A stretch of DNA of 64,000 bases from Microbacterium invictum (lineage in GTDB: Bacteria > Actinomycetota > Actinomycetes > Actinomycetales > Microbacteriaceae), in NCBI RefSeq assembly GCF_014197265.1, contig NZ_JACIFH010000001.1, forward strand, positions 2,480,001 through 2,544,000, written 5' to 3'. A program made the position numbers and the translations under genes. Under the pieces are notes generated by a model. The model saw nothing but the letters and a program-made list of their open reading frames with translations, was not told the origin of the DNA and did not search any database. Shown here one piece after another: positions 1 through 64,000 of this stretch. Numbering within the stretch: position 1 is the first letter of the stretch; each line of letters opens with the position of its first letter.

Positions 1-1
1 T

Positions 2-1045
2 CCGGTCGCTGCCGACGGGAACATCATCACCGACGGCATCCTGCTGCGCGAAGGCGAGGAGTCCTACGTGCTCTCCGGGGTTCCCGCGGCACAGAACTGG
101 GTCACCTACCACGCGTCGGCCGGCGGCTACGACGTCGACCTCGATACCGATCCGGACCGATCGTTCACACCCGGCGACCCCCGGCTGTTCCGGCTGCAGG
201 TGCAGGGGCCCGCCGCCCTCGAACTGGTCGAGCGCGCGTTCGGCGGCCCCCTGCCCGAGACGAAGTTCTTCCATTCCGTCGAGGTGTCGCTGGGCGACGC
301 CCGCTTCCGTGCCCTGCGGCACGGAATGGCCGGGCAGCCCGGCTACGAGTTCATCGGCCCCTACGTCCACCACGACGCCGTCAAGGACGCACTCCTGACG
401 GCCGGGACCTCGCTCGGCGTGATCCACATCGGCGCGCTCGCGTACGCGACCAACGGCGTCGAGAGCGGGTGGATCCCCACTCCCACGCCGGCGATCTACA
501 CGGATCCGACCCTCGCGGACTATCGCGCCACCGTCGGCCTGTACACCTATGAGGGGCAGAACCCGCTGCACGGCAGCTTCTATTCCGACGACATCACCGA
601 CTACTACACGTCGCCGTGGGAGCTCGGCTACGGCCGCTCGATCTCGTTCAACCACGACTTCATCGGCCGCGATGCGCTCCGGGCGGCCAAAGAACGCGTG
701 CGCCGCACCAAGGTGACGCTCGAGCTGAACCGAGATGACGTGCGTGACGTCTTCGGCGACAGCGGCTACCTGAACGACTACGGTCGGCACCGCATCGAGT
801 CGAACGGTGCGCTGGTCGGCACCACCTTCCAGGCCGCGCGCATCGACCCGGTCGACGACGTGCTGGCCCTGTCGCTCGTCGACGCCGCGGCGGCCGAGCC
901 CGGCACCGAGGTGGAGGTCGTCTGGGGACAGCACCCCGGGCGCGGCACGGCGCCCGACGCGGACCTCGGCTTCCTGCGCTTGCGTGCGACGGTGCGTCCC
1001 GCGCCGTACAACGAGTACGCCCGCACCGCCTACCGCGCGGACTGA
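2..1045 (+). CDS. Tetrahydrofolate-dependent O-demethylase / aminomethyltransferase-family protein (5' truncated by window edge)
   Basis: The reading frame is already open at base 2, so the N-terminus lies outside the window; about 347 residues are visible. The sequence resembles the GcvT aminomethyltransferase fold as used by LigM/DesA-type O-demethylases, which move a methyl group from methoxylated aromatics to tetrahydrofolate. Visible family features are the early segment GVPAAQNWVTYHASAGGYDV, the internal RLQVQGPAALELVE and the C-terminal barrel with GTTFQAARIDP. The frame ends at a TGA 45 bp before a convergent MetE-like gene. The substrate cannot be told from sequence; a GcvT-like role other than demethylation is possible, but the glycine-cleavage partners GcvH and GcvP are not nearby. 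Confidence 0.75.
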   Translation, partial: PVAADGNIITDGILLREGEESYVLSGVPAAQNWVTYHASAGGYDVDLDTDPDRSFTPGDPRLFRLQVQGPAALELVERAFGGPLPETKFFHSVEVSLGDARFRALRHGMAGQPGYEFIGPYVHHDAVKDALLTAGTSLGVIHIGALAYATNGVESGWIPTPTPAIYTDPTLADYRATVGLYTYEGQNPLHGSFYSDDITDYYTSPWELGYGRSISFNHDFIGRDALRAAKERVRRTKVTLELNRDDVRDVFGDSGYLNDYGRHRIESNGALVGTTFQAARIDPVDDVLALSLVDAAAAEPGTEVEVVWGQHPGRGTAPDADLGFLRLRATVRPAPYNEYARTAYRAD

Positions 1046-1090
1046 CCGGCCTGCACAGGGTGGACCGGCCGCCGGCGGTGCGATGAGGCG

Positions 1091-2146
1091 TTACCAGGCC
1101 GAGGCGACAGCCGCGTGCGTCTCGAAGATGCCCTCGGTCGTCCCCGCCGGTGCCCTTCCGATGCCGCACTCCGTCGCCACACCGAACACAAGGGCATGCC
1201 GCAGCGCGGTCTCGATGCGACGGGCAGCGCCTTCGACGCCGTCCTCGCGGTGGACGAGGCCGAGGTAGAGCTCGGTTCCTTCCGGCAGCGCGAGGTCGTC
1301 GAGCGGCGCGAAGTACGCGTCGTCGTCACGGTCGATCGGAACGGGCAGGTGCAGCCAGGTGATCGGGCGGGGGGATGCCGCGAACAGGCGGTTCGCGAAG
1401 GCCACCAGATTCGCGGTGTCGACGGGCTCGACGAAGTGCTTCTCGGCGACGTCGCCATAGCAGAGGTGGAAGCCGGCCTCGACATCGGCCGGGACGGCGC
1501 CGGCCTGCTCGGCGGCGCGTTCGGTGAGCCCTGCCCAGAGGTCGTCCCACCACGGGTCGAGCACGCCCTTGCCTCGTTCGGCATAGGTGGCCTGCTCGAT
1601 GATCTGGAACTCGACTGCGTTGTTCCACTGGATCGCGAGGTCCTGGTGCGGGATCGCCGCGACGATCTCATCGAGCTCGCGGAACAACGCGTCCCGGTAA
1701 ACGGGCTCGATCGCCGCCCGCTGATCGGCGGGGAAGAACGCGCCGACGACGGCGAGCGGCGTGGGCAGCGACACCTGGAAACGCACGCCGGGACGCACGA
1801 CGCCCTCGTCGCGGAGGCGGCGGAACAGCGCGTACGACTCCACCGCGGCAGCGGCATAGCCGAGCGGGGGGAACCGGATCGACGCGGGGTCGACACCGTC
1901 GGCCACGCGGACCGGTCGGGCGTCGAGCATCCTCACCGGAATCGGGTTCTCGCCGACCCGCTCGATGCCGTCGGCTTTCCCGAGAACGTCGGCCTGGAAG
2001 AGGATCCAGTGGAAGCGCGGGCCGACCTCGCCGTCCGGAATGCGCGTGAGGTGTCCGCCGAGTACGGCGGCGGCGGTGCGGATGGTGGCCTCGGCGTCGT
2101 CGTAGTTGACGCTTCCCACGAGGTGGGCGCCCTGCGGCTGTGACAT
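1091..2146 (-). CDS. MetE-like (cobalamin-independent methionine synthase C-terminal fold) protein
   Basis: 351 residues, a stand-alone MetE/UROD-type TIM barrel. The zinc-site pattern of MetE is recognisable: H227-x-C229 in HLCYGD and C327 in ATECGIGR. The N-terminal MetE domain is absent, so this is not a full methionine synthase. It may transfer a methyl group to or from a thiol or folate acceptor, which would fit the convergent O-demethylase-like gene next door, but the acceptor is unknown. The ATG at 2146 was preferred over an upstream in-frame ATG because homology begins with the segment HLVGSVNYDDAEATIR and the upstream residues look non-coding. It is transcribed towards the left edge as a single gene. 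Confidence 0.8.
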   Translation of the reverse strand: MSQPQGAHLVGSVNYDDAEATIRTAAAVLGGHLTRIPDGEVGPRFHWILFQADVLGKADGIERVGENPIPVRMLDARPVRVADGVDPASIRFPPLGYAAAAVESYALFRRLRDEGVVRPGVRFQVSLPTPLAVVGAFFPADQRAAIEPVYRDALFRELDEIVAAIPHQDLAIQWNNAVEFQIIEQATYAERGKGVLDPWWDDLWAGLTERAAEQAGAVPADVEAGFHLCYGDVAEKHFVEPVDTANLVAFANRLFAASPRPITWLHLPVPIDRDDDAYFAPLDDLALPEGTELYLGLVHREDGVEGAARRIETALRHALVFGVATECGIGRAPAGTTEGIFETHAAVASAW

Positions 2147-2213
2147 GACACCAGATTCGCATGATGTGCCCCGCGCGCCAAGAGAGTGCGAAGCAGTGCG
2201 CAACAGCCGCCGG

Positions 2214-2780
2214 TCACACCCTGGCGAAGCCCCGCACATCCGGGAACGGCGGCTCGACGCCGGTCTGCAGGTCGACTTCGAACGCGTTCAGGCACATCGA
2301 GAGCATCGTGTAGTTGCCCAGCGACGCGATCGTGTCGACGAGCTGCTGCGCGGTGAACAGCCGGCGCGCAAGTGCGAACACGGTGTCCGATACGAAGTGC
2401 TCGCGCACGAGCTCGTCGCAGAACTCCCAGAACACCTGGTCCGACGGGTCATCGAACGCAGGCGTGCGCTGGTGAGCGATCGCGTCGATGACATGCTGTG
2501 GGATGCCGGCATCCAGCGCCTGCCCGACGTGCGCGTTCCACGAGTACTGCGCGTCGAACGCGCGACAGGCGACCAGAAGCGTCAGCAGCCGCAGGTGTTC
2601 GGGCAGGGACGATTCGAAGCGCGCGAAAGCGCCGAGCGCTTCGACTCGCTCGCACGCCTCGGGGCTGTTCAGCCACGCCCGGTACGGGCCGCGCACGGCA
2701 CCGCGGCGCGCGACGATTCGGTCGCTCAGCTCGCGCTGACGGTCGGTCAGCGTCGTGGGATCGAGCTCGTCAAGTCGCAT
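2214..2780 (-). CDS. Carboxymuconolactone decarboxylase (CMD) family protein, copy 1
   Basis: 188 residues of the AhpD/CMD helical fold. The core ACRAFDAQYSWNAH (residues 71-84) is the conserved CMD segment, but the CxxC redox pair of AhpD peroxidases is missing. A decarboxylase-like or unknown lyase role is therefore more likely than alkylhydroperoxidase activity. The ATG at 2780 has a good GGAGG ribosome site; the frame stays open far upstream, but only antisense to the rhamnosidase gene. A paralogue lies at 13052-13624 with the same FDAQYSWNAHV core, suggesting both act in one aromatic or lactone catabolic programme. It may form one transcript with the MetE-like gene 67 bp downstream. Confidence 0.82.
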   Translation of the reverse strand: MRLDELDPTTLTDRQRELSDRIVARRGAVRGPYRAWLNSPEACERVEALGAFARFESSLPEHLRLLTLLVACRAFDAQYSWNAHVGQALDAGIPQHVIDAIAHQRTPAFDDPSDQVFWEFCDELVREHFVSDTVFALARRLFTAQQLVDTIASLGNYTMLSMCLNAFEVDLQTGVEPPFPDVRGFARV

Positions 2781-2939
2781 GGGGCCTCCGTCTTCGGGTG
2801 GGCGCGCGCCTTCAGGTGAGGGCACACCGGGCAGGGGAATCTGATCGTGACAGTAGGGCACTCGCAGTGGCCGAGAAAGATGCGCACCGGCAAGGTAATC
2901 GTGCACCCCGCGAACCGACGTCGCGCATAGCGTGGACCT

Positions 2940-5768
2940 GTGCCCGCACACATCACATCGCTCACCGTCGAGCTGCGCACCGACTCCCCCGCCGTCGCGA
3001 CCAGCACGCCGCGCCTGTCCTGGACGGTCGCCGCCGAATCGCCGGGCTGGCAGCAGGCCTGGGCCGAGCTGCGCCGCGGCGACACCGTCGTGCGGCTCGA
3101 GGGCCGTGACAGCGTGCTCGTCGACTGGCCTTTCGCCCCTCTCGCGGCGGGCGAGCGCACGACGATCACCGTGCGCGCCGGCTCCACCGACGGCGATGAG
3201 ACGCCGTGGAGCGAGCCCCGCGCGCTGTGGGCCGCGTTCGCGGACGAGTGGATCGCCAGGCCGATCGCGCTCGCGCAGCCGATCCGCGAGGCGCAGCCGG
3301 TGCTGCTGCGCCGAGCCTTCCACGTCGACCGGCCGGTGCGCACCGCGACGCTGCACTGGACGGCCCTCGGCGTGGCTGACGCTTCGCTCAACGGCGCGCC
3401 CGTGGACGATCTGGTGCTGACCCCCGGATGGACGAGCTATCGCGAGCGGCTCGTCTACGAGACCTCGGATGTCACCGCCCTCGTGCGCGAGGGCGAGAAC
3501 GCGCTCGGCATCAGCCTGGCCGGCGGCTGGTACACCGAGGAGTACGGCGTGCTCACCGCGCCGCGCCGCTTCTTCGGCGATCAGCCGCGCGCCCTGGCAC
3601 AGCTGCGCCTCGAGTTCACGGATGGCACCGTTCAGACGATCGCGACCGGTGAGCCGGGCGCCCTGTGGCGCGCGCACGGTGACGGGCCCGTCGTCTCGAG
3701 CGGCATCTACGCCGGCGAGCACGTCGACGCCCGCCGGCACCCCGTCGGCTGGGATTCGCCCGGATTCGACGACGCGGGCTGGACTGCGCCATCCGTCGTC
3801 GACATGCCCCTGCCGGCCCTCGAAGCGCGCATGGCGGCACCGGTGCGTGAGATCGAGCGGATGCCGGTGCGCGCGGTCTCACGCACCGCGTCGGGCCGGG
3901 TGCTGCTCGACTTCGGCCAGAACGTCGTCGGTCGCCTGCGGCTGCGGCTGAGCGGACCGGCCGGCACGATCGTCACCCTGCGTCATGCCGAGGTGATCGA
4001 AGGCTCATTCGACGAGGGGGCCGAACTCGCGCTGCGGCCGTTGCGCGATGCCGCCGCGACGGATTCGTACACCCTCGCGGGCACCGGAGACGAGGTGTTC
4101 GAGCCGCGCTTCACGTTCCACGGCTTCCGCTACGCCGACATCGACGGCTGGCCCGGCGAGTTCGACCCGGCCGCGGTCGAGGCCATCGTGCTCGGCAGCG
4201 ATCTGCGCCGGACCGGCTGGTTCACCTCATCCGATCCCCTGCTGGACCGCTTCCACGAGAACGTGGTCTGGACGCTGCGGGGCAACTATCTCGCCGTACC
4301 CCAGGACTGCCCGCAGCGCGATGAGCGGCTCGGCTGGACCGGTGACACGCAGCTGTTCGCGCCCACGGCGGAGTTCCTCTTCGACTGCCACGCGTTCCTG
4401 CGCTCGTGGCTGCGCGACCTCGCGCTCGAACAGCGCCGGCTGGGCGGTCTCGTACCGCTGTTCGCGCCCGATGTCGTCCCGGGATTCAGTGACCGCGGCC
4501 CGGTGGCGGCGTGGGGAGATGCCATCGCGATCGTGCCGCAGGTGCTCGCCGACAGCAGCGGCGATGTCTCGGTGCTCGAGGAGTTCTATCCGGGCATGCG
4601 CGCGTGGGCCGATCTCGTCCTGTCGCACCGCGATGCCGAGGGACTGTGGACCAGCGGCCGTCAGCTCGCCGACTGGCTCGACCCCAACGCTCCACCGAAC
4701 GCGCCGTCGCGCGGTCGCACCGACACCGACATCGTCGCGACCGCGTATCTGGTCAAGACCGTGCGCCTCACCGCCGCCATCGCGCGTCGCCTCGGGCACG
4801 GCGCCGATGCCGCCCGGTACGAGGCCGCCGCCGCCGAGACCGGCCGCGCCTACCTCGACGCGTTCGTGACCGCGTCGGGACGCATGATGTGCGACACGCA
4901 GACCGCATACGCGATCACGATCGACTTCGACCTGGCAGACGACCCCACCCTTCGGCGGCGACTGGGCGATCGGCTCGCGTTCGTCGTCCGCCGTGATGGC
5001 TACCGGATCGCGACGGGCCTGGTCGGGACTGCCGTCATCGCGCAGGCTCTCACCGCGACCGGCCACATCGACGCCGCCGAGCGGCTGCTGTTCCAGACCG
5101 AGGCCCCGTCATGGCTGTACCCGGTCACCGTCGGCGCGACCACCGTGTGGGAGCGCTGGGACGGCCTGCGCCCCGACGGGTCACTCAACCCCGGCGCGAT
5201 GATCTCCTTCAACCATGTCGCCCTCGGCTCGGTGGCCGCGTGGCTGCACGCCGACGTCGCCGGCCTCTCCGCCGCCGAGCCCGGCTATCGGGTCGTGCGC
5301 ATCGCACCCCGGCCGCTGGCCCGGCTGCGCCATGCCCGCGCTCGCCACGAGACTCCGTACGGGCCGGCCGAGTCCGGCTGGGAACGGACGGATGCCGGAG
5401 TCCGCGTCCACGCCGAGATTCCGCCGAACACCACCGGCGCCGTCGAACTGCCCGACGGCCGGACGTTCGAGGTCGGCGCCGGCCGGCACGAGTGGACGAT
5501 CGAGCCCGCGGAGGCCGGCGTCGCCGTCGCCCCCGTCACCCTCGAGTCGTCGATGGCCGACCTGGCCGACGACCCCGCCGCCCATCGCGCCTTCTTCGCC
5601 ACGCTCGCCACCCGCCCGAACCGGTTCATCGCCCGCGCCGTGGCCGGCAACGCGCTGTACACGCCGGGCCGCAGCATCCGCGATGCGCTCGTGTTCGCCG
5701 ACCGGGCGACCCTCGATGCGGTCGCCGAGGCCCTGGCATCCGCCCCCGATCCGAAAGGCACATCATGA
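2940..5768 (+). CDS. Alpha-L-rhamnosidase, GH78 family
   Basis: 942 residues, the usual size for GH78. It has N-terminal beta-sandwich domains (about 1-330), then the (alpha/alpha)6 catalytic domain. The hallmark [13 protein letters not shown] lies at residues 457-469, with the aromatic segment TTVWERWDG near residue 740. No signal peptide is seen, so it should act in the cytoplasm on imported rhamnosides, releasing L-rhamnose. The GTG start at 2940 sits 6 nt after a TAGCGT box (2928-2933), indicating a leaderless transcript. The last 70 or so residues (from [10 protein letters not shown]) extend beyond the normal C-terminal beta domain. Its stop overlaps the start of the cupin gene by 4 bp. 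Confidence 0.93.
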
Positions 5769-6202
5769 CGACCATCCGCATCTTCCGCGAGATCGAGGTG
5801 CTCGACCGCGGCGGCGCCGTGAAGACGTGGCCGCTCATCACCACCGAGACCAGCGGCGGCGAGAACGATCTCGCGACCGGCATCAGCATCTACCCCGTCG
5901 GCGCGGGCGCGCCGCTGCACTCGCACAACTGCGACGAGCAGGTGCTGATCCTCGAGGGCGAGGGGTTCGTCGAGGTGCACGAGGAGGGCAAGGACGTCGC
6001 CGCCGGAATCCTGCGCCGCGACCTCGTGAAGGACGACACGGCCTACGTGAAGGCGGGCGTCTTCCACCGCTACCAGAACACCGGCGACACCCCGATGCGC
6101 ATCCTCTGGATCTACCCGCAGGCGTATGTCACGCGGACGTTCGGCGACACCGGGAAGACCGTCGAGCATCTCACGGCCGAAGACGCCATGGGCGGTCGCT
6201 GA
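5765..6202 (+). CDS. Cupin-domain protein translationally coupled to the rhamnosidase
   Basis: 145 residues, one small cupin barrel. The metal-binding cupin motifs are visible: H52-x-H54-xxx-E58 in [10 protein letters not shown] and H101 in the second motif, with glycine-rich turns between. The ATGA overlap with the rhamnosidase stop implies co-translation. Cupins beside sugar hydrolases are often isomerases, epimerases or dioxygenases. A quercetinase-like dioxygenase acting on the aglycone of a rhamnosylated flavonoid is an attractive but unproven idea. Nothing in the sequence fixes the substrate. Confidence 0.82.
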
Positions 6203-6214
6203 CCCCGACGTCCG

Positions 6215-6955
6215 CTACGACGCAGGGGCACCCCGGCCCGGTCGTTCGTCTGGCGGCAGGCCCGCGATCAGGTCGCGTGCCACCTCCGTGATGCGCGCGC
6301 GGCTGCCGCGCGCTCTCGCGCGCAGCCGGCGGAACGCCTCGTCCATGTCCACATTCTCGGCGTGGGCGATGACCCCCTTCGCCTGCTCGATGAGGACCCG
6401 GCTGTCGAGCGCCCGCTGCAACTGCTCGCGTGACAGCGTCTGGTCCTTCAGCGCCCGCTCGTGGAGGATGCTGATCGTCGCGACGTCTGCGAGTCCGCGC
6501 AACGCCTTCTGGTCTTCGGCCGACGCCGGAGCGCCGTGGTCGAAGAAGAGGTTGAGCGAGCCCAGTAGGTCATCGCGCAGCCGCAGGGGAACGGCGAGCA
6601 CCGACTCGTAGCCGAGTTCGCGGACCGAGGTGGCGAACGCGGGCCAGTGCGCGTAGTTGGCGGCCCAGCCGTACGCGGTGACGATCGATCCGGTGCGATA
6701 GGCCTCCACGCACGGCCCCTCGTCGGCGGCGAGCTGCATCAGGCTGATGAGGTGACTGCGCTCGCTCGATGCCGCGATCACCTCGAGCCTGCCGTCGCCG
6801 TTCGCGAGCAGTATGCCGGCATCCGTGGCGGCGAACAGGTCGCGGCTCAGCTGCGAGAGCGTGCTGAGGAGGTCGACGACGTCATAATCCGCGACGAGCG
6901 TGTCGGCCAGATTCACGAACGCGTCGACGAGGGCGTCCTCGCGGCTCGAATCCAT
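6215..6955 (-). CDS. GAF and ANTAR domain transcription antitermination regulator
   Basis: 246 residues. An N-terminal GAF sensor (about 20-160) is followed by an ANTAR RNA-binding module (about 165-225), with SRVLIEQAKGVIAH and DEAFRRLRARARGS typical of ANTAR. ANTAR proteins bind paired hairpins in mRNA leaders and prevent termination. No receiver domain is present, so the signal probably enters through GAF. It is convergent with the cupin gene (12 bp apart). A TAGAAT box lies 9 nt before the start, so the leader is at most a few bases. Its RNA targets are not evident in this window. Confidence 0.88.
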   Translation of the reverse strand: MDSSREDALVDAFVNLADTLVADYDVVDLLSTLSQLSRDLFAATDAGILLANGDGRLEVIAASSERSHLISLMQLAADEGPCVEAYRTGSIVTAYGWAANYAHWPAFATSVRELGYESVLAVPLRLRDDLLGSLNLFFDHGAPASAEDQKALRGLADVATISILHERALKDQTLSREQLQRALDSRVLIEQAKGVIAHAENVDMDEAFRRLRARARGSRARITEVARDLIAGLPPDERPGRGAPAS

Positions 6956-6998
6956 TTCGCCGCGATTCTACGGTCACGCGGGCGGCCGGCGAAAGACA

Positions 6999-8096
6999 TC
7001 ATCCGGTCTGCCGCTGCAGGAGAAGCGGGCACTCGAAGGGGTCTCGCTCACCGAGTCCCACGCGGTTGATGTAGTGGGTGACGATCCGGTACGACTCCCA
7101 CAGGCCGGTCTCGGTGTACCGCACGCCGTGGCTGAGGCAGTACGCCTTGATCGTCGCGGACGCAGCCCGGAGATGGGGGCGTGGCATCGACGGGAAGAGG
7201 TGGTGTTCGATCTGGTAGTTGAGCCCTCCCATCGCGACATCGAGCAGTCGGTTCCCTCGGATGTTGCGGCTCATCAACACCTGGCGCCGCAGGAAGTCGA
7301 TCTTCACGGTCGCCGGCACCAGCGGCATCCCTTTGTGGTTCGGCGCGAACGACATGCCCATGTACACGCCGAAGAGCCCGAGCTGCACAGCCAGGAACAC
7401 CGCCGCGATCCCCGGCGAGAGGACGAGGAACACCAGGGCGAGATACCCGCCGATCCGCACGGCGAGGAATACGGTCTCGGCCGCGCGGCGGCGCATCGGC
7501 GCCCGGGACAAGACGCGTCGCACGCTCGACGCGTGAAGCGACATGCCCTCCAGCAGCAGGATCGGGTAGAAGAAGATGCCCTGGTGCGCCATCAGCCACG
7601 CCAGCGGCTGCCCGTAGTGCTTCGCGCGCTCGCCGGCCTGATCGGCGGTGACCGAGATCACGGGCAGCTCGATGTCGGGATCGGAGCCGATCTTGTTCGG
7701 GTTGGCGTGGTGGCGGGTGTGCTTGTGCTGCCACCAGCCGTAGCTCATGCCGACCAGCAGATTTCCGATGACGATCGAGGTCCAGTCGTTCCATCGGCCC
7801 GAGACGAAGATCTGGCGGTGCGCTGCATCGTGGCCGAGCATTGCGATCTGGGTGAACAGGGCGGCGAAGACAGCGGCGGTGACCACCTGCCACCACGTGT
7901 CGCCGATGAGAACGAACGCGACGAGCACGGCGGTGAGCACGGTGGCAAGGCCGACGAGTTTGCTCCAGTAGTAGCCATAGCGCCGCCGCATGAACCCGCT
8001 CGCGGCCACGATCCTCGCCAGCTCGGTGAAGTCGTTCGTCGCACGGGTGCGCAGCGGCGCGGCCGTACCCGTGCTGCGGGAGAGTTGGTCGGTCAT
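6999..8096 (-). CDS. Membrane fatty-acid desaturase
   Basis: 365 residues, an integral-membrane di-iron desaturase. The three histidine boxes are intact: GHDAAH (88-93), HKHTRHH (124-130) and QIEHHLFP near residue 300. About four membrane helices lie in two pairs around them. The family inserts double bonds into acyl chains of lipids or acyl-CoA using oxygen and electrons from ferredoxin or a reductase. The ATG at 8096 was chosen over one 12 codons upstream because homologous sequence starts near it. It stands alone, with 143 bp of upstream DNA. Which acyl position is desaturated cannot be inferred. Confidence 0.9.
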   Translation of the reverse strand: MTDQLSRSTGTAAPLRTRATNDFTELARIVAASGFMRRRYGYYWSKLVGLATVLTAVLVAFVLIGDTWWQVVTAAVFAALFTQIAMLGHDAAHRQIFVSGRWNDWTSIVIGNLLVGMSYGWWQHKHTRHHANPNKIGSDPDIELPVISVTADQAGERAKHYGQPLAWLMAHQGIFFYPILLLEGMSLHASSVRRVLSRAPMRRRAAETVFLAVRIGGYLALVFLVLSPGIAAVFLAVQLGLFGVYMGMSFAPNHKGMPLVPATVKIDFLRRQVLMSRNIRGNRLLDVAMGGLNYQIEHHLFPSMPRPHLRAASATIKAYCLSHGVRYTETGLWESYRIVTHYINRVGLGERDPFECPLLLQRQTG

Positions 8097-8240
8097 CGCT
8101 TCGGCCCCAATCCTCGGGCCGCGCCCGTGCACGGTCCGTGAATGTCAGGGTCCGGGACATCCTGTGCTCAGGCTACGCCGACCTCGCGCCCCGTGGAATG
8201 CCTGTGGGAGAGTTCACAGCCCCGCCGGCGTGCGGCTCGG

Positions 8241-9278
8241 TCAGCCGACCTCGGGCACCGCGACGCCGAGCGTGCTGGCGACCTCGACGAGCTCGGCCCA
8301 CAGCTTGTCACCGACGGGGATGCCGGCATCCGACCGCTTCGCGCGGGTCTCGGCGCTGCGCTCACCGGGGACGAGGATGCGCTCCACGCCCTCGGCCCTG
8401 GGCAGGCCGTGAATGGTGTCGATCGTGGCATCCACATTCGCGGCGAACTCGTCTGCCGGACCGAACGCGGCCGGATCGATGACGATCAGCGTCGCATTCT
8501 GGCGGTGCTTCTTCTGGCCCCCGTGGTAGGCCGTGAGGATCGGCGCCGTCACCAGGACCGAGGTGAGCAGCTCGAACATGAGTGAGAGGCCCGAACCTTT
8601 GGGCCCACCCAGCGGGGTCGGGATCTTGGCGATCTCGGGGTCGGTCGTCGGCGTGCCGTCGGCCGTTGTCGCCGAACCCTCCGGCAGCTGCTTGCCCTCG
8701 CGCTTGTACTGGGCGATCTTGCCCATCGCGATCAGCGAGCTGGCCATGTCGAGCAGGACAGCCGGCTTCTCACCCGTGCCGGGCACCGCGATGGCGAGTG
8801 GGCTGGTGGCCACCGAAGCGCCGACGGCGCCCTCGTACGACATCATGGGCGAGCCGGCAGCGACGCCGATGCCGACCAGTCCGGCATCGGCGATCAGCGA
8901 CGCGTAGTACCCGATGGCGCCGGTGTGCACCGTGTTGCGCACCGAGACGATCGCGACGCCCTGCGTCCTGGCCTTCTCGATCGCGATCTCGGCGGCGCGG
9001 GTGAGCGCGACCGGCCCGGGCGCGAAGTCGGCGTCGATCACCGAGACACCCGGGGTCGAGTCCGTCACCGTGATGGCCGGCGTCGGGTTGGCCACACCAT
9101 TGGCGAACATCTCGACATACCGTGGCACGCGCGAGACGCCGTGCGAGTCGACGCCGCGCAGGCTCGCCCACACGAACGCCGGAGCGGCGGCCCGGGCGTC
9201 GTCGGCACTGACGCCGACGGCCTGGAAGATATCGCCGATGAAACCCTCGAAAGTGGCGGGAGGAACGGTGATGGGCAT
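8241..9278 (-). CDS. Ldh2-family (malate/L-lactate/sulfolactate-type) NAD(P)-dependent dehydrogenase
   Basis: 345 residues of the Ldh2/MDG2 fold, which is not a Rossmann dehydrogenase. Visible family segments are SLRGVDSHGVSRVPRY near the N-terminus, NTVHTGAIGYYASLIADAGL in the middle and TPLGGPKGSGLSLMFELL towards the C-terminus. Members reduce 2-oxoacids or oxidise 2-hydroxyacids; the real substrate here is unknown. It is the third gene of an operon with an amidohydrolase and a ThDP enzyme and starts 65 bp after the latter's stop. That arrangement suggests the dehydrogenase handles a hydroxy- or oxoacid made or consumed by its partners. Confidence 0.87.
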   Translation of the reverse strand: MPITVPPATFEGFIGDIFQAVGVSADDARAAAPAFVWASLRGVDSHGVSRVPRYVEMFANGVANPTPAITVTDSTPGVSVIDADFAPGPVALTRAAEIAIEKARTQGVAIVSVRNTVHTGAIGYYASLIADAGLVGIGVAAGSPMMSYEGAVGASVATSPLAIAVPGTGEKPAVLLDMASSLIAMGKIAQYKREGKQLPEGSATTADGTPTTDPEIAKIPTPLGGPKGSGLSLMFELLTSVLVTAPILTAYHGGQKKHRQNATLIVIDPAAFGPADEFAANVDATIDTIHGLPRAEGVERILVPGERSAETRAKRSDAGIPVGDKLWAELVEVASTLGVAVPEVG

Positions 9279-9343
9279 GGGGGCTGCCTTTCTGATCGGA
9301 AGTGGTGCGCGAGGCCCGGTCGTGTTCGTCCGGGCCCCGCGGG

Positions 9344-11047
9344 TCAGCGGGTGACGGCGACGTTGACGACGGCCGTCGTGCCGCCCTTGACGGCGGCGAC
9401 GGCCTCGGCGAGCACCCGGTCGAGCTGCGCCAGGTCGTCGACCTCGGCGGCGTACATTCCGAACGGCGCGGCGAACGCGCTCAGATCGGGCTGGGTGGCC
9501 AGGTCGACGCCGAGGTGGTTGTCCGTCTGTACGGCCGCGCCCTGCGGGTAGAACCGCAGGTGGTTCATCTTCATCGACAGGTACTTCTTGTTGTTGTAGA
9601 CGACCATCAGCACCGGCAGTCCGTGGTCCTTCGACGCCAGCAGCGACTGCACGATCGGGTTGTAGAGGAACGCGCCGTCGCCGACGGTGTAGAGGACGAA
9701 GCCGTCCTGCACGGCGAGCTTGACGCCCAGTGCCACGGCCATGCCCTGGCCGAGCCCGCCCTGCACGTAGAAGAAGGAGTCGGGGCGGTCCCAGCCGATG
9801 TGCCGCTGTACGAGCCGGCCGTGGGTGATGGTCTCGTCGACGACGATCGCCTGCTCGGCGCCAGCGATGTCGCGCAGCCGCACCGACAGCGCCACCGGGT
9901 CGATCCCGGAGGTGGATGGCAGGGCCTTCGCCTCGATGGCGTCGGTCTGCGCCTGGAATGCGGCGTGCTCCGACTCGACCTGCGCGCGCCGCGCGGCCAC
10001 CAGGTCGTCGTCTGCGCGGGCGAGGGTCGCCTGGCGCAGCGCGGCGAGCGTCTCGGGCAGGGCGCCCTCGAGGTAATGGTCGGCGTTGAGCACCTGGTAG
10101 ACGATGTGCGGGCGCTGCGGGATCTCGTCGATCACGACCATGGTCGCGTTCGAGGGTCGCTTGCTCGGCGGATAGAACGGCGCGCGGCAGTTCACCAGCA
10201 CGATGACGTCGGCGTCGTCGAGGATCGCGTCGACGTCGTTGCCGATGTACGCGGGGCTCGACTTGGAGATATTGGCGGCGACGGCCGACTGCGGCTCGAC
10301 GACGGCGATGCCGAGGTCCTCGGCGAGCGCGGTGAGCGCCTCGAAGCCGCCCTTCTCTCGACCGGCGGTCTCGGTGATGATCACGGGGCGCTTGGCGCCC
10401 GCGAGCAGCTCGGCCACGGCATCCACATCTTCGGGCACACTCACACGCCGCCCGCGCGGGACCACCTTCTTGGGCTTCACCGGCGGCTCGGCCTGGTCGA
10501 GCAGCACCTCGAGCGGGATGTTCAGGTAGACCGGTCCGGTCGGCTGGCGGTCGGCGAGCTCGCCGGCCCGCTTGACCATCGTGTAGAGCGTCGAGACCGA
10601 CGCCGCCTGCTGCGACCATTTGGTCCACGGCTGGGCAACGTGGTGCGTGCCGCCCACGATGGACAGGTTGCGGTACCACTGGCCACCCGGGTCCTGGCCG
10701 GGGCCGTCGCCGTAGGTGATCGATTCGCTCGAGGTCACGACCATGCCGACGCCGGCCAGCAGCGCGCCGTGGACCGCCATCGAGCCCTGCAGCAAGCCGG
10801 GTGCCGCGTGCAGCAGCACCGCCTGCACGCGGCGGGTCACCAGGCCGTATCCGGTGGCCATGCCCACCGCGACGGTCTCGTGCATGAGGTCGAGGTAGCG
10901 CGGGGTGGCGACTCCGTCGGCCTGCCGGCGAGCGAGCGCCTCCCACGCCGGGGCCCATTCCGAACCCGGCGACGAGAAGATGACGTCGACGCCGAGATCG
11001 GCGAACGCCTCGATCAGCAGCTCGCCGCCGTCATACGTCGTCGTCAT
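9344..11047 (-). CDS. Thiamine-diphosphate-dependent enzyme (benzoylformate decarboxylase / acetolactate synthase-like)
   Basis: 567 residues with the three-domain ThDP layout. The catalytic glutamate is E57 in HETVAVGMATGYG. The cofactor motif GDG (456-458) is followed by NN at 485-486, the expected spacing for the ThDP/Mg motif. Reactions in this family include 2-oxoacid decarboxylation and carboligation. Start: ATG 11047 lies 19 bp after the amidohydrolase stop and gives MTTTYDGGELLIEAF, the normal N-terminus; the frame's upstream extension is antisense noise. In operon context it probably acts on an oxoacid of a catabolic route shared with the amidohydrolase and the Ldh2-like enzyme. Confidence 0.88.
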   Translation of the reverse strand: MTTTYDGGELLIEAFADLGVDVIFSSPGSEWAPAWEALARRQADGVATPRYLDLMHETVAVGMATGYGLVTRRVQAVLLHAAPGLLQGSMAVHGALLAGVGMVVTSSESITYGDGPGQDPGGQWYRNLSIVGGTHHVAQPWTKWSQQAASVSTLYTMVKRAGELADRQPTGPVYLNIPLEVLLDQAEPPVKPKKVVPRGRRVSVPEDVDAVAELLAGAKRPVIITETAGREKGGFEALTALAEDLGIAVVEPQSAVAANISKSSPAYIGNDVDAILDDADVIVLVNCRAPFYPPSKRPSNATMVVIDEIPQRPHIVYQVLNADHYLEGALPETLAALRQATLARADDDLVAARRAQVESEHAAFQAQTDAIEAKALPSTSGIDPVALSVRLRDIAGAEQAIVVDETITHGRLVQRHIGWDRPDSFFYVQGGLGQGMAVALGVKLAVQDGFVLYTVGDGAFLYNPIVQSLLASKDHGLPVLMVVYNNKKYLSMKMNHLRFYPQGAAVQTDNHLGVDLATQPDLSAFAAPFGMYAAEVDDLAQLDRVLAEAVAAVKGGTTAVVNVAVTR

Positions 11048-11066
11048 CTTCTCGTCCTGTGGCACG

Positions 11067-11966
11067 TCAGGCCTTCTCCGACTTCTGTGCGGCGCCGGCG
11101 GCGACGGGCTCGGGGATGTCCCAGTCAAGCACCTTGCAGATGCCCTTGCCCATGATCCACTCCAGCTCTTCGGGCGAGAAGCTGAAGTACTTCGTGAACT
11201 GCTCGATCGTGTCGGTCCAGGTGAGGCCGTGGCCGAGCAGGCGGGTGATGTCGGTACCCCAGTGCGCGCGCTCGGGACCCATCTTGTCGACGACCTCACG
11301 GACGTACTTCTCGATGTTGAGGTTCGGGAACGGCTGCGTCGAGTAGCCGGGGATGGCCGAGACCTTCACCGAGATGTTCGGGTAGACGTGCAGGTCGGCG
11401 GTCTCCTGCACCCAGTAGCCGATGGCATCGTCGACGCAGCGCGCCATGATGCCCATGTGGTCGATGATGATCTTCAGATCGGGGTGCTTCTCGGCGATCT
11501 GGCCCAGCTCGCGCTTCCAGATCGGTGCGTGCACCATCGTGGGGATGCCGAGCTTCTCGGCGATCGGCCAGTACCAGTCGTTGGTGCCGTCGATCATCCA
11601 GTTTCGGTCCTGGGGCCGATGGAACGTCAAGCGCGTGCCCAGGATGTGCGGGTTCTCCTTGTACTCGTGGAGCAGCCGCTCACCCTCTTCCTGGTCGTTC
11701 TGGGGGATGCGCGCCATGATGCCGAAGCGGCCGGGGTTGGCCTCGGCCGCCTCGAGGGCGTAGTCGATGCGGTCACCCTCCCACGACGGGGGCAGGATGA
11801 GGGCGCGGTTGACGCCGGCCTCATCCATGAGCGATACGGCTTCTTCAGCCAGGAAGGCCTCCTCGCGGTGGCCGTTGAGACGGATGCGCTCGCGGGCGCC
11901 GGGGACCCAGGGGCGGTCCGGCGTCTCTTCTTTCCAGAGGTGGATCTGTGAGTCGACGATGAACAA
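11067..11966 (-). CDS. Amidohydrolase-2 family (ACMSD/PDC-hydrolase-like) TIM-barrel protein
   Basis: 299 residues. The PF04909-type barrel starts with FIVDSQIHLW, a variant of the DxHxH metal strand in which the second histidine is replaced. Later metal-ligand candidates are HAPIW, IIDHMG and HWGTDI. Members hydrolyse or decarboxylate lactones and aromatic ring-cleavage products. No ATG fits the N-terminus. The TTG at 11966, with AAGGAAG just upstream, gives a full-length protein, so a TTG start is proposed. It is the first gene of a three-gene operon on the minus strand. The altered metal strand makes a decarboxylase or lactonase more plausible than a classical amidase. Confidence 0.82.
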   Translation of the reverse strand: MFIVDSQIHLWKEETPDRPWVPGARERIRLNGHREEAFLAEEAVSLMDEAGVNRALILPPSWEGDRIDYALEAAEANPGRFGIMARIPQNDQEEGERLLHEYKENPHILGTRLTFHRPQDRNWMIDGTNDWYWPIAEKLGIPTMVHAPIWKRELGQIAEKHPDLKIIIDHMGIMARCVDDAIGYWVQETADLHVYPNISVKVSAIPGYSTQPFPNLNIEKYVREVVDKMGPERAHWGTDITRLLGHGLTWTDTIEQFTKYFSFSPEELEWIMGKGICKVLDWDIPEPVAAGAAQKSEKA

Positions 11967-12160
11967 AATGCTTCCTTCGCTTGTGGGGGCGAGAGCGTCG
12001 CGGCGACGATGCCGCCCGGTCTCCGCCTGGCTGTGTGCCAGCGCCTCGACGCTAACCCGGGCCGGTGAGCCGTTCCAGCCGTACGGGCGCACGATTAGCT
12101 GAACCGTTCGTGCACCGGCGCCCCGGGCGCCTCCACAGGGGCCTGTGATTGGGTGGATGC

Positions 12161-13033
12161 ATGACCTCTGAACCGAAGGGCCCGGCGAGGCGTCGCCCGC
12201 CCGAGGACGCGGGCCGCTTCGCGCGCGACGGCGGTCGCATCCGCTTCACCGCCCGCAGCGCCACCGTGGTGCGCGTGGAACGGATCGCGCCGCCCATCGT
12301 GCGGGTGACGGTGACCGGACCCGACTTCGCGGACTTCACCAGCGTCGGACCCGCCGATCACGTGCGGCTCTTCTTCCCCGATCCGGTCACCGGCGAACTG
12401 GTGGCGCCGAAGCCGGTCGGCGTGGGCGAGGACGGCATCGTCCGCCCCGACCGCGCATCGATCGCCCGTGACTTCACGCCGTTGCCGCGTGCCGTCGACG
12501 GGGGTGTCGAGCTGGACCTCGATTTCTTCACGCACCCCGACCCCGGACCGGCATCGGCCTGGGCCGAGAGCGCGCAGCCGGGGGACCAGCTCGTCGTCAT
12601 CGGCCCGCGCGGATCCAAGCGCGCTCCGCAGGACATCGACGCCCTCCTGCTGCTCTGCGACGAGACGTCACTGCCCTCGGTCTCGCGCTGGGTGCGCGAC
12701 GTACCGCCTGGCACCACGGTCGACGTGGTCGCGGCGGTGCCCGGCGACGCCTCATGGGTCGCCGGATACATCGGTGCCGGCGCGGGTGTCACCGTGCGGG
12801 TGCATCTCGTCCCCGAGGCCGCGAAGTGGCTCGATGCCGTGCGCGGCCTGGCGATCGGCGCGGGCACGTTCGTGTGGGCGGCGGGCGAGGCGTCGGCGCT
12901 CGTGCCGCTGCGGCGGTACCTGCGCCGCGAGCTCGGGCTGCCCGCGGCGCAGGCGGTCGTCAGCGGCTATTGGCGCAGCGGCGTGGTGGCGTTCGACCAC
13001 CATGCCCCCGTCGATCCCGCCGATCCGGACTGA
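12161..13033 (+). CDS. Siderophore-interacting FAD-dependent ferric reductase (SIP family)
   Basis: 290 residues with an N-terminal FAD-binding beta-barrel (about 20-150, including VRVERIAPPIVRVTVTGPDF) and a C-terminal SIP NAD(P)-binding domain (about 155-280, with LLLLCDETSLPSVSRW). These cytoplasmic enzymes reduce ferric siderophores to release iron. The ATG at 12161 matches the family start better than an in-frame ATG four codons upstream. It stands alone, convergent with the second CMD gene. No Fur/DtxR box was identified with confidence in the 190 bp upstream. Confidence 0.88.
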   Translation: MTSEPKGPARRRPPEDAGRFARDGGRIRFTARSATVVRVERIAPPIVRVTVTGPDFADFTSVGPADHVRLFFPDPVTGELVAPKPVGVGEDGIVRPDRASIARDFTPLPRAVDGGVELDLDFFTHPDPGPASAWAESAQPGDQLVVIGPRGSKRAPQDIDALLLLCDETSLPSVSRWVRDVPPGTTVDVVAAVPGDASWVAGYIGAGAGVTVRVHLVPEAAKWLDAVRGLAIGAGTFVWAAGEASALVPLRRYLRRELGLPAAQAVVSGYWRSGVVAFDHHAPVDPADPD

Positions 13034-13051
13034 TCACGCGTCACCGGCCGA

Positions 13052-13624
13052 TCAGGCCTCGACGCGCGCGTACCCGCTGATGTCGGGGTACGGCGGTTCG
13101 CGATCGGCCTGCAGATCCACCTCGAACGTGTTCAGCAGCATGCCGAGCATCGTGAAGTTGCCGAGCGAGGCCACCGTGTCGACGACGCCCACCTCGCCGA
13201 AGTGGCCGACCATCTGGTCGAAGAGCTCCTGCGGCACGAAGTGCTCGGCGAGCAGCTCGGTGCAGAACGCGTAGAAGACCTGGTCCTCGTCGCGATCGAA
13301 GACCGGCGTCTCGCGCCGGGCGAGCGCGTCGACGGCCCCTTGCGGAATGCCTTCGCGCACGGCGACGTCGACGTGCGCATTCCAGGAGTACTGGGCGTCG
13401 AACCGGCGGGCGGCGATCAGCAGCGCCAGTTCACGCAGCCGCAGCGGCAGACTCGAGTCCCAGCGCAGGTACGATCCGAGCTGCTCGACCCGGTCGCACA
13501 GCTCGGGGCTCTGCAGCCACACCTGGAACGGCGCTCCCAGCCGGCCGCGGGAACCTGCGATCCTCTCGAACACTTCCTGCTGGCGCGGAGACATCTCCTC
13601 CGGCGCGATCTTGCTGATGCGCAT
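13052..13624 (-). CDS. Carboxymuconolactone decarboxylase (CMD) family protein, copy 2
   Basis: 190 residues, clearly paralogous to the product of 2214-2780: both share RxFDAQYSWNAHV, a similar SLGNxTMLxMxLNxFEVDLQ stretch and an identical ending style (PPxPDxxGxARV). It also lacks the AhpD CxxC pair. The ATG at 13624 has an AAGGGA ribosome site. Its identity with copy 1 is moderate by eye, which suggests two specialised enzymes rather than a recent duplication. It lies alone between the siderophore protein and an efflux pump gene transcribed towards it. Confidence 0.8.
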   Translation of the reverse strand: MRISKIAPEEMSPRQQEVFERIAGSRGRLGAPFQVWLQSPELCDRVEQLGSYLRWDSSLPLRLRELALLIAARRFDAQYSWNAHVDVAVREGIPQGAVDALARRETPVFDRDEDQVFYAFCTELLAEHFVPQELFDQMVGHFGEVGVVDTVASLGNFTMLGMLLNTFEVDLQADREPPYPDISGYARVEA

Positions 13625-13728
13625 GCGGGCGCGTCCCTTCGTCGGTTACTCCGATGAGTCAAGCCGCGCGGGCGTGCGCCAACCAGCATCCACTCTGCAA
13701 CGTAACCGTGCAGGACCGGGCAGCCACC

Positions 13729-15255
13729 TCAGCCGAGCTGCGGAGCCTGCTCCTCGACGCTGCGCGTACTGCGCTCATCCTGCTTCGGCTTCGGATCGCG
13801 CATGAACAGTGACGCAGCGACGCCCACGAGGATCACCGCCGCCGGCAGCAGGGTGGCCTGCGCCATCGCCGTGGAGAACGGCTCCGCGATCTGCTCGGGC
13901 AGAGTGCCTCCCCCGATACCGTTCGCCGCGTCGTCGAGTCCGGGGAGGTTCGCTTCGAGCCGCCCCTGCATGACGGCGGCGATCGCGGCCGATCCGACCA
14001 CCGAGCCGACGGTGCGCATCGTGTTGTAGACCCCTGATCCGGCGCCGGCCTGGCGTGGCGTCAGGCTGCGCGTCGCCGTCGCGGCCATCGGACCCCACAT
14101 GCCGGACTGTCCGATGCCCATGAGCGCGGACGGCAGCAGCAGCGCCCAGATCGGGACGTCCATGTTCATCACGAGGGCGTACCAGACGAGCGAGCCAGAC
14201 ACGAGCAGCATCCCCGGGACGAGCAGCCAGCGAGCGTCGACGCGATCCTGCAACCGACCGACCAACGGCGACAGGACCCCGACGCACACCGCCATCGGGA
14301 TCAGGATCAGCGCCGACTCGGTGGGCGTGAGGCCCCGAGCCAGCTGCAGGAAGAACATGAGCGGCAGCGCCATGCTCGCGGCGGTGAAGCCCACCGCCGC
14401 CACACCGACGCTTGCCGCGGAGAAGTTGCGACTGCGGAACAGCTCCATCGGCACGAGCGCCTCGCTGCGGGTGCGGAACTGCTGCCACACGAACACCCCG
14501 AGGACGACGACGCCGGCGCCGATCAGCACGGGTACCGAGATCGGCCCCCAGATCACGCCCCAGTCGTAGTGCTCGGCCTCCTGCAGCCCGAAGACGATGA
14601 GGAACAGCGCAATCGCACTGAGGAACACGCCGACCACGTCGAAGCGGTGCGGGTGGGTCTCGAGCTTCGGCACGAGGATCCATGCCATGACGAAGGCGAT
14701 GATGCCGACGGGGAGGTTCACGAAGAAGATCCACTCCCAGCCGAGACCGTCCACGAGCAGGCCGCCGGCAAGCGGGCCGACGAGCATCGCGACGCCTGAC
14801 GTCGAGCCCCACAGCCCCATCGCCGCACCACGTCGGTTCGGCGGGAAGGTACGCGTGATGACAGCCATGGTCTGCGGCGTCATCATCGACGCCCCAAGAC
14901 CCTGAACAGCGCGCATGGCGATGAGGGTGCCGAGGGTGGGAGACAGCCCGCAGCCGAGGGATGCCAGGGTGAACACCGCCAGCCCGATCAGGTAGATGTT
15001 CTTGGGCCCGAACCGGTCACCGAGACGCCCCGTGATGAGCAGCGGGACGGCATAGGCGAGCAGATACGCCGACGTCACCCAGATCACGTTGTCGAGGTTG
15101 TTGGTGCCCGGGTCGAGCGCGGCCTTGATCGCCGGATTGGCGACCGAGACGATCGTCGTATCGACGAGGATCATGAAGAACCCGATGACCAGTGCCCAGA
15201 GGGCAGGCCACGGGTTGCGCTGCACGGCCGGGCCGGTTGCGGGGGTGGTGTTCAT
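13729..15255 (-). CDS. DHA2-family (EmrB/QacA-type) MFS multidrug efflux transporter
   Basis: 508 residues, about 14 membrane helices, which marks the DHA2 drug:H+ antiporter family. Visible motifs are the DTTIVSVANPAI segment in helix 1, GRLGDRFGPK (motif A) and GSTSGVAMLVGPLAGGLL in helix 5. It exports toxic compounds using the proton gradient; the substrate is unknown. The start codon overlaps the stop of the PadR gene by 4 bp (ATGA), so regulator and pump share one transcript. The start at 15255 is fixed by that overlap and by homology beginning at the next residues. Confidence 0.92.
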   Translation of the reverse strand: MNTTPATGPAVQRNPWPALWALVIGFFMILVDTTIVSVANPAIKAALDPGTNNLDNVIWVTSAYLLAYAVPLLITGRLGDRFGPKNIYLIGLAVFTLASLGCGLSPTLGTLIAMRAVQGLGASMMTPQTMAVITRTFPPNRRGAAMGLWGSTSGVAMLVGPLAGGLLVDGLGWEWIFFVNLPVGIIAFVMAWILVPKLETHPHRFDVVGVFLSAIALFLIVFGLQEAEHYDWGVIWGPISVPVLIGAGVVVLGVFVWQQFRTRSEALVPMELFRSRNFSAASVGVAAVGFTAASMALPLMFFLQLARGLTPTESALILIPMAVCVGVLSPLVGRLQDRVDARWLLVPGMLLVSGSLVWYALVMNMDVPIWALLLPSALMGIGQSGMWGPMAATATRSLTPRQAGAGSGVYNTMRTVGSVVGSAAIAAVMQGRLEANLPGLDDAANGIGGGTLPEQIAEPFSTAMAQATLLPAAVILVGVAASLFMRDPKPKQDERSTRSVEEQAPQLG

Positions 15256-15872
15256 GAGATGACGCTTTCTCTGAAGGCGTCGAGCCGCTCGCGCGTCTCG
15301 ACAGGGAGTTCGTCGATGCCCCACGCGACGGTGGGGTCGGCCAGCCTCGAGAGGAATCCGTCGAGCCAGGCGAAGTCGGCATCCAGAATCGCGCTCTCCC
15401 GCTCGATCTCGACGAGGAACTGCACCGGCACCTCGCGGGCGGCCGCGGCGGCGAGGCGATCACGTAGTTCGGCGGTGTACTCGGCGAGGGCGGCGCGGCG
15501 CTGCGTCAGCAGGTCGATGACCTCGCCGCGCGGCAGATCGTGGGACTCTGACAGCGCGACTCGGAACTCGGTGAGCCGCCCCAGCCGGGGGAGCTCCTGC
15601 CGCACCCATTGCGCACCGGCTTCCGCGCCGCGTTCCGTCAGCCGGTAGGTCGTGCGAGCCGGGCGGTTGCCGGCGCGGTCGATGCCGACCGACGCCGCGT
15701 ATCCGCGCCGCTCCAGCCGCGTGACCGTGTGATAGAACGTGCCGTTCGCGATGGTGACGAGTCGGTCGTCGCCCCGCTGACGGATGAGGCGCATCATCTC
15801 GTACGGATGCATGTCGCGCTCGCGCAGCAGTCCGACCACGATGACGCTCAACGGCGTGAGGCTCTCTGCCAT
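15252..15872 (-). CDS. PadR-family transcriptional regulator of the adjacent efflux pump
   Basis: 206 residues. The N-terminal PadR winged helix (about 5-85) contains PLSVIVVGLLRERDMHPYEM and NGTFYHTVTRLERRGY; a long helical C-terminal domain follows (PadR subfamily 2). The ATG at 15872 has a strong GGGAGGG ribosome site. PadR proteins usually repress a linked transporter until a ligand binds. A perfect 16-bp palindrome lies 16 bp upstream, and the pump gene is coupled behind it, so autoregulation is the simplest reading. Confidence 0.9.
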   Translation of the reverse strand: MAESLTPLSVIVVGLLRERDMHPYEMMRLIRQRGDDRLVTIANGTFYHTVTRLERRGYAASVGIDRAGNRPARTTYRLTERGAEAGAQWVRQELPRLGRLTEFRVALSESHDLPRGEVIDLLTQRRAALAEYTAELRDRLAAAAAREVPVQFLVEIERESAILDADFAWLDGFLSRLADPTVAWGIDELPVETRERLDAFRESVIS

Positions 15873-15887
15873 CCGCGCCCTCCCTAT

Positions 15888-15903
15888 TAGTCCATATGGA
15901 CTA
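15888..15903. promoter_or_regulatory. Perfect 16-bp palindrome, probable PadR operator
   Basis: The sequence TAGTCCATATGGACTA is a perfect inverted repeat just upstream of the padR-like gene's ribosome site. Its AT-rich centre and position in the only promoter region of the padR-efflux operon fit an autoregulatory operator. That PadR binds it is inference. Confidence 0.7.
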
Positions 15904-15970
15904 TAGAGCATTACGGCATGAGGGGTGATGCGGAGGCCGCGGGCCGCGCCTCATCGTGGCCGACGAGTGA

Positions 15971-16684
15971 TCACACAGCGGCGGCCCTGAGCCGCCTCAG
16001 CAATTCGTCGACACCCTCGGTCCAGGGTGTTCCGTGTCCGGGGAGCACCCAACTCGCACGGACATCCTCGAGCCGTGCGAGGGAGTCCAGCGCCCGCTGC
16101 GGATCGTCGGTGAACGGCGCCGGCTGCGGGCCGCGCTGCCCGGTGAGGACATGGCGCGTCGTCAGCGCGTCGCCGACGAAGAGCGCGTCGACCGCGGGCA
16201 CATGCACGGCGATGCTGCCCGGCGAATGTCCTGGCAGGGGGATCACCCGGGGGCTGCCCGGCAGGGCGAGCACGTGCTCGCCCTGGATTTCGACGACCTC
16301 GGTGAGGTGGCGGGTCCGGCCCCCGCCCTTGCGCAGCGCGTACCAGAAGAACCCGAGGGTCGCGCCGGCCCGCATCCGCGGGCGTGCGGTCGCCGGTGGC
16401 TTCTCGCCCCGCGCGCGGCCGGCGTCGGCCTCGTGGATGAAGACCGGCACGCCGTGATCGCGGCGCAGCCGCTCCGCGAACCCCACGTGATCGCTGTCCC
16501 CGTGCGTCAGGATCAGACCGCGGATGTCTTCCGGCGACTTTCCCATACGTGAGAGTTCGACGAGCAGTTCGGTCCAGTGCCCGGGCAGGCCGGCATCGAC
16601 GACGGTGATCCCGGCCTCGGTGTCGATCAGGTAGGCGGCGACGATGTCGTTGCCGATCCGGTGCAGGCCTGGGGCGAGTTCCAT
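15971..16684 (-). CDS. Metallo-beta-lactamase-fold hydrolase
   Basis: 237 residues of the MBL fold. The metal motif reads THGDSDHVG (60-68): H61 is present, D63 replaces the second histidine of HxHxDH, and D65-H66 follow. PGHSPGS supplies the third-motif histidine and PGHG the last. Such proteins hydrolyse esters, thioesters or lactones; the H-to-D swap may alter metal content. It is transcribed divergently from a TetR gene 70 bp away, and a long inverted repeat overlaps its start codon, so it is probably the regulator's target. A quorum-quenching lactonase is one option but cannot be claimed. Confidence 0.85.
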   Translation of the reverse strand: MELAPGLHRIGNDIVAAYLIDTEAGITVVDAGLPGHWTELLVELSRMGKSPEDIRGLILTHGDSDHVGFAERLRRDHGVPVFIHEADAGRARGEKPPATARPRMRAGATLGFFWYALRKGGGRTRHLTEVVEIQGEHVLALPGSPRVIPLPGHSPGSIAVHVPAVDALFVGDALTTRHVLTGQRGPQPAPFTDDPQRALDSLARLEDVRASWVLPGHGTPWTEGVDELLRRLRAAAV

Positions 16685-16711
16685 GATGGCTACGATACCT
16701 AGCCATCATGG
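16681..16711. promoter_or_regulatory. 12-bp inverted repeat between the MBL hydrolase and TetR genes, probable TetR operator
   Basis: The arms CCATGATGGCTA (16681-16692) and TAGCCATCATGG (16700-16711) are perfect inverse copies separated by 7 bp. The left arm contains the start codon of the MBL gene. A related AT-rich stretch (GCTATAGTCAATAGCTATAC) follows to 16730. Position and symmetry suggest a TetR dimer or dimer-pair site that blocks the hydrolase start. Confidence 0.72.
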
Positions 16712-16754
16712 CTATAGTCAATAGCTATACTGATGGCACGAACAGAGGAGCCCC

Positions 16755-17348
16755 ATGCCGACGCCCGCGCGCACCTCGCTGGACGACATCATCCGTGCCG
16801 GCTGCGACATCCTGGAGGCCGAGGGTCAGGCCGGCCTGACGATGAACGTCGTCGCCGCACGCGTGGGAGTGCGGGGACCTTCCCTCTACAAACGGGTTCG
16901 CAGTCGCGACGACCTCATCCGCCTCATCGCCACCAGGACCGCACGTGATCTCGGCGACCATCTCGACACCATCGTGCGCGGGACGGCCGGCCCCACCGAC
17001 GCCCGGACGCAGCTCACCGACCTGGCCCACATGCTCCGCGCCTTCGCGCACGCGCGGCCCGAGCAGTACCGCCTCGTCTTCGCCCCGGGGTCCGAAGCGA
17101 CACAGCCGGACGCGGAGGCGCGTGCTCGAGCTGTCGCGCCACTCCTCGACGTCACCACGCGACTGGCCGGCCCGGAACACGCACTCGAAGCCGCGCGCAC
17201 CGTCACGGCCTGGGCGAGCGGCTTCATCGGCATGGAACTTGCCGGCGCCTTCCAACTCGGCGGCGACGTCGACCGCGCCTACGAGTTCGGCATCGTCACA
17301 CTCGCAGCCGCGCTCGCGCATCGCGCCGGCGAACACTCCACCGAATGA
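16755..17348 (+). CDS. TetR/AcrR-family transcriptional regulator (WHG-type C-terminal domain)
   Basis: 197 residues with an N-terminal helix-turn-helix (about 8-55, including LTMNVVAARVGVRGPSLYKR) and a C-terminal ligand domain of the TetR_C_33/WHG type, ending in ASGFIGMELAGAFQLGG. The ATG has a clear AGAGGAG ribosome site. It is divergent from the MBL hydrolase gene, with an inverted repeat in between, so it likely represses that hydrolase and itself. Confidence 0.9.
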   Translation: MPTPARTSLDDIIRAGCDILEAEGQAGLTMNVVAARVGVRGPSLYKRVRSRDDLIRLIATRTARDLGDHLDTIVRGTAGPTDARTQLTDLAHMLRAFAHARPEQYRLVFAPGSEATQPDAEARARAVAPLLDVTTRLAGPEHALEAARTVTAWASGFIGMELAGAFQLGGDVDRAYEFGIVTLAAALAHRAGEHSTE

Positions 17349-17351
17349 GCG

Positions 17352-18338
17352 CTACGGCCGCCCGCCACCACCCGGCCCGCCTCCGCCATCGGGCGCGCCG
17401 CCGGCCGCAGGCGTCGTGGTGGTGTCGACGCGCACGACCAGGGAGGCCGCATACCCGGCATCCACCCCGCCGGTGACCGTCGCCATCTGCAGCACCCCGC
17501 CGTCCTCGCCGAAGACGTTGTCCGACGTCAGCGTGATCTGCGAGAGGTTCCGCGCCGAACCGTCGTAGCCCGAGCCTGCGTACACATCACTGAGCATCGC
17601 TTCGGGGAAGGCCAGCTGCGACGTGGCGATCGCGCGCGTCGAGTCGGTGATATCGGCCGCGCTCGGATAGACCTCGAAGTGGATGTGCGTCCAGCGGCCC
17701 GTGTAGCAGCCGGGGACGATCGAGGTGAAGGTCACCTGTCCGTTCGCATCGGCGACCTGCACGCCCCGCAGATACGTCTCGTTCTCGACGCCGCTCGAGT
17801 ACATCGAGTACCGGCCCTGGGCGTCGCAGTGCCAGGCGTAGACGGCGACGCCCTGGAACGCGGCGTCGCCGTTGGCCATGTCGGTCACCCGCAGAGTGAA
17901 CGTCAACGGCACCCCGCCGGCGGTCGCGCCGCCGCCGAGACTCGACCGGATGTCGCCGCGCACGATGCCGGACTGCTCGAGCACGTCGGGTCCGTTCGAC
18001 CCGTCGCCCGGGTAGGGCCCGGCGGTCTCATCGGGAATCTCGCCGGCGGGCAGCTCTGTCACGGTCGTGGGGGTGGGGGTCGGGGTCGGTGCGGGTGTCG
18101 CGCTCGGTGACGCGGATACCGTGGGCGAAGGCGTCGACGATGCCTTGGGCGTGCAGGCGGCCAACGCCGCCGCCCCGGCGCCGATGCCGACCAGGCTGAG
18201 GATGCCGCGGCGGCTCACCAGCGTGCGCAGATCGAAGGCGGCGCCCTGATCGACGACTTCCTCGTCGACGCGATCGAGAAGGCGGCCCTCGTAGGCCGGT
18301 CCGTCCGGCGTCTGCTCGGGCTCGGGGATCCGGGTCAT
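17352..18338 (-). CDS. Exported intradiol ring-cleavage dioxygenase-like Tat lipoprotein
   Basis: 328 residues. The N-terminus has a twin-arginine SRRGIL (42-47), a hydrophobic stretch and a lipobox LAAC with C62, so the protein should be folded in the cytoplasm, exported by Tat and lipid-anchored. A Pro/Thr/Ser linker (about 64-95) leads to the intradiol dioxygenase domain. The four iron ligands are visible as Y177 (CDAQGRYSMY), Y212, H218 and H220 (PGCYTGRWTHIHF). The family cleaves catechols with iron(III). Its C-terminal tail is glycine-rich. Start ATG 18338 has a GAGGAG site. It is convergent with TetR (3 bp apart). Confidence 0.9.
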   Translation of the reverse strand: MTRIPEPEQTPDGPAYEGRLLDRVDEEVVDQGAAFDLRTLVSRRGILSLVGIGAGAAALAACTPKASSTPSPTVSASPSATPAPTPTPTPTTVTELPAGEIPDETAGPYPGDGSNGPDVLEQSGIVRGDIRSSLGGGATAGGVPLTFTLRVTDMANGDAAFQGVAVYAWHCDAQGRYSMYSSGVENETYLRGVQVADANGQVTFTSIVPGCYTGRWTHIHFEVYPSAADITDSTRAIATSQLAFPEAMLSDVYAGSGYDGSARNLSQITLTSDNVFGEDGGVLQMATVTGGVDAGYAASLVVRVDTTTTPAAGGAPDGGGGPGGGGRP

Positions 18339-18488
18339 GGGCGCTCCTCAGTCTCGGGGGACTTCCACTGTGCCGAACAAGTGCGTGCATCCACACGGTT
18401 CCGGCTATGGATTCGCGATGAGTCGTGCCCGGCGTCGGTCGGGATGACCACCGCGGCGGCGGCGTGCCGACGTGACTATTCTGATCGG

Positions 18489-20681
18489 ATGCCCTCACTC
18501 GGCGACATCGTCGCACCGCGCCGCATGGGAGTGGATTTCCGCTGGCTGCTCGCGTCGTCGTGGACCAGCAACGTCGGTGACGGCATCGCCCTGGCGGCCG
18601 CTCCCCTGCTGATCGCGTCGATGACCTCATCGCCCGTCCTGGTGGCGTCGGGGGCGATCCTGCAGTTCCTGCCGTGGCTGCTGTTCGGCCTGCACGCCGG
18701 CGCCGTGGCCGACCGCTTCGACCGGCGACGCATCATGATGCTCGCCAACGGCGCCCGCGCGGTCGTGGTGGCGGCACTCATCGTCTTCCTCGTCACGGGC
18801 GTCGCGAACATCGGGATCGTGCTCGCGGTCGCGTTCCTCTACGGCTGCGCAGAAGTGTTCGTCGACACAGCCGGCAGCGCCATGCTGCCGATGATCGTGA
18901 AGCCCGTCGACCTGGGCACCGGAAACGCGCGGCTGCAGGCCGGATTCCTGGTCGCCAACCAGTTCGCCGGCCCGCCGCTGGGCGCCTTCCTGTTCGCGCT
19001 GGGCAGCGCGTGGCCGTTCCTCGTGCAGGGCCTGTGCGTCGCGTTGGCCATCGTGCTGATCTCGCGGCTGACCCTGCCCATCGCACCCCCGGCGGCCCCG
19101 GCACCGCGCAAGCCGGTGCACACCGACATCGGCGAGGGCCTGCAGTGGTTGTGGCGCAATCCGCCGGTGCGCACCCTCGTGCTCATCATCCTGTGCTTCA
19201 ACATCACGTGGGCAGCTCCCTGGGGCGTGCTGGTGCTGTACGCGACCGAGCACCTCGGCATGGGACCGGTCGGCTTCGGCGCGCTCACCACGGCCTCGGC
19301 CCTGGGCGGCATGCTGGCGGTGCTGATCTTCGGCCGGCTGCAGCAGCGCGTGTCGTTCGCCACGCTCATGCGCGTATGCCTGTCGGCCGAGGTGGTCATG
19401 CACCTCTCGTTCGCCCTGACGACCACCGGGTGGGTGGCGCTGGTGATCATGTTCGGGTTCGGGCTCTACGCGTTCGTGTGGGGGACGATATCGACGACGG
19501 TGCGCCAGCGCCTGGTGCCGCAAGCGCTGCAGGGCCGGGTGGCATCGGTGAACATGGTCGGCGTATTCGGCGGGATGGTGATCGGCCAGGCGCTGGGCGG
19601 CGTCATCGCACAGACGTGGGGACTGACCGCGCCGTGGTGGTTCGCGTTCGCCGGCTCGGCGCTGACCCTCGCGCTCGTGTGGCGGCCCATCTCGCACATC
19701 GTGAACGCGCCACCGGCGATGGATAATGGACCGGTGACGGACGCCCCTGACTCGCTGCCCGGCTGGACCCACGTCTACTCCGGGAAGGTCCGCGACCTGT
19801 ACCGTCCGGCCGACCCTGAGGCCCCCGCCGACCGCATGCTCGTCGTCGCCAGCGACCGGGTCAGCGCGTTCGACTTCGTGCTCGAGCCCGCGATTCCCGA
19901 CAAGGGCACCCTGCTGACCACTCTCAGCCTGTGGTGGTTCGACCAGCTCTCCGGCGGCGACGGCGGCCGCCGCATCCCCAACCACCTGGCCGCGTCGCAC
20001 GAGCTGACGCTCGGAGACGACGGCATCCCGAACACCGCCGACGACCTCCGGTCGTTGATTCCGGATGCCGTGGCCGGACGCGCGATGCTCGTGCGGGCCC
20101 TCGACATGCAGCCGATCGAATGCGTCGTGCGCGGCTATCTCACCGGCTCGGGATGGGTCGAGTACCAGGACTCCGGCACCGTGTGCGGCATCGCCCTGCC
20201 GGCCGGGCTCGCGAACGGCGATCGACTGCCCGAGCCGATCTTCACCCCCGCGTTCAAGGCGCCGCTGGGTGAGCACGACGAGAACATCTCCTACGAGCGG
20301 ACCGTCGAGCTCGTCGGCGCCGACGTCGCCGCGCAGTTGCGCGACACCTCGCTCGAGATCTACACCCGTGCGGCCCGCATCGCCGAGGCGAAGGGCCTCA
20401 TCCTCGCCGACACCAAATTCGAGTTCGGCCTCGACGAGGCCGGCACCCTGACCCTCGCCGACGAAGTGCTCACGAGCGACTCGTCGCGGTACTGGGATGC
20501 CGAAGCGTGGCGCACCGGGACGACTCCATCCGCGCGCATGGCGAGCTTCGACAAGCAGCGCGTGCGCGACTGGCTCGCCGCGAACTGGGACAAGCAGGGC
20601 ACTCCGCCCGCACTGCCCGGCGCGGTGGTCGCTCAGACCACCGCGAAGTACCGCGAGCTGCTGCAGCGCCTCACCGCCTGA
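18489..20681 (+). CDS. MFS transporter reading in frame into SAICAR synthase (apparent MFS-PurC fusion)
   Basis: One uninterrupted frame of 730 residues. Residues 1-400 are an MFS_3/EntS-like exporter with about 12 membrane helices (VGDGIALAAAPLLIASMT, GAVADRFDRRRIMM). There is no stop after the last helix: it runs through a 15-residue link into a complete PurC domain from about residue 416. The ATG at 18489 follows a TATTCT box by 6 nt, giving a leaderless start. Either the fusion is real, with PurC tethered to the inner membrane face, or the transporter simply uses the purC stop while purC is also made separately from 19734. Misassembly is unlikely because both domains are intact in the same frame. 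Confidence 0.75.
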   Translation: MPSLGDIVAPRRMGVDFRWLLASSWTSNVGDGIALAAAPLLIASMTSSPVLVASGAILQFLPWLLFGLHAGAVADRFDRRRIMMLANGARAVVVAALIVFLVTGVANIGIVLAVAFLYGCAEVFVDTAGSAMLPMIVKPVDLGTGNARLQAGFLVANQFAGPPLGAFLFALGSAWPFLVQGLCVALAIVLISRLTLPIAPPAAPAPRKPVHTDIGEGLQWLWRNPPVRTLVLIILCFNITWAAPWGVLVLYATEHLGMGPVGFGALTTASALGGMLAVLIFGRLQQRVSFATLMRVCLSAEVVMHLSFALTTTGWVALVIMFGFGLYAFVWGTISTTVRQRLVPQALQGRVASVNMVGVFGGMVIGQALGGVIAQTWGLTAPWWFAFAGSALTLALVWRPISHIVNAPPAMDNGPVTDAPDSLPGWTHVYSGKVRDLYRPADPEAPADRMLVVASDRVSAFDFVLEPAIPDKGTLLTTLSLWWFDQLSGGDGGRRIPNHLAASHELTLGDDGIPNTADDLRSLIPDAVAGRAMLVRALDMQPIECVVRGYLTGSGWVEYQDSGTVCGIALPAGLANGDRLPEPIFTPAFKAPLGEHDENISYERTVELVGADVAAQLRDTSLEIYTRAARIAEAKGLILADTKFEFGLDEAGTLTLADEVLTSDSSRYWDAEAWRTGTTPSARMASFDKQRVRDWLAANWDKQGTPPALPGAVVAQTTAKYRELLQRLTA
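19722..19727 (+). promoter_or_regulatory. Candidate internal -10 box for a separate leaderless purC transcript
   Basis: GATAAT, 5 of 6 matches to the sigma-70 -10 consensus, lies inside the end of the transporter frame exactly 6 nt before the in-frame GTG at 19734. This is the same spacing as at other leaderless genes in the window. No convincing -35 is seen. Confidence 0.5.
19734..20681 (+). CDS. purC: Phosphoribosylaminoimidazole-succinocarboxamide synthase (SAICAR synthase)
   Basis: 315 residues from the internal GTG. It joins CAIR and aspartate with ATP in purine synthesis. Family signatures are YSGKVRDLY near the N-terminus, VVASDRVSAFDFVL, ECVVRGYLTGSGW and ILADTKFEFGLDE (SAICAR synthetase signature 2). 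It has the longer eukaryote/actinobacterial-type length of about 300 residues. A GATAAT box 6 nt upstream suggests separate leaderless expression. The same frame continues upstream into an MFS transporter without a stop, described separately. Confidence 0.93.
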   Translation: MTDAPDSLPGWTHVYSGKVRDLYRPADPEAPADRMLVVASDRVSAFDFVLEPAIPDKGTLLTTLSLWWFDQLSGGDGGRRIPNHLAASHELTLGDDGIPNTADDLRSLIPDAVAGRAMLVRALDMQPIECVVRGYLTGSGWVEYQDSGTVCGIALPAGLANGDRLPEPIFTPAFKAPLGEHDENISYERTVELVGADVAAQLRDTSLEIYTRAARIAEAKGLILADTKFEFGLDEAGTLTLADEVLTSDSSRYWDAEAWRTGTTPSARMASFDKQRVRDWLAANWDKQGTPPALPGAVVAQTTAKYRELLQRLTA

Positions 20682-20830
20682 ACCGCGTTCGCGAGGCGGC
20701 GCCCGGCGCACTGCCGCCGGCGACCTCACGCGCGCCGCACGGGCTGACGGAATGCCCGAGTGGCATCCCCGGTTCTCAGCGTTCTCCCAGATATCGTGAC
20801 CTCAGCACACGACCCGTGAGGAGCACCCGC

Positions 20831-22177
20831 ATGCCCATCTGGACCCTTCACGGCGACGGCCGTCACATCGAGCGCGGCGCCGTCGTCAAGCCCGGCGAGC
20901 GCCTGAGCTGGCCGGGAACCATCGCGATCGGCGCACAGCACGTCGTCGCGATGTTCGGCGCCACCTTCCTCGTGCCGATCCTGACGGGGTTCCCGGTCTC
21001 GACGACCCTGCTGTTCTCGGGTCTGGGCACCATCCTGTTCCTGCTTCTGACCCGCAACCGGCTGCCCAGCTACCTCGGCTCGTCCTTCGCGTTCATCGCA
21101 CCGATCCTCGCCGCCGGCCCCGGCGGCGGTGCGCCGCTGCAGACCGGCGAGCAGATCTCGCAGGCACTGCTGGGCGTCTTCGTCGCCGGTGTGCTGCTGG
21201 CCGGCGTCGGCTTCCTCGTGCAGGCGACCGGCACGGGCTGGATCGAGAAGCTCATGCCGCCGGTCGTCTCGGGCGCCATCGTCGCCCTCATCGGCCTGAA
21301 CCTGGCCCCCGTTGCGTGGCAGAACTTCCAGGTCGACGCGCTCCTGGCCACGATCACCCTCGTCGCCTGCATCCTGTTCTCGGTGCTGTTCCGCGGATTC
21401 CTGGGCCGCGTCTCGATCTTCCTCGGCGTCTTCGTGGGCTACCTCGTGGCCATTCTCATGGGGAAGGTCGACTTCTCGGGCGTCGAGTCCGCCGCCTGGT
21501 TCGGTCTGCCCGAGTTCCATCTGCCGGCGTTCGGCGACCCGGTCGCGTGGGGCCTGCTGCCGATGTTCCTGCCGGTCGTGCTCGTGCTCATCGCCGAGAA
21601 CGTCGGCCACGTGCGCGGTGTCGCGACGATGACCGAAGACCCGTCGATCAACACGCACACCGGACGCGCCCTGGTCGCGGACGGTCTGGCCACCACCATC
21701 GCCGGCGCGTTCGGCGGTTCGGGAACCACCACCTACGGCGAGAACATCGGCGTCATGGCCGCGACGCGGGTGTACTCGACCGCGGCGTACTGGGTCGCCG
21801 GCGCGATCGCGATCCTGCTCGCGTTCTCGCCCAAGATCGGCGCCGTCATCTTCGCCCTCCCCGCCGGCGTGCTCGGCGGTGTCACCACCGCCCTGTACGG
21901 CTTGATCGGCGTCATCGGGATCAAGATCTGGGTCGACAACCAGGTCGACTTCTCGCGTCCGGTCAACCAGTACACGGTCGCCGTATCGTTCGTGATCGCC
22001 ATCGCAGGCTTCACCATGACGTTCGACCAGCTGCAGTTCGGCGGCATCGTGCTCGGCACCTTCGCCGCGCTGGCGATCTACCACGGCGGCAACGCGATCG
22101 CCCGCGCACGCAAGACGGGAGCCGACGACGGTGGCCCGATCGTGCCGATCGGACAGCTGGGCGGCGACCCGCAGTAG
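20831..22177 (+). CDS. NCS2-family uracil/xanthine permease
   Basis: 448 residues with about 12-14 membrane helices. NCS2 signatures include PSYLGSSFAFIAPILA, PVVLVLIAENVGHVRGV (the conserved helix-8 glutamate) and AGAFGGSGTTTYGENIGVM. It imports a nucleobase with protons; the GSGTTTYGENIG form leans towards the uracil (UraA-like) side rather than purines, but this is not decisive. The ATG at 20831 has a GAGGAG site. Lying 150 bp after purC, it is consistent with nucleotide metabolism. Confidence 0.9.
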   Translation: MPIWTLHGDGRHIERGAVVKPGERLSWPGTIAIGAQHVVAMFGATFLVPILTGFPVSTTLLFSGLGTILFLLLTRNRLPSYLGSSFAFIAPILAAGPGGGAPLQTGEQISQALLGVFVAGVLLAGVGFLVQATGTGWIEKLMPPVVSGAIVALIGLNLAPVAWQNFQVDALLATITLVACILFSVLFRGFLGRVSIFLGVFVGYLVAILMGKVDFSGVESAAWFGLPEFHLPAFGDPVAWGLLPMFLPVVLVLIAENVGHVRGVATMTEDPSINTHTGRALVADGLATTIAGAFGGSGTTTYGENIGVMAATRVYSTAAYWVAGAIAILLAFSPKIGAVIFALPAGVLGGVTTALYGLIGVIGIKIWVDNQVDFSRPVNQYTVAVSFVIAIAGFTMTFDQLQFGGIVLGTFAALAIYHGGNAIARARKTGADDGGPIVPIGQLGGDPQ

Positions 22178-22219
22178 GCGAATGCCGCGGACGCGTGACC
22201 CGGGACGGACACACGGCGC

Positions 22220-23233
22220 TCAGGCGGAGGCGCGGACCACCAGGGCGGTCTCGAGGATCGTCACATGCGGCGGCTGGCCGCCGCCCAGCAGCGCGAGCAG
22301 GGTGTCGGCCATCTGCTCCCCTTGAGCATGGGAGGGCTGGCGCATCGTCGTGAGCTGCGGGCTCACGCTCGTCGCCACCGGTGAGTCGTCGAAGCCGATG
22401 ATCGCCACGTCCTCGGGCACGCGGATCCCCGCGCGGCCGAGGACGGCCAGCGCGCCGCGCGCCATGAGGTCGCTCGCCACGAACACGGCGTCGAACGGCC
22501 GGCCCGAGTCGATGATGCGCTGCATGGCGCGTCCACCGGCATCCGCGGTGAAGTTGCCGTCCTCGATGGGCCCTTCGGCAAGACCGGCCGCAGCCAGCGC
22601 CTCGCGGTACCCGTCGAGCCGGTCGACGCCCGCGGGCATCGTCAGCGGTCCCGTGATCGTCGCGATGTGCTCGTGCCCCTTGCGTACGAGGTACTCGGTC
22701 GCCGCACGTGCGCCGGCGAGGTTGTCGACGTCGACGTAGTAGTCGCGCTCACGCTCGCGCACCGGGCGGCCACCGTAGACGACCGGGACTGCGGCGGCGA
22801 TGCGGTCGATGAACGTGTCGCTCGTGTGGTGCGACACGATGATCGCCCCGTCGACGGCTCCGCTGCGCACATACGCCGTCGTCTTGTCCTGGGGGTCGTC
22901 GCTGGCGATGATCAGGTTGAGCACGTACTCCGAGCGACTCAGGCGCGCGTTGATGCCCGACACGACCGCCGCGAAGAACGGATCACCGAAGAACCGGGTC
23001 GTGTCTTCGGGCACCACGAGCGCGATCGCCATCGTGGCCCGGCTGGCCAGCGACCGCGCCGCGCGGTTGGGAACATAGTTCAGCTCGGCGATGGCGCGCT
23101 GCACCGCCTCGAGTGCGGCGGGGCTCACCGCGGTCGACCCGTTCACGACGCGCGACACCGTCGAGCGTGAGACTCCGGCGACGGCGGCGACCTCTTCGAT
23201 GGTGGCCGTCGCCCGCGTGCTTTCGATCGTCAC
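22220..23233 (-). CDS. cebR: LacI-family repressor of the beta-glucoside operon (CebR-like)
   Basis: 337 residues: a LacI helix-turn-helix (about 10-60, ATIEEVAAVAGVSRSTVSRV) and a periplasmic-binding-protein-like sugar domain with VDGAIIVSHH, DVDNLAGARAATEYL and VAIIGFDDSPVA. The GTG start at 23233 has an AGGGAGCGGC site just upstream. It is the last gene of the operon, 8 bp after the GH1 gene. Streptomyces CebR binds the 14-bp palindrome TGGGAGCGCTCCCA; near-identical copies flank the promoter of this operon, so the assignment rests on both gene order and operators. The inducer would then be cellobiose. Confidence 0.82.
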   Translation of the reverse strand: MTIESTRATATIEEVAAVAGVSRSTVSRVVNGSTAVSPAALEAVQRAIAELNYVPNRAARSLASRATMAIALVVPEDTTRFFGDPFFAAVVSGINARLSRSEYVLNLIIASDDPQDKTTAYVRSGAVDGAIIVSHHTSDTFIDRIAAAVPVVYGGRPVRERERDYYVDVDNLAGARAATEYLVRKGHEHIATITGPLTMPAGVDRLDGYREALAAAGLAEGPIEDGNFTADAGGRAMQRIIDSGRPFDAVFVASDLMARGALAVLGRAGIRVPEDVAIIGFDDSPVATSVSPQLTTMRQPSHAQGEQMADTLLALLGGGQPPHVTILETALVVRASA

Positions 23234-23241
23234 GCCGCTCC

Positions 23242-24702
23242 CTACCTCTTCGCTGCGAGCACGTCGATCGCCCGGTCGGCGATGATCTGACGATAGTCCA
23301 GCGCGCTGTCCTTCAACGCGCGCTCCTGGGTGTCGTAGTCCACCCACACGATGCCGAACCGCTTCTCGTACCCCCACGCCCATTCGAAGTTGTCGAGCAG
23401 CGACCAGTAGAAGTAGCCGCGCACGTCGACTCCGGCGTCGGCGGCATCGATGATCGCCTCCAGATGCGTCCGCAAGAACGCGGTGCGCTCGGTGTCGTGC
23501 ACGCGCACGACACCATCCTCGACGACCGGTTCGTCGTCGTACGCGGCGCCGTTCTCGGTGACGTACAGCGCGGTCCCCACCGGCTGCGCGTACTCGGTCC
23601 ACACCCGCTCGAGCAGCGTGGTCAGCCCGCCAGGATCGACTTCCCAGTTCATGACGGTGCGCTCAAGGCCCCGCTCGTGCCAATGGATGCCGGTGTGCGA
23701 CGGGTACGGCGACTCCGCCCTCCGCGATGTGGGTGCATCGCCGGGTGCCGGCGCGTTCGGGTCGGGCTGGCCGCCCACGAACTCGCCGTGGTAGTAGTTG
23801 ACGCCCAGCACGTCCAGGGGCTGTGCGATGGCGGCGAGATCACCGTCGTGCACAGCGGCTTCCAGGGCGTCGATGGCCCCGGCATCCACCGCCCGGATGT
23901 CTTCGATCGCGTCGGCCGGATACTCGCCCCGGAAGACCGGGTCGAGGAACCACCGGTTGAACTGCCCGTCGATGCGGCGCGCGGCGTCGACATCTGCCGG
24001 CGACTCCGGGTCGACCGGCTCCGCCACCGTCAGGTTCAAGGTGATGCCCAGGTCGAGCGACGCGTCGCGGGCGCGCAGCTCGCGCACGACCTGGCCGTGG
24101 CCCAGCAGCAGGTGGTGCGCGGCCAGCACGCCGTCTCTCACGCTGTACCGGCCGGGCGCGTGGATGCCCGCGGTGTAGCTGAGGAACGACGAGCACCAGG
24201 GCTCGTTGAGGGTGGTCCAGTCGGTGATCCGGTCGCCGAGCGCATCGTGCAGATCGAGGGCGTACTCGGTGAACCGATCGCTCGTCTCGCGCACCGTCCA
24301 GCCGCCGAGCTCTTCCAGCGCCTGCGGCAGATCCCAGTGGTAGAGCGTGAGCCAGGGGCGGATGCCGGCATCGCGAAGCTCGTCCACGAGGCGCTTGTAG
24401 AAGTCGACGCCCTTCGGGTTGACCGCGCCGCCGCCGGGCCGCACCCGCGCCCACGACACCGAGAACCGGTACGTGTCCAGGCCCATGTCCTTCATGAGCG
24501 CGACGTCGTCGCGGTAGCGGTGGTAGTGGTCGCACGCGACGTCGCCGTTGTCGGCGTTGATGACCGCCCCGGGCACGCGGCTGAACTCATCCCAGATCGA
24601 GGCCGTGCGGCCGTCTTCGAACGCGGCGCCTTCGATCTGGTACGCGGCCGTGGCCGCGCCGAAGCGGAACCCCGGAGGGAACGCGCGCGGAGTGAACGTC
24701 AT
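23242..24702 (-). CDS. bglC: GH1 beta-glucosidase
   Basis: 486 residues, a standard-length GH1 barrel. The acid/base glutamate is E167 in TLNEPW and the nucleophile E383 in YVTENGA; the N-terminal signature FRFGAATAAYQIEG is also present. No signal peptide is seen, so it cleaves imported cellobiose or aryl-glucosides in the cytoplasm. It sits 31 bp after the second permease gene in a cebEFG-bglC-cebR-like operon, which supports cellobiose as the main substrate. Confidence 0.93.
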   Translation of the reverse strand: MTFTPRAFPPGFRFGAATAAYQIEGAAFEDGRTASIWDEFSRVPGAVINADNGDVACDHYHRYRDDVALMKDMGLDTYRFSVSWARVRPGGGAVNPKGVDFYKRLVDELRDAGIRPWLTLYHWDLPQALEELGGWTVRETSDRFTEYALDLHDALGDRITDWTTLNEPWCSSFLSYTAGIHAPGRYSVRDGVLAAHHLLLGHGQVVRELRARDASLDLGITLNLTVAEPVDPESPADVDAARRIDGQFNRWFLDPVFRGEYPADAIEDIRAVDAGAIDALEAAVHDGDLAAIAQPLDVLGVNYYHGEFVGGQPDPNAPAPGDAPTSRRAESPYPSHTGIHWHERGLERTVMNWEVDPGGLTTLLERVWTEYAQPVGTALYVTENGAAYDDEPVVEDGVVRVHDTERTAFLRTHLEAIIDAADAGVDVRGYFYWSLLDNFEWAWGYEKRFGIVWVDYDTQERALKDSALDYRQIIADRAIDVLAAKR

Positions 24703-24733
24703 GGAGCGAAGCCTTCCGTGAGCGGGTCGGGCC

Positions 24734-25648
24734 TCAGCCCTTCACCGCGCCTTGCATGATGCCGCTGACCAGCTGCTTGCCCGCGAAGATGAACAGCAGC
24801 AGCAGCGGGATGGTCGCCAGAACGACGCCGGCGAGCACGATCGAATAGTCGACGAAGTAGTTGGACTGCAGGAGCGACAGCGCGACGGGCAGCGTCGGGT
24901 TCTGCCGGTCGAGCACGATGAACGGCCAGAAGAAGTTGTTCCACGAGCCCACGAACGTGAACAGGAACAGCATCGCCGCGGCCGGGCGTGCCGCGGTGAC
25001 GCCGACCGTCCAGAACGTGCGGATCATCGAGGCGCCGTCCACGCGGGCGGCTTCGATGAGCTCGTCGGGCACCGACTGCCGCAGGTACTGGGTCATCCAG
25101 AACACGCCGAAGGCGCTCGTCAGCGCGGGGATGATGATCGCGCCGATCTGGCCGGTCCAGCCCAGCTCGCTGAACAGGATGTACAGCGGGACCACGCCCA
25201 GCTGCTGGGGCACGGCCATGGTGGCGACGACGAACACGAGCAGCGCGGGTCCGCCCAGGAACTTGAGCTTCGCGAATGCCCACCCGGCGAGGGTGGAGGT
25301 GATGACGACGGATGCCGCGATCAGGAACGAGCTGTAGATCGAGTTCCACAGTGCCGGCCAGAAGTTGACGGCCGGGTTGCCCACGACCGAGGACGCGTTG
25401 TCGAGGAAGTTCCCGCCGGGGATCCACGCGAACGGCTGGCGCAGTGTGGTGGCGTCGCCCGAGCCGATCACGAACGACCAGTACAGCGGGAAGACGGCCG
25501 AGATGAACACGACGGCGAGGGTCGCGTAGGCCCAGAATCCGGGGCGTGCGCCGCGGATGCGGATCGCCTTGGCTCCGCGACGCCGCTTGTCGGCGTTCGG
25601 GATGCTCTCCTGGACCACCGCGAGGGGCGTCGGTGTGCCGATGCTCAT
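24734..25648 (-). CDS. cebG: ABC sugar transporter permease (MalG/CebG type)
   Basis: 304 residues with six membrane helices. The EAA loop characteristic of CUT1 permeases is visible as ELIEAARVDGASMIRTFWTV. An N-terminal basic segment precedes helix 1. Its start overlaps the end of the first permease gene by 4 bp. It forms the transmembrane channel with the upstream permease. No ATPase gene is in the operon, so a shared MsiK-type ATPase encoded elsewhere is expected, as in other actinobacterial CUT1 systems. Confidence 0.88.
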   Translation of the reverse strand: MSIGTPTPLAVVQESIPNADKRRRGAKAIRIRGARPGFWAYATLAVVFISAVFPLYWSFVIGSGDATTLRQPFAWIPGGNFLDNASSVVGNPAVNFWPALWNSIYSSFLIAASVVITSTLAGWAFAKLKFLGGPALLVFVVATMAVPQQLGVVPLYILFSELGWTGQIGAIIIPALTSAFGVFWMTQYLRQSVPDELIEAARVDGASMIRTFWTVGVTAARPAAAMLFLFTFVGSWNNFFWPFIVLDRQNPTLPVALSLLQSNYFVDYSIVLAGVVLATIPLLLLFIFAGKQLVSGIMQGAVKG

Positions 25649-26697
25649 CGTCCGGCCTCCTTCACGTTCTTCTTCGCGGCTTTGGCCTGCTCTCGCCGTT
25701 GCTGTTTCGAGGTCTCGGAGCGCAGGCCTTCATCGCGCACGAGGTTGCGGGTGATCAGGAGGTTTATCAAGCCGATCCCGAGGATGATGATGAACAGGAT
25801 CCAGGCCATCGCCGCGGCACGGCCGAAGTTCCACTGCCCCCAACCGATGTCGTACAGATACAGGGTGATCGTCAGCCATTGCTGACCTGCGCCGCCGCGG
25901 CCGAACTGGTCGAACATGCGCGGTTCGTCGAAGATCTGCAGGCCACCGATGGTGGAGGTGATGATGACGAAGATCAGAGTGGGCTTCAGGGAGGGCAGCG
26001 TGATGCTGAAGAACTGGCGGATGGGGCCGGCGCCGTCGACGGTCGCGGCCTCGTAGAAGTCACGGTTCACGGCCTGCATGGCTGCGAGGAGGATCAGGGC
26101 GTTGTAGCCCATCCAGCGGTAGTTGACCATGGTCGCGATCGCGACGTGACTCCAGAACGGCTCGACGTGCCACGGGACGGGGCCGAGGCCGACGACGCTG
26201 AGCCAGCTGTTGATGAGGCCGGACTGGTCGGCGAACATGGCGTTGAAGATGAGGCCGACGGCGACGGGGGCGACGACGAACGGGATGAGCACGCTCATCC
26301 GCCAGAACGTCTTCGCACGGATGTTGCGGTCGAGCACCGCGGCGATGAAGATCGCGAGGATCAGCTGCGGGATGCTCGACAGCAGGAAGATGCTGAAGGT
26401 GTTGCGCAGGGCTGTCCAGAAGTGGGGCTGCGTCAGGATCCAGACGTACTGATCGAAGCCGATGAACTCGCCGGAGTTGCGGACCAGGTCCCAGTCCATG
26501 AACGAGATGACGGCCGTGTACGCGATGGGGAACAGCCCGACGACCGCGAACATGATGAAGAACGGCGAGATGTACAGGTAGGGCGAGATCTTGAGGTCCC
26601 AGCGGCTGAGCCTCTGGGAGAACGAGAGCACCCGAGGGGGCCGGCCGTCCGGCGTCGCGGAGCTGCGCTCCCCGCGTCGCGTATCAGTCAGAGTCAC
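25645..26697 (-). CDS. cebF: ABC sugar transporter permease (MalF/CebF type)
   Basis: 350 residues with six main helices. The EAA motif reads FYEAATVDGAGPIRQFFSITLP. The N-terminus is basic and the C-terminal tail is rich in Lys/Arg/Glu (SETSKQQRREQAKAAKKN), a cytoplasmic extension. It is separated from the binding-protein gene by 79 bp containing a strong hairpin, and overlaps the next permease by 4 bp. Confidence 0.88.
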   Translation of the reverse strand: MTLTDTRRGERSSATPDGRPPRVLSFSQRLSRWDLKISPYLYISPFFIMFAVVGLFPIAYTAVISFMDWDLVRNSGEFIGFDQYVWILTQPHFWTALRNTFSIFLLSSIPQLILAIFIAAVLDRNIRAKTFWRMSVLIPFVVAPVAVGLIFNAMFADQSGLINSWLSVVGLGPVPWHVEPFWSHVAIATMVNYRWMGYNALILLAAMQAVNRDFYEAATVDGAGPIRQFFSITLPSLKPTLIFVIITSTIGGLQIFDEPRMFDQFGRGGAGQQWLTITLYLYDIGWGQWNFGRAAAMAWILFIIILGIGLINLLITRNLVRDEGLRSETSKQQRREQAKAAKKNVKEAGR

Positions 26698-26729
26698 GAT
26701 CGTCCTTCGAAGATGAGAGAGGGTGGGAT

Positions 26730-26766
26730 GCCGGGGGCGCGGCGTTCGGGACGCCGCACCCCCGGC
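26730..26766. other. Strong hairpin between binding-protein and permease genes
   Basis: Arms at 26730-26745 and 26751-26766 form a 16-position stem with one C-A mismatch and a 5-nt loop, starting about 10 bp after the binding-protein stop. No U-run follows, so it looks like an mRNA stabiliser or partial attenuator that keeps binding-protein mRNA in excess, as known for other ABC operons. Confidence 0.7.
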
Positions 26767-26776
26767 AGGGATCAGC

Positions 26777-28042
26777 TCAGAAAGCCGAAACCTCGGTCAC
26801 CCAGGTGTTCCAGGCAGTCTCCTTGTCCTCGAGGCCGTCGAAGACGCGGGTCACCGCGTTCTGCAGGGCGTCGTGGAACTGGAAGTACTGCGGTCCCTTG
26901 AAGGTGCTGACGGTGATCGCGTTGGCACGGTCGATGCCGATCTGGCCGCTGGGCGCGTCATTGAAGAACTCGTTGACGTAGCCGGTCAGGTCGGCGCTCT
27001 CCTGCGCCTCGGGCTGGCTCGGGAAGGTGCCGGCGTTGTTGAACGCCTTGATCTGCGTCTCGGGCGAGGTGAGCCAGTCGGCGAGCTGCTGGGCAGCCTC
27101 GACGTTGGCGCCGTTCTCCGGAACGACCAGGTACGAACCGCCCCAGTTGCCGCCGCCCTCGGGGAAGGCGTTGGCGATGTCCCAGCCGGTCACGTCCGGG
27201 GCCTCACCGGCGATGATGCCGTGCATCCACGGCGGGCACAGCATGGCGGCGAACTCGCCACCGGCCATCGATGCGTACCAGTCTTCGCTCCACTGACCGG
27301 CGTACGCCGAGATCGGCACAGCGCGGTCGACGACGGTGTCGTAGGCGGCGCGGATGTCGGGGTTCTCGGTGGCGACGATGGTGCCGTCGGGCTCTTCGTA
27401 CGCGATGTCGAGCTGGTTGACCAGGCCCTGGAGGACCGAGTTGGCCGAGTCGATGAACGGCGTGCCCGTGGCCTCGACGTACGAGTCGGCGACGTCGAAG
27501 AACGCGTCCCAGGTCGGGAACAGCTCAGCGACCTCTTCACGGTCGGTGGGCAGGCCCGCGGCCTCGAACAGGTCGGCGCGGTAGCAGACGGCCTGCGGTC
27601 CGATGTCGGTGCCGTACGCGACCAGGTTGCCGTCGGCGTCGGTGGCCGCGGTCTCCTTCCAGTCGAGCCAGCGACCCTTCAGATCGTCGGGTACCGGCGC
27701 GAGCAGGTCGGAGTACTGCATCATCTCGGTGAACCAGTCGACCTCGACCGCCTCGACGTCGGCGAGGCCGGTCTTGCCCAGCTTCTGGAAGAAGTTCGCG
27801 CGGGCGTCGTTCGACGTGGCCGCCTTGTTGTGGACGACCTTGATGCCGGTCTCCGCCGTGAACTCCGCGAGGAGGTCGTCGGTGTAGCCGAAGTCGTTGA
27901 ACGTCGCGATGGTGAGAGTCGTCTCGCCCTCGGTCTCGTCACCGGGGTCTTCGCCGCCTCCGGAACATCCGGCGAGGACGATCGCTGAGGTGGTCGCGAC
28001 GCCGGCGATGAGGCCGATGCGGCGCAGTGCGCGTGATTTCAC
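26777..28042 (-). CDS. cebE: ABC sugar-binding lipoprotein (CebE-like)
   Basis: 421 residues. A signal peptide ends in VLAGCSGGG (lipobox LAGC, Cys about residue 26), so the mature protein is lipid-anchored outside the membrane. The body is an extracellular solute-binding protein family 1 domain with TTLTIATFNDFGYTDDLL early on. It captures oligosaccharide for the two permeases downstream. The GTG start at 28042 has an AAAGGAG site. It is the first gene of the operon, directly behind the operator-laden promoter at 28101-28170. Confidence 0.88.
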   Translation of the reverse strand: MKSRALRRIGLIAGVATTSAIVLAGCSGGGEDPGDETEGETTLTIATFNDFGYTDDLLAEFTAETGIKVVHNKAATSNDARANFFQKLGKTGLADVEAVEVDWFTEMMQYSDLLAPVPDDLKGRWLDWKETAATDADGNLVAYGTDIGPQAVCYRADLFEAAGLPTDREEVAELFPTWDAFFDVADSYVEATGTPFIDSANSVLQGLVNQLDIAYEEPDGTIVATENPDIRAAYDTVVDRAVPISAYAGQWSEDWYASMAGGEFAAMLCPPWMHGIIAGEAPDVTGWDIANAFPEGGGNWGGSYLVVPENGANVEAAQQLADWLTSPETQIKAFNNAGTFPSQPEAQESADLTGYVNEFFNDAPSGQIGIDRANAITVSTFKGPQYFQFHDALQNAVTRVFDGLEDKETAWNTWVTEVSAF

Positions 28043-28100
28043 GTGTCACTCCTTTGTGGTCTGGTCTTGCTGGTGCGTGGATCGCTCCGGTCGGGTGCCA

Positions 28101-28170
28101 TGAGAGCGCTCTCACCGGACATCCCCGACGCTATGGGATCGCTCCCACGGATGTCAAGGGAGCGCTCCCA
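28101..28170 (-). promoter_or_regulatory. Promoter of the cebEFG-bglC-cebR operon with three CebR-type operators
   Basis: On the minus strand a perfect -35 TTGACA (28152-28157) and -10 TAGCGT (28128-28133) are 18 bp apart. Operator 1 (28157-28170) is 13/14 identical to the CebR box TGGGAGCGCTCCCA and touches the -35. Operator 2 (28134-28147, also 13/14) fills the spacer. Operator 3 (28101-28114, TGAGAGCGCTCTCA, a perfect palindrome) lies just after the expected start point. Repression should block polymerase binding directly. Confidence 0.85.
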
Positions 28171-28213
28171 TGAATATTGTCACGGTTCGATCACAGCAAT
28201 GATCCCGGCGCCG

Positions 28214-28219
28214 TAGACT
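28214..28219 (+). promoter_or_regulatory. -10 box of the purSQ promoter
   Basis: TAGACT lies 42 bp before the purS start, predicting a leader of about 36 nt. The purL gene has the same box TAGACTGG with an almost identical leader length, suggesting co-regulation. It is only 44 bp from the divergent ceb operator 1. Confidence 0.55.
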
Positions 28220-28261
28220 GGACGTGCATCCCCCATTTCCCGCGATTTCACGGAGCCTCGA

Positions 28262-28503
28262 ATGCCCACCATCGTCGTCGACGTCATGCCCAAGGCCGAG
28301 TTGCTCGACCCGCAGGGAAAGGCCGTCGCCGGCGCCCTGACCCGGCTCGGGCACGAGGGCTTCGCCGCTGTCCGCATCGGCAAGCGCTTCGAGCTGACCG
28401 TCGACGCCGCCGATGAGGCCACGCTCGCCACGGTCCGGCAGATCGCGGCCGAGATCCTCTCGAACTCGGTGATCGAGGACGTGGTCGGCATCGAGGTCGT
28501 CGA

Positions 28504-28507
<4 letters not shown>
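28262..28507 (+). CDS. purS: Phosphoribosylformylglycinamidine synthase subunit PurS
   Basis: 81 residues, the standard PurS size. It begins with [20 protein letters not shown] and carries the [13 protein letters not shown] segment. PurS bridges PurQ and PurL in the FGAM synthase complex. A CACGGAG ribosome site precedes the ATG. Its stop overlaps purQ by 4 bp (GTGA). The partner purL lies 18 kb away, at 46.3 kb. Confidence 0.95.
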
Positions 28508-29211
<704 letters not shown>

Positions 29212-29242
29212 CGACCCCGGCATCCACTCGTCGACGGAGTCG

Positions 29243-29674
29243 TCAGACCGTGCCAGCCGGCGGCCAGACGCCGATGATCACCGACATCACCACGACGAGC
29301 ACGAGCTCGTGCGAGATGTTCAGGATGGTCAGCTGACTGGGGCGCCCCTCGAACACGTCGTGCGTGATGAAGCGGCCCGCGGTGAACCCGGCCCACAGGG
29401 TCAGCCCGGTCACGATCGCCGAGGAGAAGTATCCACCGCCGTAGAAGTGCCAGGCGATGGCGACCGACCCGGCCAGCACCCACGCGAGCAGGAATGCCAG
29501 CGCGGTCGAGACCATCAGCGGCAGCATCGCCTCGGTGAAAGTCGCCGGGTCGCGCACGCCGGCGAGCTTCTTCCACCTCTCGCCGAAGACCTTCGGCATG
29601 TACCAGACCGATCCGATCACCATGGCGGCCACCGTCGCCACCAGCACGGCCCAGTAGTTGATCTCGGGGATCAT
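29243..29674 (-). CDS. DUF1761-family membrane protein
   Basis: 143 residues with four membrane helices. It starts INYWAVLVATVAAMVIGSVWY, the usual DUF1761 opening, with WYMPKVFGERW after helix 1. The function of the family is unknown. It is convergent with purQ and divergent from the 2-hydroxyacid dehydrogenase gene. Confidence 0.85.
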   Translation of the reverse strand: MIPEINYWAVLVATVAAMVIGSVWYMPKVFGERWKKLAGVRDPATFTEAMLPLMVSTALAFLLAWVLAGSVAIAWHFYGGGYFSSAIVTGLTLWAGFTAGRFITHDVFEGRPSQLTILNISHELVLVVVMSVIIGVWPPAGTV

Positions 29675-29739
29675 CCTCGCCTCCCTACGTCGCCCTCGAC
29701 GCTACTCCTCCCGCCGGACGGGCACGGTAGCGTCGAGGC

Positions 29740-30651
29740 ATGAGTGTCGTCACCGTCAGCGTCCCCACCGAACGTCTCGCCGCCGATGTCGGCCCGATCG
29801 ACGGCGCCGAGATCGTGGTGTGGACGATGAAAGGGGCGCCGCCGCGCCCCGAGTTCGACATGGTCGTGCCGCCGTATCTGACGCTGTCGAGCGCGCTGCC
29901 ACGGCTGGCCGAGGTCACGACCCGGGTCGTCCAGAGCCAGTCGATCGGCTACGAGGGCGTCGCGGCGCAGCTGCCCCGCGGTGTCGTGTTCGCCAACGCG
30001 GCGACCGTGCACGAGACCTCGACGGCCGAGCTGGCGCTCGCACTGACGCTGGCCGCACAGCGTCGGATCCCGGCCTTCGTGCGGGCGCAGGCTGCCGGCA
30101 GCTGGGCGCCCGAGTTCGCCTCCAGCCTCGCGGATCGGCGGGTGCTGCTGCTCGGCTACGGCGGTGTCGGCTCGGCCGTCGCGGCGCGCCTCGCGGCGTT
30201 CCAGGTCGAGCTCACGGTGGTCGCCTCCCACGCACGCGATGACGGCGGCATCCACATTCACGGCGTCGATGAGCTCCCCGAGCTGCTGCCGCGCGCCGAG
30301 ATCGTGATCGTGACGCTGCCGGGCGGTCCCGAGACCCACCACATCGTGGACGAGGCGTTCCTGACGGCCCTGCCCGACGACGCCCTCGTGGTCAATGTGG
30401 GGCGCGGCCCGCTGATCGACACCGAGGCGCTGCTGGCTCAGGGTGGACGCATCCGCGCGGCGCTGGATGTCACCGACCCCGAACCGCTGCCTTCGGGCCA
30501 CCCGCTGTGGACCGCGCCGGGCGTGCTGATCTCACCGCACGTCGGCGGTGCCTCGACGGCCATGCAGCCGCGGATCGCGGGCCTGGTGCGACGCCAGATC
30601 GGTCACCTGCTCGCGGGCGAAGAGCCCGAGAACGTGGTGATCCGGACCTGA
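29740..30651 (+). CDS. D-isomer-specific 2-hydroxyacid dehydrogenase
   Basis: 303 residues. The NAD-binding motif is GYGGVGSA (139-146); the catalytic set is R222 (NVGRG), E248 (DVTDPEPLP) and H267 (ISPHVGG). It reduces a 2-oxoacid or oxidises the D-hydroxyacid; the substrate is unknown. The N-terminal domain is short and somewhat unusual. A TAGCGT box 6 nt before the ATG predicts a leaderless mRNA. It ends beside the tandem-repeat block at 30664. Confidence 0.9.
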   Translation: MSVVTVSVPTERLAADVGPIDGAEIVVWTMKGAPPRPEFDMVVPPYLTLSSALPRLAEVTTRVVQSQSIGYEGVAAQLPRGVVFANAATVHETSTAELALALTLAAQRRIPAFVRAQAAGSWAPEFASSLADRRVLLLGYGGVGSAVAARLAAFQVELTVVASHARDDGGIHIHGVDELPELLPRAEIVIVTLPGGPETHHIVDEAFLTALPDDALVVNVGRGPLIDTEALLAQGGRIRAALDVTDPEPLPSGHPLWTAPGVLISPHVGGASTAMQPRIAGLVRRQIGHLLAGEEPENVVIRT

Positions 30652-30663
30652 GCGCGGGGCGGT

Positions 30664-31108
30664 GCCGGGCCCAGGCGGCGCCGGGCTCAGGCGGCGCCGG
30701 GCTCAGTTGGCGCTTGCGCCGGAAACCCCACAGCATTCCCCACCTACGCGCCAACTCTGGAATGGCGTGCCGGGCTCAGTTGGCGCTTGCGCCGGAAACC
30801 CCACAGCATTCCCCACTTCAGCGCCAACTCTAGAATGGGACGCCGGGCTCAGTTGGCGCCTACGCCGGAAACCCCACAGCATTCCCCACTTCAGCGCCAA
30901 CTCTAGAATGGGACGCCGGGCTCAGTTGGCGCCTACGCCGGAAACCCCACAGCATTCCCCACCTACGCGCCAACTCTGGAATGGCGTGGCGGGCTCAGTT
31001 GGCGCTTGCGCCGGGAACCACTGCATGATTCCGCGCGCCCGCGCCAACTTTGGCCGTGCGCCGACTTGGGGACAGCGCCGACCTTGGCAGCGCGCCAGAT
31101 TTGGCGCC
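30664..31108. repeat. Composite tandem-repeat block (16-bp, 73-bp and 17-bp units)
   Basis: Two 16-bp units (30664, 30680) grade into four 73-bp units (30696, 30769, 30842, 30915) and a degenerate fifth (30988-31060), overlapping 17-bp units at 31041, 31058, 31075 and 31092. Each 73-bp unit contains AGTTGGCGC and its inverse GCGCCAACT around a constant CCGGAAACCCCACAGCATTC core. The segments between cores come in two variants, ordered A-B-B-A. The unit is not a multiple of 3 and lies between convergent genes, so it is non-coding. Function is unknown; terminator, recombination or protein-binding roles are possible. Confidence 0.9.
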
Positions 31109-31137
31109 GCCCGCGGCACGACCTCTGGTGAGCTGGC

Positions 31138-32988
31138 CTACAGCCCCTCGGCGACCGTCGCGGCTACGGTGAGCCAGGCGTCGCGCGACTCGGGGGACAG
31201 CGCCTCGAAGTCGATCGGACCGCCGTCGACCAGCGCGGGGTCGAACGGGACGTGCACGACCGCCGACGTCACCTGCGCGAAGTGGCGCTCGAGACGCTCG
31301 GCGAGCTTGCGGTCGGGGCGGGCCGACGGCGCCGCCAGGATGGTGACGGCCTCGTCGATCTTGCGGTCGAAGCCCTTCTCGCGCAGGCCGTCGAGTAGCC
31401 AGGCGGCGGACGCGGCGGTGTCTTCGCGGACGGTCGACACGATCACGAGCTGGTCGGCCGCGGCGACGGCTGCGACCCAGTTCGAGGCGCGCATGTTGTT
31501 GCCGGTGTCGACGATCAGCAGTCGGTAGTAGCGCGACAGCACACCGTGCAGACGCTCGAATGCGGCGGCATCGATGGTGGAGGATGCCGCGGCATCCTCA
31601 TCCGAGGCCAGCACGTCGAACCGGGCGTCGACCTGCGTGCGGACGTACGTGTCGAGCGCCGACAGGGTGGCGTCGGTCGAACCCGCGAAGCGGTCGAGGT
31701 CTTCGAGCAGATCGACTGCGGTGCGGTGGTGGGGCGCGTGCTGCGCACGCCAGCCGAGCGTGCCGCGGGTCTCGTTGTTGTCCCATGCGAGCGTGGCGCC
31801 GCCGCGCTGGGTGCCGAACGTCGCGGCGAGCAGCAACGTGCTGGTGGTCTTGTGCGCGCCGCCCTTGGGGTTGAGCACGACGATCGTCCGCGGTGCGTCC
31901 AGGCGACGCTGCACGGCGCGCTCACGGTCGAGGCGCGACCGTTCGGCCTTGCCGGGCTGCGGTGAGATGGCGCCGCCGGTCATGCGGCGGACCGCACCCT
32001 GCCAGCCCTCGGTGGCGCGCGGCTTCGCGTGCGCACCGCGCGAGCTCAGCAGGTCCTCCACGGTCGGCGTCACGCGCTGGGTCGGGTCGCGCCGGACGCC
32101 GTCGCTGCGCAGCGGCCCGGCGGTGGCCGGGGTCGGGGCCGCCGACGATGCGGTCGGCGCAGCAGCCGGTGCCGGCGTGGAGGCGGTTGCCGGCGCGGAT
32201 GCGGTGGATGCCGGTTCCGCGGCGGGCGCGGACGCGGTGGATGCCGGTTCCGCGGCGGGCGCGGACGCCTCGACGGCGGGGAGCGCCGTCGAGGCAGGCT
32301 CCGCGGCGACGGGCAAAGGAGTGGCTGCGGGCGTCGGCATCCCGGCGGTGCCCGGTGACGGTGCGGCGACGGACGCGGTCGGTGCGGCGAGGGGCCTAGT
32401 GATATCGGCGACCGAAATGGCCGTCGTGACCGGCTCCGCGGCGACGGACGCGGTCGGTGCGGCGACGGACCCGGGGATCTCGGCTACCGGAATGGCCGTC
32501 GTGACCGGCTCCGCAGTAGACGCGGGCTCGCGCGCGAACGCCGGTGCCGGCGCCGGCGCCTCCGTGGCGGGCTCCAGCTCGCGCACAAGAGCCGGTGTCG
32601 GCGCCGCGGCGGCCGACTCAGCCATAGCCGGCGCAGGCGCGAACGCCGGGACACCCGAGAGCAGCCCGGTGGGTGCGGGGTCGGCGGGCGGCTGCGGGCC
32701 GGCGACCGCGGCATCCCCCTCTTCTCCCTCACGCGCGGCGAGCGAGGTCGCCTCGATGAAGGTGCCGTCGGGGTGCACGATGAGCGGCCAGCGCGCCGAA
32801 CCCTCGATGACCGTCGCGGTCACGGGCTCGCCGGTCGAGGCGGCGATCAGACGCACCGACTCGACGATGCGGCGACGCAGGCCCTCGCTCGTCGACGCGA
32901 AGACCTCGTCGACGTCACGGCCGACCTGGATCTCGGCGACCGTGGTCGACGTGATGCGGACGATCGGTTCGGACATGGTGGTATCCAC
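31138..32988 (-). CDS. MinD/ParA-type ATPase with a long Ala/Pro-rich N-terminal extension
   Basis: 616 residues. An N-terminal conserved segment (1-90) is followed by a low-complexity Ala/Pro/Thr region (about 95-295) with internal repeats such as EPVTTAI and EPASTASAPA. A basic linker leads to a SIMIBI ATPase (about 365-616) with deviant Walker A NPKGGAHKTTS (K375, K380) and LLIVDTGNNMRAS as the Walker B region. Such ATPases position chromosomes, cell-division or secretion components. The GTG at 32988 has a GAAGGG site. It sits 24 bp after apt, in one transcript. ESX/EspI-like or polar-positioning roles are possible; no partner gene is present to decide. Confidence 0.8.
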   Translation of the reverse strand: MDTTMSEPIVRITSTTVAEIQVGRDVDEVFASTSEGLRRRIVESVRLIAASTGEPVTATVIEGSARWPLIVHPDGTFIEATSLAAREGEEGDAAVAGPQPPADPAPTGLLSGVPAFAPAPAMAESAAAAPTPALVRELEPATEAPAPAPAFAREPASTAEPVTTAIPVAEIPGSVAAPTASVAAEPVTTAISVADITRPLAAPTASVAAPSPGTAGMPTPAATPLPVAAEPASTALPAVEASAPAAEPASTASAPAAEPASTASAPATASTPAPAAAPTASSAAPTPATAGPLRSDGVRRDPTQRVTPTVEDLLSSRGAHAKPRATEGWQGAVRRMTGGAISPQPGKAERSRLDRERAVQRRLDAPRTIVVLNPKGGAHKTTSTLLLAATFGTQRGGATLAWDNNETRGTLGWRAQHAPHHRTAVDLLEDLDRFAGSTDATLSALDTYVRTQVDARFDVLASDEDAAASSTIDAAAFERLHGVLSRYYRLLIVDTGNNMRASNWVAAVAAADQLVIVSTVREDTAASAAWLLDGLREKGFDRKIDEAVTILAAPSARPDRKLAERLERHFAQVTSAVVHVPFDPALVDGGPIDFEALSPESRDAWLTVAATVAEGL

Positions 32989-33012
32989 AGCGGACCCTTC
33001 TTTCAGACCAGT

Positions 33013-33537
33013 TCAGACCTGGAATACGGCGTGCACGTCATCGCCGCACACGGCGCGGCCGTTGAGCTCAGCCAGTTCCATCAGCACGGCGACGCCGGCG
33101 GTCGCGTAGCCGAGCGTGCCCAGCAGCTGGCGCCCGGCGAGCAGGGTGCCGCCGGTGGCCAGCACGTCGTCGACCAGCAGCACGCGGCTGCCGGCAGGCA
33201 GGTCGTCGGCCATCTCGATCGTCGCCTGCCCGTATTCGAGGTCGTAGGAGACGGATGCCGCGGGCCGGGGCAGCTTGCCCGCTTTGCGGATCGGGACCGT
33301 GCCCACTCCGGCGGCGACGGCGACCGCACCGGCGAGCACGAATCCGCGCGCCTCGACGCCGGCGACCACGTCAAACGTTCCGGAGAACGGGGCGATCATC
33401 GCGTCGATGACGGCGCGCATAGCAGCGGCATCCGCCAGCAGCGGCGTGATGTCGCGGAACAGGATGCCCGGCTCCGGAAAGTCCGGAATCGTCGCGATCA
33501 GCGATTCGGCGCGGGTCAGAGAGGCTTCGGGGGGCAC
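33013..33537 (-). CDS. apt: Adenine phosphoribosyltransferase
   Basis: 174 residues. The PRPP-binding signature is VLLVDDVLATGGT; the FPEPGILFRDITPLL segment is typical of Apt. It converts adenine and PRPP to AMP. The GTG at 33537 follows a TACGCT box (33544-33549, minus strand) by 6 nt, giving a leaderless start and the usual length; an upstream in-frame ATG would add 14 unconserved residues across that promoter. It is followed by the MinD-like gene and is divergent from the GH13 gene. Confidence 0.93.
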   Translation of the reverse strand: MPPEASLTRAESLIATIPDFPEPGILFRDITPLLADAAAMRAVIDAMIAPFSGTFDVVAGVEARGFVLAGAVAVAAGVGTVPIRKAGKLPRPAASVSYDLEYGQATIEMADDLPAGSRVLLVDDVLATGGTLLAGRQLLGTLGYATAGVAVLMELAELNGRAVCGDDVHAVFQV

Positions 33538-33573
33538 TCGGCAAGCGTACGCGGTTCCGCCTGGGAACAGAGT

Positions 33574-33595
33574 GCGCAAGCGCTTGCGCTACGCT
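33574..33595 (+). promoter_or_regulatory. LacI-type operator directly abutting the -10 box of the GH13 alpha-glucosidase gene
   Basis: The perfect 16-bp palindrome GCGCAAGCGCTTGCGC (33574-33589) is followed immediately by the -10 box TACGCT (33590-33595), 7 nt before the ATG at 33603. It has the CG centre and symmetry of LacI-family operators. The LacI gene downstream of the glucosidase is the likely binder, giving an autoregulated operon. Confidence 0.8.
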
Positions 33596-33602
33596 GTTCC
33601 GC

Positions 33603-35297
33603 ATGACTTCGCCCTCGACGGCCACCCTGCACCCGATCGGCCGGAGCACCCCCGGCACCGAATGGTGGCGCACTGCCGTGATCTACCAGATCTACCCCCG
33701 CTCGTTCGCCGACAGCAACGGCGACGGACTGGGTGACCTGCCCGGCATCACCGCGCACCTCGACGACCTCGCCGCCCTCGGCGTCGACGCCCTCTGGCTG
33801 AGCCCCTTCTACCCATCCCCGCAGAAGGATGCCGGCTACGACGTGGCCGACTACTGCGACGTCGACCCGCTGTTCGGCACGCTCGCGGACTTCGATGTGC
33901 TCCAGGCCGAGGCGCACGCCCGCGGCATCCGGGTCATCGTCGATCTCGTTCCGAACCACTCGTCCGATCGGCACGCGTGGTTCCAGCGGGCGCTTGCGGC
34001 GGAGCCCGGCAGCGCGGAGCGCGCCCGCTACCTGTTCCGCGACGGCAAGGGCGACGGCGGCCAGCTGCCCCCGAACAACTGGGAGTCGGTCTTCGGCGGC
34101 CCCGCCTGGACCCGTACGACCAACGCCGACGGCACGCTGGGCCAGTGGTACCTGCACCTGTTCGACACCAGCCAGCCCGACTTCGACTGGGCGAACCCCG
34201 AGGTGCAGGAGGAGTTCCGCCGCATCCTGCGCTTCTGGCTCGACCGCGGTGTCGACGGCTTCCGCGTCGATGTGGCCCACGGCCTGGTCAAGACCGACGG
34301 CCTACCCGACCACCTGCCGGCTGTCGACGGCGACAGCATGGGCGGCGACAGCGACGACGTGCCGTACTGGGGCCAGGACGGCGTGCACGAGATCTACCGC
34401 GACTGGAACCGCGTGCTGGCGGAGTACGCCGGTGACCGTGCCCTGTGCGCCGAGGCATGGCTGCCGACGGTCGACCGCACCGCGCTGTGGGTGCGGCCGG
34501 ACGAGATGCACCAGGCCTTCAACTTCCCGTACCTGCAGACCGAGTGGGACGCCGCGCACCTGCGCGAGGTCATCTCCGAGTCGCTGCGCGCCTTTCCCGC
34601 CGTCGGCGCCCCGGCGACCTGGGTGCTGTCGAACCATGACGTCGTCCGGCACACCTCGCGCCTGGCGCTGACCGCCGAGAATCCGCAGGGCCACGGCATC
34701 GGGCCGGACTCGCCGGGTCAGCCGATCCCCGAGGTGGGGCTCGCCCGCGCCCGCGCCGCCACCGCCGTCATGCTGTCGCTGCCCGGCTCGGCCTACCTGT
34801 TCCAGGGCGAAGAGCTCGGCCTGCCCGAGGTCATCGACCTGCCGGGCGACGCGCGTCAGGACCCGACCTGGTTCCGCACCGACGGCGAGCGCTATGGACG
34901 CGATGGATGCCGCGTGCCGATCCCGTGGCAGGCAGACGCCCCGGCGTACGGCTTCAGCCCGAGCGGCGCCACCTGGCTGCCGCAGCCGGCCGAGTGGGCG
35001 ACGCTCGCACGCGACGTGCAGGAGGCGGATGAGGACTCCACCCTGTGGCTGTACCGCACGTTGCTGGCGACGCGACGCGCGTACGCACTCGGATCGGGCG
35101 ACCTGGAGTGGCTCGAAGGGTTCGGCACCGACGTCCTCGCACTCCGCAACGGACCGGTGACCGTCATCGCGAACACGGGTGACGCGCCGGTCGCGCTGCC
35201 CGCCGCCCTCGAGAGCGCCACCCTGCTGATCGCGAGCACCCCGTTCGCCGGCACGGCCGTCCCCGCCGACACCACGGTCTGGCTCCTGGCCGGCTGA
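33603..35297 (+). CDS. GH13 alpha-glucosidase (oligo-1,6-glucosidase / maltase-like)
   Basis: 564 residues of the GH13 alpha-amylase superfamily. The catalytic residues are visible: nucleophile D223 (GFRVDVAHG), acid/base E284 (CAEAW) and D346 (LSNHDVVRH). The opening WWRTAVIYQIYPRSFADSNGD and DLVPNHSSDRHAWF are typical of intracellular alpha-glucosidases (GH13 subfamilies 23/30). No signal peptide is present. It hydrolyses imported malto- or isomalto-oligosaccharides or sucrose-type sugars. The leaderless start and operator are described separately. The LacI gene follows after 1 bp. Confidence 0.92.
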   Translation: MTSPSTATLHPIGRSTPGTEWWRTAVIYQIYPRSFADSNGDGLGDLPGITAHLDDLAALGVDALWLSPFYPSPQKDAGYDVADYCDVDPLFGTLADFDVLQAEAHARGIRVIVDLVPNHSSDRHAWFQRALAAEPGSAERARYLFRDGKGDGGQLPPNNWESVFGGPAWTRTTNADGTLGQWYLHLFDTSQPDFDWANPEVQEEFRRILRFWLDRGVDGFRVDVAHGLVKTDGLPDHLPAVDGDSMGGDSDDVPYWGQDGVHEIYRDWNRVLAEYAGDRALCAEAWLPTVDRTALWVRPDEMHQAFNFPYLQTEWDAAHLREVISESLRAFPAVGAPATWVLSNHDVVRHTSRLALTAENPQGHGIGPDSPGQPIPEVGLARARAATAVMLSLPGSAYLFQGEELGLPEVIDLPGDARQDPTWFRTDGERYGRDGCRVPIPWQADAPAYGFSPSGATWLPQPAEWATLARDVQEADEDSTLWLYRTLLATRRAYALGSGDLEWLEGFGTDVLALRNGPVTVIANTGDAPVALPAALESATLLIASTPFAGTAVPADTTVWLLAG

Positions 35298-35298
35298 C

Positions 35299-36309
35299 AT
35301 GGCAAGCCTCGAGGAGGTCGCCCGTCGCGCACAGGTCTCGACGGCGACCGCCTCGCGTGCGCTGAACGGGCGCGGCCGCGTCTCGGACGCCACCCGCGCC
35401 CGGGTGCGCGACGCCGCGGATGCGCTCGGCTACGTCGTCTCGGCGTCGGCGTCGAGCCTCGCGACCGGCCGCACCCTGTCGATCGGCGTGCTCGTGCCGC
35501 TGCTCGACCGGTGGTTCTACTCGTCGGTGCTCGACGGCATCGCGACCCGGCTCGCCCCGCGCGGCTACGACCTCACCCTCTACAACCTCACCGACTCCCC
35601 CGAGCAGCGCCGGCATCTGTTCCAGACATCGCTGCGCCGTGGGCGAGTGGATGCCGTGGTCGCCCTCTCCCTGCTGCTGACCGACGACGAGATCGACCAG
35701 CTGCTGGCCCTGCGCCTCCCGGTCGTGGGGCTCGGCGCACCGAGCCCGCGCCTCGCGACCCTCCGCGTCGACGACACCGCGGTCGCCCGGACCGCGACCG
35801 GCCACCTGCTCGACCTCGGCCACCGCCGCATCGCGCACATCGGGCAGAGCACGACCGAGGCCGCGGGCTCCGGCATCCATTCGCTCGACATCCCCACCCT
35901 GCGCCGGCAGGGATTCGAACAGGCGCTGCGGGATGCCGGTGTGGAACCTGCCGGATTCGTCGCCGCCGACTTCACGATCGACGGCGGGCACCGCGCCGCA
36001 CGAGAGCTGCTCGCCGGCCCCGATCGCCCGACCGCGATCTTCGCCGCATCGGACGAGATGGCCTTCGGCGCCCTGTTCGCCGCCCGCGAGCTCGGACTCG
36101 AGGTGCCCGGCGACCTGTCGGTCGTCGGCGTCGACGGGCACGAGATGAGCGACTTCTTCGGCCTGACGACAATCGCCCAATTCCCCCACGGTCAGGGCGA
36201 GCGGGCCGCCGAGGCGATCCTCGGGCTCCTCGAAGACGGGCACGAACCGGCCGGCACGGCCCTGCCGTTCGAGCTCGTGGTGCGCACCTCGACATCGCCA
36301 CCCCGCTGA
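35299..36309 (+). CDS. LacI-family regulator of the alpha-glucosidase operon
   Basis: 336 residues: helix-turn-helix (2-55, SLEEVARRAQVSTATASRAL) and sugar-binding domain with LSIGVLVPLL, HLLDLGHRRIAHIG and DLSVVGVDGHEMSDFFGLT. It starts 1 bp after the glucosidase stop, so it is co-transcribed. The operator at 33574 fits autoregulation. A maltose or alpha-glucoside inducer is inferred from the partner enzyme. Confidence 0.9.
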   Translation: MASLEEVARRAQVSTATASRALNGRGRVSDATRARVRDAADALGYVVSASASSLATGRTLSIGVLVPLLDRWFYSSVLDGIATRLAPRGYDLTLYNLTDSPEQRRHLFQTSLRRGRVDAVVALSLLLTDDEIDQLLALRLPVVGLGAPSPRLATLRVDDTAVARTATGHLLDLGHRRIAHIGQSTTEAAGSGIHSLDIPTLRRQGFEQALRDAGVEPAGFVAADFTIDGGHRAARELLAGPDRPTAIFAASDEMAFGALFAARELGLEVPGDLSVVGVDGHEMSDFFGLTTIAQFPHGQGERAAEAILGLLEDGHEPAGTALPFELVVRTSTSPPR

Positions 36310-36339
36310 GCCCCGGCATCCACCCCCCTGCGCCCAAGC

Positions 36340-36405
36340 GCGCAGAATGTGACCAAGTTCGCACCGAACCGGCCGATCCGATGCGAACTTCGCGCGATTC
36401 TGCGC
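36340..36405. repeat. Nested inverted repeat (66 bp) downstream of the lacI gene
   Basis: The outer arms GCGCAGAAT (36340-36348) and ATTCTGCGC (36397-36405) and inner arms AAGTTCGCA (36355-36363) and TGCGAACTT (36382-36390) are perfect inverse copies, with symmetric 6-nt interruptions and an 18-nt loop. As RNA it would form a long two-part hairpin. No U-run follows. It may be a small mobile palindromic element or a processing signal. Confidence 0.75.
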
Positions 36406-36452
36406 AGTTCGCGATCACGACCCGCCCCGCAACCCCACGTAGGCTCGAAGCC

Positions 36453-37724
36453 ATGACGATCGACCTCGAGGCCCTCTACATCGACTTGCACCGGCATCCG
36501 GAGCTCTCGTTCCAGGAGACCCGCACCGCCGGCGTGATCACTCGGCACCTCACCGATCTCGGCCTCGAGTTCGAAGAGGGCATCGGCAAGACCGGCGTGG
36601 TCGCCGTCATCCGCAACGGCTCCGGTCCGGTCGTCTGGCTGCGCGCAGACATGGACGCGCTGCCGGTCGAGGAGCAGACCGGCCTCGCATACGCCTCCAC
36701 CGCCCGCGGGACCGACCCGTCCGGCACCGACGTGCCGGTCATGCACGCCTGCGGCCACGACATGCACGTCACGGCGATGCTCGGCGCACTCGAGACACTG
36801 TCGGCTACGCGCGACGAGTGGAGCGGCACGATCGTCGCCGTCTTCCAGCCCGCCGAGGAGTACGGCGCCGGCGCCAAGGCGATGGTCGACGACGGCGTGC
36901 TCGACCGGTTCCCACGGCCCGACATCGTGCTGGGCCAGCACCTCACCCCCCTTCCCGCCGGAAAGGTCGGCGCGCGGCCGGGCACCCAGATGGCGGCGGC
37001 CGACGGCATCAGCGTCACCCTGTTCGGGCGCGGCGGGCACGGCTCGCGCCCGCATTCCACGATCGACCCGGTCGTCATGGCCGCCGCCACCGTCATGCGC
37101 CTGCAGACCGTCGTCTCACGCGAGATCGACCCCCGCGAGATGGGCGTCGTGACGGTCGGTTCGATCCATGCGGGCCTGAAGAACAACATCATCCCCGCCG
37201 AGGCCAAGCTCGAGCTGAGCCTGCGATACCCCAACGACGCCGCCCGCGAAGACATCATGGCGCGGGTGGAGCGGATCATCCGCGCCGAAGCCGCGGCATC
37301 CGGGGCAGAGAAGGAGCCCGTCTTCACGATGGACCACTCCCTGCCGCCCACCATCAACGACGACGCGGCCACCGCACGCCTCAAGGCCGCGTGGGGCCGC
37401 GCCTTCGGCGAGGACTCGGTCGTGGACCCCGGCATGTTCACCGGCAGCGAAGACGTGTCGTGGTTCGCGCGCGAAGCGGGCGTTCCGCTCGTCTACTGGT
37501 TCTGGGGCGGCGTCGACCCGCAGCAGTACGCCGATGCCCTCGCCGGCGGCACGATCAACGAAGACATCCCGACGAACCACTCTCCGTTCTTCGCCCCCGT
37601 CCTGCACCCCACCATCGAGCGGGGCGTCGACGCGCTGACCGTGGCAGCGCGCGAGTTCCTGGGCGCCGGCGCCGCGACGGGAGTGGCAGCCACCGAGGCG
37701 GCCATCACCGAGGCCGGGGCATGA
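36453..37724 (+). CDS. M20-family amidohydrolase (hippurate/IAA-amino-acid hydrolase type)
   Basis: 423 residues. Metal and catalytic residues typical of M20D are visible: C100 and H102 in HACGHDMH, E135-E136 in PAEEYGAGA and H163 in GQHLTP, plus the lid-domain GRGGHGSRPH. It removes an acyl or aryl group from an amino acid. The ATG at 36453 follows TAGGCT by 7 nt (leaderless). The stop overlaps the next gene by 4 bp. Substrate unknown. Confidence 0.9.
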   Translation: MTIDLEALYIDLHRHPELSFQETRTAGVITRHLTDLGLEFEEGIGKTGVVAVIRNGSGPVVWLRADMDALPVEEQTGLAYASTARGTDPSGTDVPVMHACGHDMHVTAMLGALETLSATRDEWSGTIVAVFQPAEEYGAGAKAMVDDGVLDRFPRPDIVLGQHLTPLPAGKVGARPGTQMAAADGISVTLFGRGGHGSRPHSTIDPVVMAAATVMRLQTVVSREIDPREMGVVTVGSIHAGLKNNIIPAEAKLELSLRYPNDAAREDIMARVERIIRAEAAASGAEKEPVFTMDHSLPPTINDDAATARLKAAWGRAFGEDSVVDPGMFTGSEDVSWFAREAGVPLVYWFWGGVDPQQYADALAGGTINEDIPTNHSPFFAPVLHPTIERGVDALTVAAREFLGAGAATGVAATEAAITEAGA

Positions 37725-38449
37725 TCACCGAACGCAACCGCACTCCGATCATCCTCGGCATCGTCGCGGGCGTCCTGCTCGTCGCTGTGGTGATCGCGCT
37801 CTCGATCTACCTCACCCGCGGCGCGGCGTCGCCGAACGCGGCCGTCGAGACACCGGCATCCGCCGGTCAGAACACGCCGTCGACGGCCCCACCCGCGCCG
37901 GCCGAGTCGACGGAGCCCACCGAGCCCGCGGCCGATCCCACCGGGGTCGTGCTCAGCGCCACCGGCTTCACGCTGCGCGACGACGCCGGAGCAGACGTGT
38001 TCACCTACGGCTGGGGCGACGACGCGACACCCGCGGTCACCGCGCTCACCAAGGCGTTCGGTGCCGAGCCCACCCAGCGCACCGAGGCCGGCAACGGGTC
38101 GAGCTACCCCGACTACACGGTGTACCAGTGGAGCGGTTTCGCCCTGTACGACATGGTGGCCACCGACGCGCTGCCCCGCGACGAGTACACGCAGCCGTCG
38201 TACCTGCGCTACACGGCGAACACCATCGGCGACACCGCGATCACGGCCGAGTTCGACCTCGAGATCGGTGCCGCCGTCGACACGCTCGACCCCGCCGACG
38301 AGTGGGACCGCGGGTCGGGCACGACCCGCATCGTGTTCGAGCCCGAGCGCACCGGCTTCTCGAACGGCGCAGCCTCCTACGCCGCGCTGGCCGACACCGA
38401 CGGCGAGGTCGTCACCGCGATCCTGTACTACTACTACTCGGGTCACTGA
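37721..38449 (+). CDS. Single-pass membrane-anchored extracellular protein of unknown function
   Basis: 242 residues. One hydrophobic helix (about 9-32, TPIILGIVAGVLLVAVVIAL) after a short N-terminal cytoplasmic tail, then a Pro/Thr/Ala linker (about 38-73) and a compact domain of about 165 residues that ends ILYYYYSGH. No lipobox and no recognised domain. It is translationally coupled to the M20 gene by ATGA. The domain has many Asp/Glu/Tyr and looks beta-rich. Function unknown. Confidence 0.8.
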   Translation: MITERNRTPIILGIVAGVLLVAVVIALSIYLTRGAASPNAAVETPASAGQNTPSTAPPAPAESTEPTEPAADPTGVVLSATGFTLRDDAGADVFTYGWGDDATPAVTALTKAFGAEPTQRTEAGNGSSYPDYTVYQWSGFALYDMVATDALPRDEYTQPSYLRYTANTIGDTAITAEFDLEIGAAVDTLDPADEWDRGSGTTRIVFEPERTGFSNGAASYAALADTDGEVVTAILYYYYSGH

Positions 38450-38511
38450 GCACGGCGTCCGCCTCACAGGACCGGCGGGCGACGTCGTGATGGGCTCCTA
38501 TGATGCCAATC

Positions 38512-38997
38512 ATGACGTCACTGCCCGCCGCCGCGCACTCCGTCGCCGCACCCGCACTGCGCCACGTCTCGACCATCCGCGTCGAGGTCGACGAACCCAT
38601 CGACCTCGGCGAGGGCGTGGACGGCCGGCGTCGCATCGTCCCGATCCGCTCCGGCACGGCGACCGGCGAGATGAGCGGTCGCATCCGTGCCGGTGGCGCC
38701 GATTTCCAGGTGCTGCGACCCGATGCGGTCACCGAGCTCGAGGCCCGGTATCCGCTCGAACTCGACGACGGCACCATGATCGAGATCGTGAATCACGGCA
38801 TCCGCGCCGGCTCGGTCGACGACGTGGCGAAGCTCATGCGGGGCGAACCGGTCGATCCCGACCGCATCTACTTCCGGTGCAGTCCCCGCCTCCGGGCTCC
38901 CCAGGGGGCGTGGGACTGGGTGAACCGCACGGTCTTCGTCGGCACCGGTGTGCGCCGTCCGACGTCGGTCGAGGTGCAGGTCTTCGCCGTCGAGTGA
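38512..38997 (+). CDS. DUF3237-family protein
   Basis: 161 residues. Visible features are LRHVSTIRVEVDEPIDLG, IRAGGADFQVLRPDAVTELEARY and IYFRCSPRLRAPQGAWDWVNRTVFVGTG, which match the DUF3237 beta-barrel family. A TATGAT box 7 nt before the ATG at 38512 supports that start over one four codons upstream, which would overlap the box. Function unknown; members often lie near catabolic genes. Confidence 0.83.
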   Translation: MTSLPAAAHSVAAPALRHVSTIRVEVDEPIDLGEGVDGRRRIVPIRSGTATGEMSGRIRAGGADFQVLRPDAVTELEARYPLELDDGTMIEIVNHGIRAGSVDDVAKLMRGEPVDPDRIYFRCSPRLRAPQGAWDWVNRTVFVGTGVRRPTSVEVQVFAVE

Positions 38998-39066
38998 CCG
39001 ATATCAGGTGGGGCCCCCGCAGTCAACGGGCGTGCATTCCCAGACGTGCGCGCGCATAATCTCACC

Positions 39067-39225
39067 ATGGTCGGACTTGCAGTGATCCTGCTCATCATCG
39101 GAATCGTCCTGCTGCTGCTGGGCGTGTTCGTCGAAGCCGTGAAGTTCCTGATCTGGGTGGGCCTGGTGATCATCATCGTGTCGATCATCGCGTGGCTCAT
39201 GAGGTTCATCAGGCGCCAGACATGA
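39067..39225 (+). CDS. Small 52-residue membrane protein
   Basis: The frame encodes 52 residues with two hydrophobic stretches (VGLAVILLIIGIVLLLLGVF and LIWVGLVIIIVSIIAWL) and a basic end RFIRRQT. A CATAAT box lies exactly 6 nt before the ATG, giving a leaderless start. Codon third positions are GC-rich. It stands alone upstream of sufS. Function unknown; it resembles the short actinobacterial DUF proteins seen beside many genes. Confidence 0.75.
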   Translation: MVGLAVILLIIGIVLLLLGVFVEAVKFLIWVGLVIIIVSIIAWLMRFIRRQT

Positions 39226-39275
39226 GGGATGCCGCGTCCGGAGCCGGGTGGGATGCCGGGGCGTAGCCTAGAAGG

Positions 39276-40577
39276 GTGACTTCCGCCCTGCCTGAAACGA
39301 CCGCGCCACCCGCGCTCGACCCGGTCGCGCTGCGCGCCGACTTCCCGATCCTGTCGGAGCAGGTGAACGGCCACCGCCTCGTCTACCTCGACTCGGGGGC
39401 GACGAGCCAGAAGCCGCAGCAGGTGCTCGACGCGGAGCGCCACTTCCTCATCCACGCCAACTCGGCCGTCCACCGCGGCGCCCACACGCTTGCCGCCGAG
39501 GCCACCGATCTGTTCGAAGACGCCCGCGCGACTGTGGCCGGCTTCGTCGGTGCGGAGCCCGAGCAGCTGGTGTGGACCAGCGGCGCGACGATGGGTCTCA
39601 ACCTCGTCGCGTACGCGATCGGCAACGCGACCATAGGCCGCGGAGCCCCGGCATCCACCCCTCTCGCACTGAAGCCGGGCGACGAGATCGTCACGACCGC
39701 CATCGAGCATCACGCGAACCTCATCCCCTGGCAGGAGCTCGCCGCGCGCACCGGCGCTGTGCTGCGGCACATCCCCGCCCATGACGACGGGACTCTCGAC
39801 ATGGATGCCGCGGCGCAGCTGATCACGCCGCGCACGCGCATCGTCGCATTCACCCATGTGTCCAACGTGCTCGGCATCGTCAACCCGGTCGCCGAGCTCG
39901 TCGCCCTCGCCCAGCAGGTCGGCGCGCTGACCGTGCTCGACGCGTGCCAGTCGGCGCCGCATCTGCCGCTCGACTTGCCCGCGCTCGGCGTCGACCTGGC
40001 GGTGTTCAGCGGCCACAAGATGCTCGGACCGTACGGTGTCGGCGGTCTCTACGGCCGCGCCGAGGTGCTCGACGCGCTGCCGCCGTTCCTCACCGGCGGG
40101 TCGATGATCACCACCGTCACGCTCGACCACGCGGAGTATCTGCCCGCACCGCAGAAGTTCGAGGCCGGCACGCAGCCGGTCGGCCCCGCGATCGGCCTGG
40201 CCGCCGCGACCCGGTACATCGACGCGGTCGGCCGCGACGCGATCCACGCGCACGAGCGTGCGCTCGCGGAGCGCCTCGGCGACGCACTGCGTGAGATAGA
40301 CGGCATCCGTCTGCTCGGCGATGCGCCGGATGCCGAGCGGGTCGGCCTCTGGTCGTTCGACGTCGCGGGTGTCCACGCCCATGACGCTGGCCAGTTCCTC
40401 GACGCCCGCGGCATCGCGGTGCGCGTCGGACACCACTGCGCGGCCCCGTTGCACCAGCGGTTCGGTGTCACGGCCTCCGTCCGCGCGAGCGCCGCCCTCT
40501 ACAACACGATGGACGACATCGACGCGCTCGTTGCGGCCGTCGCCGAGATCCGCCCCTACTTCGGAGCAGACGCGTGA
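39276..40577 (+). CDS. sufS: SufS-type cysteine desulfurase
   Basis: 433 residues, PLP-dependent class V aminotransferase fold. The PLP lysine is K248 in VFSGHKMLGP and the persulfide cysteine C388 in VRVGHHCAAPLH, a group II (SufS) arrangement. It supplies sulfur to SufU for iron-sulfur cluster assembly. The GTG at 39276 follows TAGCCT by 6 nt; the intervening AGAAGG could also serve as a ribosome site. The sufU gene overlaps by 4 bp. The sufBCD genes are not in this window. Confidence 0.95.
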   Translation: MTSALPETTAPPALDPVALRADFPILSEQVNGHRLVYLDSGATSQKPQQVLDAERHFLIHANSAVHRGAHTLAAEATDLFEDARATVAGFVGAEPEQLVWTSGATMGLNLVAYAIGNATIGRGAPASTPLALKPGDEIVTTAIEHHANLIPWQELAARTGAVLRHIPAHDDGTLDMDAAAQLITPRTRIVAFTHVSNVLGIVNPVAELVALAQQVGALTVLDACQSAPHLPLDLPALGVDLAVFSGHKMLGPYGVGGLYGRAEVLDALPPFLTGGSMITTVTLDHAEYLPAPQKFEAGTQPVGPAIGLAAATRYIDAVGRDAIHAHERALAERLGDALREIDGIRLLGDAPDAERVGLWSFDVAGVHAHDAGQFLDARGIAVRVGHHCAAPLHQRFGVTASVRASAALYNTMDDIDALVAAVAEIRPYFGADA

Positions 40578-41020
40578 GCGAACTCGACAGCCTGTACCAG
40601 GAGCTGATCCTGGACCACTCCAAGCACCCGGTCGGCCAGGGGCTGGCCGACGCCGACGGCGCCTACGCCGACTCGCACCAGAAGAACCCGGTGTGCGGCG
40701 ACGAGGTCACCCTCCGCGTGCGGGTCGCCGGCGACGACGTCACCGATGTGACGTGGGAGGGTCACGGCTGCTCGATCTCGCAGGCGTCCGCGTCGATGCT
40801 CGCCTCGCTCGTGCAGGAGGAGGGCGGTATCTCGCGTGCCGAGGCCACCGACCTGATCACCGGCTTCCGCGAGGCGCTGCGCTCGCGCGGCAAGACCCCG
40901 CTCGACGAAGAGACCTTCGGCGACGCGGCCGCGCTGTCGGGTGTCTCGAAGTTCTCCGCCCGCGTGAAGTGCGCGATGCTCGCGTGGGTCGCGCTCGAAG
41001 ACGCCCTCACCCGCGCGTAA
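40574..41020 (+). CDS. sufU: SufU sulfurtransferase / Fe-S assembly protein
   Basis: 148 residues. The zinc ligands of SufU are present: C41 and D43 (NPVCGD), C66 (GHGCSIS) and C133 (VKCAMLAW). The Gly-rich SufU-specific insertion between the second and third cysteines distinguishes it from IscU. It accepts sulfur from SufS. The GTG start overlaps the sufS stop. Confidence 0.95.
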   Translation: MSELDSLYQELILDHSKHPVGQGLADADGAYADSHQKNPVCGDEVTLRVRVAGDDVTDVTWEGHGCSISQASASMLASLVQEEGGISRAEATDLITGFREALRSRGKTPLDEETFGDAAALSGVSKFSARVKCAMLAWVALEDALTRA

Positions 41021-41071
41021 GGGCGCTCGGGCCCGCGACGGGTCGATGAACTCGACGCCGATGGATGCCGG

Positions 41072-42037
41072 TCAGGCGGCGATCACGGTCGCTTCGAGCC
41101 GCGCGTAGCTGGCCTCCATGCCCTCGGTCATTCCGGTGGCGAGGATCATGTCACGCAGTTCCCTGCTCGGGTATTCGATGAGCAGCGTCAGCAGCGTGGC
41201 GCCGTTCTCCTCGTACAGCTGCAGGTCGTTGAGGGTGCCGGGCCCCTCCATGCCGATCATCTTCTCGGTCGTGACGGCGCGGCGAGTGGGCTCGCTGAGC
41301 ACCGTCTCTCCCTCGAAGCCGAACCGGGTCGACTCGTCATCGCCCTGCTGCCACACGTAGCGGTACGTGTCGCCGACCTCGCACTCGACCATCTGCCAGC
41401 CGTCGGGGCCGAGCAGCCACCGCTGCAGCAGCTCGGGCTCGTGGTGCGCGCGCCAGACGAGATCGCGCGGGCCTTCGATGAGCCGGGTGATGCGCACATG
41501 CTGGTCGTCGAGCAGCTCGGTGCGAGTGCCCTTGCCCTGGGCATATTCGCGCAGGTCCTGCAGCACGGCATCCAGCTGATCCATCGCCATGCGCGAGCCC
41601 TCGACAGCTCCCATCGCAACGCTCTGCTCGAGCGCCTCGACCGAGACGAAGTGGCTGGTGTTCACCATGCGCGAGCCGCCGGCGGTCGAGGTGAAGGTGA
41701 ACACCATGCGCATCGGCGGGAACCCTTCGGTCGGGCTGCCGTCCTCGTCGACGAACGAGTCGAGCACCTCGAAGGTGGCCTCAGGCTCGATCTTCAAGAA
41801 CTCCCAGGACCCGCGCGACTTCTCTCCTTGCGGACTGGTCATGTGGTACCGGGCTCGCCCGCCGACCGTGAAGTCGAACTCGGTGAACGTCGAGGGCCAT
41901 CCGGGCGGGCCCCAGAAGCGCTCGAGCTGCTCGGGTTCGGTGAATGCGCGCCACAGCCTGTCGGCCGGCGCCGCGAAATCGGCGACGAGCGTCATCGTGA
42001 GGTTCTCGGGATCGGTCGTGATGTCGGTGACAGGCAT
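41072..42037 (-). CDS. Tandem SRPBCC/AHSA1-domain protein
   Basis: 321 residues with two START-like AHSA1 domains, about 10-155 (DRLWRAFTEPEQLERFWGPPGW) and 170-318 (DLVWRAHHEPELLQRWLLGPDGW), a repeat within one chain. These domains bind small hydrophobic ligands; fused and tandem versions coupled with ArsR regulators are common, with unknown ligands. The ATG at 42037 has an AAGGAG site and lies 1 bp after the ArsR stop. Confidence 0.9.
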   Translation of the reverse strand: MPVTDITTDPENLTMTLVADFAAPADRLWRAFTEPEQLERFWGPPGWPSTFTEFDFTVGGRARYHMTSPQGEKSRGSWEFLKIEPEATFEVLDSFVDEDGSPTEGFPPMRMVFTFTSTAGGSRMVNTSHFVSVEALEQSVAMGAVEGSRMAMDQLDAVLQDLREYAQGKGTRTELLDDQHVRITRLIEGPRDLVWRAHHEPELLQRWLLGPDGWQMVECEVGDTYRYVWQQGDDESTRFGFEGETVLSEPTRRAVTTEKMIGMEGPGTLNDLQLYEENGATLLTLLIEYPSRELRDMILATGMTEGMEASYARLEATVIAA

Positions 42038-42038
42038 G

Positions 42039-42419
42039 TCACTCTCCTTGGGGTGTGAGGTTTCCGTTCTCGGGCTCTGCCAGCAACGCATCGAGCCGGT
42101 CGATGCGTGCGCGCCAGAGGTCTTCATACCGAGCCAGCAGTGCACGAGCGCGGGCGATCATGACGGGATCCGCCCGCACGAGCCGCTCGCGCCCCTCGGC
42201 GCGCTTGACGATGAGCTGGGCCGCCTGGAGCACGGCGACGTGCTTCTGCACCGCGGCGAAAGACATCTCGTACTCCGCGGCCAGCGCCGACACCGACTGC
42301 TCTCGCTCGATCGTGCGCCGCAGGATGTCGCGCCGCGTCGCCGCGGCGAGCGCCTGAAAGACCCGGTCGATCTCATCATCGGTCAGCTCATCGTTCTGGG
42401 AAGGATTTTGTACAACCAT
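42039..42419 (-). CDS. ArsR-family regulator coupled to the SRPBCC protein
   Basis: 126 residues, winged helix (about 15-95) with FQALAAATRRDILRRT and MSFAAVQKHVAVLQAAQLI. The CxC metal site of ArsR/SmtB is absent, so it belongs to the non-metal class that pairs with SRPBCC genes. A 20-bp operator-like palindrome overlaps its start codon. It is the first gene of a two-gene operon. Confidence 0.9.
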   Translation of the reverse strand: MVVQNPSQNDELTDDEIDRVFQALAAATRRDILRRTIEREQSVSALAAEYEMSFAAVQKHVAVLQAAQLIVKRAEGRERLVRADPVMIARARALLARYEDLWRARIDRLDALLAEPENGNLTPQGE

Positions 42420-42429
42420 TTGGTTGTAC
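42410..42429. promoter_or_regulatory. Palindrome over the arsR start codon, probable autoregulatory operator
   Basis: GTACAACCA (42410-42418) and TGGTTGTAC (42421-42429) are perfect inverse arms separated by 2 bp. The ATG of the ArsR gene (42417-42419) lies within the left arm. A TAACGT box sits just upstream on the minus strand, so bound repressor would cover the transcription start. Confidence 0.78.
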
Positions 42430-42748
42430 GTTAGGCCGATGGATGCCGGGTGTCAACCCTTTGTTGTCGGGAACGCGTTGCGATGACACAAACCGGCTTT
42501 GAGTGACACAGGCACTCGGTCATGTGACATCGAGTGTCACGACACGCCGAGGATGAGCGTTGTTCGTGAACGAGGAAGAACATCGGGACTGGTGTCGCCG
42601 CTGGGTACAACTTTGCAGTCGCCCTCGACGTCGACGGGACCCGCGCACATGGGCGCGTGCCGCTCGGCTTCGAACTGGCCGATTCCGGCCATGCGGATGG
42701 CCGCTTCGTCGGATGCCGTCCGGAAGGTCTGCGCGCTGCAATGGAGGC
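42430..42748. other. Intergenic region with TGACAC repeats and a start-less coding remnant
   Basis: Bases 42484-42540 carry several TGACA/TGTCA elements, including an inverted pair GTGACAC (42503-42509) and GTGTCAC (42534-42540), possibly an operator. From 42570 to 42752 a plus-strand frame with coding-like composition (for example VPLGFELADSGHADGRF) ends in a TGA overlapping the methyltransferase ATG by 4 bp. It has no usable ATG or early GTG, so it is either the tail of a lost gene or an unconventional small gene. Confidence 0.4.
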
Positions 42749-43876
42749 ATGAACGAACACATCACATACGCCGGCGAGGCAGACCTCGCCCCTACCGCAC
42801 GTGCCGAGGCTCTCGCCGCGCGCCTCTTCGAGTCCATCGTTCCCGCCATGGAGCTCATGACCGTCGAACTCGGGTTCCGGCGCGGCCTCTACGCCGGACT
42901 GCGGAAGCTGGGCGATGCGAACGTCGCCGAGCTCGCCCTGGAGTGTGCTGCATCGCCGCGCTACGTGCGCGAGTGGCTGGAGCAGCAGGCCACCGCCGGC
43001 ATCATCGACGTCGCCGTCGACGGCGATGCGGCAGCCCGTCGCTACGCCCTCTCGTCCGCGCACGCCGAAGTGCTGCTGGATGCCGAGAGTCCGTTCGCGA
43101 TGGCAGGCGTCTCAGCGTTCCTCAGCGGAATGGCCGAGACGTTCGATGCCGTCGTGACCGACTTCGGTCGGGGCGAGGGCGTGACCTATGCCGACTTCGG
43201 CGCCTCCGTGCGGCACGCCATCTCGTCACTCAATCGCCCCGGGTTCACCCTGGCTCTGGGCGAGTGGCTCGCACAGCTGCCGGAGATCGATGAACGTCTC
43301 CGCACACGAGCGTCGGTCGTTGTCGACGCGGGTTGCGGCACCGGCTGGTCGACGATCGCACTTGCGCGGCGCTACCCGCTCGCCCACGTGATCGGCGTCG
43401 ACCTGGATGCGGCATCCATCACCGAGGCCGAGGCGAACGCTGCCACGGCGCAGCTGGGCGAGCGCGTGCGCTTCGTCATCGGCGACGCCGGGGACCGGAG
43501 GATCCTGCGCCGGCTCGCGCCCGATGGCGCCGCGCTCGTCACGCTCTTCGAAGCGCTGCACGATGCGAATGATCCCGCGGGGGTGCTGGGCTCCCTGGCG
43601 AGCATCCTGGATCCGGAAGGGGCGATCCTGATCGGAGACGAGAAGGTCGCCGACGAGTTCACGCCCGACGGCGACTTCCTCGAACGGCTGAACTACGGCT
43701 TCAGCGTGCTGCACTGCCTCCCGGCGACCATCGCCGAAGGCGACGGAGAGGCGAACGGCACGGTGATGCGTGCACCCGTGCTCGCGCGCTGGGTCGAGGA
43801 GGCCGGCCTGTCCGGGCCGGACGTGCTGCCGATCGACAACGAGCTGTGGAGGTTCTACCGCGTCGGAAGACCCTGA
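42749..43876 (+). CDS. SAM-dependent class I methyltransferase with N-terminal winged-helix domain
   Basis: 375 residues. An N-terminal helical/winged-helix dimerisation part (about 15-105) precedes the Rossmann domain, whose SAM motif I is VVVDAGCGTGWS (190-201), then VIGVDLDAASI. The layout is that of small-molecule methyltransferases. The ATG at 42749 was chosen; its GGAGG is only 1 nt away, which is too close for efficient initiation, so coupling from the upstream overlapping frame or a different start is possible. Substrate unknown. Confidence 0.8.
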   Translation: MNEHITYAGEADLAPTARAEALAARLFESIVPAMELMTVELGFRRGLYAGLRKLGDANVAELALECAASPRYVREWLEQQATAGIIDVAVDGDAAARRYALSSAHAEVLLDAESPFAMAGVSAFLSGMAETFDAVVTDFGRGEGVTYADFGASVRHAISSLNRPGFTLALGEWLAQLPEIDERLRTRASVVVDAGCGTGWSTIALARRYPLAHVIGVDLDAASITEAEANAATAQLGERVRFVIGDAGDRRILRRLAPDGAALVTLFEALHDANDPAGVLGSLASILDPEGAILIGDEKVADEFTPDGDFLERLNYGFSVLHCLPATIAEGDGEANGTVMRAPVLARWVEEAGLSGPDVLPIDNELWRFYRVGRP

Positions 43877-43908
43877 CGAAGGCTCCGGTCCGTGCCTAGA
43901 CTGGCCCC

Positions 43909-44943
43909 GTGCCCGCGGGAGATCAGCTGATCCGCTACGTGCAGACAGCAGACGGAGACGTCGCGTGGTCGTCTATCGGCACTGGTCCGCCGCTCGTCAT
44001 GGGCGGCTGGTGGTCGAGCCATCTGGAGCAGGACTGGGTGTTCGACGACTTCCGCGACTTCATCCTCCGGCTTGCTCGCCATCGCACCGTCATCCGCTAC
44101 GACCCGCCCGGCATCGGGATGTCGTCCGCCGACCGCGCGCCACAGGGGATCGAGCCCCACACACGCGCGGTGCTCGCGGTGATGGACGATGCGAAAGCAC
44201 GTACCGCGGATCTGTTCGCCGGGGCAGCGGGATGTCCCGGCGCCGTTGCACGCGCGTCGCACGAACCGGCGCGGGTTCGCTCTCTCGTGCTCTATGGCGG
44301 ATACGTGCGCGGGCGCGACATCGCCTCTCCGACGGATCGGGAGGGGATGATCGAGCTCGTGCGCCGCTACTGGGGCGTTACCTCGCGGATGCTGACGGAC
44401 ATCTTCGTGCCCGACACCACCGCCGAGGAGCGGGAGATCTTCGCCGAATGCCAGCGCCGGATCGCCAGTGCCGATCGTGCGGCGGCGGCCCTCGCCGCGG
44501 TCTACTCCCTCGATGCCTCCGACGACGTCGGACGAGTGCGCGCGCCGACCCTGGTATTGCACCGGAGCGGCGACCGTGCGATCCCGCTCCCTCTGGGACG
44601 AGAGCTGGCGGCGCGCCTTCACGGTGCCGCATTCATCGAGCTCGAGGGTGCGAACCACTTTCCGTGGCACGGCGATGTCGACAGCGTCATGCAGCCTGTG
44701 CTGCGGCACCTCGGGGTCGCCGACGATGTCGCGCGACCGCCATCCGAGCCGCCGCTGATTGCGAGGCTCACCCCGCGGGAGCGGGAGATCCTCACTCTCG
44801 TCGCCGAAGGACTCACGGACGCACAGATCGCGTCCGCGTTGTTCCTCAGCGCTCACACGGTGCACCGGCACGTGGCGAACGCGCGAGCGAAGCTCGACGT
44901 ACCGTCCCGAGCCGCAGCCGCGGCACTCGTCGTGCGCGGCTGA
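43909..44943 (+). CDS. LuxR-type regulator with N-terminal alpha/beta-hydrolase domain (apparent pseudoenzyme)
   Basis: 344 residues. Residues 1-270 follow the alpha/beta-hydrolase fold ([33 protein letters not shown]), with D222 and H250 in catalytic positions. The nucleophile elbow, normally GxSxG, reads AGAAG: the serine position is A106, so hydrolysis is not expected. A LuxR helix-turn-helix occupies about 282-344 ([20 protein letters not shown]). It probably senses a ligand in the dead active site. TAGACT lies 6 nt before the GTG (leaderless). Confidence 0.85.
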
Positions 44944-44956
44944 CCGGCGGCGCGGT

Positions 44957-45151
44957 GGCCTCGACGCCGCCGACTCCTGGCATCCGCAGATCTATGAGCA
45001 CGACGTCGGGGCGGGTCGCCGCCGCGATGCGCGTCGCCTGATCTCCGTCGGCGGCCTCGCCGACGACCTCGAAGCCGGGCTCGTCCGAGAGCATCCCCGC
45101 CAAGCCCGCTCGCACCACGGGATGGTCGTCGACGATGAGCAGCCGGATCAT
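44957..45151 (-). pseudogene. Truncated response-regulator receiver domain (remnant)
   Basis: The frame from ATG 45151 encodes [20 protein letters not shown] and continues to the phosphorylation site [17 protein letters not shown], about 64 residues of a NarL-type receiver, then stops matching where the tail of the LuxR gene begins. The C-terminal half and the DNA-binding domain are gone. It overlaps the preceding histidine-kinase tail by ATGA, as in intact systems. Confidence 0.75.
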
Positions 45152-45225
45152 CGCGCGGCCACCCGGCCCGCGGGCGTCGCGGGCAGCCGCACCACGTCGA
45201 TCCTGAGCACAGCGACGTGGACTTC
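45148..45225 (-). pseudogene. Histidine-kinase C-terminal tail (remnant)
   Basis: About 24 codons ending [19 protein letters not shown] and a TGA that overlaps the receiver remnant's ATG by 4 bp. This resembles the last strand of a HATPase domain. Everything upstream of it is lost. Together with the receiver fragment it marks a deleted two-component operon. Confidence 0.55.
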
Positions 45226-45304
45226 CTCGTGGACTACAGGCCAGCTCACCCGCGAGCGGTCCCGACACTTTCTCGCTGCTGTGCCGCCCGGAACCCGCCA
45301 CCGA

Positions 45305-45853
45305 TCAGACCAGCGCGTCCCGCCCCGCCACCGCGCACACCGCACCGGCGATCAGCAGCACGGGCGCGGCGAGGATGCCGCACCAGAAGCTGCGGGCGAC
45401 GCGCTCGACCGGCAGCAGGGCCGCCAGCACCGCGATGAACGCGAGCACGACGCCGACCACGCCGATGATCACCTGGCCGAAGACGAATGCCAGGGGAATG
45501 AAGTGGATGCCGACAACGGCCAGCACGAGCGGCGCGAACTGGTCGGTGCGCCGTGCGTAGGCGGCCCAGATCGCCAATCCGATGATCGCCACGATCTCGA
45601 TGGCGAAGACGACGAGGTACGCCGTCCAGGCGGAGCCGCCGAAGTCGATGGCCGTGGCAGTGTCCCATGCGCGGATCGCGATCGGGATGTTGATGGCCGC
45701 CATCGCGATGCCGGTGAGCGAGAGCACCGCGAGCACAACACGCCACACCCAGTGCGGCGGCTTCTCCTGCGCCCAGCCCGACCAGATGAATGCGGCCACA
45801 CCGAAGATCGCCGCGGTCATGACGAGGTCGCGGGGGAAGTCGTGGTCGATCAT
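45305..45853 (-). CDS. Five-helix membrane protein of unknown function
   Basis: 182 residues with about five membrane helices (first: [20 protein letters not shown]). The central [26 protein letters not shown] is a continuous hydrophobic stretch. A good AGGAGGAGG ribosome site precedes the ATG at 45853. No family assigned. It stands alone beside the two-component scar and divergent from a small acidic-protein gene. Confidence 0.8.
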
Positions 45854-45993
45854 GCCCACCTCCTCCTGCCACCCTGGCGCACCGAACGCCCGGTGTCCAC
45901 GGAGTGCCCGGGATACCGGGCGGCCGCCGATGTCAAGGCTCTGTCGTCGCCGGTCGTGCCGACGCATACTGACCGCAATCGAAAGGAGCCGCC

Positions 45994-46176
45994 ATGGCCG
46001 ACAAGGAGGAGTATCGACCCGACGAGGAGCCCTCGACGGAGGACCTGCAGGAGCCGAGCACCGAGAAGGACCCGGGCGAGGAGCCCCACGCACCTGAGCA
46101 GAAGGACGCGGAGCCCAGCCACGAAGCTGTGGGCATCGGTGTCGTGGAGGGCGGCTCGGACGACGACGAGACCTGA
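45994..46176 (+). CDS. Small acidic protein (60 residues)
   Basis: 60 residues, about one third Asp/Glu, with a partial repeat [20 protein letters not shown], and no hydrophobic core; it is probably disordered. An AAAGGAG ribosome site lies 6 nt before the ATG, which supports a real gene. Function unknown. Confidence 0.7.
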
Positions 46177-46223
46177 GGCGGCTCCGAGTGCCAGCGGCAC
46201 GACGGGGGTGGAGGCGGCCCGAG

Positions 46224-46229
46224 TAGACT
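46224..46229 (+). promoter_or_regulatory. -10 box of the purL promoter
   Basis: TAGACT in the context GTAGACTGG, 41 bp before the purL GTG, predicting a leader of about 35 nt. Sequence context and spacing match those before purS, suggesting shared control of the FGAM synthase subunits. Confidence 0.55.
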
Positions 46230-46270
46230 GGGCAGGTCCCCCGGCATCCCGAGTCTTGGAGTCCAGCCGC

Positions 46271-48600
<2,330 letters not shown>

Positions 48601-48604
<4 letters not shown>

Positions 48605-48735
48605 GTGATGCCGACGAGTACAGCGGCTTTGCCGACAAGCGCGCGAGGCGCATGAAGGTCATCGCGTGGACCGTCATCATCGCGCTGATCCTCGTGGGCG
48701 GCGGCGCGACGGTCCTCTCCCTCATCTTCGGCTGA
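48601..48735 (+). CDS. Small 44-residue single-pass membrane protein coupled to purL
   Basis: 44 residues from a GTG overlapping the purL stop (GTGA). A charged N-terminus ([15 protein letters not shown]) precedes one hydrophobic helix ([20 protein letters not shown]). The tight coupling argues that it is translated. Function unknown; a peptide tethering or regulating PurL is conceivable. Confidence 0.7.
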
Positions 48736-48884
48736 CGGCTGCAGTGCGGGGTGGATGCCGCTTCTCCTCGCCCCTTTGCCAAGTGCGTCGCCGCGAGTTT
48801 GAGCCTCGCAGGCAGCGGGGCATCGCCCCGCACGGCGCATCCGACATAGGCGCGGACGCGCTGACCATCCCACACAAAGAGAAA
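48736..48884. other. Intergenic region after the purL operon with a GC-rich hairpin
   Basis: No gene is seen between 48736 and 49104. A 7-bp perfect stem GCGGGGC/GCCCCGC with a 3-nt loop lies at 48815-48831 but lacks a U-run on either strand; it may still terminate purL transcripts. Confidence 0.4.
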
Positions 48885-48912
48885 GCCCCGACTGTTACCA
48901 CACAGCCGGGGC
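48885..48912 (-). terminator. Probable Rho-independent terminator of the PD-(D/E)XK-type gene
   Basis: GCCCCG-A-CTGT and ACAG-C-CGGGGC form an 11-position stem with one mismatch and a 6-nt loop. On the minus strand it is followed by TTTCTCTTTG. It lies 190 bp after the stop at 49105. Confidence 0.6.
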
Positions 48913-49104
48913 GAGACGAATGAGAAGTTCGCCTATCCCCACCAGCGTACCGCTCGCACCTGGGAGGTGGCTCGGCGTCGGGTGGCTGGATCCGAGTGGT
49001 TGCGCAGCCGGACGCGGAGGGACCGTCTTTCGGGTCCGTCTGCTCCAGTCGTCGGCCTGTATGTGTGGCCTTCGTCGGGTCGGTCCTGGCGCTCCCGCGG
49101 ACGG

Positions 49105-50466
49105 TCAGGGTGTTGCGGGGCGCTTCGGTAGCTCGTCGTCTTGGGAGGAGAGCGCAGCCGACGGGATGTCCTTGGACACCGCCTGGTCCACCTCGACCTC
49201 TTCGGGCTTGCGCAGCCGAGGCGGCGCGGCAGACCAATCCTTAAGTCGCTGGCCAACAAGGTCGTAGGACTCGAGGATCGCGTCCATCACTGAGTCGATG
49301 AATCCGGATCTACCGGCGAGCCGCGCGCCGCCCATCTTCCCGATGTAAGTGATGGTGAACGACTTGATCTCCTTTGTGGGATCAACGACAAGGACTCCGG
49401 GATCCTCGCGGGCGGTCTTCAGAAGCTCAGCGGTGCCGCCTCGTTGACGCACGGCGAATGCCTCCAGCCGGAGCGTGTCTGGCGCATCCTTCAGTTGACG
49501 AAGTAGCCAGTTGACCCTCGTGGTGGGTCGTCCCTCGGCGGGAGCGCTTGTGGAGAAGGAGCAGGTGATCTGCGCGGCGCGGATATCGACAGTCACGGTC
49601 AAAGGGGACACCGCGTTTGGAATCCGGATTGCGCCGGACATCTTGCCGTCGTTGACCAGCATGTCTGTGACGGCCGCAATTCGGAGCGCCGGGTTGGCGA
49701 CCTCCGCCTTCGACAAGACTTGAGTCACGTCAGCGCCAAGTCGCTGGCCGAGTTTGAGCGCACCGTAGCGCAGCAGTGCATCAAATCGGCCGGCCACCTG
49801 CGAGGCGTCCTTATCGCTCTTCCGGAGAGTGCCACTCGACACGGACTCCCGAACGGGGACCCAGCTCGGACCCATGTCCGTGAACTCGACGGCACCTGAC
49901 TTCGGGTGCTCGAGGTACCGGATCAACTCGCCCAGGATCCATGCCTGGTCAGGGTCAGCTACTCCACGAAATTCCTTCTGCATGATCGCGGCCGTCAGCA
50001 CTTCTGTCCACGACAGGTGGTGCATGGCGGCGTACTTGGACTTCCGCTTATCGACGACGGTCGGGTGCGTGCCAGCCGCCGGCGGGATCTCGTTCGAGAT
50101 CGTCAGCAACGCGTCGAAGCGGTGCTCCCGCGCGACGTCCAGATAGTTCTCCAGCTGCTCCCGCTGTAGCTCGTTGTTGCCTGTCTTGACCTCGACGAGC
50201 GCGGTCCAGACCTTGCTGCCACGCTTTACGCGGATGAGGCCGTCGGGGAACACCTTCCTGTCGCCCAAGAGGAACGGCACCTCGATGAACGTCTCGAGCA
50301 CCCCCGCTGGCGCACCCATACGACCCGTTATCACCCGGCCGTACTCCTTCACCGAACTCATAACCGCAAGGAGAGCGGATGTCGCTCGTCGCTCTTGCTC
50401 CTCGGCGCCGTTGATCCCAGACGTTGGGATCAGGCGCGCGGTGTTCCAAGAGTTCTCTTCTGCCAT
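49105..50466 (-). CDS. PD-(D/E)XK nuclease-fold protein of unknown function
   Basis: 453 residues. The N-terminal third has the PD-(D/E)XK pattern: D75 in FPDG, E92-V-K94 in ALVEVKTG, and glutamines in ELQREQLENYLDVARE after it. The rest (about 140-453) is not recognised, with a possible beta-rich segment at 260-370 and a charged tail. The ATG at 50466 is followed by MAEENSWNTARLIPTSG. Composition is less GC-rich than its neighbours. It lies next to a broken HNH gene, so a defence or nuclease role is suspected but unproven; no methylase or helicase is adjacent. Confidence 0.65.
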   Translation of the reverse strand: MAEENSWNTARLIPTSGINGAEEQERRATSALLAVMSSVKEYGRVITGRMGAPAGVLETFIEVPFLLGDRKVFPDGLIRVKRGSKVWTALVEVKTGNNELQREQLENYLDVAREHRFDALLTISNEIPPAAGTHPTVVDKRKSKYAAMHHLSWTEVLTAAIMQKEFRGVADPDQAWILGELIRYLEHPKSGAVEFTDMGPSWVPVRESVSSGTLRKSDKDASQVAGRFDALLRYGALKLGQRLGADVTQVLSKAEVANPALRIAAVTDMLVNDGKMSGAIRIPNAVSPLTVTVDIRAAQITCSFSTSAPAEGRPTTRVNWLLRQLKDAPDTLRLEAFAVRQRGGTAELLKTAREDPGVLVVDPTKEIKSFTITYIGKMGGARLAGRSGFIDSVMDAILESYDLVGQRLKDWSAAPPRLRKPEEVEVDQAVSKDIPSAALSSQDDELPKRPATP

Positions 50467-50675
50467 TTCAACTCCGTCATTGACACGATCTCTCCAGGAA
50501 CGCTAGCGGGAAACCCGTATCGCCCTGAGCATTTCCACTCGCAGCGCGTTGCAGTAACGACTCAGCACTTCGCGCCGTACACCTTGGAGCATCGAGGCGC
50601 ACAGCGCGTCGGAGACCGCCGCCTGCACGATCCGGCGATGACACACACACCGGGACCCGCAGCCAGACCGCAGGC

Positions 50676-50960
50676 GTGACCGAGAGCGTATTCCGGAAGG
50701 CAGACGGCCGGGGGATCCCCGAGCTCAGCCGCGCGACGCTCCGTTTGAACGACGGGTCCACGCTGGAAGCCCGGGTGCCCCGTCCCGTTGGGGACGAGAT
50801 CACCTTCCCCGCCCTTGTCGGTCCCGTTCGAATTCATCGACCTCGGCATCTGTCCGATCTGTCTCGCGCCCGGTCCGACCAGTCGCGAGCATGTCCCGCC
50901 CCACTCGGTCGGCGGGAACACCCCCGTCGTGACCCCGCTTGAGACCATCACGGGATTTCA
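50676..50960 (+). pseudogene. Frameshifted and truncated HNH-endonuclease-like gene
   Basis: From GTG 50676 the frame encodes about 50 residues (ATLRLNDGSTLEARVPRP), then a one-base surplus in the CCC run at 50823-50825 moves the continuation to the next frame. That frame reads FIDLGICPICLAPGPTSREH and VPPHSVGGN, the CxxC/EHVPP motif of HNH nucleases. It ends without the rest of the domain. The preceding frame ends at 50679, overlapping the GTG. Confidence 0.6.
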
Positions 50961-51069
50961 CGCCCTAGAACGACCCGCGAAATCCGACGTTGATAGCCGC
51001 GCGTATCGGGACCCGCCTCCGCGCAGCTCCATAGCGTGCGATGTCGGGGGTGTGCCCGATGATGAGCGA

Positions 51070-51450
51070 ATGACCGCGCACGCGCACTCGATTCCGTTCA
51101 CGATCGACTACATCGAGATCTCAGTCACCGACATGCAGGCCGCTCGCGACTTCTATCGCGCCGCGTTCGGATGGTCATTCGCCATATACGGCGACCAATA
51201 CTCTGGCATCCGCACCGCGGCTGAATCGGGAAGCGACGGCGAAGAAGCCGGCGGGCTGCTCCTCGCAGAGACAGTCACCCGAGGTGGCCCCCTTGTTCTC
51301 CTCTACGCCGATGACATCGAGGACGCCGTCGAGCGCGTCACCCGGGCCGGCGGCACTGTCGTGAACGGTCCCTATGAATTTCCCGGCGGCCGCCGCTTCC
51401 ACTTCCTCGACCCGAGCGGCAACGAACTCGGCGTGTGGTCGGCCTCCTAG
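51070..51450 (+). CDS. VOC-family (glyoxalase/bleomycin-resistance fold) protein
   Basis: 126 residues with two beta-alpha-beta-beta-beta modules. It starts IDYIEISVTDMQAARDFYRAAFGW and ends FHFLDPSGNELGVWS, both typical of VOC proteins. No strong ribosome site is seen before the ATG at 51070. Members bind metals or small ligands; the function here is unknown. Confidence 0.85.
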   Translation: MTAHAHSIPFTIDYIEISVTDMQAARDFYRAAFGWSFAIYGDQYSGIRTAAESGSDGEEAGGLLLAETVTRGGPLVLLYADDIEDAVERVTRAGGTVVNGPYEFPGGRRFHFLDPSGNELGVWSAS

Positions 51451-51600
51451 CGGTCGAGCGTTTCACTCGATGGACGGCGTGGAGTTCGCTGGCAGTAGCT
51501 GTCGCTTCCCTTGGCGCGGCCGTCGCGGCGCTCATTGTGGCGCGATAGTCGACCGTGTTGCGGACGTCCGTGTCCCGCGGGCTGATGTCGTGCCGCGGGA

Positions 51601-52227
51601 TTAGCGCAGGATGCCGCGTTGTCTGGCTGCGGATACCGCTGCGGTGCGTGAGGTGACGGCGAGCTTGGTGAAGATGTGGGCGAGGTGGGATTTGACGGTG
51701 GTCTCGCTGACGAATAGTTCTGTTGCGATGTCGGTGTTGGAATGGCCGGCTGCGACGAGCTCGAGTACTTGTATCTCGCGACTGCTGAGGTTCGCTTGGG
51801 GTGCTCGCATGCGGTCTAAGAGTCTCGAGGCGATGACGGGTGCGAGGGCGCTTTCGCCTGCGGCGGCGGCGCGGACGGCTGCTGCGAGCTCGTGGGGTGG
51901 GGCATCCTTGAGGAGGTAGCCGCTGGCGCCGGCTTCCACGGCGCCGAGAATGTCGGCATCCGTATCGTAGTTGGTCAGTACGAGGACATAAGGGGCCGCG
52001 TCGAGGGCACGGATACGCCGGGTGGCGTCGGCTCCGGTGGCTGTGGCTTGCGCGCCGAACTGGAGATCGATCAGTACGACGTCGGGGTTGCTGTGCTCTG
52101 CGGCGGACACCGCTTCGTCGGGTGTGGCAGCTTCCGCGATGACGTCTATGTCCCCCTCGAGGGCGAAGAGAGCCACCAGTCCCGCGCGGACGATGGGGTG
52201 GTCGTCGGCGATGAGAAGCCGGATCAT
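51601..52227 (-). CDS. NarL/LuxR-type response regulator
   Basis: 208 residues: receiver domain (1-125; phosphorylation site D54 in VVLIDLQFG) and LuxR helix-turn-helix (about 145-205, LSSREIQVLELVAAGHSNTD). Its ATG overlaps the kinase stop by 4 bp. The ABC transporter genes divergent from the kinase are its likely targets. The receiver has a longer loop after D54 (GAQATATGAD). Confidence 0.93.
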   Translation of the reverse strand: MIRLLIADDHPIVRAGLVALFALEGDIDVIAEAATPDEAVSAAEHSNPDVVLIDLQFGAQATATGADATRRIRALDAAPYVLVLTNYDTDADILGAVEAGASGYLLKDAPPHELAAAVRAAAAGESALAPVIASRLLDRMRAPQANLSSREIQVLELVAAGHSNTDIATELFVSETTVKSHLAHIFTKLAVTSRTAAVSAARQRGILR

Positions 52228-53411
52228 GTCGTCTGCTCCAGGGTGAGCTCGATGGTCAGCTGTGTGCCTTCGCCGGGCTGCGTGTCTACGACGAGGCTGC
52301 CACCGAGTTGTTCTGCTCGTTCGCGGGTTGCCTGGAGCCCGAATGAATCGGAGCGCCCGCGCGATTCGATGACTGCCAGGTGAGGCTCGAAGCCTTTGCC
52401 GTCGTCGGCGATGGTGAACTGCAGCCGCTCGTGATCGGCGGCGAGAGTGATCGTCGCGGTGGTGGCTTGTGCGTGCTGGATGACGTTGGCGATGGCTCCC
52501 TGCGCGATCCGCAGCAGCGCCGTCTGGACGTGCATCGGTAGTTCGAGTGTGTCGGATACACGCACGTTGACGTGGAGGCCTTGCGCAGCCCATTGAGAGT
52601 CGGCGAGCCTCCGCAGCGCTCCGCCGAGGCCGCGGTCGTCGAGGTCGGGCGGGGTGAGTTCGCGGATGAACCGGCGTGCATCAGCAAGATTGCTGGCCGC
52701 GGTGTCTCGGGCAAGCCGAATGTGTTCGGCCCCAGGGCGTTCGGGGTCGGCCTTCTCGGCGGCGTAGAGCAGCATCTGGATGCTGGACAGGCCTTGGGCG
52801 AGGGTGTCGTGGATTTCGCGAGCCAGCCGGGCGCGTTCGGCGAGGACTCCGGACTCGTGTTCGGTCGCCGCGAGCTGGCCTCTGGTGGCGAGTAGTTCGC
52901 GCATGAGGACTTCGCGTTGCTCCGCCTCGCGGGCCAGAGCTTGGTAGCCGAGACCGATCAGAAGGGCGACACCCGCGCCGACCAACGGCCCGATGACTCC
53001 GCCGAGACTCCATCCGCTGTGGATGCCCAGCGCACAGATGGCGGTCACGGTAGCGACGACGATCGCGGCAGCGCCCCACCACGGGCCGAGGAGATTGAGG
53101 TAGAGGAAGAACAACGGGAAGACGAGGTACGCAGCTTCGGGTGTCAGCCAGAGGAGGATTACCCACTCCAGACTGAGCGTCGCCAACCACAGCAGGCGCA
53201 GGACGCGACCACGGTGACGTGTGGTCCTGGTCTTCACCGCTCCGATCCCGTAGGTGACGAGAATCACCAGGGTGAGGACGATCGCGGCGACGCTACTCTC
53301 CGTTGGTGAGATCACCGCGCGGACGATGACCAGAACGGCGAGAGCGGCGAAAAGGACATGCAGCCCGGTGCGAAGACCCACGAATACCGGGGTGAGCGCG
53401 GTGTGGGGCAT
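52224..53411 (-). CDS. Membrane sensor histidine kinase (HisKA_3 type)
   Basis: 395 residues. An N-terminal module of about six membrane helices with little external sequence (9-155) suggests intramembrane sensing. HisKA_3 follows, with H201 in LAREIHDTLAQGLSSIQ, then an HATPase with IADDGKGFEP and FGLQATRERAEQLGGSL. The ATG at 53411 lies 7 nt after a TAAGAT box (leaderless); three further in-frame ATGs upstream were set aside for that reason. Paired with the overlapping response regulator and divergent from an ABC transporter. Confidence 0.88.
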   Translation of the reverse strand: MPHTALTPVFVGLRTGLHVLFAALAVLVIVRAVISPTESSVAAIVLTLVILVTYGIGAVKTRTTRHRGRVLRLLWLATLSLEWVILLWLTPEAAYLVFPLFFLYLNLLGPWWGAAAIVVATVTAICALGIHSGWSLGGVIGPLVGAGVALLIGLGYQALAREAEQREVLMRELLATRGQLAATEHESGVLAERARLAREIHDTLAQGLSSIQMLLYAAEKADPERPGAEHIRLARDTAASNLADARRFIRELTPPDLDDRGLGGALRRLADSQWAAQGLHVNVRVSDTLELPMHVQTALLRIAQGAIANVIQHAQATTATITLAADHERLQFTIADDGKGFEPHLAVIESRGRSDSFGLQATRERAEQLGGSLVVDTQPGEGTQLTIELTLEQTT

Positions 53412-53574
53412 GGACCGAATCTTACGCATCGCCATGACTGCGGCATCGTCCGAAAGGACGACTTCCCCAACCACCCTTCAGTCGGCAAAGCCTGTGCCGG
53501 CGGCCGATGAGATGGCACGTCGAGAAAGGAAAAGTGGTACGTGTCCCCAGGTCGGGTGACCGGAAAGGAATCTC

Positions 53575-54645
53575 ATGTTCGTCGCGCTCCGCGACCTACG
53601 CTTCGCCCGCGGCCGATTCGTCTTGATCGGGTCGGTCGTCGCCCTCATCACCGTTCTCGTCGGGTTCCTCAGCGGCCTCACCGGTGGCCTTGCCACCCAG
53701 AACATCTCCGCCGTCCTGTCGATTGCTGCAGATCGGGTTGTGTTCTCTGCGCCCACCATGGACGGCGCGGCTGCAAGCTTCTCCGATTCCACCATCACCG
53801 AACAGCAGACCACTGCCTGGAACACCGCCGCCGGCGTCACCTCAGCAGAACCGATCGGGATCAGCCAGACTCGGGCAGAGGCTGGCGACGCCCGAATCGC
53901 GATAGCCATCTTCGGCGTGCAGCCCGGGTTCAACACCACCGCTCCCTCTCAGGGCGGCCGGGTGAGTCTTTCCGCTCCCGCAGCCAAAGACCTCGACATC
54001 ACCACCGGCGATGACGTGACGATCGCAGGGACCACGTACACGGTCGAAACGATCGCTGGTGATGCCTGGTACAGCCACACCCCCGTAGTGGAGATGACCC
54101 TTTCCGATTGGCAGGCCTACTCGGCAGCCACCGGCAACCCCGACGCTTACGCGACGGTCCTCGCCGTCACCGGGTCGCCGGACTGGGAGATCACAGACAC
54201 CGCGAACTCCACCGTCTCCCAGACCGTTCTCGGGTCGTTGACCGCGCTCAGCGCGTTCCGCTCCGAGATCGGGTCGCTTCTGCTGATGGTCAGCATGCTG
54301 TTCGGGATCTCCGGCCTGGTCATCGGCGCGTTCTTCACCGTCTGGACCATGCAACGCAAGGGCGACATCGCAGTACTCAAAGCACTCGGCGCCAGCACCT
54401 CCTCACTGGTCCGGGACGCACTGGGTCAGGCGCTGATCGTTCTGCTCCTGGGGATAGGAGTCGGGTTGGGACTGGTCACCCTCTTCGGCGCCCTCGCCGG
54501 CACCGCCCTACCGTTCCTCCTGAACCCCCTCACGACACTGCTGCCCGGCGCGATCATGATCACGCTCGGCCTCGCTGGAGCCGCATTCGCGCTCCGCTCT
54601 GTCACATCCGCCGACCCCCTCACCGCCCTCGGGAGCAACCGATGA
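53575..54645 (+). CDS. ABC transporter permease of the FtsX/MacB (DevC) type
   Basis: 356 residues. One N-terminal membrane helix (about 15-40), a large extracellular MacB-periplasmic-core-like domain (about 45-220) and three C-terminal helices with RKGDIAVLKALGASTSSLVRD between them. A GGAAAGG site precedes the ATG. The stop overlaps the ATPase start by 4 bp. Such systems export or sense antimicrobials or lipids; the flanking kinase/regulator pair fits a stress-response module. Confidence 0.9.
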   Translation: MFVALRDLRFARGRFVLIGSVVALITVLVGFLSGLTGGLATQNISAVLSIAADRVVFSAPTMDGAAASFSDSTITEQQTTAWNTAAGVTSAEPIGISQTRAEAGDARIAIAIFGVQPGFNTTAPSQGGRVSLSAPAAKDLDITTGDDVTIAGTTYTVETIAGDAWYSHTPVVEMTLSDWQAYSAATGNPDAYATVLAVTGSPDWEITDTANSTVSQTVLGSLTALSAFRSEIGSLLLMVSMLFGISGLVIGAFFTVWTMQRKGDIAVLKALGASTSSLVRDALGQALIVLLLGIGVGLGLVTLFGALAGTALPFLLNPLTTLLPGAIMITLGLAGAAFALRSVTSADPLTALGSNR

Positions 54646-55337
54646 TCCGCCTCGACAACATCACCCTCACCTTCCCCGACGGCGACAATCGCGTCACCGC
54701 TGTCAACCAGGTCAGCCTCACCGCTCACCCAGGAACCGTTACCGGCATCACCGGCCCCAGCGGCTCCGGGAAATCCAGCCTCCTCGCCGTCGCCGCGACC
54801 CTCCTCCGCCCCGACTCCGGGCAGGTCATCATCGACGACGTCGATGCCACCCTCCTCGCCCCCGGCGAAGCGACTGAGACCCGCCGGAACAAGATCGGCA
54901 TCGTTTTCCAGCAGCCCAACCTCATCCCGTCCCTGACCGCGCTCGAGCAGCTGTCCGTCATGAACGAGCTCGGCGCACGCCACTCCCGACGGAACCGGGG
55001 CAACGCGGCCAAACGAGCCGAGACGCTTCTGGATGCGGTTGGACTCGCCGACCACCGAGACAAACGACCCCATCAGCTCTCCGGAGGTCAACGCCAGCGA
55101 GTGAACATCGCCCGCGCCCTGATGAACGACCCCAGCGCGCTCCTCGTCGACGAACCCACCAGTGCCCTTGACCAGGAACGCGGCGCCAGCATCATCCAGC
55201 TCATCCTCCGCCTTACCGACGAGCTGAACACCTCGACGCTGCTCGTCACCCACGATCTCGTCCACCTGCCCCGCATGCACGGTGTCGTCAACCTCGTCGA
55301 CGGCGCACTCGTCGACACCGTCTCTGCAGCCGCGTAA
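54642..55337 (+). CDS. ABC transporter ATP-binding protein (MacB/LolD type)
   Basis: 231 residues. Walker A GPSGSGKSS (39-47), Q-loop FQQPNLIPSL, signature LSGGQRQR, Walker B ALLVDEPTSALD and switch histidine VTHD are all present, so it should be active. It powers the overlapping FtsX-like permease. Confidence 0.94.
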   Translation: MIRLDNITLTFPDGDNRVTAVNQVSLTAHPGTVTGITGPSGSGKSSLLAVAATLLRPDSGQVIIDDVDATLLAPGEATETRRNKIGIVFQQPNLIPSLTALEQLSVMNELGARHSRRNRGNAAKRAETLLDAVGLADHRDKRPHQLSGGQRQRVNIARALMNDPSALLVDEPTSALDQERGASIIQLILRLTDELNTSTLLVTHDLVHLPRMHGVVNLVDGALVDTVSAAA

Positions 55338-55533
55338 CCCCCCAGTCGAGCTGTGGACGAAAGCCACCCCGACGGGTCACGGCACCCGGGTGCTCCAGAC
55401 GGAGGTCGATACGGGCTGTCGACGGTGGCGCTCACCGAGCCGATCATCACCAATCGGTATGCGAGTGCCCGTTCAGGGAACCTCCTGCGGCGCTCGTCGA
55501 CCTTCAACACCGCGTATCGGATCAGGTCAGTCG
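55338..55533. other. Intergenic region without a recognised gene
   Basis: The minus strand of 55350-55530 has coding-like stretches but no supported start, family or ribosome site. No clear terminator was found after the ABC operon. Between 55663 and 55915 nothing else was recognised. Confidence 0.4.
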
Positions 55534-55662
55534 CTAGTCGCTCGCGCTCCCACCTGCCTGGTCGTCGAGCTCCTTGAGACGCCTGAGCTTCGACCACGGC
55601 ACGAAAGCAACCCAGGCGATCGAAGCAATCGAGGCGCCCATGATCATTGACGCAATGTCCAT
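55534..55662 (-). CDS. Small 42-residue membrane protein
   Basis: 42 residues with one hydrophobic segment (MIMGASIASIAWVAFVPW) and a basic/acidic tail KLRRLKELDDQ. TAGCCT lies exactly 6 nt before the ATG (leaderless). Short, but promoter placement, composition and the membrane-plus-basic topology argue for a real gene. Function unknown. Confidence 0.65.
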   Translation of the reverse strand: MDIASMIMGASIASIAWVAFVPWSKLRRLKELDDQAGGSASD

Positions 55663-55915
55663 GACTGGAGGCTACGCACCGCGCGGACCGTAAGCCTCCC
55701 TCTCGAGGCGGAGATCGCACCAATCTGACGAGCGCTGGCCGACCGATAGCGAACGCTTACGTCTCCCAGCGTGCGCTGCGCGAATAGGGACCGTCCGATC
55801 CACTGGCGTCGTCGACTAGATGCGCGCGTAAACTGGTCGCGCGCCGTCGGATCTCATGGTCTGGTTGGCGCTCGAACAAGGCGGTCACTATGAAAGCTCG
55901 TACCGATATCCTCGC

Positions 55916-56380
55916 GTGAGCGACATTCCCCGGCTCGTCGCGTGGCGCCGTCAGCTTCTCGACGCGCACGATCGGCTTCGCCTCGCACTCGCTGCAGCGC
56001 AAGAGGCAGCACGCGCCAGTGAGGACATCCCAGACGCGTCGCGAGATCTGTTGCTCTTCTGCCACGGCTTCTGCGCGGCTCTCGATGGGCATCACCGCGG
56101 TGAGGATGCGCTGCTGTTCCCCGCCGTCGTCACACAACACCCTGACGCCGCACGCATCGTCACCAAGCTCCGGCAGGATCACGACATGATGGCGACTCTC
56201 CTCGCTCGATTCGACGTGGTGGTGCGCTCGGCTGAGCCGCCCACGGCGCTCGCGCAGCATTTGCAGGGCCTCGCAGCGATCATGGAGTCGCATTTCCGAT
56301 TTGAAGAGCGCGAACTGGAGCCACTTCTGGATCAACTCGAGCTTCACGCGGACCCTGAAGAGGTCATCGGACCCCTGTGA
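55916..56380 (+). CDS. Hemerythrin HHE-domain protein
   Basis: 154 residues, four-helix bundle. Iron-ligand candidates are H in LLDAHDRLR, HHRGEDALLF, RQDHDMM and ESHFRFEERELEP. These proteins bind a di-iron centre for oxygen, NO or redox sensing. The GTG at 55916 gives the usual N-terminus; an in-frame ATG at 55856 would add 20 less convincing residues. Confidence 0.85.
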   Translation: MSDIPRLVAWRRQLLDAHDRLRLALAAAQEAARASEDIPDASRDLLLFCHGFCAALDGHHRGEDALLFPAVVTQHPDAARIVTKLRQDHDMMATLLARFDVVVRSAEPPTALAQHLQGLAAIMESHFRFEERELEPLLDQLELHADPEEVIGPL

Positions 56381-56500
56381 TCCACACGCTCTCGGCGGCA
56401 AGACTCCCGAAGGGACGTCCGCAAGGGGATGGCTGTTTTCGGACGATCGCTGTCGCACCCGCCTGTATCGAAGGTGCACACGCGCCCGCAGGATGTAGGC

Positions 56501-57139
56501 ATGCGCATCGCAGACTTCCCCGTGCTCGATACTCCTGCTGCCCGGGGTGCCCTCGACCTCGCCACGCAGTACCAGTCCCCCGCAATCACGGCTCACGCGC
56601 TGCGCTCCTGGCTCTGGGCCGAGGCCTTCGCGCAGGTCGACGGCATCACCGACATCGACCACGAGCTGCTGTACGTGTCGGCCGTCCTGCACGACATCGG
56701 CACTGTGGCGGAGTTCGATAACCACCGGATCTCCTACGAGCACGCCGGTGGGCACGTCGGTGTCGCGCTTACAGCGGGAGCAGGCTGGCCCGCGCACCGG
56801 CGCGATCGAGTGCTCGAGGTGATCGTGCGACACAACTGGACGAGTGTCGATCCCGCGTTGGACGCCGAGGGCTACCTACTCGAGATCGCCACAGGACTGG
56901 ACATCTCCGGCGCGAGGCCGGATGCTCTGCCGGAGGACTTCCGGCGCGAGGTGCTCGCTGCCCACCCCCGAGGAACGATCGCCGCGGAGTTCGGCTCATG
57001 CGTCAGCGACCAGGCAACGCGCAAGCCCGATACGGCCGCGAAGCGACTCGTCGATGGCGGCCTCATCGACAAGCTCGCGGCCAACCCCCTCGAACGTCTG
57101 GGCGGACTCGAGCAGCATCAGAACAAGCACGGACGGTGA
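56501..57139 (+). CDS. HD-domain phosphohydrolase-like protein (cyanamide-hydratase-like)
   Basis: 212 residues. The HD metal site is visible as H32 (ITAHALRSW), H64-D65 (VLHDIG) and downstream histidines (H75, H81, RHNW). The spacing and the opening FPVLDTPAARGALDLA resemble the cyanamide-hydratase-like HD group. Substrate unknown. The ATG at 56501 is preferred to one 24 codons upstream on homology. Confidence 0.85.
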   Translation: MRIADFPVLDTPAARGALDLATQYQSPAITAHALRSWLWAEAFAQVDGITDIDHELLYVSAVLHDIGTVAEFDNHRISYEHAGGHVGVALTAGAGWPAHRRDRVLEVIVRHNWTSVDPALDAEGYLLEIATGLDISGARPDALPEDFRREVLAAHPRGTIAAEFGSCVSDQATRKPDTAAKRLVDGGLIDKLAANPLERLGGLEQHQNKHGR

Positions 57140-57210
57140 GCGGAACTTGCGAGCAACGCGCAGTGACGGATCGCGGGTGAGCAGGAGCCGCCGTGATCTA
57201 GGTTGGTCGA

Positions 57211-57498
57211 ATGACCGAAGTCACGCTCACCGGCAAGCTGGTCTGCGCCTCGCCCTCGGAAGCCGAGGTCATCGAGGACTTACTTCCTCAGCATGTTCTG
57301 TTGACCCGTGCCGAACCAGGCTGCCTCCTCTTCGAGGTCACGCGCCGCGGGTCGTCGCTCGTGTGGGATGTCACCGAGCGCTTCGGCAACGAAGACGCCT
57401 TCCACGCGCACCAGGCGCGAGTAGCGGAGAGTACGTGGGGAGCGGAGACCGCAGCGATCAAGCGGGACTACACCGTCACCGGTCTCACCGCTGAATAA
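57211..57498 (+). CDS. Antibiotic-biosynthesis monooxygenase (ABM) domain protein
   Basis: 95 residues, a ferredoxin-like dimeric barrel, with LTRAEPGCLLFEVTR and FHAHQARV typical of ABM/YgiN proteins. These act as cofactor-free oxygenases or in quinone and small-molecule handling. A TAGGTT box lies 6 nt before the ATG (leaderless). Confidence 0.88.
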   Translation: MTEVTLTGKLVCASPSEAEVIEDLLPQHVLLTRAEPGCLLFEVTRRGSSLVWDVTERFGNEDAFHAHQARVAESTWGAETAAIKRDYTVTGLTAE

Positions 57499-57587
57499 GC
57501 GAAGCAACGCGCGGATCGGTGCCACTTGCGGGCATTGCTCGTACGGGGATCGCCAGGTCGGCTTGCCCCGCATGGTCGTCATGCCGG

Positions 57588-57821
57588 TCACGGCATCCGC
57601 GACAGCGCGGCCTCCATCGCCACAACGCCTTCTTCGCGCCCTTGTTCGATGAGGCGCTCGGCGTCACGGATGAGCGCGGCGATTTCGGGCGATGTGGACG
57701 GCCACTCGAGCGCCCGAGAGGCGCTGTCGAGCAATCCCCTCACGTAGAGGCTGAAGGCGAAGCCTCCCTCCGCGGGAACGATGTGCCTAAAGCCGGAGAC
57801 CGCCTCGATCGCCGCGTCAGG
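57588..57821 (-). pseudogene. 5'-truncated coding fragment of unknown family
   Basis: A minus-strand frame of about 77 codons ends at TGA 57588-57590 and has coding character (GGFAFSLYVRGLLDSASRAL, IRDAERLIEQGREEGVVAME). No ATG, GTG or TTG start exists between it and an upstream in-frame stop near the TetR start. It is probably the tail of a lost gene. The family was not recognised. Confidence 0.5.
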
Positions 57822-57852
57822 TGGACATAGACTAATTGATGGGTCAGAATAT

Positions 57853-57866
57853 TGAACATGCGTTCA
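57853..57866. promoter_or_regulatory. Operator-like palindrome over the tetR start codon
   Basis: TGAACATGCGTTCA has inverted 5-bp arms TGAAC/GTTCA around a 4-bp centre and contains the ATG at 57858. Position suggests TetR autorepression. Confidence 0.6.
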
Positions 57867-58475
57867 GTACTGGATGGTAGAGACATCACGGCACGGGGCC
57901 GCATTCTCGAAGCGGCACTCGAGCTGTTCAGTGCGAACGGCTTCCGCTCGACGACAGTGCGGGCAATCGCGGACGCGGCGGGAGTCAGCGCGGGGCTCGT
58001 CCTCCACCACTTCGGTAGTAAGGAAAACCTGCGACGCGAGTGCGATGAACGGGTGGTTCACTTTATTGGGGCCAAAGATGCGAGTGACGCGGCGGACGTA
58101 ATCGCGCATGCAGCGAGCCAGTTTGGTCCCTATATCGCCCGCATGCTTTACGAAGCTGGCGAGGCCAGCGACAGTTTGTTTGACCGCCTCCTGGAATCGG
58201 CCCGCAACGCACTGGATGTGGGAGTGGATTCAGGAACCATGACCGCGTCGAGCGACGTCGATGCGCAAGCTGCGGCATTACTGACCCTGGGAGTCGCCCC
58301 GTTCTTTCTCGCAGCTCAACTGGCTCGTTGGGCGGGGGGTGACGCTCAGGCGGGAATCGCTCGCGTGGCAGGCCCGATCGCCGACATCTATGCGCGAGGA
58401 CTCTTCGTGGACACCTCACACAGGATGGACCCCCCACACCGGGTGGATGCTTCGCAGCAAAGGCAAGATCAGTGA
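57858..58475 (+). CDS. TetR-family regulator coupled to a glycosyltransferase
   Basis: 205 residues, helix-turn-helix (about 10-58, FRSTTVRAIADAAGVSAGLV) and a helical ligand domain. The ATG at 57858 is preferred; a TTG two codons earlier is possible. The stop overlaps the glycosyltransferase GTG by 4 bp, so both are made together. It probably senses the compound that the transferase modifies. The tail (DTSHRMDPPHRVDASQQRQ) is polar and unstructured. Confidence 0.9.
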   Translation: MRSVLDGRDITARGRILEAALELFSANGFRSTTVRAIADAAGVSAGLVLHHFGSKENLRRECDERVVHFIGAKDASDAADVIAHAASQFGPYIARMLYEAGEASDSLFDRLLESARNALDVGVDSGTMTASSDVDAQAAALLTLGVAPFFLAAQLARWAGGDAQAGIARVAGPIADIYARGLFVDTSHRMDPPHRVDASQQRQDQ

Positions 58476-59668
58476 GACTTCTGCTCGCCACCGCCGGTTC
58501 ACGAGGTGATGTCGAGCCGTTCGCTGCTCTCGCTCGACGAGCAATGTTCGAAGGGCATGAGGTGCGTCTGGCCGCGCCGGACAGCTCCGGGGTTGGCCTG
58601 TCGGGCATCGACGTCGTCAGCATGGGTGTCGACTACACACGCATGATCGAAGAGCAAGGCGTGTCGGCCTGGGCCGCCATCCGGTCGTTCCGGGAAGTCG
58701 TTCGCCCAACCATGCACGCAGTGATCGTTCAGACCGCGCGTGCTGCGATGGAGTATCGACCCGACGTACTGATTTCACACCCGAAAGTGCTTTCCGCGCC
58801 GCTCGTCTGCGAGGCGCTGGGCATACCCCATGTCCTCGTCGAGACCGTGCCGTCCATGACACCCACCAGGGCCTTCCCCGCCGCCGGCACGACAACCCGC
58901 AATCTCGGAGCCCTCAACCGGCTCACCTATCGAGCGGCCGGACTGAGCGCCCGGATGTTCCGTTCTGACCTCACCGAAGTGGCTGGACTCGTCGGCGCAA
59001 CGCGGCGCCGCCCCGCGCCTCCCGCCGCCACGCTGCTGCCGATCAGCCCGGCGATCCTCGAAAGGCCAGAAGACTGGCCCGAATCGGTGCACCTGACAGG
59101 ACCCTGGCGCACCGAGTCGGCTGATTCCACCCTGCGCGAGGACGTTGCCTCATTCATCGCAGAAGGACGGTTCGTGTACGCGGGATTCGGATCGATGGCG
59201 GCGGGGGATCCATCCATCCGCGGCAGAGAAGTACTCCAGGGCATTCGTGACCGCGGCTCGCGGGCGCTGATCGCCACAGGACTCGGCGGACTGCGGATCG
59301 GCGACGATCTGCTCGGCGACGACGTCCTGGTCGTTCCATCGGTAGACCACGATCTGGTACTACCCCACGCCGAAGCCGCCATCCACCACGGCGGGATCGG
59401 AACGCTTCAGGCCGCAACTCGCGCGGGAGCCGTCTCCATCGTGGTCCCCTTCATCGCCGACCAACCGTTCTGGGGAGCCCGACTGCACGAAAGAGGCCTG
59501 GCGCCCGCACCAATCCCCCGCAGACGTCTGAACGCTCACCACGTCGGCGAAGCGCTGACAGACTCGACGAAGTATCGACACGCAGTCAATGTCGCCGCCG
59601 AGGTGATGTCGAACGAGCACGGGACCGCCGTCGCGATGGAAATTATCCGTCAACAGGCGGATACCTGA
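58472..59668 (+). CDS. GT1-family (MGT/UDP-glucuronosyl-type) glycosyltransferase
   Basis: 398 residues with the GT-B fold. The N-terminal RLLLATAGSRGDVEPFAALA and the C-terminal sugar-nucleotide site HHGGIGTLQAATRAG with PFIADQPFWGARL are family marks. It transfers a sugar to a small lipophilic acceptor such as a sterol, macrolide or flavonoid. With a coupled TetR, it resembles an inducible drug-inactivating module; glycolipid synthesis is the alternative. Confidence 0.9.
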   Translation: MRLLLATAGSRGDVEPFAALARRAMFEGHEVRLAAPDSSGVGLSGIDVVSMGVDYTRMIEEQGVSAWAAIRSFREVVRPTMHAVIVQTARAAMEYRPDVLISHPKVLSAPLVCEALGIPHVLVETVPSMTPTRAFPAAGTTTRNLGALNRLTYRAAGLSARMFRSDLTEVAGLVGATRRRPAPPAATLLPISPAILERPEDWPESVHLTGPWRTESADSTLREDVASFIAEGRFVYAGFGSMAAGDPSIRGREVLQGIRDRGSRALIATGLGGLRIGDDLLGDDVLVVPSVDHDLVLPHAEAAIHHGGIGTLQAATRAGAVSIVVPFIADQPFWGARLHERGLAPAPIPRRRLNAHHVGEALTDSTKYRHAVNVAAEVMSNEHGTAVAMEIIRQQADT

Positions 59669-59787
59669 TCACCCACCCTGCGCTCGTTGCACTCCGTCGA
59701 GCCGAACACGCCGGGCGCTCGCGCGGGAACGGATGCCGGGGATGACGGGCCCGCGACGATGCGGCGCCCGGCCATTAGGCTGAACGC

Positions 59788-60969
59788 GTGGACCCCGTGT
59801 TCCTCGCGGCGCTGGCCGAGTTCTGGTGGATCGCACCGACCGCGGTCGGTGCGGGTGCGGTCGGCTGGATAGGCGTGCGTCACCAGCGTGCCGAAAACGC
59901 GCGGCGACTCGAGTATGAAGCCGCCCGCAGCGATCTGCGCGCCGCGCGCGCCGAGGGCACGAAGGCGCGTGTCACGGTCAAGGTCGCCCGCGCGGAGCTT
60001 GCCCGCAGCCAGGCAGAGCGCGCGGCGGGGCGTGCGAGCAGCGCCGATGTGGCGGCCGCGCGCCGCGAACTGCAGCGCGCCGAGCGTGAATATCGCGCGG
60101 CCGGCGCCGGGGTGCGGTCCTATCGTGCGCAGGTGAGCGCGGCCCGCGCGGTGTTGCCGACCACGACGACCTCCGACCCTTCGACGCTGCCGGTGGGCCG
60201 CCTCATGGCGAGCCACGACACGGTCATCGCCCGGTGGCTGGACTACGAGACCGACCCCGCGAAGCTCATCGCCTTCCCGGCCATGAGCGATGCCCGCCAG
60301 CCGCTGACCGCCGACTTCCTGACGGCGAGCGCCACCGCGCATGATCTCCGTCCGGCATCCGCCCGGGCCCGCATGACGACGACGGACTTCGCCGCGTACC
60401 GCGACGCCGTGCGCGGGCTCGAGCAGTCGTTCAACGCCGCCGAGGAGCGTGCGTGGCAGCTCGCACGCTCGAGCGGTTCGATCCCGCCCGACGCCGAGCC
60501 GCACCCGACACCGCCGGCTCCGACCCTGCAGTGGACCGAGTTCGCGCAGAACGCCATCAGCAAGGGCGCCGATGCCCTGGCGCGCGCCGCCGAGGTCGCG
60601 CGTCAGGCTGCATCCTCCCATCAGAGGGGGGATGCCGGCAGCGCTGCGCCCCCGGCATCCGCCCGCCCCTGGCAGAAACCCCAGCCGACACCTCCCGCCG
60701 CAGCGGCACCGCAGCCCGAACGGCGCACACCCGCCCCGACGCCACCTGCCCAACCCGCAGCGCCACCCGCCGACGCCGCAGCGGCACCGCGGCCCGGGGA
60801 ACCCGCCCCGACGACGCCTGCCGAGCCCCCAGTGACACGGCAACCCGAGCGACCCGACCCCGAACCTCAGGCGCCCGCCGGACCACGCCCCGCGCCGAAG
60901 ACTTGGCCGATCCCGTCGCGCACCCAGGGCCGGGTGCGACGCCCCGAGGGCACGGGGTCAGACGGCTAA
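59788..60969 (+). CDS. Membrane-anchored protein of an uncharacterised family, copy 1 (long, Pro-rich tail)
   Basis: 393 residues. One N-terminal hydrophobic helix (about 10-30), a long Ala/Arg/Glu coiled-coil (about 35-115), a conserved core HDTVIARWLDYETDPAKLIA then FPAMSDARQPLTADFL (about 142-180), and a Pro/Ala-rich disordered tail (about 230-393). The core recurs in the next gene. TAGGCT lies 6 nt before the GTG. No function is known for this core. Confidence 0.75.
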   Translation: MDPVFLAALAEFWWIAPTAVGAGAVGWIGVRHQRAENARRLEYEAARSDLRAARAEGTKARVTVKVARAELARSQAERAAGRASSADVAAARRELQRAEREYRAAGAGVRSYRAQVSAARAVLPTTTTSDPSTLPVGRLMASHDTVIARWLDYETDPAKLIAFPAMSDARQPLTADFLTASATAHDLRPASARARMTTTDFAAYRDAVRGLEQSFNAAEERAWQLARSSGSIPPDAEPHPTPPAPTLQWTEFAQNAISKGADALARAAEVARQAASSHQRGDAGSAAPPASARPWQKPQPTPPAAAAPQPERRTPAPTPPAQPAAPPADAAAAPRPGEPAPTTPAEPPVTRQPERPDPEPQAPAGPRPAPKTWPIPSRTQGRVRRPEGTGSDG

Positions 60970-60978
60970 CATTGCACC

Positions 60979-61722
60979 GTGAATGACTTCTGGCAGTTCG
61001 CCGGCAACTTCTGGTGGCTGGTGTTCCCGTTGGGCGCCGGCGTCGCCGCCGTCGGCCGCAGCTGGGAGCGCGCCGCCAAGACGCGCCACAAGCGGCGCCT
61101 CGAGGTCATCCACGCCAAGGCCGAGCTCACCTCTGCCAAGGCCGCCGCCCGCCACAATCCGGTAGCCAGGGCGTCTGAACCCAAGGCGATAACGCGCCCA
61201 CAGGCGGTGCCCACCCAGCTCGAACAGCTGTTCAAGAAGCACGACGACACGACCGCGCGCTGGCTCGACTACGAACTCGATGTCGCCAAGCTCATCGCGT
61301 TCCCGGCCATGAGCGACGGGCGGCAGCCGCTGACCGCGGGATTCCTGCGCGCGAAGAAGGTCGCCGACAATCTGCGCCCGTCATCGACGAGCGTCAAGAT
61401 CAACGCCACCGACCTCGCCGAATACCGGGCGTCGGTCACCGACTACGAGGTGGCGTTCGACCTCGCCGAGCGCGATGCCCGGCGCATCCGCGACTCAACG
61501 TTCACGGCCGCCGAGCGCAAGCGCCTCGACACCGCGAAGCAGCTGATGACCGTCGCGGTCGACCAGGCGGCGACCCCTGCCGAGCGCCACGTCGCCTACA
61601 AGCGTGTGCGCGACGAGCTGGACGGGCTGATCGCCCTGTCGGATGACGCGGTGGAGATCCTCGAGAAGAAGGTCGCCCTGCAGCTCGAGCCGCGCCGGAC
61701 CCCGCCGCCGGAAACCGCCTGA
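60979..61722 (+). CDS. Membrane-anchored protein of an uncharacterised family, copy 2 (short)
   Basis: 247 residues with an N-terminal hydrophobic helix (FAGNFWWLVFPLGAGVAAVG), a basic stretch (AAKTRHKRRLE) and the same core as the gene before it (HDDTTARWLDYELDVAKLIA, FPAMSDGRQPLTAGFL), followed by a helical region. It lacks the Pro-rich tail. TAACAT lies 6 nt before the GTG, inside the 9-bp gap after copy 1, so it has its own promoter as well. Function unknown. Confidence 0.75.
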   Translation: MNDFWQFAGNFWWLVFPLGAGVAAVGRSWERAAKTRHKRRLEVIHAKAELTSAKAAARHNPVARASEPKAITRPQAVPTQLEQLFKKHDDTTARWLDYELDVAKLIAFPAMSDGRQPLTAGFLRAKKVADNLRPSSTSVKINATDLAEYRASVTDYEVAFDLAERDARRIRDSTFTAAERKRLDTAKQLMTVAVDQAATPAERHVAYKRVRDELDGLIALSDDAVEILEKKVALQLEPRRTPPPETA

Positions 61723-61809
61723 CGCTCGGGCAGGACCCCGCCGCAGGACCGCCTGACCCTCGGGCACCAACGTCTGAACCTCCCGGCATCCGTCCCCCTG
61801 ACGAAAAGA

Positions 61810-61834
61810 GCCGCCCCGCGCGATGCGGAGCGGC
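61810..61834 (-). terminator. Rho-independent terminator of the glycine-betaine transporter operon
   Basis: GCCGCTCCGC and GCGGGGCGGC (minus strand) pair over 10 positions, with one G-U pair and a 5-nt loop, followed by TCTTTTCGT. It lies 22 bp after the stop at 61856. Confidence 0.82.
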
Positions 61835-61855
61835 CCTCGTCGTACCGGAGTCGAA

Positions 61856-62767
61856 TTACTCGGTGATGAGCCAGTCGACCTGGTCGCCGTACTCTTCGAG
61901 CCAGGCGTCGACGGCGCCCTCGGGGTCGCCCTCCCACTCGTCGGAGGTCACGAGACCCTCGAGCGCACCGTACTGGTCGTCGTCCAGCTTGATCTTGCCG
62001 ATGTACTCGGCCGCCTCGGGGAACTCCTCGGCGAAGCCGGTCGTGCCCAGGAAGTGCAGCGACTCGGCGTCGCCCATCGCGCCCTGCGGGTCTTCGAGGT
62101 CCTTCATCGGCCACTCGGCGTAGGCCCAGAACGGACGCCACAGCGTGACGACGATGGGCTCTTCGGCAGCCACGGCGGTGTCGAGCGCCGTGAGCATGCC
62201 GGCCGTCGACGAGGTGACCAGCTCGTAGTCATCGAGCCCGTACGCCGGGATCATGCTGTCCTGCGTCGCCGCAGTGAGGCCCGCGCCCGGCTCGATGCCG
62301 ATGATCTGGCCACCGAACATGTCGGCGTTGGCAGCCAGGTCTTCGAGCGAGTTGATGTCGGTCACGTACTCGGGCACCGCGATGGTGAGCACGGCGCCGT
62401 CGTAGTAGGCGCCGAGGTCTTCGATGTCGTCGCCGTACTCTTCCATGTACTCGGCGTGGGTCACTTCGGACCACGCCGACGGGTACATGTCGACGTCGCC
62501 CGAGGCGAGCGCGGTGTACAGCGGCCCGGCGTCGACGACCTCTTCCATCTCGATGTCGTAGCCGAGCTTGCCGAGCTGGTCTTCGAGCAGGTACGCGGTG
62601 CTCAGGCCGTCGGTCCACGCCGGCAGGAAGCCCATCGTGATGGTGCCCATCTCTTCGGCGGCGTTGTCACCACCGTCGGCGTCGTCGGTGCCGCCGGCGC
62701 AGCCGGTGAGCACGAGCGCGCCGGCCAGGCCGAGCGCGGGAAGTGCAGTGAGGTGCCTCTTGTTCAT
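61856..62767 (-). CDS. Glycine-betaine/choline-type ABC substrate-binding lipoprotein
   Basis: 303 residues. The signal peptide ends in VLTGCAGG (lipobox LTGC). The OpuAC-type domain shows TITMGFLPAWTDGLSTAYLL and GAGLTAATQDSMIPAYGL. Aromatic residues (for example LWRPFWAYAEW) fit a cation-binding aromatic box. The ATG at 62767 has an AAGGAAA site. It is last in the ATPase-permease-binding protein operon. Confidence 0.9.
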   Translation of the reverse strand: MNKRHLTALPALGLAGALVLTGCAGGTDDADGGDNAAEEMGTITMGFLPAWTDGLSTAYLLEDQLGKLGYDIEMEEVVDAGPLYTALASGDVDMYPSAWSEVTHAEYMEEYGDDIEDLGAYYDGAVLTIAVPEYVTDINSLEDLAANADMFGGQIIGIEPGAGLTAATQDSMIPAYGLDDYELVTSSTAGMLTALDTAVAAEEPIVVTLWRPFWAYAEWPMKDLEDPQGAMGDAESLHFLGTTGFAEEFPEAAEYIGKIKLDDDQYGALEGLVTSDEWEGDPEGAVDAWLEEYGDQVDWLITE

Positions 62768-62839
62768 GCTGTTTCCTTCTTTCTTCATGTATGTCTTCAC
62801 ACGTTCCGTATGTGCTGTTTTCTTGGGAGGGATGAGTCT

Positions 62840-63772
62840 CTAGCGGGTCTCGACGGATGCCGGGACCCGGACCTTCGTGGCCGCTTCGGCGCGCCGCTGT
62901 GCGTCGCGCCGCCGGTTCAGCGCACCGAGCAGCGACGACTTGTAGTCGCCGGGGTTGCCCAGCGCTGCGGTGACCCGGTCGAGGTACACGGCGATGAATA
63001 CGACGCCGAGGCCGGCCTCGACGCCCTTGGCGATGTCGATGGTCTGCAGCGCCGAGACCACTTCCTTGCCGAGGCCGGGGGCACCGGCCATGCCGGCGAT
63101 GACCGACATCGACAGGGCGAGCATGATGACCTGGTTGACGCCGGCCATGATCGTCGGCATCGCCAGCGGCAACTGGATGCCGGTGAGGATCTGCCGCGGC
63201 TGGGCGCCGAAGGCGTAGCCGGCTTCGACGGTCTCGCTGTCGACGCCGCGGATGCCCAACTCGGTCAGGCGCACGCCGGGCGGCAGGGCGAAGATCACGG
63301 TCGCGACCACACCGGGCACGAACCCGAGACCGAAGAACACCATGGCCGGGATCAGGTAGACGAGCGAGGGCATCGTCTGCATGAAGTCGAGCACCGGCCG
63401 CAGGATCGTGCTGACCCTGTCGTTGCGGGCGGCCCAGATGCCCAGCGGCACCGAGATCGCGACGGTGACCAATGCCGCGATCAGCACCAGTGCGAGGGTC
63501 TGCATCGACGTGTCCCACTGGTCGATGCCCAGGATGAGCAGGAACATCACGACGGTGCCGACGGCCAGCTGCCAGGAGCGGACGAGCCACGCGATGGCGG
63601 CGAACAGCACGATCATCAGCAGAGCCGGCGGGGCCAGCAGCAGATCGGCGAGACCCTCGGTGAGGAAGCCGACGACGTCCGAGATGAAGTCGGTCAGCCA
63701 CTTCATGTTGTCGCGGATCCAGTCGACACCGGTCTCGACCCAGTCGCCGATGTGAATGCGGAAATCGTCCAT
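62840..63772 (-). CDS. Glycine-betaine/proline-type ABC permease (ProW/OpuAB)
   Basis: 310 residues with about seven helices. The EAA-like loop ETVEAGYAFGAQPRQILTGI is visible. An amphipathic N-terminus (IHIGDWVETGVDWIRDNMKW) is typical of ProW. It forms the channel of an osmoprotectant importer. The start overlaps the ATPase stop by one base (TGATG). Confidence 0.92.
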   Translation of the reverse strand: MDDFRIHIGDWVETGVDWIRDNMKWLTDFISDVVGFLTEGLADLLLAPPALLMIVLFAAIAWLVRSWQLAVGTVVMFLLILGIDQWDTSMQTLALVLIAALVTVAISVPLGIWAARNDRVSTILRPVLDFMQTMPSLVYLIPAMVFFGLGFVPGVVATVIFALPPGVRLTELGIRGVDSETVEAGYAFGAQPRQILTGIQLPLAMPTIMAGVNQVIMLALSMSVIAGMAGAPGLGKEVVSALQTIDIAKGVEAGLGVVFIAVYLDRVTAALGNPGDYKSSLLGALNRRRDAQRRAEAATKVRVPASVETR

Positions 63773-64000
63773 CAGCGCACCTCCTCCGTCTTGACGGCAC
63801 CGGCTTCGCCGGCATCGGCCGCCGCGAGTGCCGCATCGATCTCGGCCTGCGGCATGGGCCGCAGCGGGATGGTGAGCTCATCGGTCGAGTTCGGCCCGGG
63901 GCCGAGCGCGGCGAGCAGCGTGACGCGCGGAATGACCCCGACGAGGCGGTCCTCGGCATCCGTCACCGCCAGCGGCACCGACGACTCGACCGACGGCACG
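63772..64000 (-). CDS. Glycine-betaine ABC ATPase (ProV/OpuAA), C-terminal part only
   Basis: Only the last 75 or so residues are inside the window; the gene continues past the right edge. The visible VPLAVTDAEDRLVGVIPRVTLLAAL is the end of a CBS domain, as in ProV/OpuAA, where CBS pairs sense ionic strength. The Pro/Ala-rich tail follows. The assignment also rests on the downstream permease and binding protein. Confidence 0.75.
   Translation of the reverse strand, partial: VPSVESSVPLAVTDAEDRLVGVIPRVTLLAALGPGPNSTDELTIPLRPMPQAEIDAALAAADAGEAGAVKTEEVR

Follow-up and report, generated by a model that had tools for sequence, protein, structure and literature searches.

One of the closest described parallels to the gene analyzed here is the LplT–Aas pair (NF006386), a substrate-handing pair whose MFS transporter and enzyme form a single ORF in some bacteria, according to a published study (PMC11416262). 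The same study describes the fused proteins as functionally uncharacterized and reports that, when Aas was joined artificially to the C-terminal end of LplT, itself an MFS protein, in E. coli, expression of LplT was disrupted (PMC11416262); an enzyme in this position can thus be detrimental to an MFS protein. A second class of relevant systems is the leaderless genes which, according to published work, make up more than 20 % of the genes in Actinobacteria and are marked by a −10-like box located approximately 12 bp upstream (PMC3160421). Here we describe a locus within a 64,000-nucleotide stretch of the Microbacterium invictum genome (the window hereafter; contig NZ_JACIFH010000001.1, positions 2,480,001 to 2,544,000) in which an MFS exporter gene runs without a stop codon into purC, the gene for SAICAR synthase.

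A single open frame with two complete domains

The MFS–PurC frame extends from an ATG to a TGA on the plus strand (18489..20681) and consists of 730 stop-free codons plus the TGA. The longest mechanical frame starts at GTG 18381 (766 codons); relatives start at the equivalent of ATG 18489. Pfam searches placed MFS_1 (122 bits, cut-off 33.4) and MFS_3 (111.9 bits, cut-off 27) between residues 9 and 396 and detected SAICAR_synt above its cut-off over residues 429–701, that is, the two domain matches are approximately 30 residues apart. The exporter domain (MFS_1/MFS_3) itself covers about residues 1–405 (18489..19703, plus strand) and is connected to PurC by a linker of approximately 20 residues, including ten linker codons (NAPPAMDNGP; 19704..19733, plus strand) in which the MFS tail meets the purC promoter. 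The purC gene follows from its GTG (19734..20681, plus strand; 315 codons plus stop). A peptide of the fusion would cross the stretch ISHIVNAPPAMDNGPVTDAPDSLPGW. The initial annotation had proposed one uninterrupted frame encoding a complete MFS transporter and a complete PurC, and this is borne out by the 730 stop-free codons together with the Pfam and NCBIfam matches.

The fused gene is preceded by a divergent gene with a Dioxygenase_C domain (Pfam; 17352..18338, minus strand), which directly adjoins purC in some relatives, and is followed, outside the fusion itself, by a gene of the Xan_ur_permease family (20831..22177, plus strand) that comes after purC here and in relatives. The G+C content of the region is about 70 %; elsewhere in the window, it is approximately 0.65 at 48001–60000, compared with 0.67–0.73 in the other 4-kb blocks.

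The PurC half can be assigned by sequence as a SAICAR synthase, given that residues 422–729 match a curated equivalog model for PurC (NCBIfam NF010568; 383.9 bits, cut-off 251) and that the residues conserved in the family are kept. Its relatives by sequence in the PDB are 3r9r and 6yvq. Comparison with 80 free PurCs revealed a departure at only one of the 150 columns conserved at 97.5 % or more, namely R276 (20559–20561) in place of I. No second purC was found in the genome, a single contig of 3,580,260 bases (completeness 100, contamination 0.27), when either the entire fusion or PurC by itself served as the query; if the locus were annotated as one 730-residue protein, the sole free PurC detected in the genome would therefore go unnoticed.

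The MFS half did not reach the curated cut-off of any named exporter among the NCBIfam equivalog and exception models, with scores of 83.3 bits for EntS (cut-off 324) and 53.9 bits for Tap (cut-off 625) and values far below the cut-offs for the Mef and Tet models, and no solved structure matched the exporter by sequence. Nothing was found that would link this exporter to purines, so that the earlier proposal of a coupling between the handling of purine intermediates and export is not supported. Of 205 alignment columns at which 28 free MFS proteins all agree, the window protein differs at five (T120C, T197P, P198I, W283R and E285Q), and because of these changes its activity is not assured. A simple hydropathy count produced overlapping segments, and structure prediction of the fusion from a 7-row alignment gave a mean pLDDT of 37.2 and a pTM of 0.23, values too low for a usable model. 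Proteins of the MFS family typically have an even number of helices (12) and a C-terminus in the cytoplasm; if the exporter follows this topology, the PurC part of the fusion would be expected on the cytoplasmic side of the membrane. The sequence TATTCT at 18477..18482 (plus strand), six bases before the MFS ATG, is a candidate −10 box. Inspection by eye of 28 upstream regions showed −10-like boxes of the TAGTCT type at about the same place before the MFS gene in many relatives, and we propose that the MFS gene may have a leaderless start behind TATTCT.

Fused and separate genes in relatives

A search of a protein collection seeded with residues 340–560 detected a second fusion, P0002, a protein of 728 amino acids with MFS and SAICAR domains encoded on an 8.8-kb contig. 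P0002 is 89 % identical to the window protein and has the same junction, with no indel in the linker. The MFS parts share 357 of 393 aligned residues (90.8 %) and the PurC parts 270 of 306 (88.2 %). These two proteins are the only ones that combine both domains among the best 120 of 1345 matches in the protein collection. Among the genomes compared, which include one per species, a DNA probe spanning the junction was matched throughout in this genome only, among the matches listed for 366 genus genomes (17 of which had no match to the probe), and the full 730 residues of the protein were matched in this genome only, among the matches listed for 299 genomes of the family.

The DNA is high in G+C, and a sequencing or assembly artefact, in which the stop codon of the MFS gene was lost or two loci were joined, might be suspected on these grounds. 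Such an error is extremely improbable given that the genome is a single contig with the completeness and contamination values cited above, and we reject it because P0002, with its identical junction, comes from another contig and another source. The presence of two separate genes in relatives likewise points to a lineage-specific fusion rather than to an error. The least conserved part of the two fusions is the linker, with 15 of 19 residues identical, and this would suit a scenario in which cleavage of the finished fusion, within the linker or close to it, yields two ordinary proteins; we consider such processing very unlikely.

Apart from P0002, the two genes were found separately in the relatives examined. 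Among the matches listed for 198 genus genomes, with the full-length fusion and PurC as separate queries, those to the MFS gene and those to purC (the latter present in 192) lie at separate places except in this genome. The flanks (up to 1.5 kb) of the 29 closest MFS loci contain no purC, and conversely, this MFS gene is not found near purC at any of 109 purC loci (L039–L147), six of which have less than 1.3 kb of upstream DNA and some of which probably represent the same genome twice. The expectation that relatives would conserve the joint frame thus holds for P0002, whereas the other relatives examined carry purC and the MFS gene apart.

At a G+C content of about 70 %, a long open frame leading into purC means little by itself and is not unusual: at least 415 in-frame open codons precede the gene in 10 of the 80 named free purC loci (74 of them labelled Microbacterium, and 76 with at least 1.3 kb of upstream sequence). 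No Pfam domains were detected in these frames in any of the six tested among the ten, unlike the window, and we accordingly rejected a mere chance open frame as an explanation of the observed arrangement. What sets the window apart is that the frame preceding purC belongs to a genuine gene on the same strand, which has a full domain and lacks a stop codon. As a side observation, one of the six loci tested (L092:3805–6918) shows a 1037-codon mechanical frame that runs into purC antisense to a BCCT transporter gene, a potential trap for gene callers. Within the ten linker codons of the fusion, only 1 of the 90 possible single-base changes gives a stop codon, so that two lineages would be expected to keep the frame open even without selection; taken by itself, the open frame therefore says little about selection.

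These observations bear on the possibility that the fusion is a selected bifunctional protein, in which the exporter would hold SAICAR synthase at the membrane and move an intermediate of the purine pathway or a related compound, coupling synthesis with transport. That two lineages carry the fusion (89 % identity), and that its domains are both intact and its linker is free of indels, is compatible with this possibility, as is the precedent of LplT–Aas, and both fusions have R at PurC position 276, which is I in 80 of 80 free PurCs. This shared residue may reflect a single event if both lineages inherited the fusion from one ancestor, and it could also predate the fusion. Conversely, the ease with which the linker stays open, the occurrence of the domain combination in only two proteins among the 120 matches listed, the separation of the two genes in the other relatives examined and an origin by insertion (see below) all argue against a selected bifunctional protein, and we regard it as quite unlikely.

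The gene order in relatives suggests how the fusion might have emerged. A dioxygenase gene lies directly upstream of purC, without the MFS gene, in 3 of the 80 named loci (L069, L119 and L143) and in 4 of the 29 further loci (L039, L050, L057 and L060), although some of these loci probably come from the same genome twice. In Microbacterium saccharophilum (L069), the order dioxygenase, purC, permease, LacI, bgl and ABCp matches the window except for the absent MFS gene (we take the genes beyond the permease to be LacI, a glucosidase, bgl, and ABCp), and the permease that follows purC is 82 % identical to its counterpart in the window. With this order at hand, insertion of the MFS gene is the most likely course of events. 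Relatives of the Xan_ur_permease gene are present in 64 of the 80 named purC loci and come right after purC in, for example, L057, L069 and L101. In the window, the segment at 18396..18421 (strand not assigned) is a probable left remnant of the ancestral gap between the dioxygenase gene and purC. Of its 26 bases, 20 match the gap that precedes purC in L068, a value reached by 0 of 1000 shuffles, and 16 match the corresponding gap in L069, reached by 15 of 1000 shuffles; the segment was picked by eye, so the shuffles do not constitute an independent test. Taking the synteny as a guide, the dioxygenase–purC gap appears to be the place where the exporter gene was inserted.

The right-hand side of the putative insertion can be examined by comparison with free MFS genes, 28 of 29 of which have frames of 412–433 codons that end in a stop after a variable tail; in the remaining one (L029), the frame is interrupted early. 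The 28 free proteins align through ISHIVNA-P-A-D and then vary, and at this point the window protein enters DNGPVTD, encoded by GAT AAT GGA CCG GTG ACG GAC. Because the homology of the free MFS proteins ends at IVNA-P-A-D, the fusion would have removed unconserved tail residues only. As judged from this alignment, the join of the MFS gene to purC is at the −10 box of purC.

With regard to the source of the inserted gene, the genomes of the genus set with the most similar purC (G133 and G081, 82–83 % identity) have MFS proteins that are only 73 % identical to the window exporter, and in another genome (G148) the MFS protein is 79 % and PurC 75 % identical; there are thus hints that the exporter derives from another Microbacterium lineage. 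In one relative (L009), the MFS gene is adjoined by rsmA (identified by Pfam RrnaAD), and no MFS copy is present at the rsmA site of the M. invictum genome. The top-scoring MFS relative at the DNA level (L149, from G308, a genome that is 76 % complete) is split into two reading frames.

A probable purC promoter inside the fused frame

The conserved −10 box of purC, GATAAT (19722..19727, plus strand), is now located within coding sequence. It begins 12 bases before GTG 19734, with six bases between box and start. Upstream of free purC, GATAAT is found in 56 of the 80 named loci, and the distance between box and start is six bases in 76 of the 80; a −10-like hexamer is present in all 80, a count that is descriptive because the list of variants was made after looking. 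The background frequency of GATAAT in these loci is only about 0.04 per kb per strand, and given this rarity, its place upstream of purC is not due to chance. The first base of the box is G, so it is without the first T of TANNNT. A promoter scan detected no sigma-70-type sites with both hexamers, and no terminator-like site was found on the plus strand of 18300–20900.

If the −10-box rule for leaderless genes can be extended to Microbacterium by analogy, transcription from GATAAT would yield a leaderless purC mRNA. Conservation of the box and its spacing ahead of free purC genes makes it probable that such an mRNA still gives rise to the free 315-residue PurC. The dual output envisaged in the initial annotation, with purC also expressed from a leaderless GTG behind GATAAT, is thus well supported by the conservation of box and spacing at free purC and by the frame shared with P0002. 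The latter is known as a protein only, and its residues DNG suggest that the box is present in the P0002 gene as well.

A conserved −10 box and a start codon that belong to purC itself would also agree with the 315-residue PurC being the only product made in a meaningful amount, the MFS promoter being silent or weak and the fusion existing on paper, and the changes at 5 of 205 otherwise invariant columns of the MFS half point in the same direction. The MFS half is nevertheless uninterrupted and is slightly more similar between the two fusions than PurC (90.8 % vs 88.2 %), so that it appears to be maintained, and it has its own candidate −10 box. Considering both sides, we find it doubtful that PurC is the sole product.

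The reading that we favor overall, with a probability of about 0.65, is a two-product locus created by insertion. Under this scenario, the common ancestor of two Microbacterium-type lineages would have undergone insertion of an MFS gene, together with its own promoter, into the space that separates the dioxygenase gene from purC. The right-hand junction of the insertion would coincide with the −10 box of purC, so that only the variable C-terminal tail and the stop codon of the exporter would have been taken away, and the frames of the exporter and purC would have been left in register by chance. The message from the MFS promoter would then give rise to an exporter of 730 residues that carries SAICAR synthase at its C-terminal end, since there is no stop before PurC and full translation must yield the fusion. 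The retained GATAAT would direct a leaderless purC message that starts at GTG 19734 and encodes the ordinary 315-residue enzyme. Either product may be active, presumably without a coupled function. Should both products be kept by selection, the locus would represent a same-frame gene within a gene that supplies membrane-anchored and soluble pools of SAICAR synthase, which seems unlikely to us.

The two-product locus would be of more general relevance in that the likely state before the event is preserved in relatives, offering a view of how a new domain combination could arise when a gene is inserted beside a leaderless one. A leaderless gene has its −10 box and its start codon within a dozen bases, which allows a gene upstream to become fused to it without shutting it off. 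We predict that leaderless genes readily become fusion partners and that the annotation of actinobacterial genomes may miss double products made in the same frame.

Comparison with known fusions and leaderless genes

Transporter–enzyme fusions and PurD–PurC fusions are already known, and the MFS–PurC combination appears to be an addition to them: among the titles and abstract openings listed for the open-licence literature, we found no report of an MFS–PurC fusion or of a leaderless purC in Microbacterium. Like the window protein, LplT–Aas joins an MFS transporter to an enzyme in a single ORF. The MFS half of the window protein matches the LplT–Aas model only weakly (34.4 bits, cut-off 1221), and the functional logic differs: LplT and Aas act on the same lipid, whereas the enzyme in the window belongs to purine synthesis and has no known substrate in common with the exporter.

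PurD–PurC fusions, which are common among the protein-collection matches listed (for example, under names from Brevibacterium, Subtercola and Micrococcus), resemble the window protein in that PurC is C-terminal, after approximately 20 to 65 residues (P0004, P0007 and P0019), but the partner is another purine enzyme rather than a membrane protein. By analogy, PurC would seem to tolerate a partner at its N-terminus. A MerR–PurC protein of 401 amino acids (P0081) is another case of an upstream gene joined in frame to PurC, although here the partner is a MerR regulator, and the protein was found on one 4.3-kb contig. In a further protein from the same collection (P0003, 464 amino acids), a shortened PurC seems, by eye, to be followed by a second PurC.

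Finally, the locus resembles the leaderless genes of Actinobacteria in that the purC box is located six bases before the GTG, which would place the start of transcription at the start codon or immediately beside it. It differs from them in that the purC promoter is embedded in the coding sequence of an upstream gene that is fused to purC and shares its frame.
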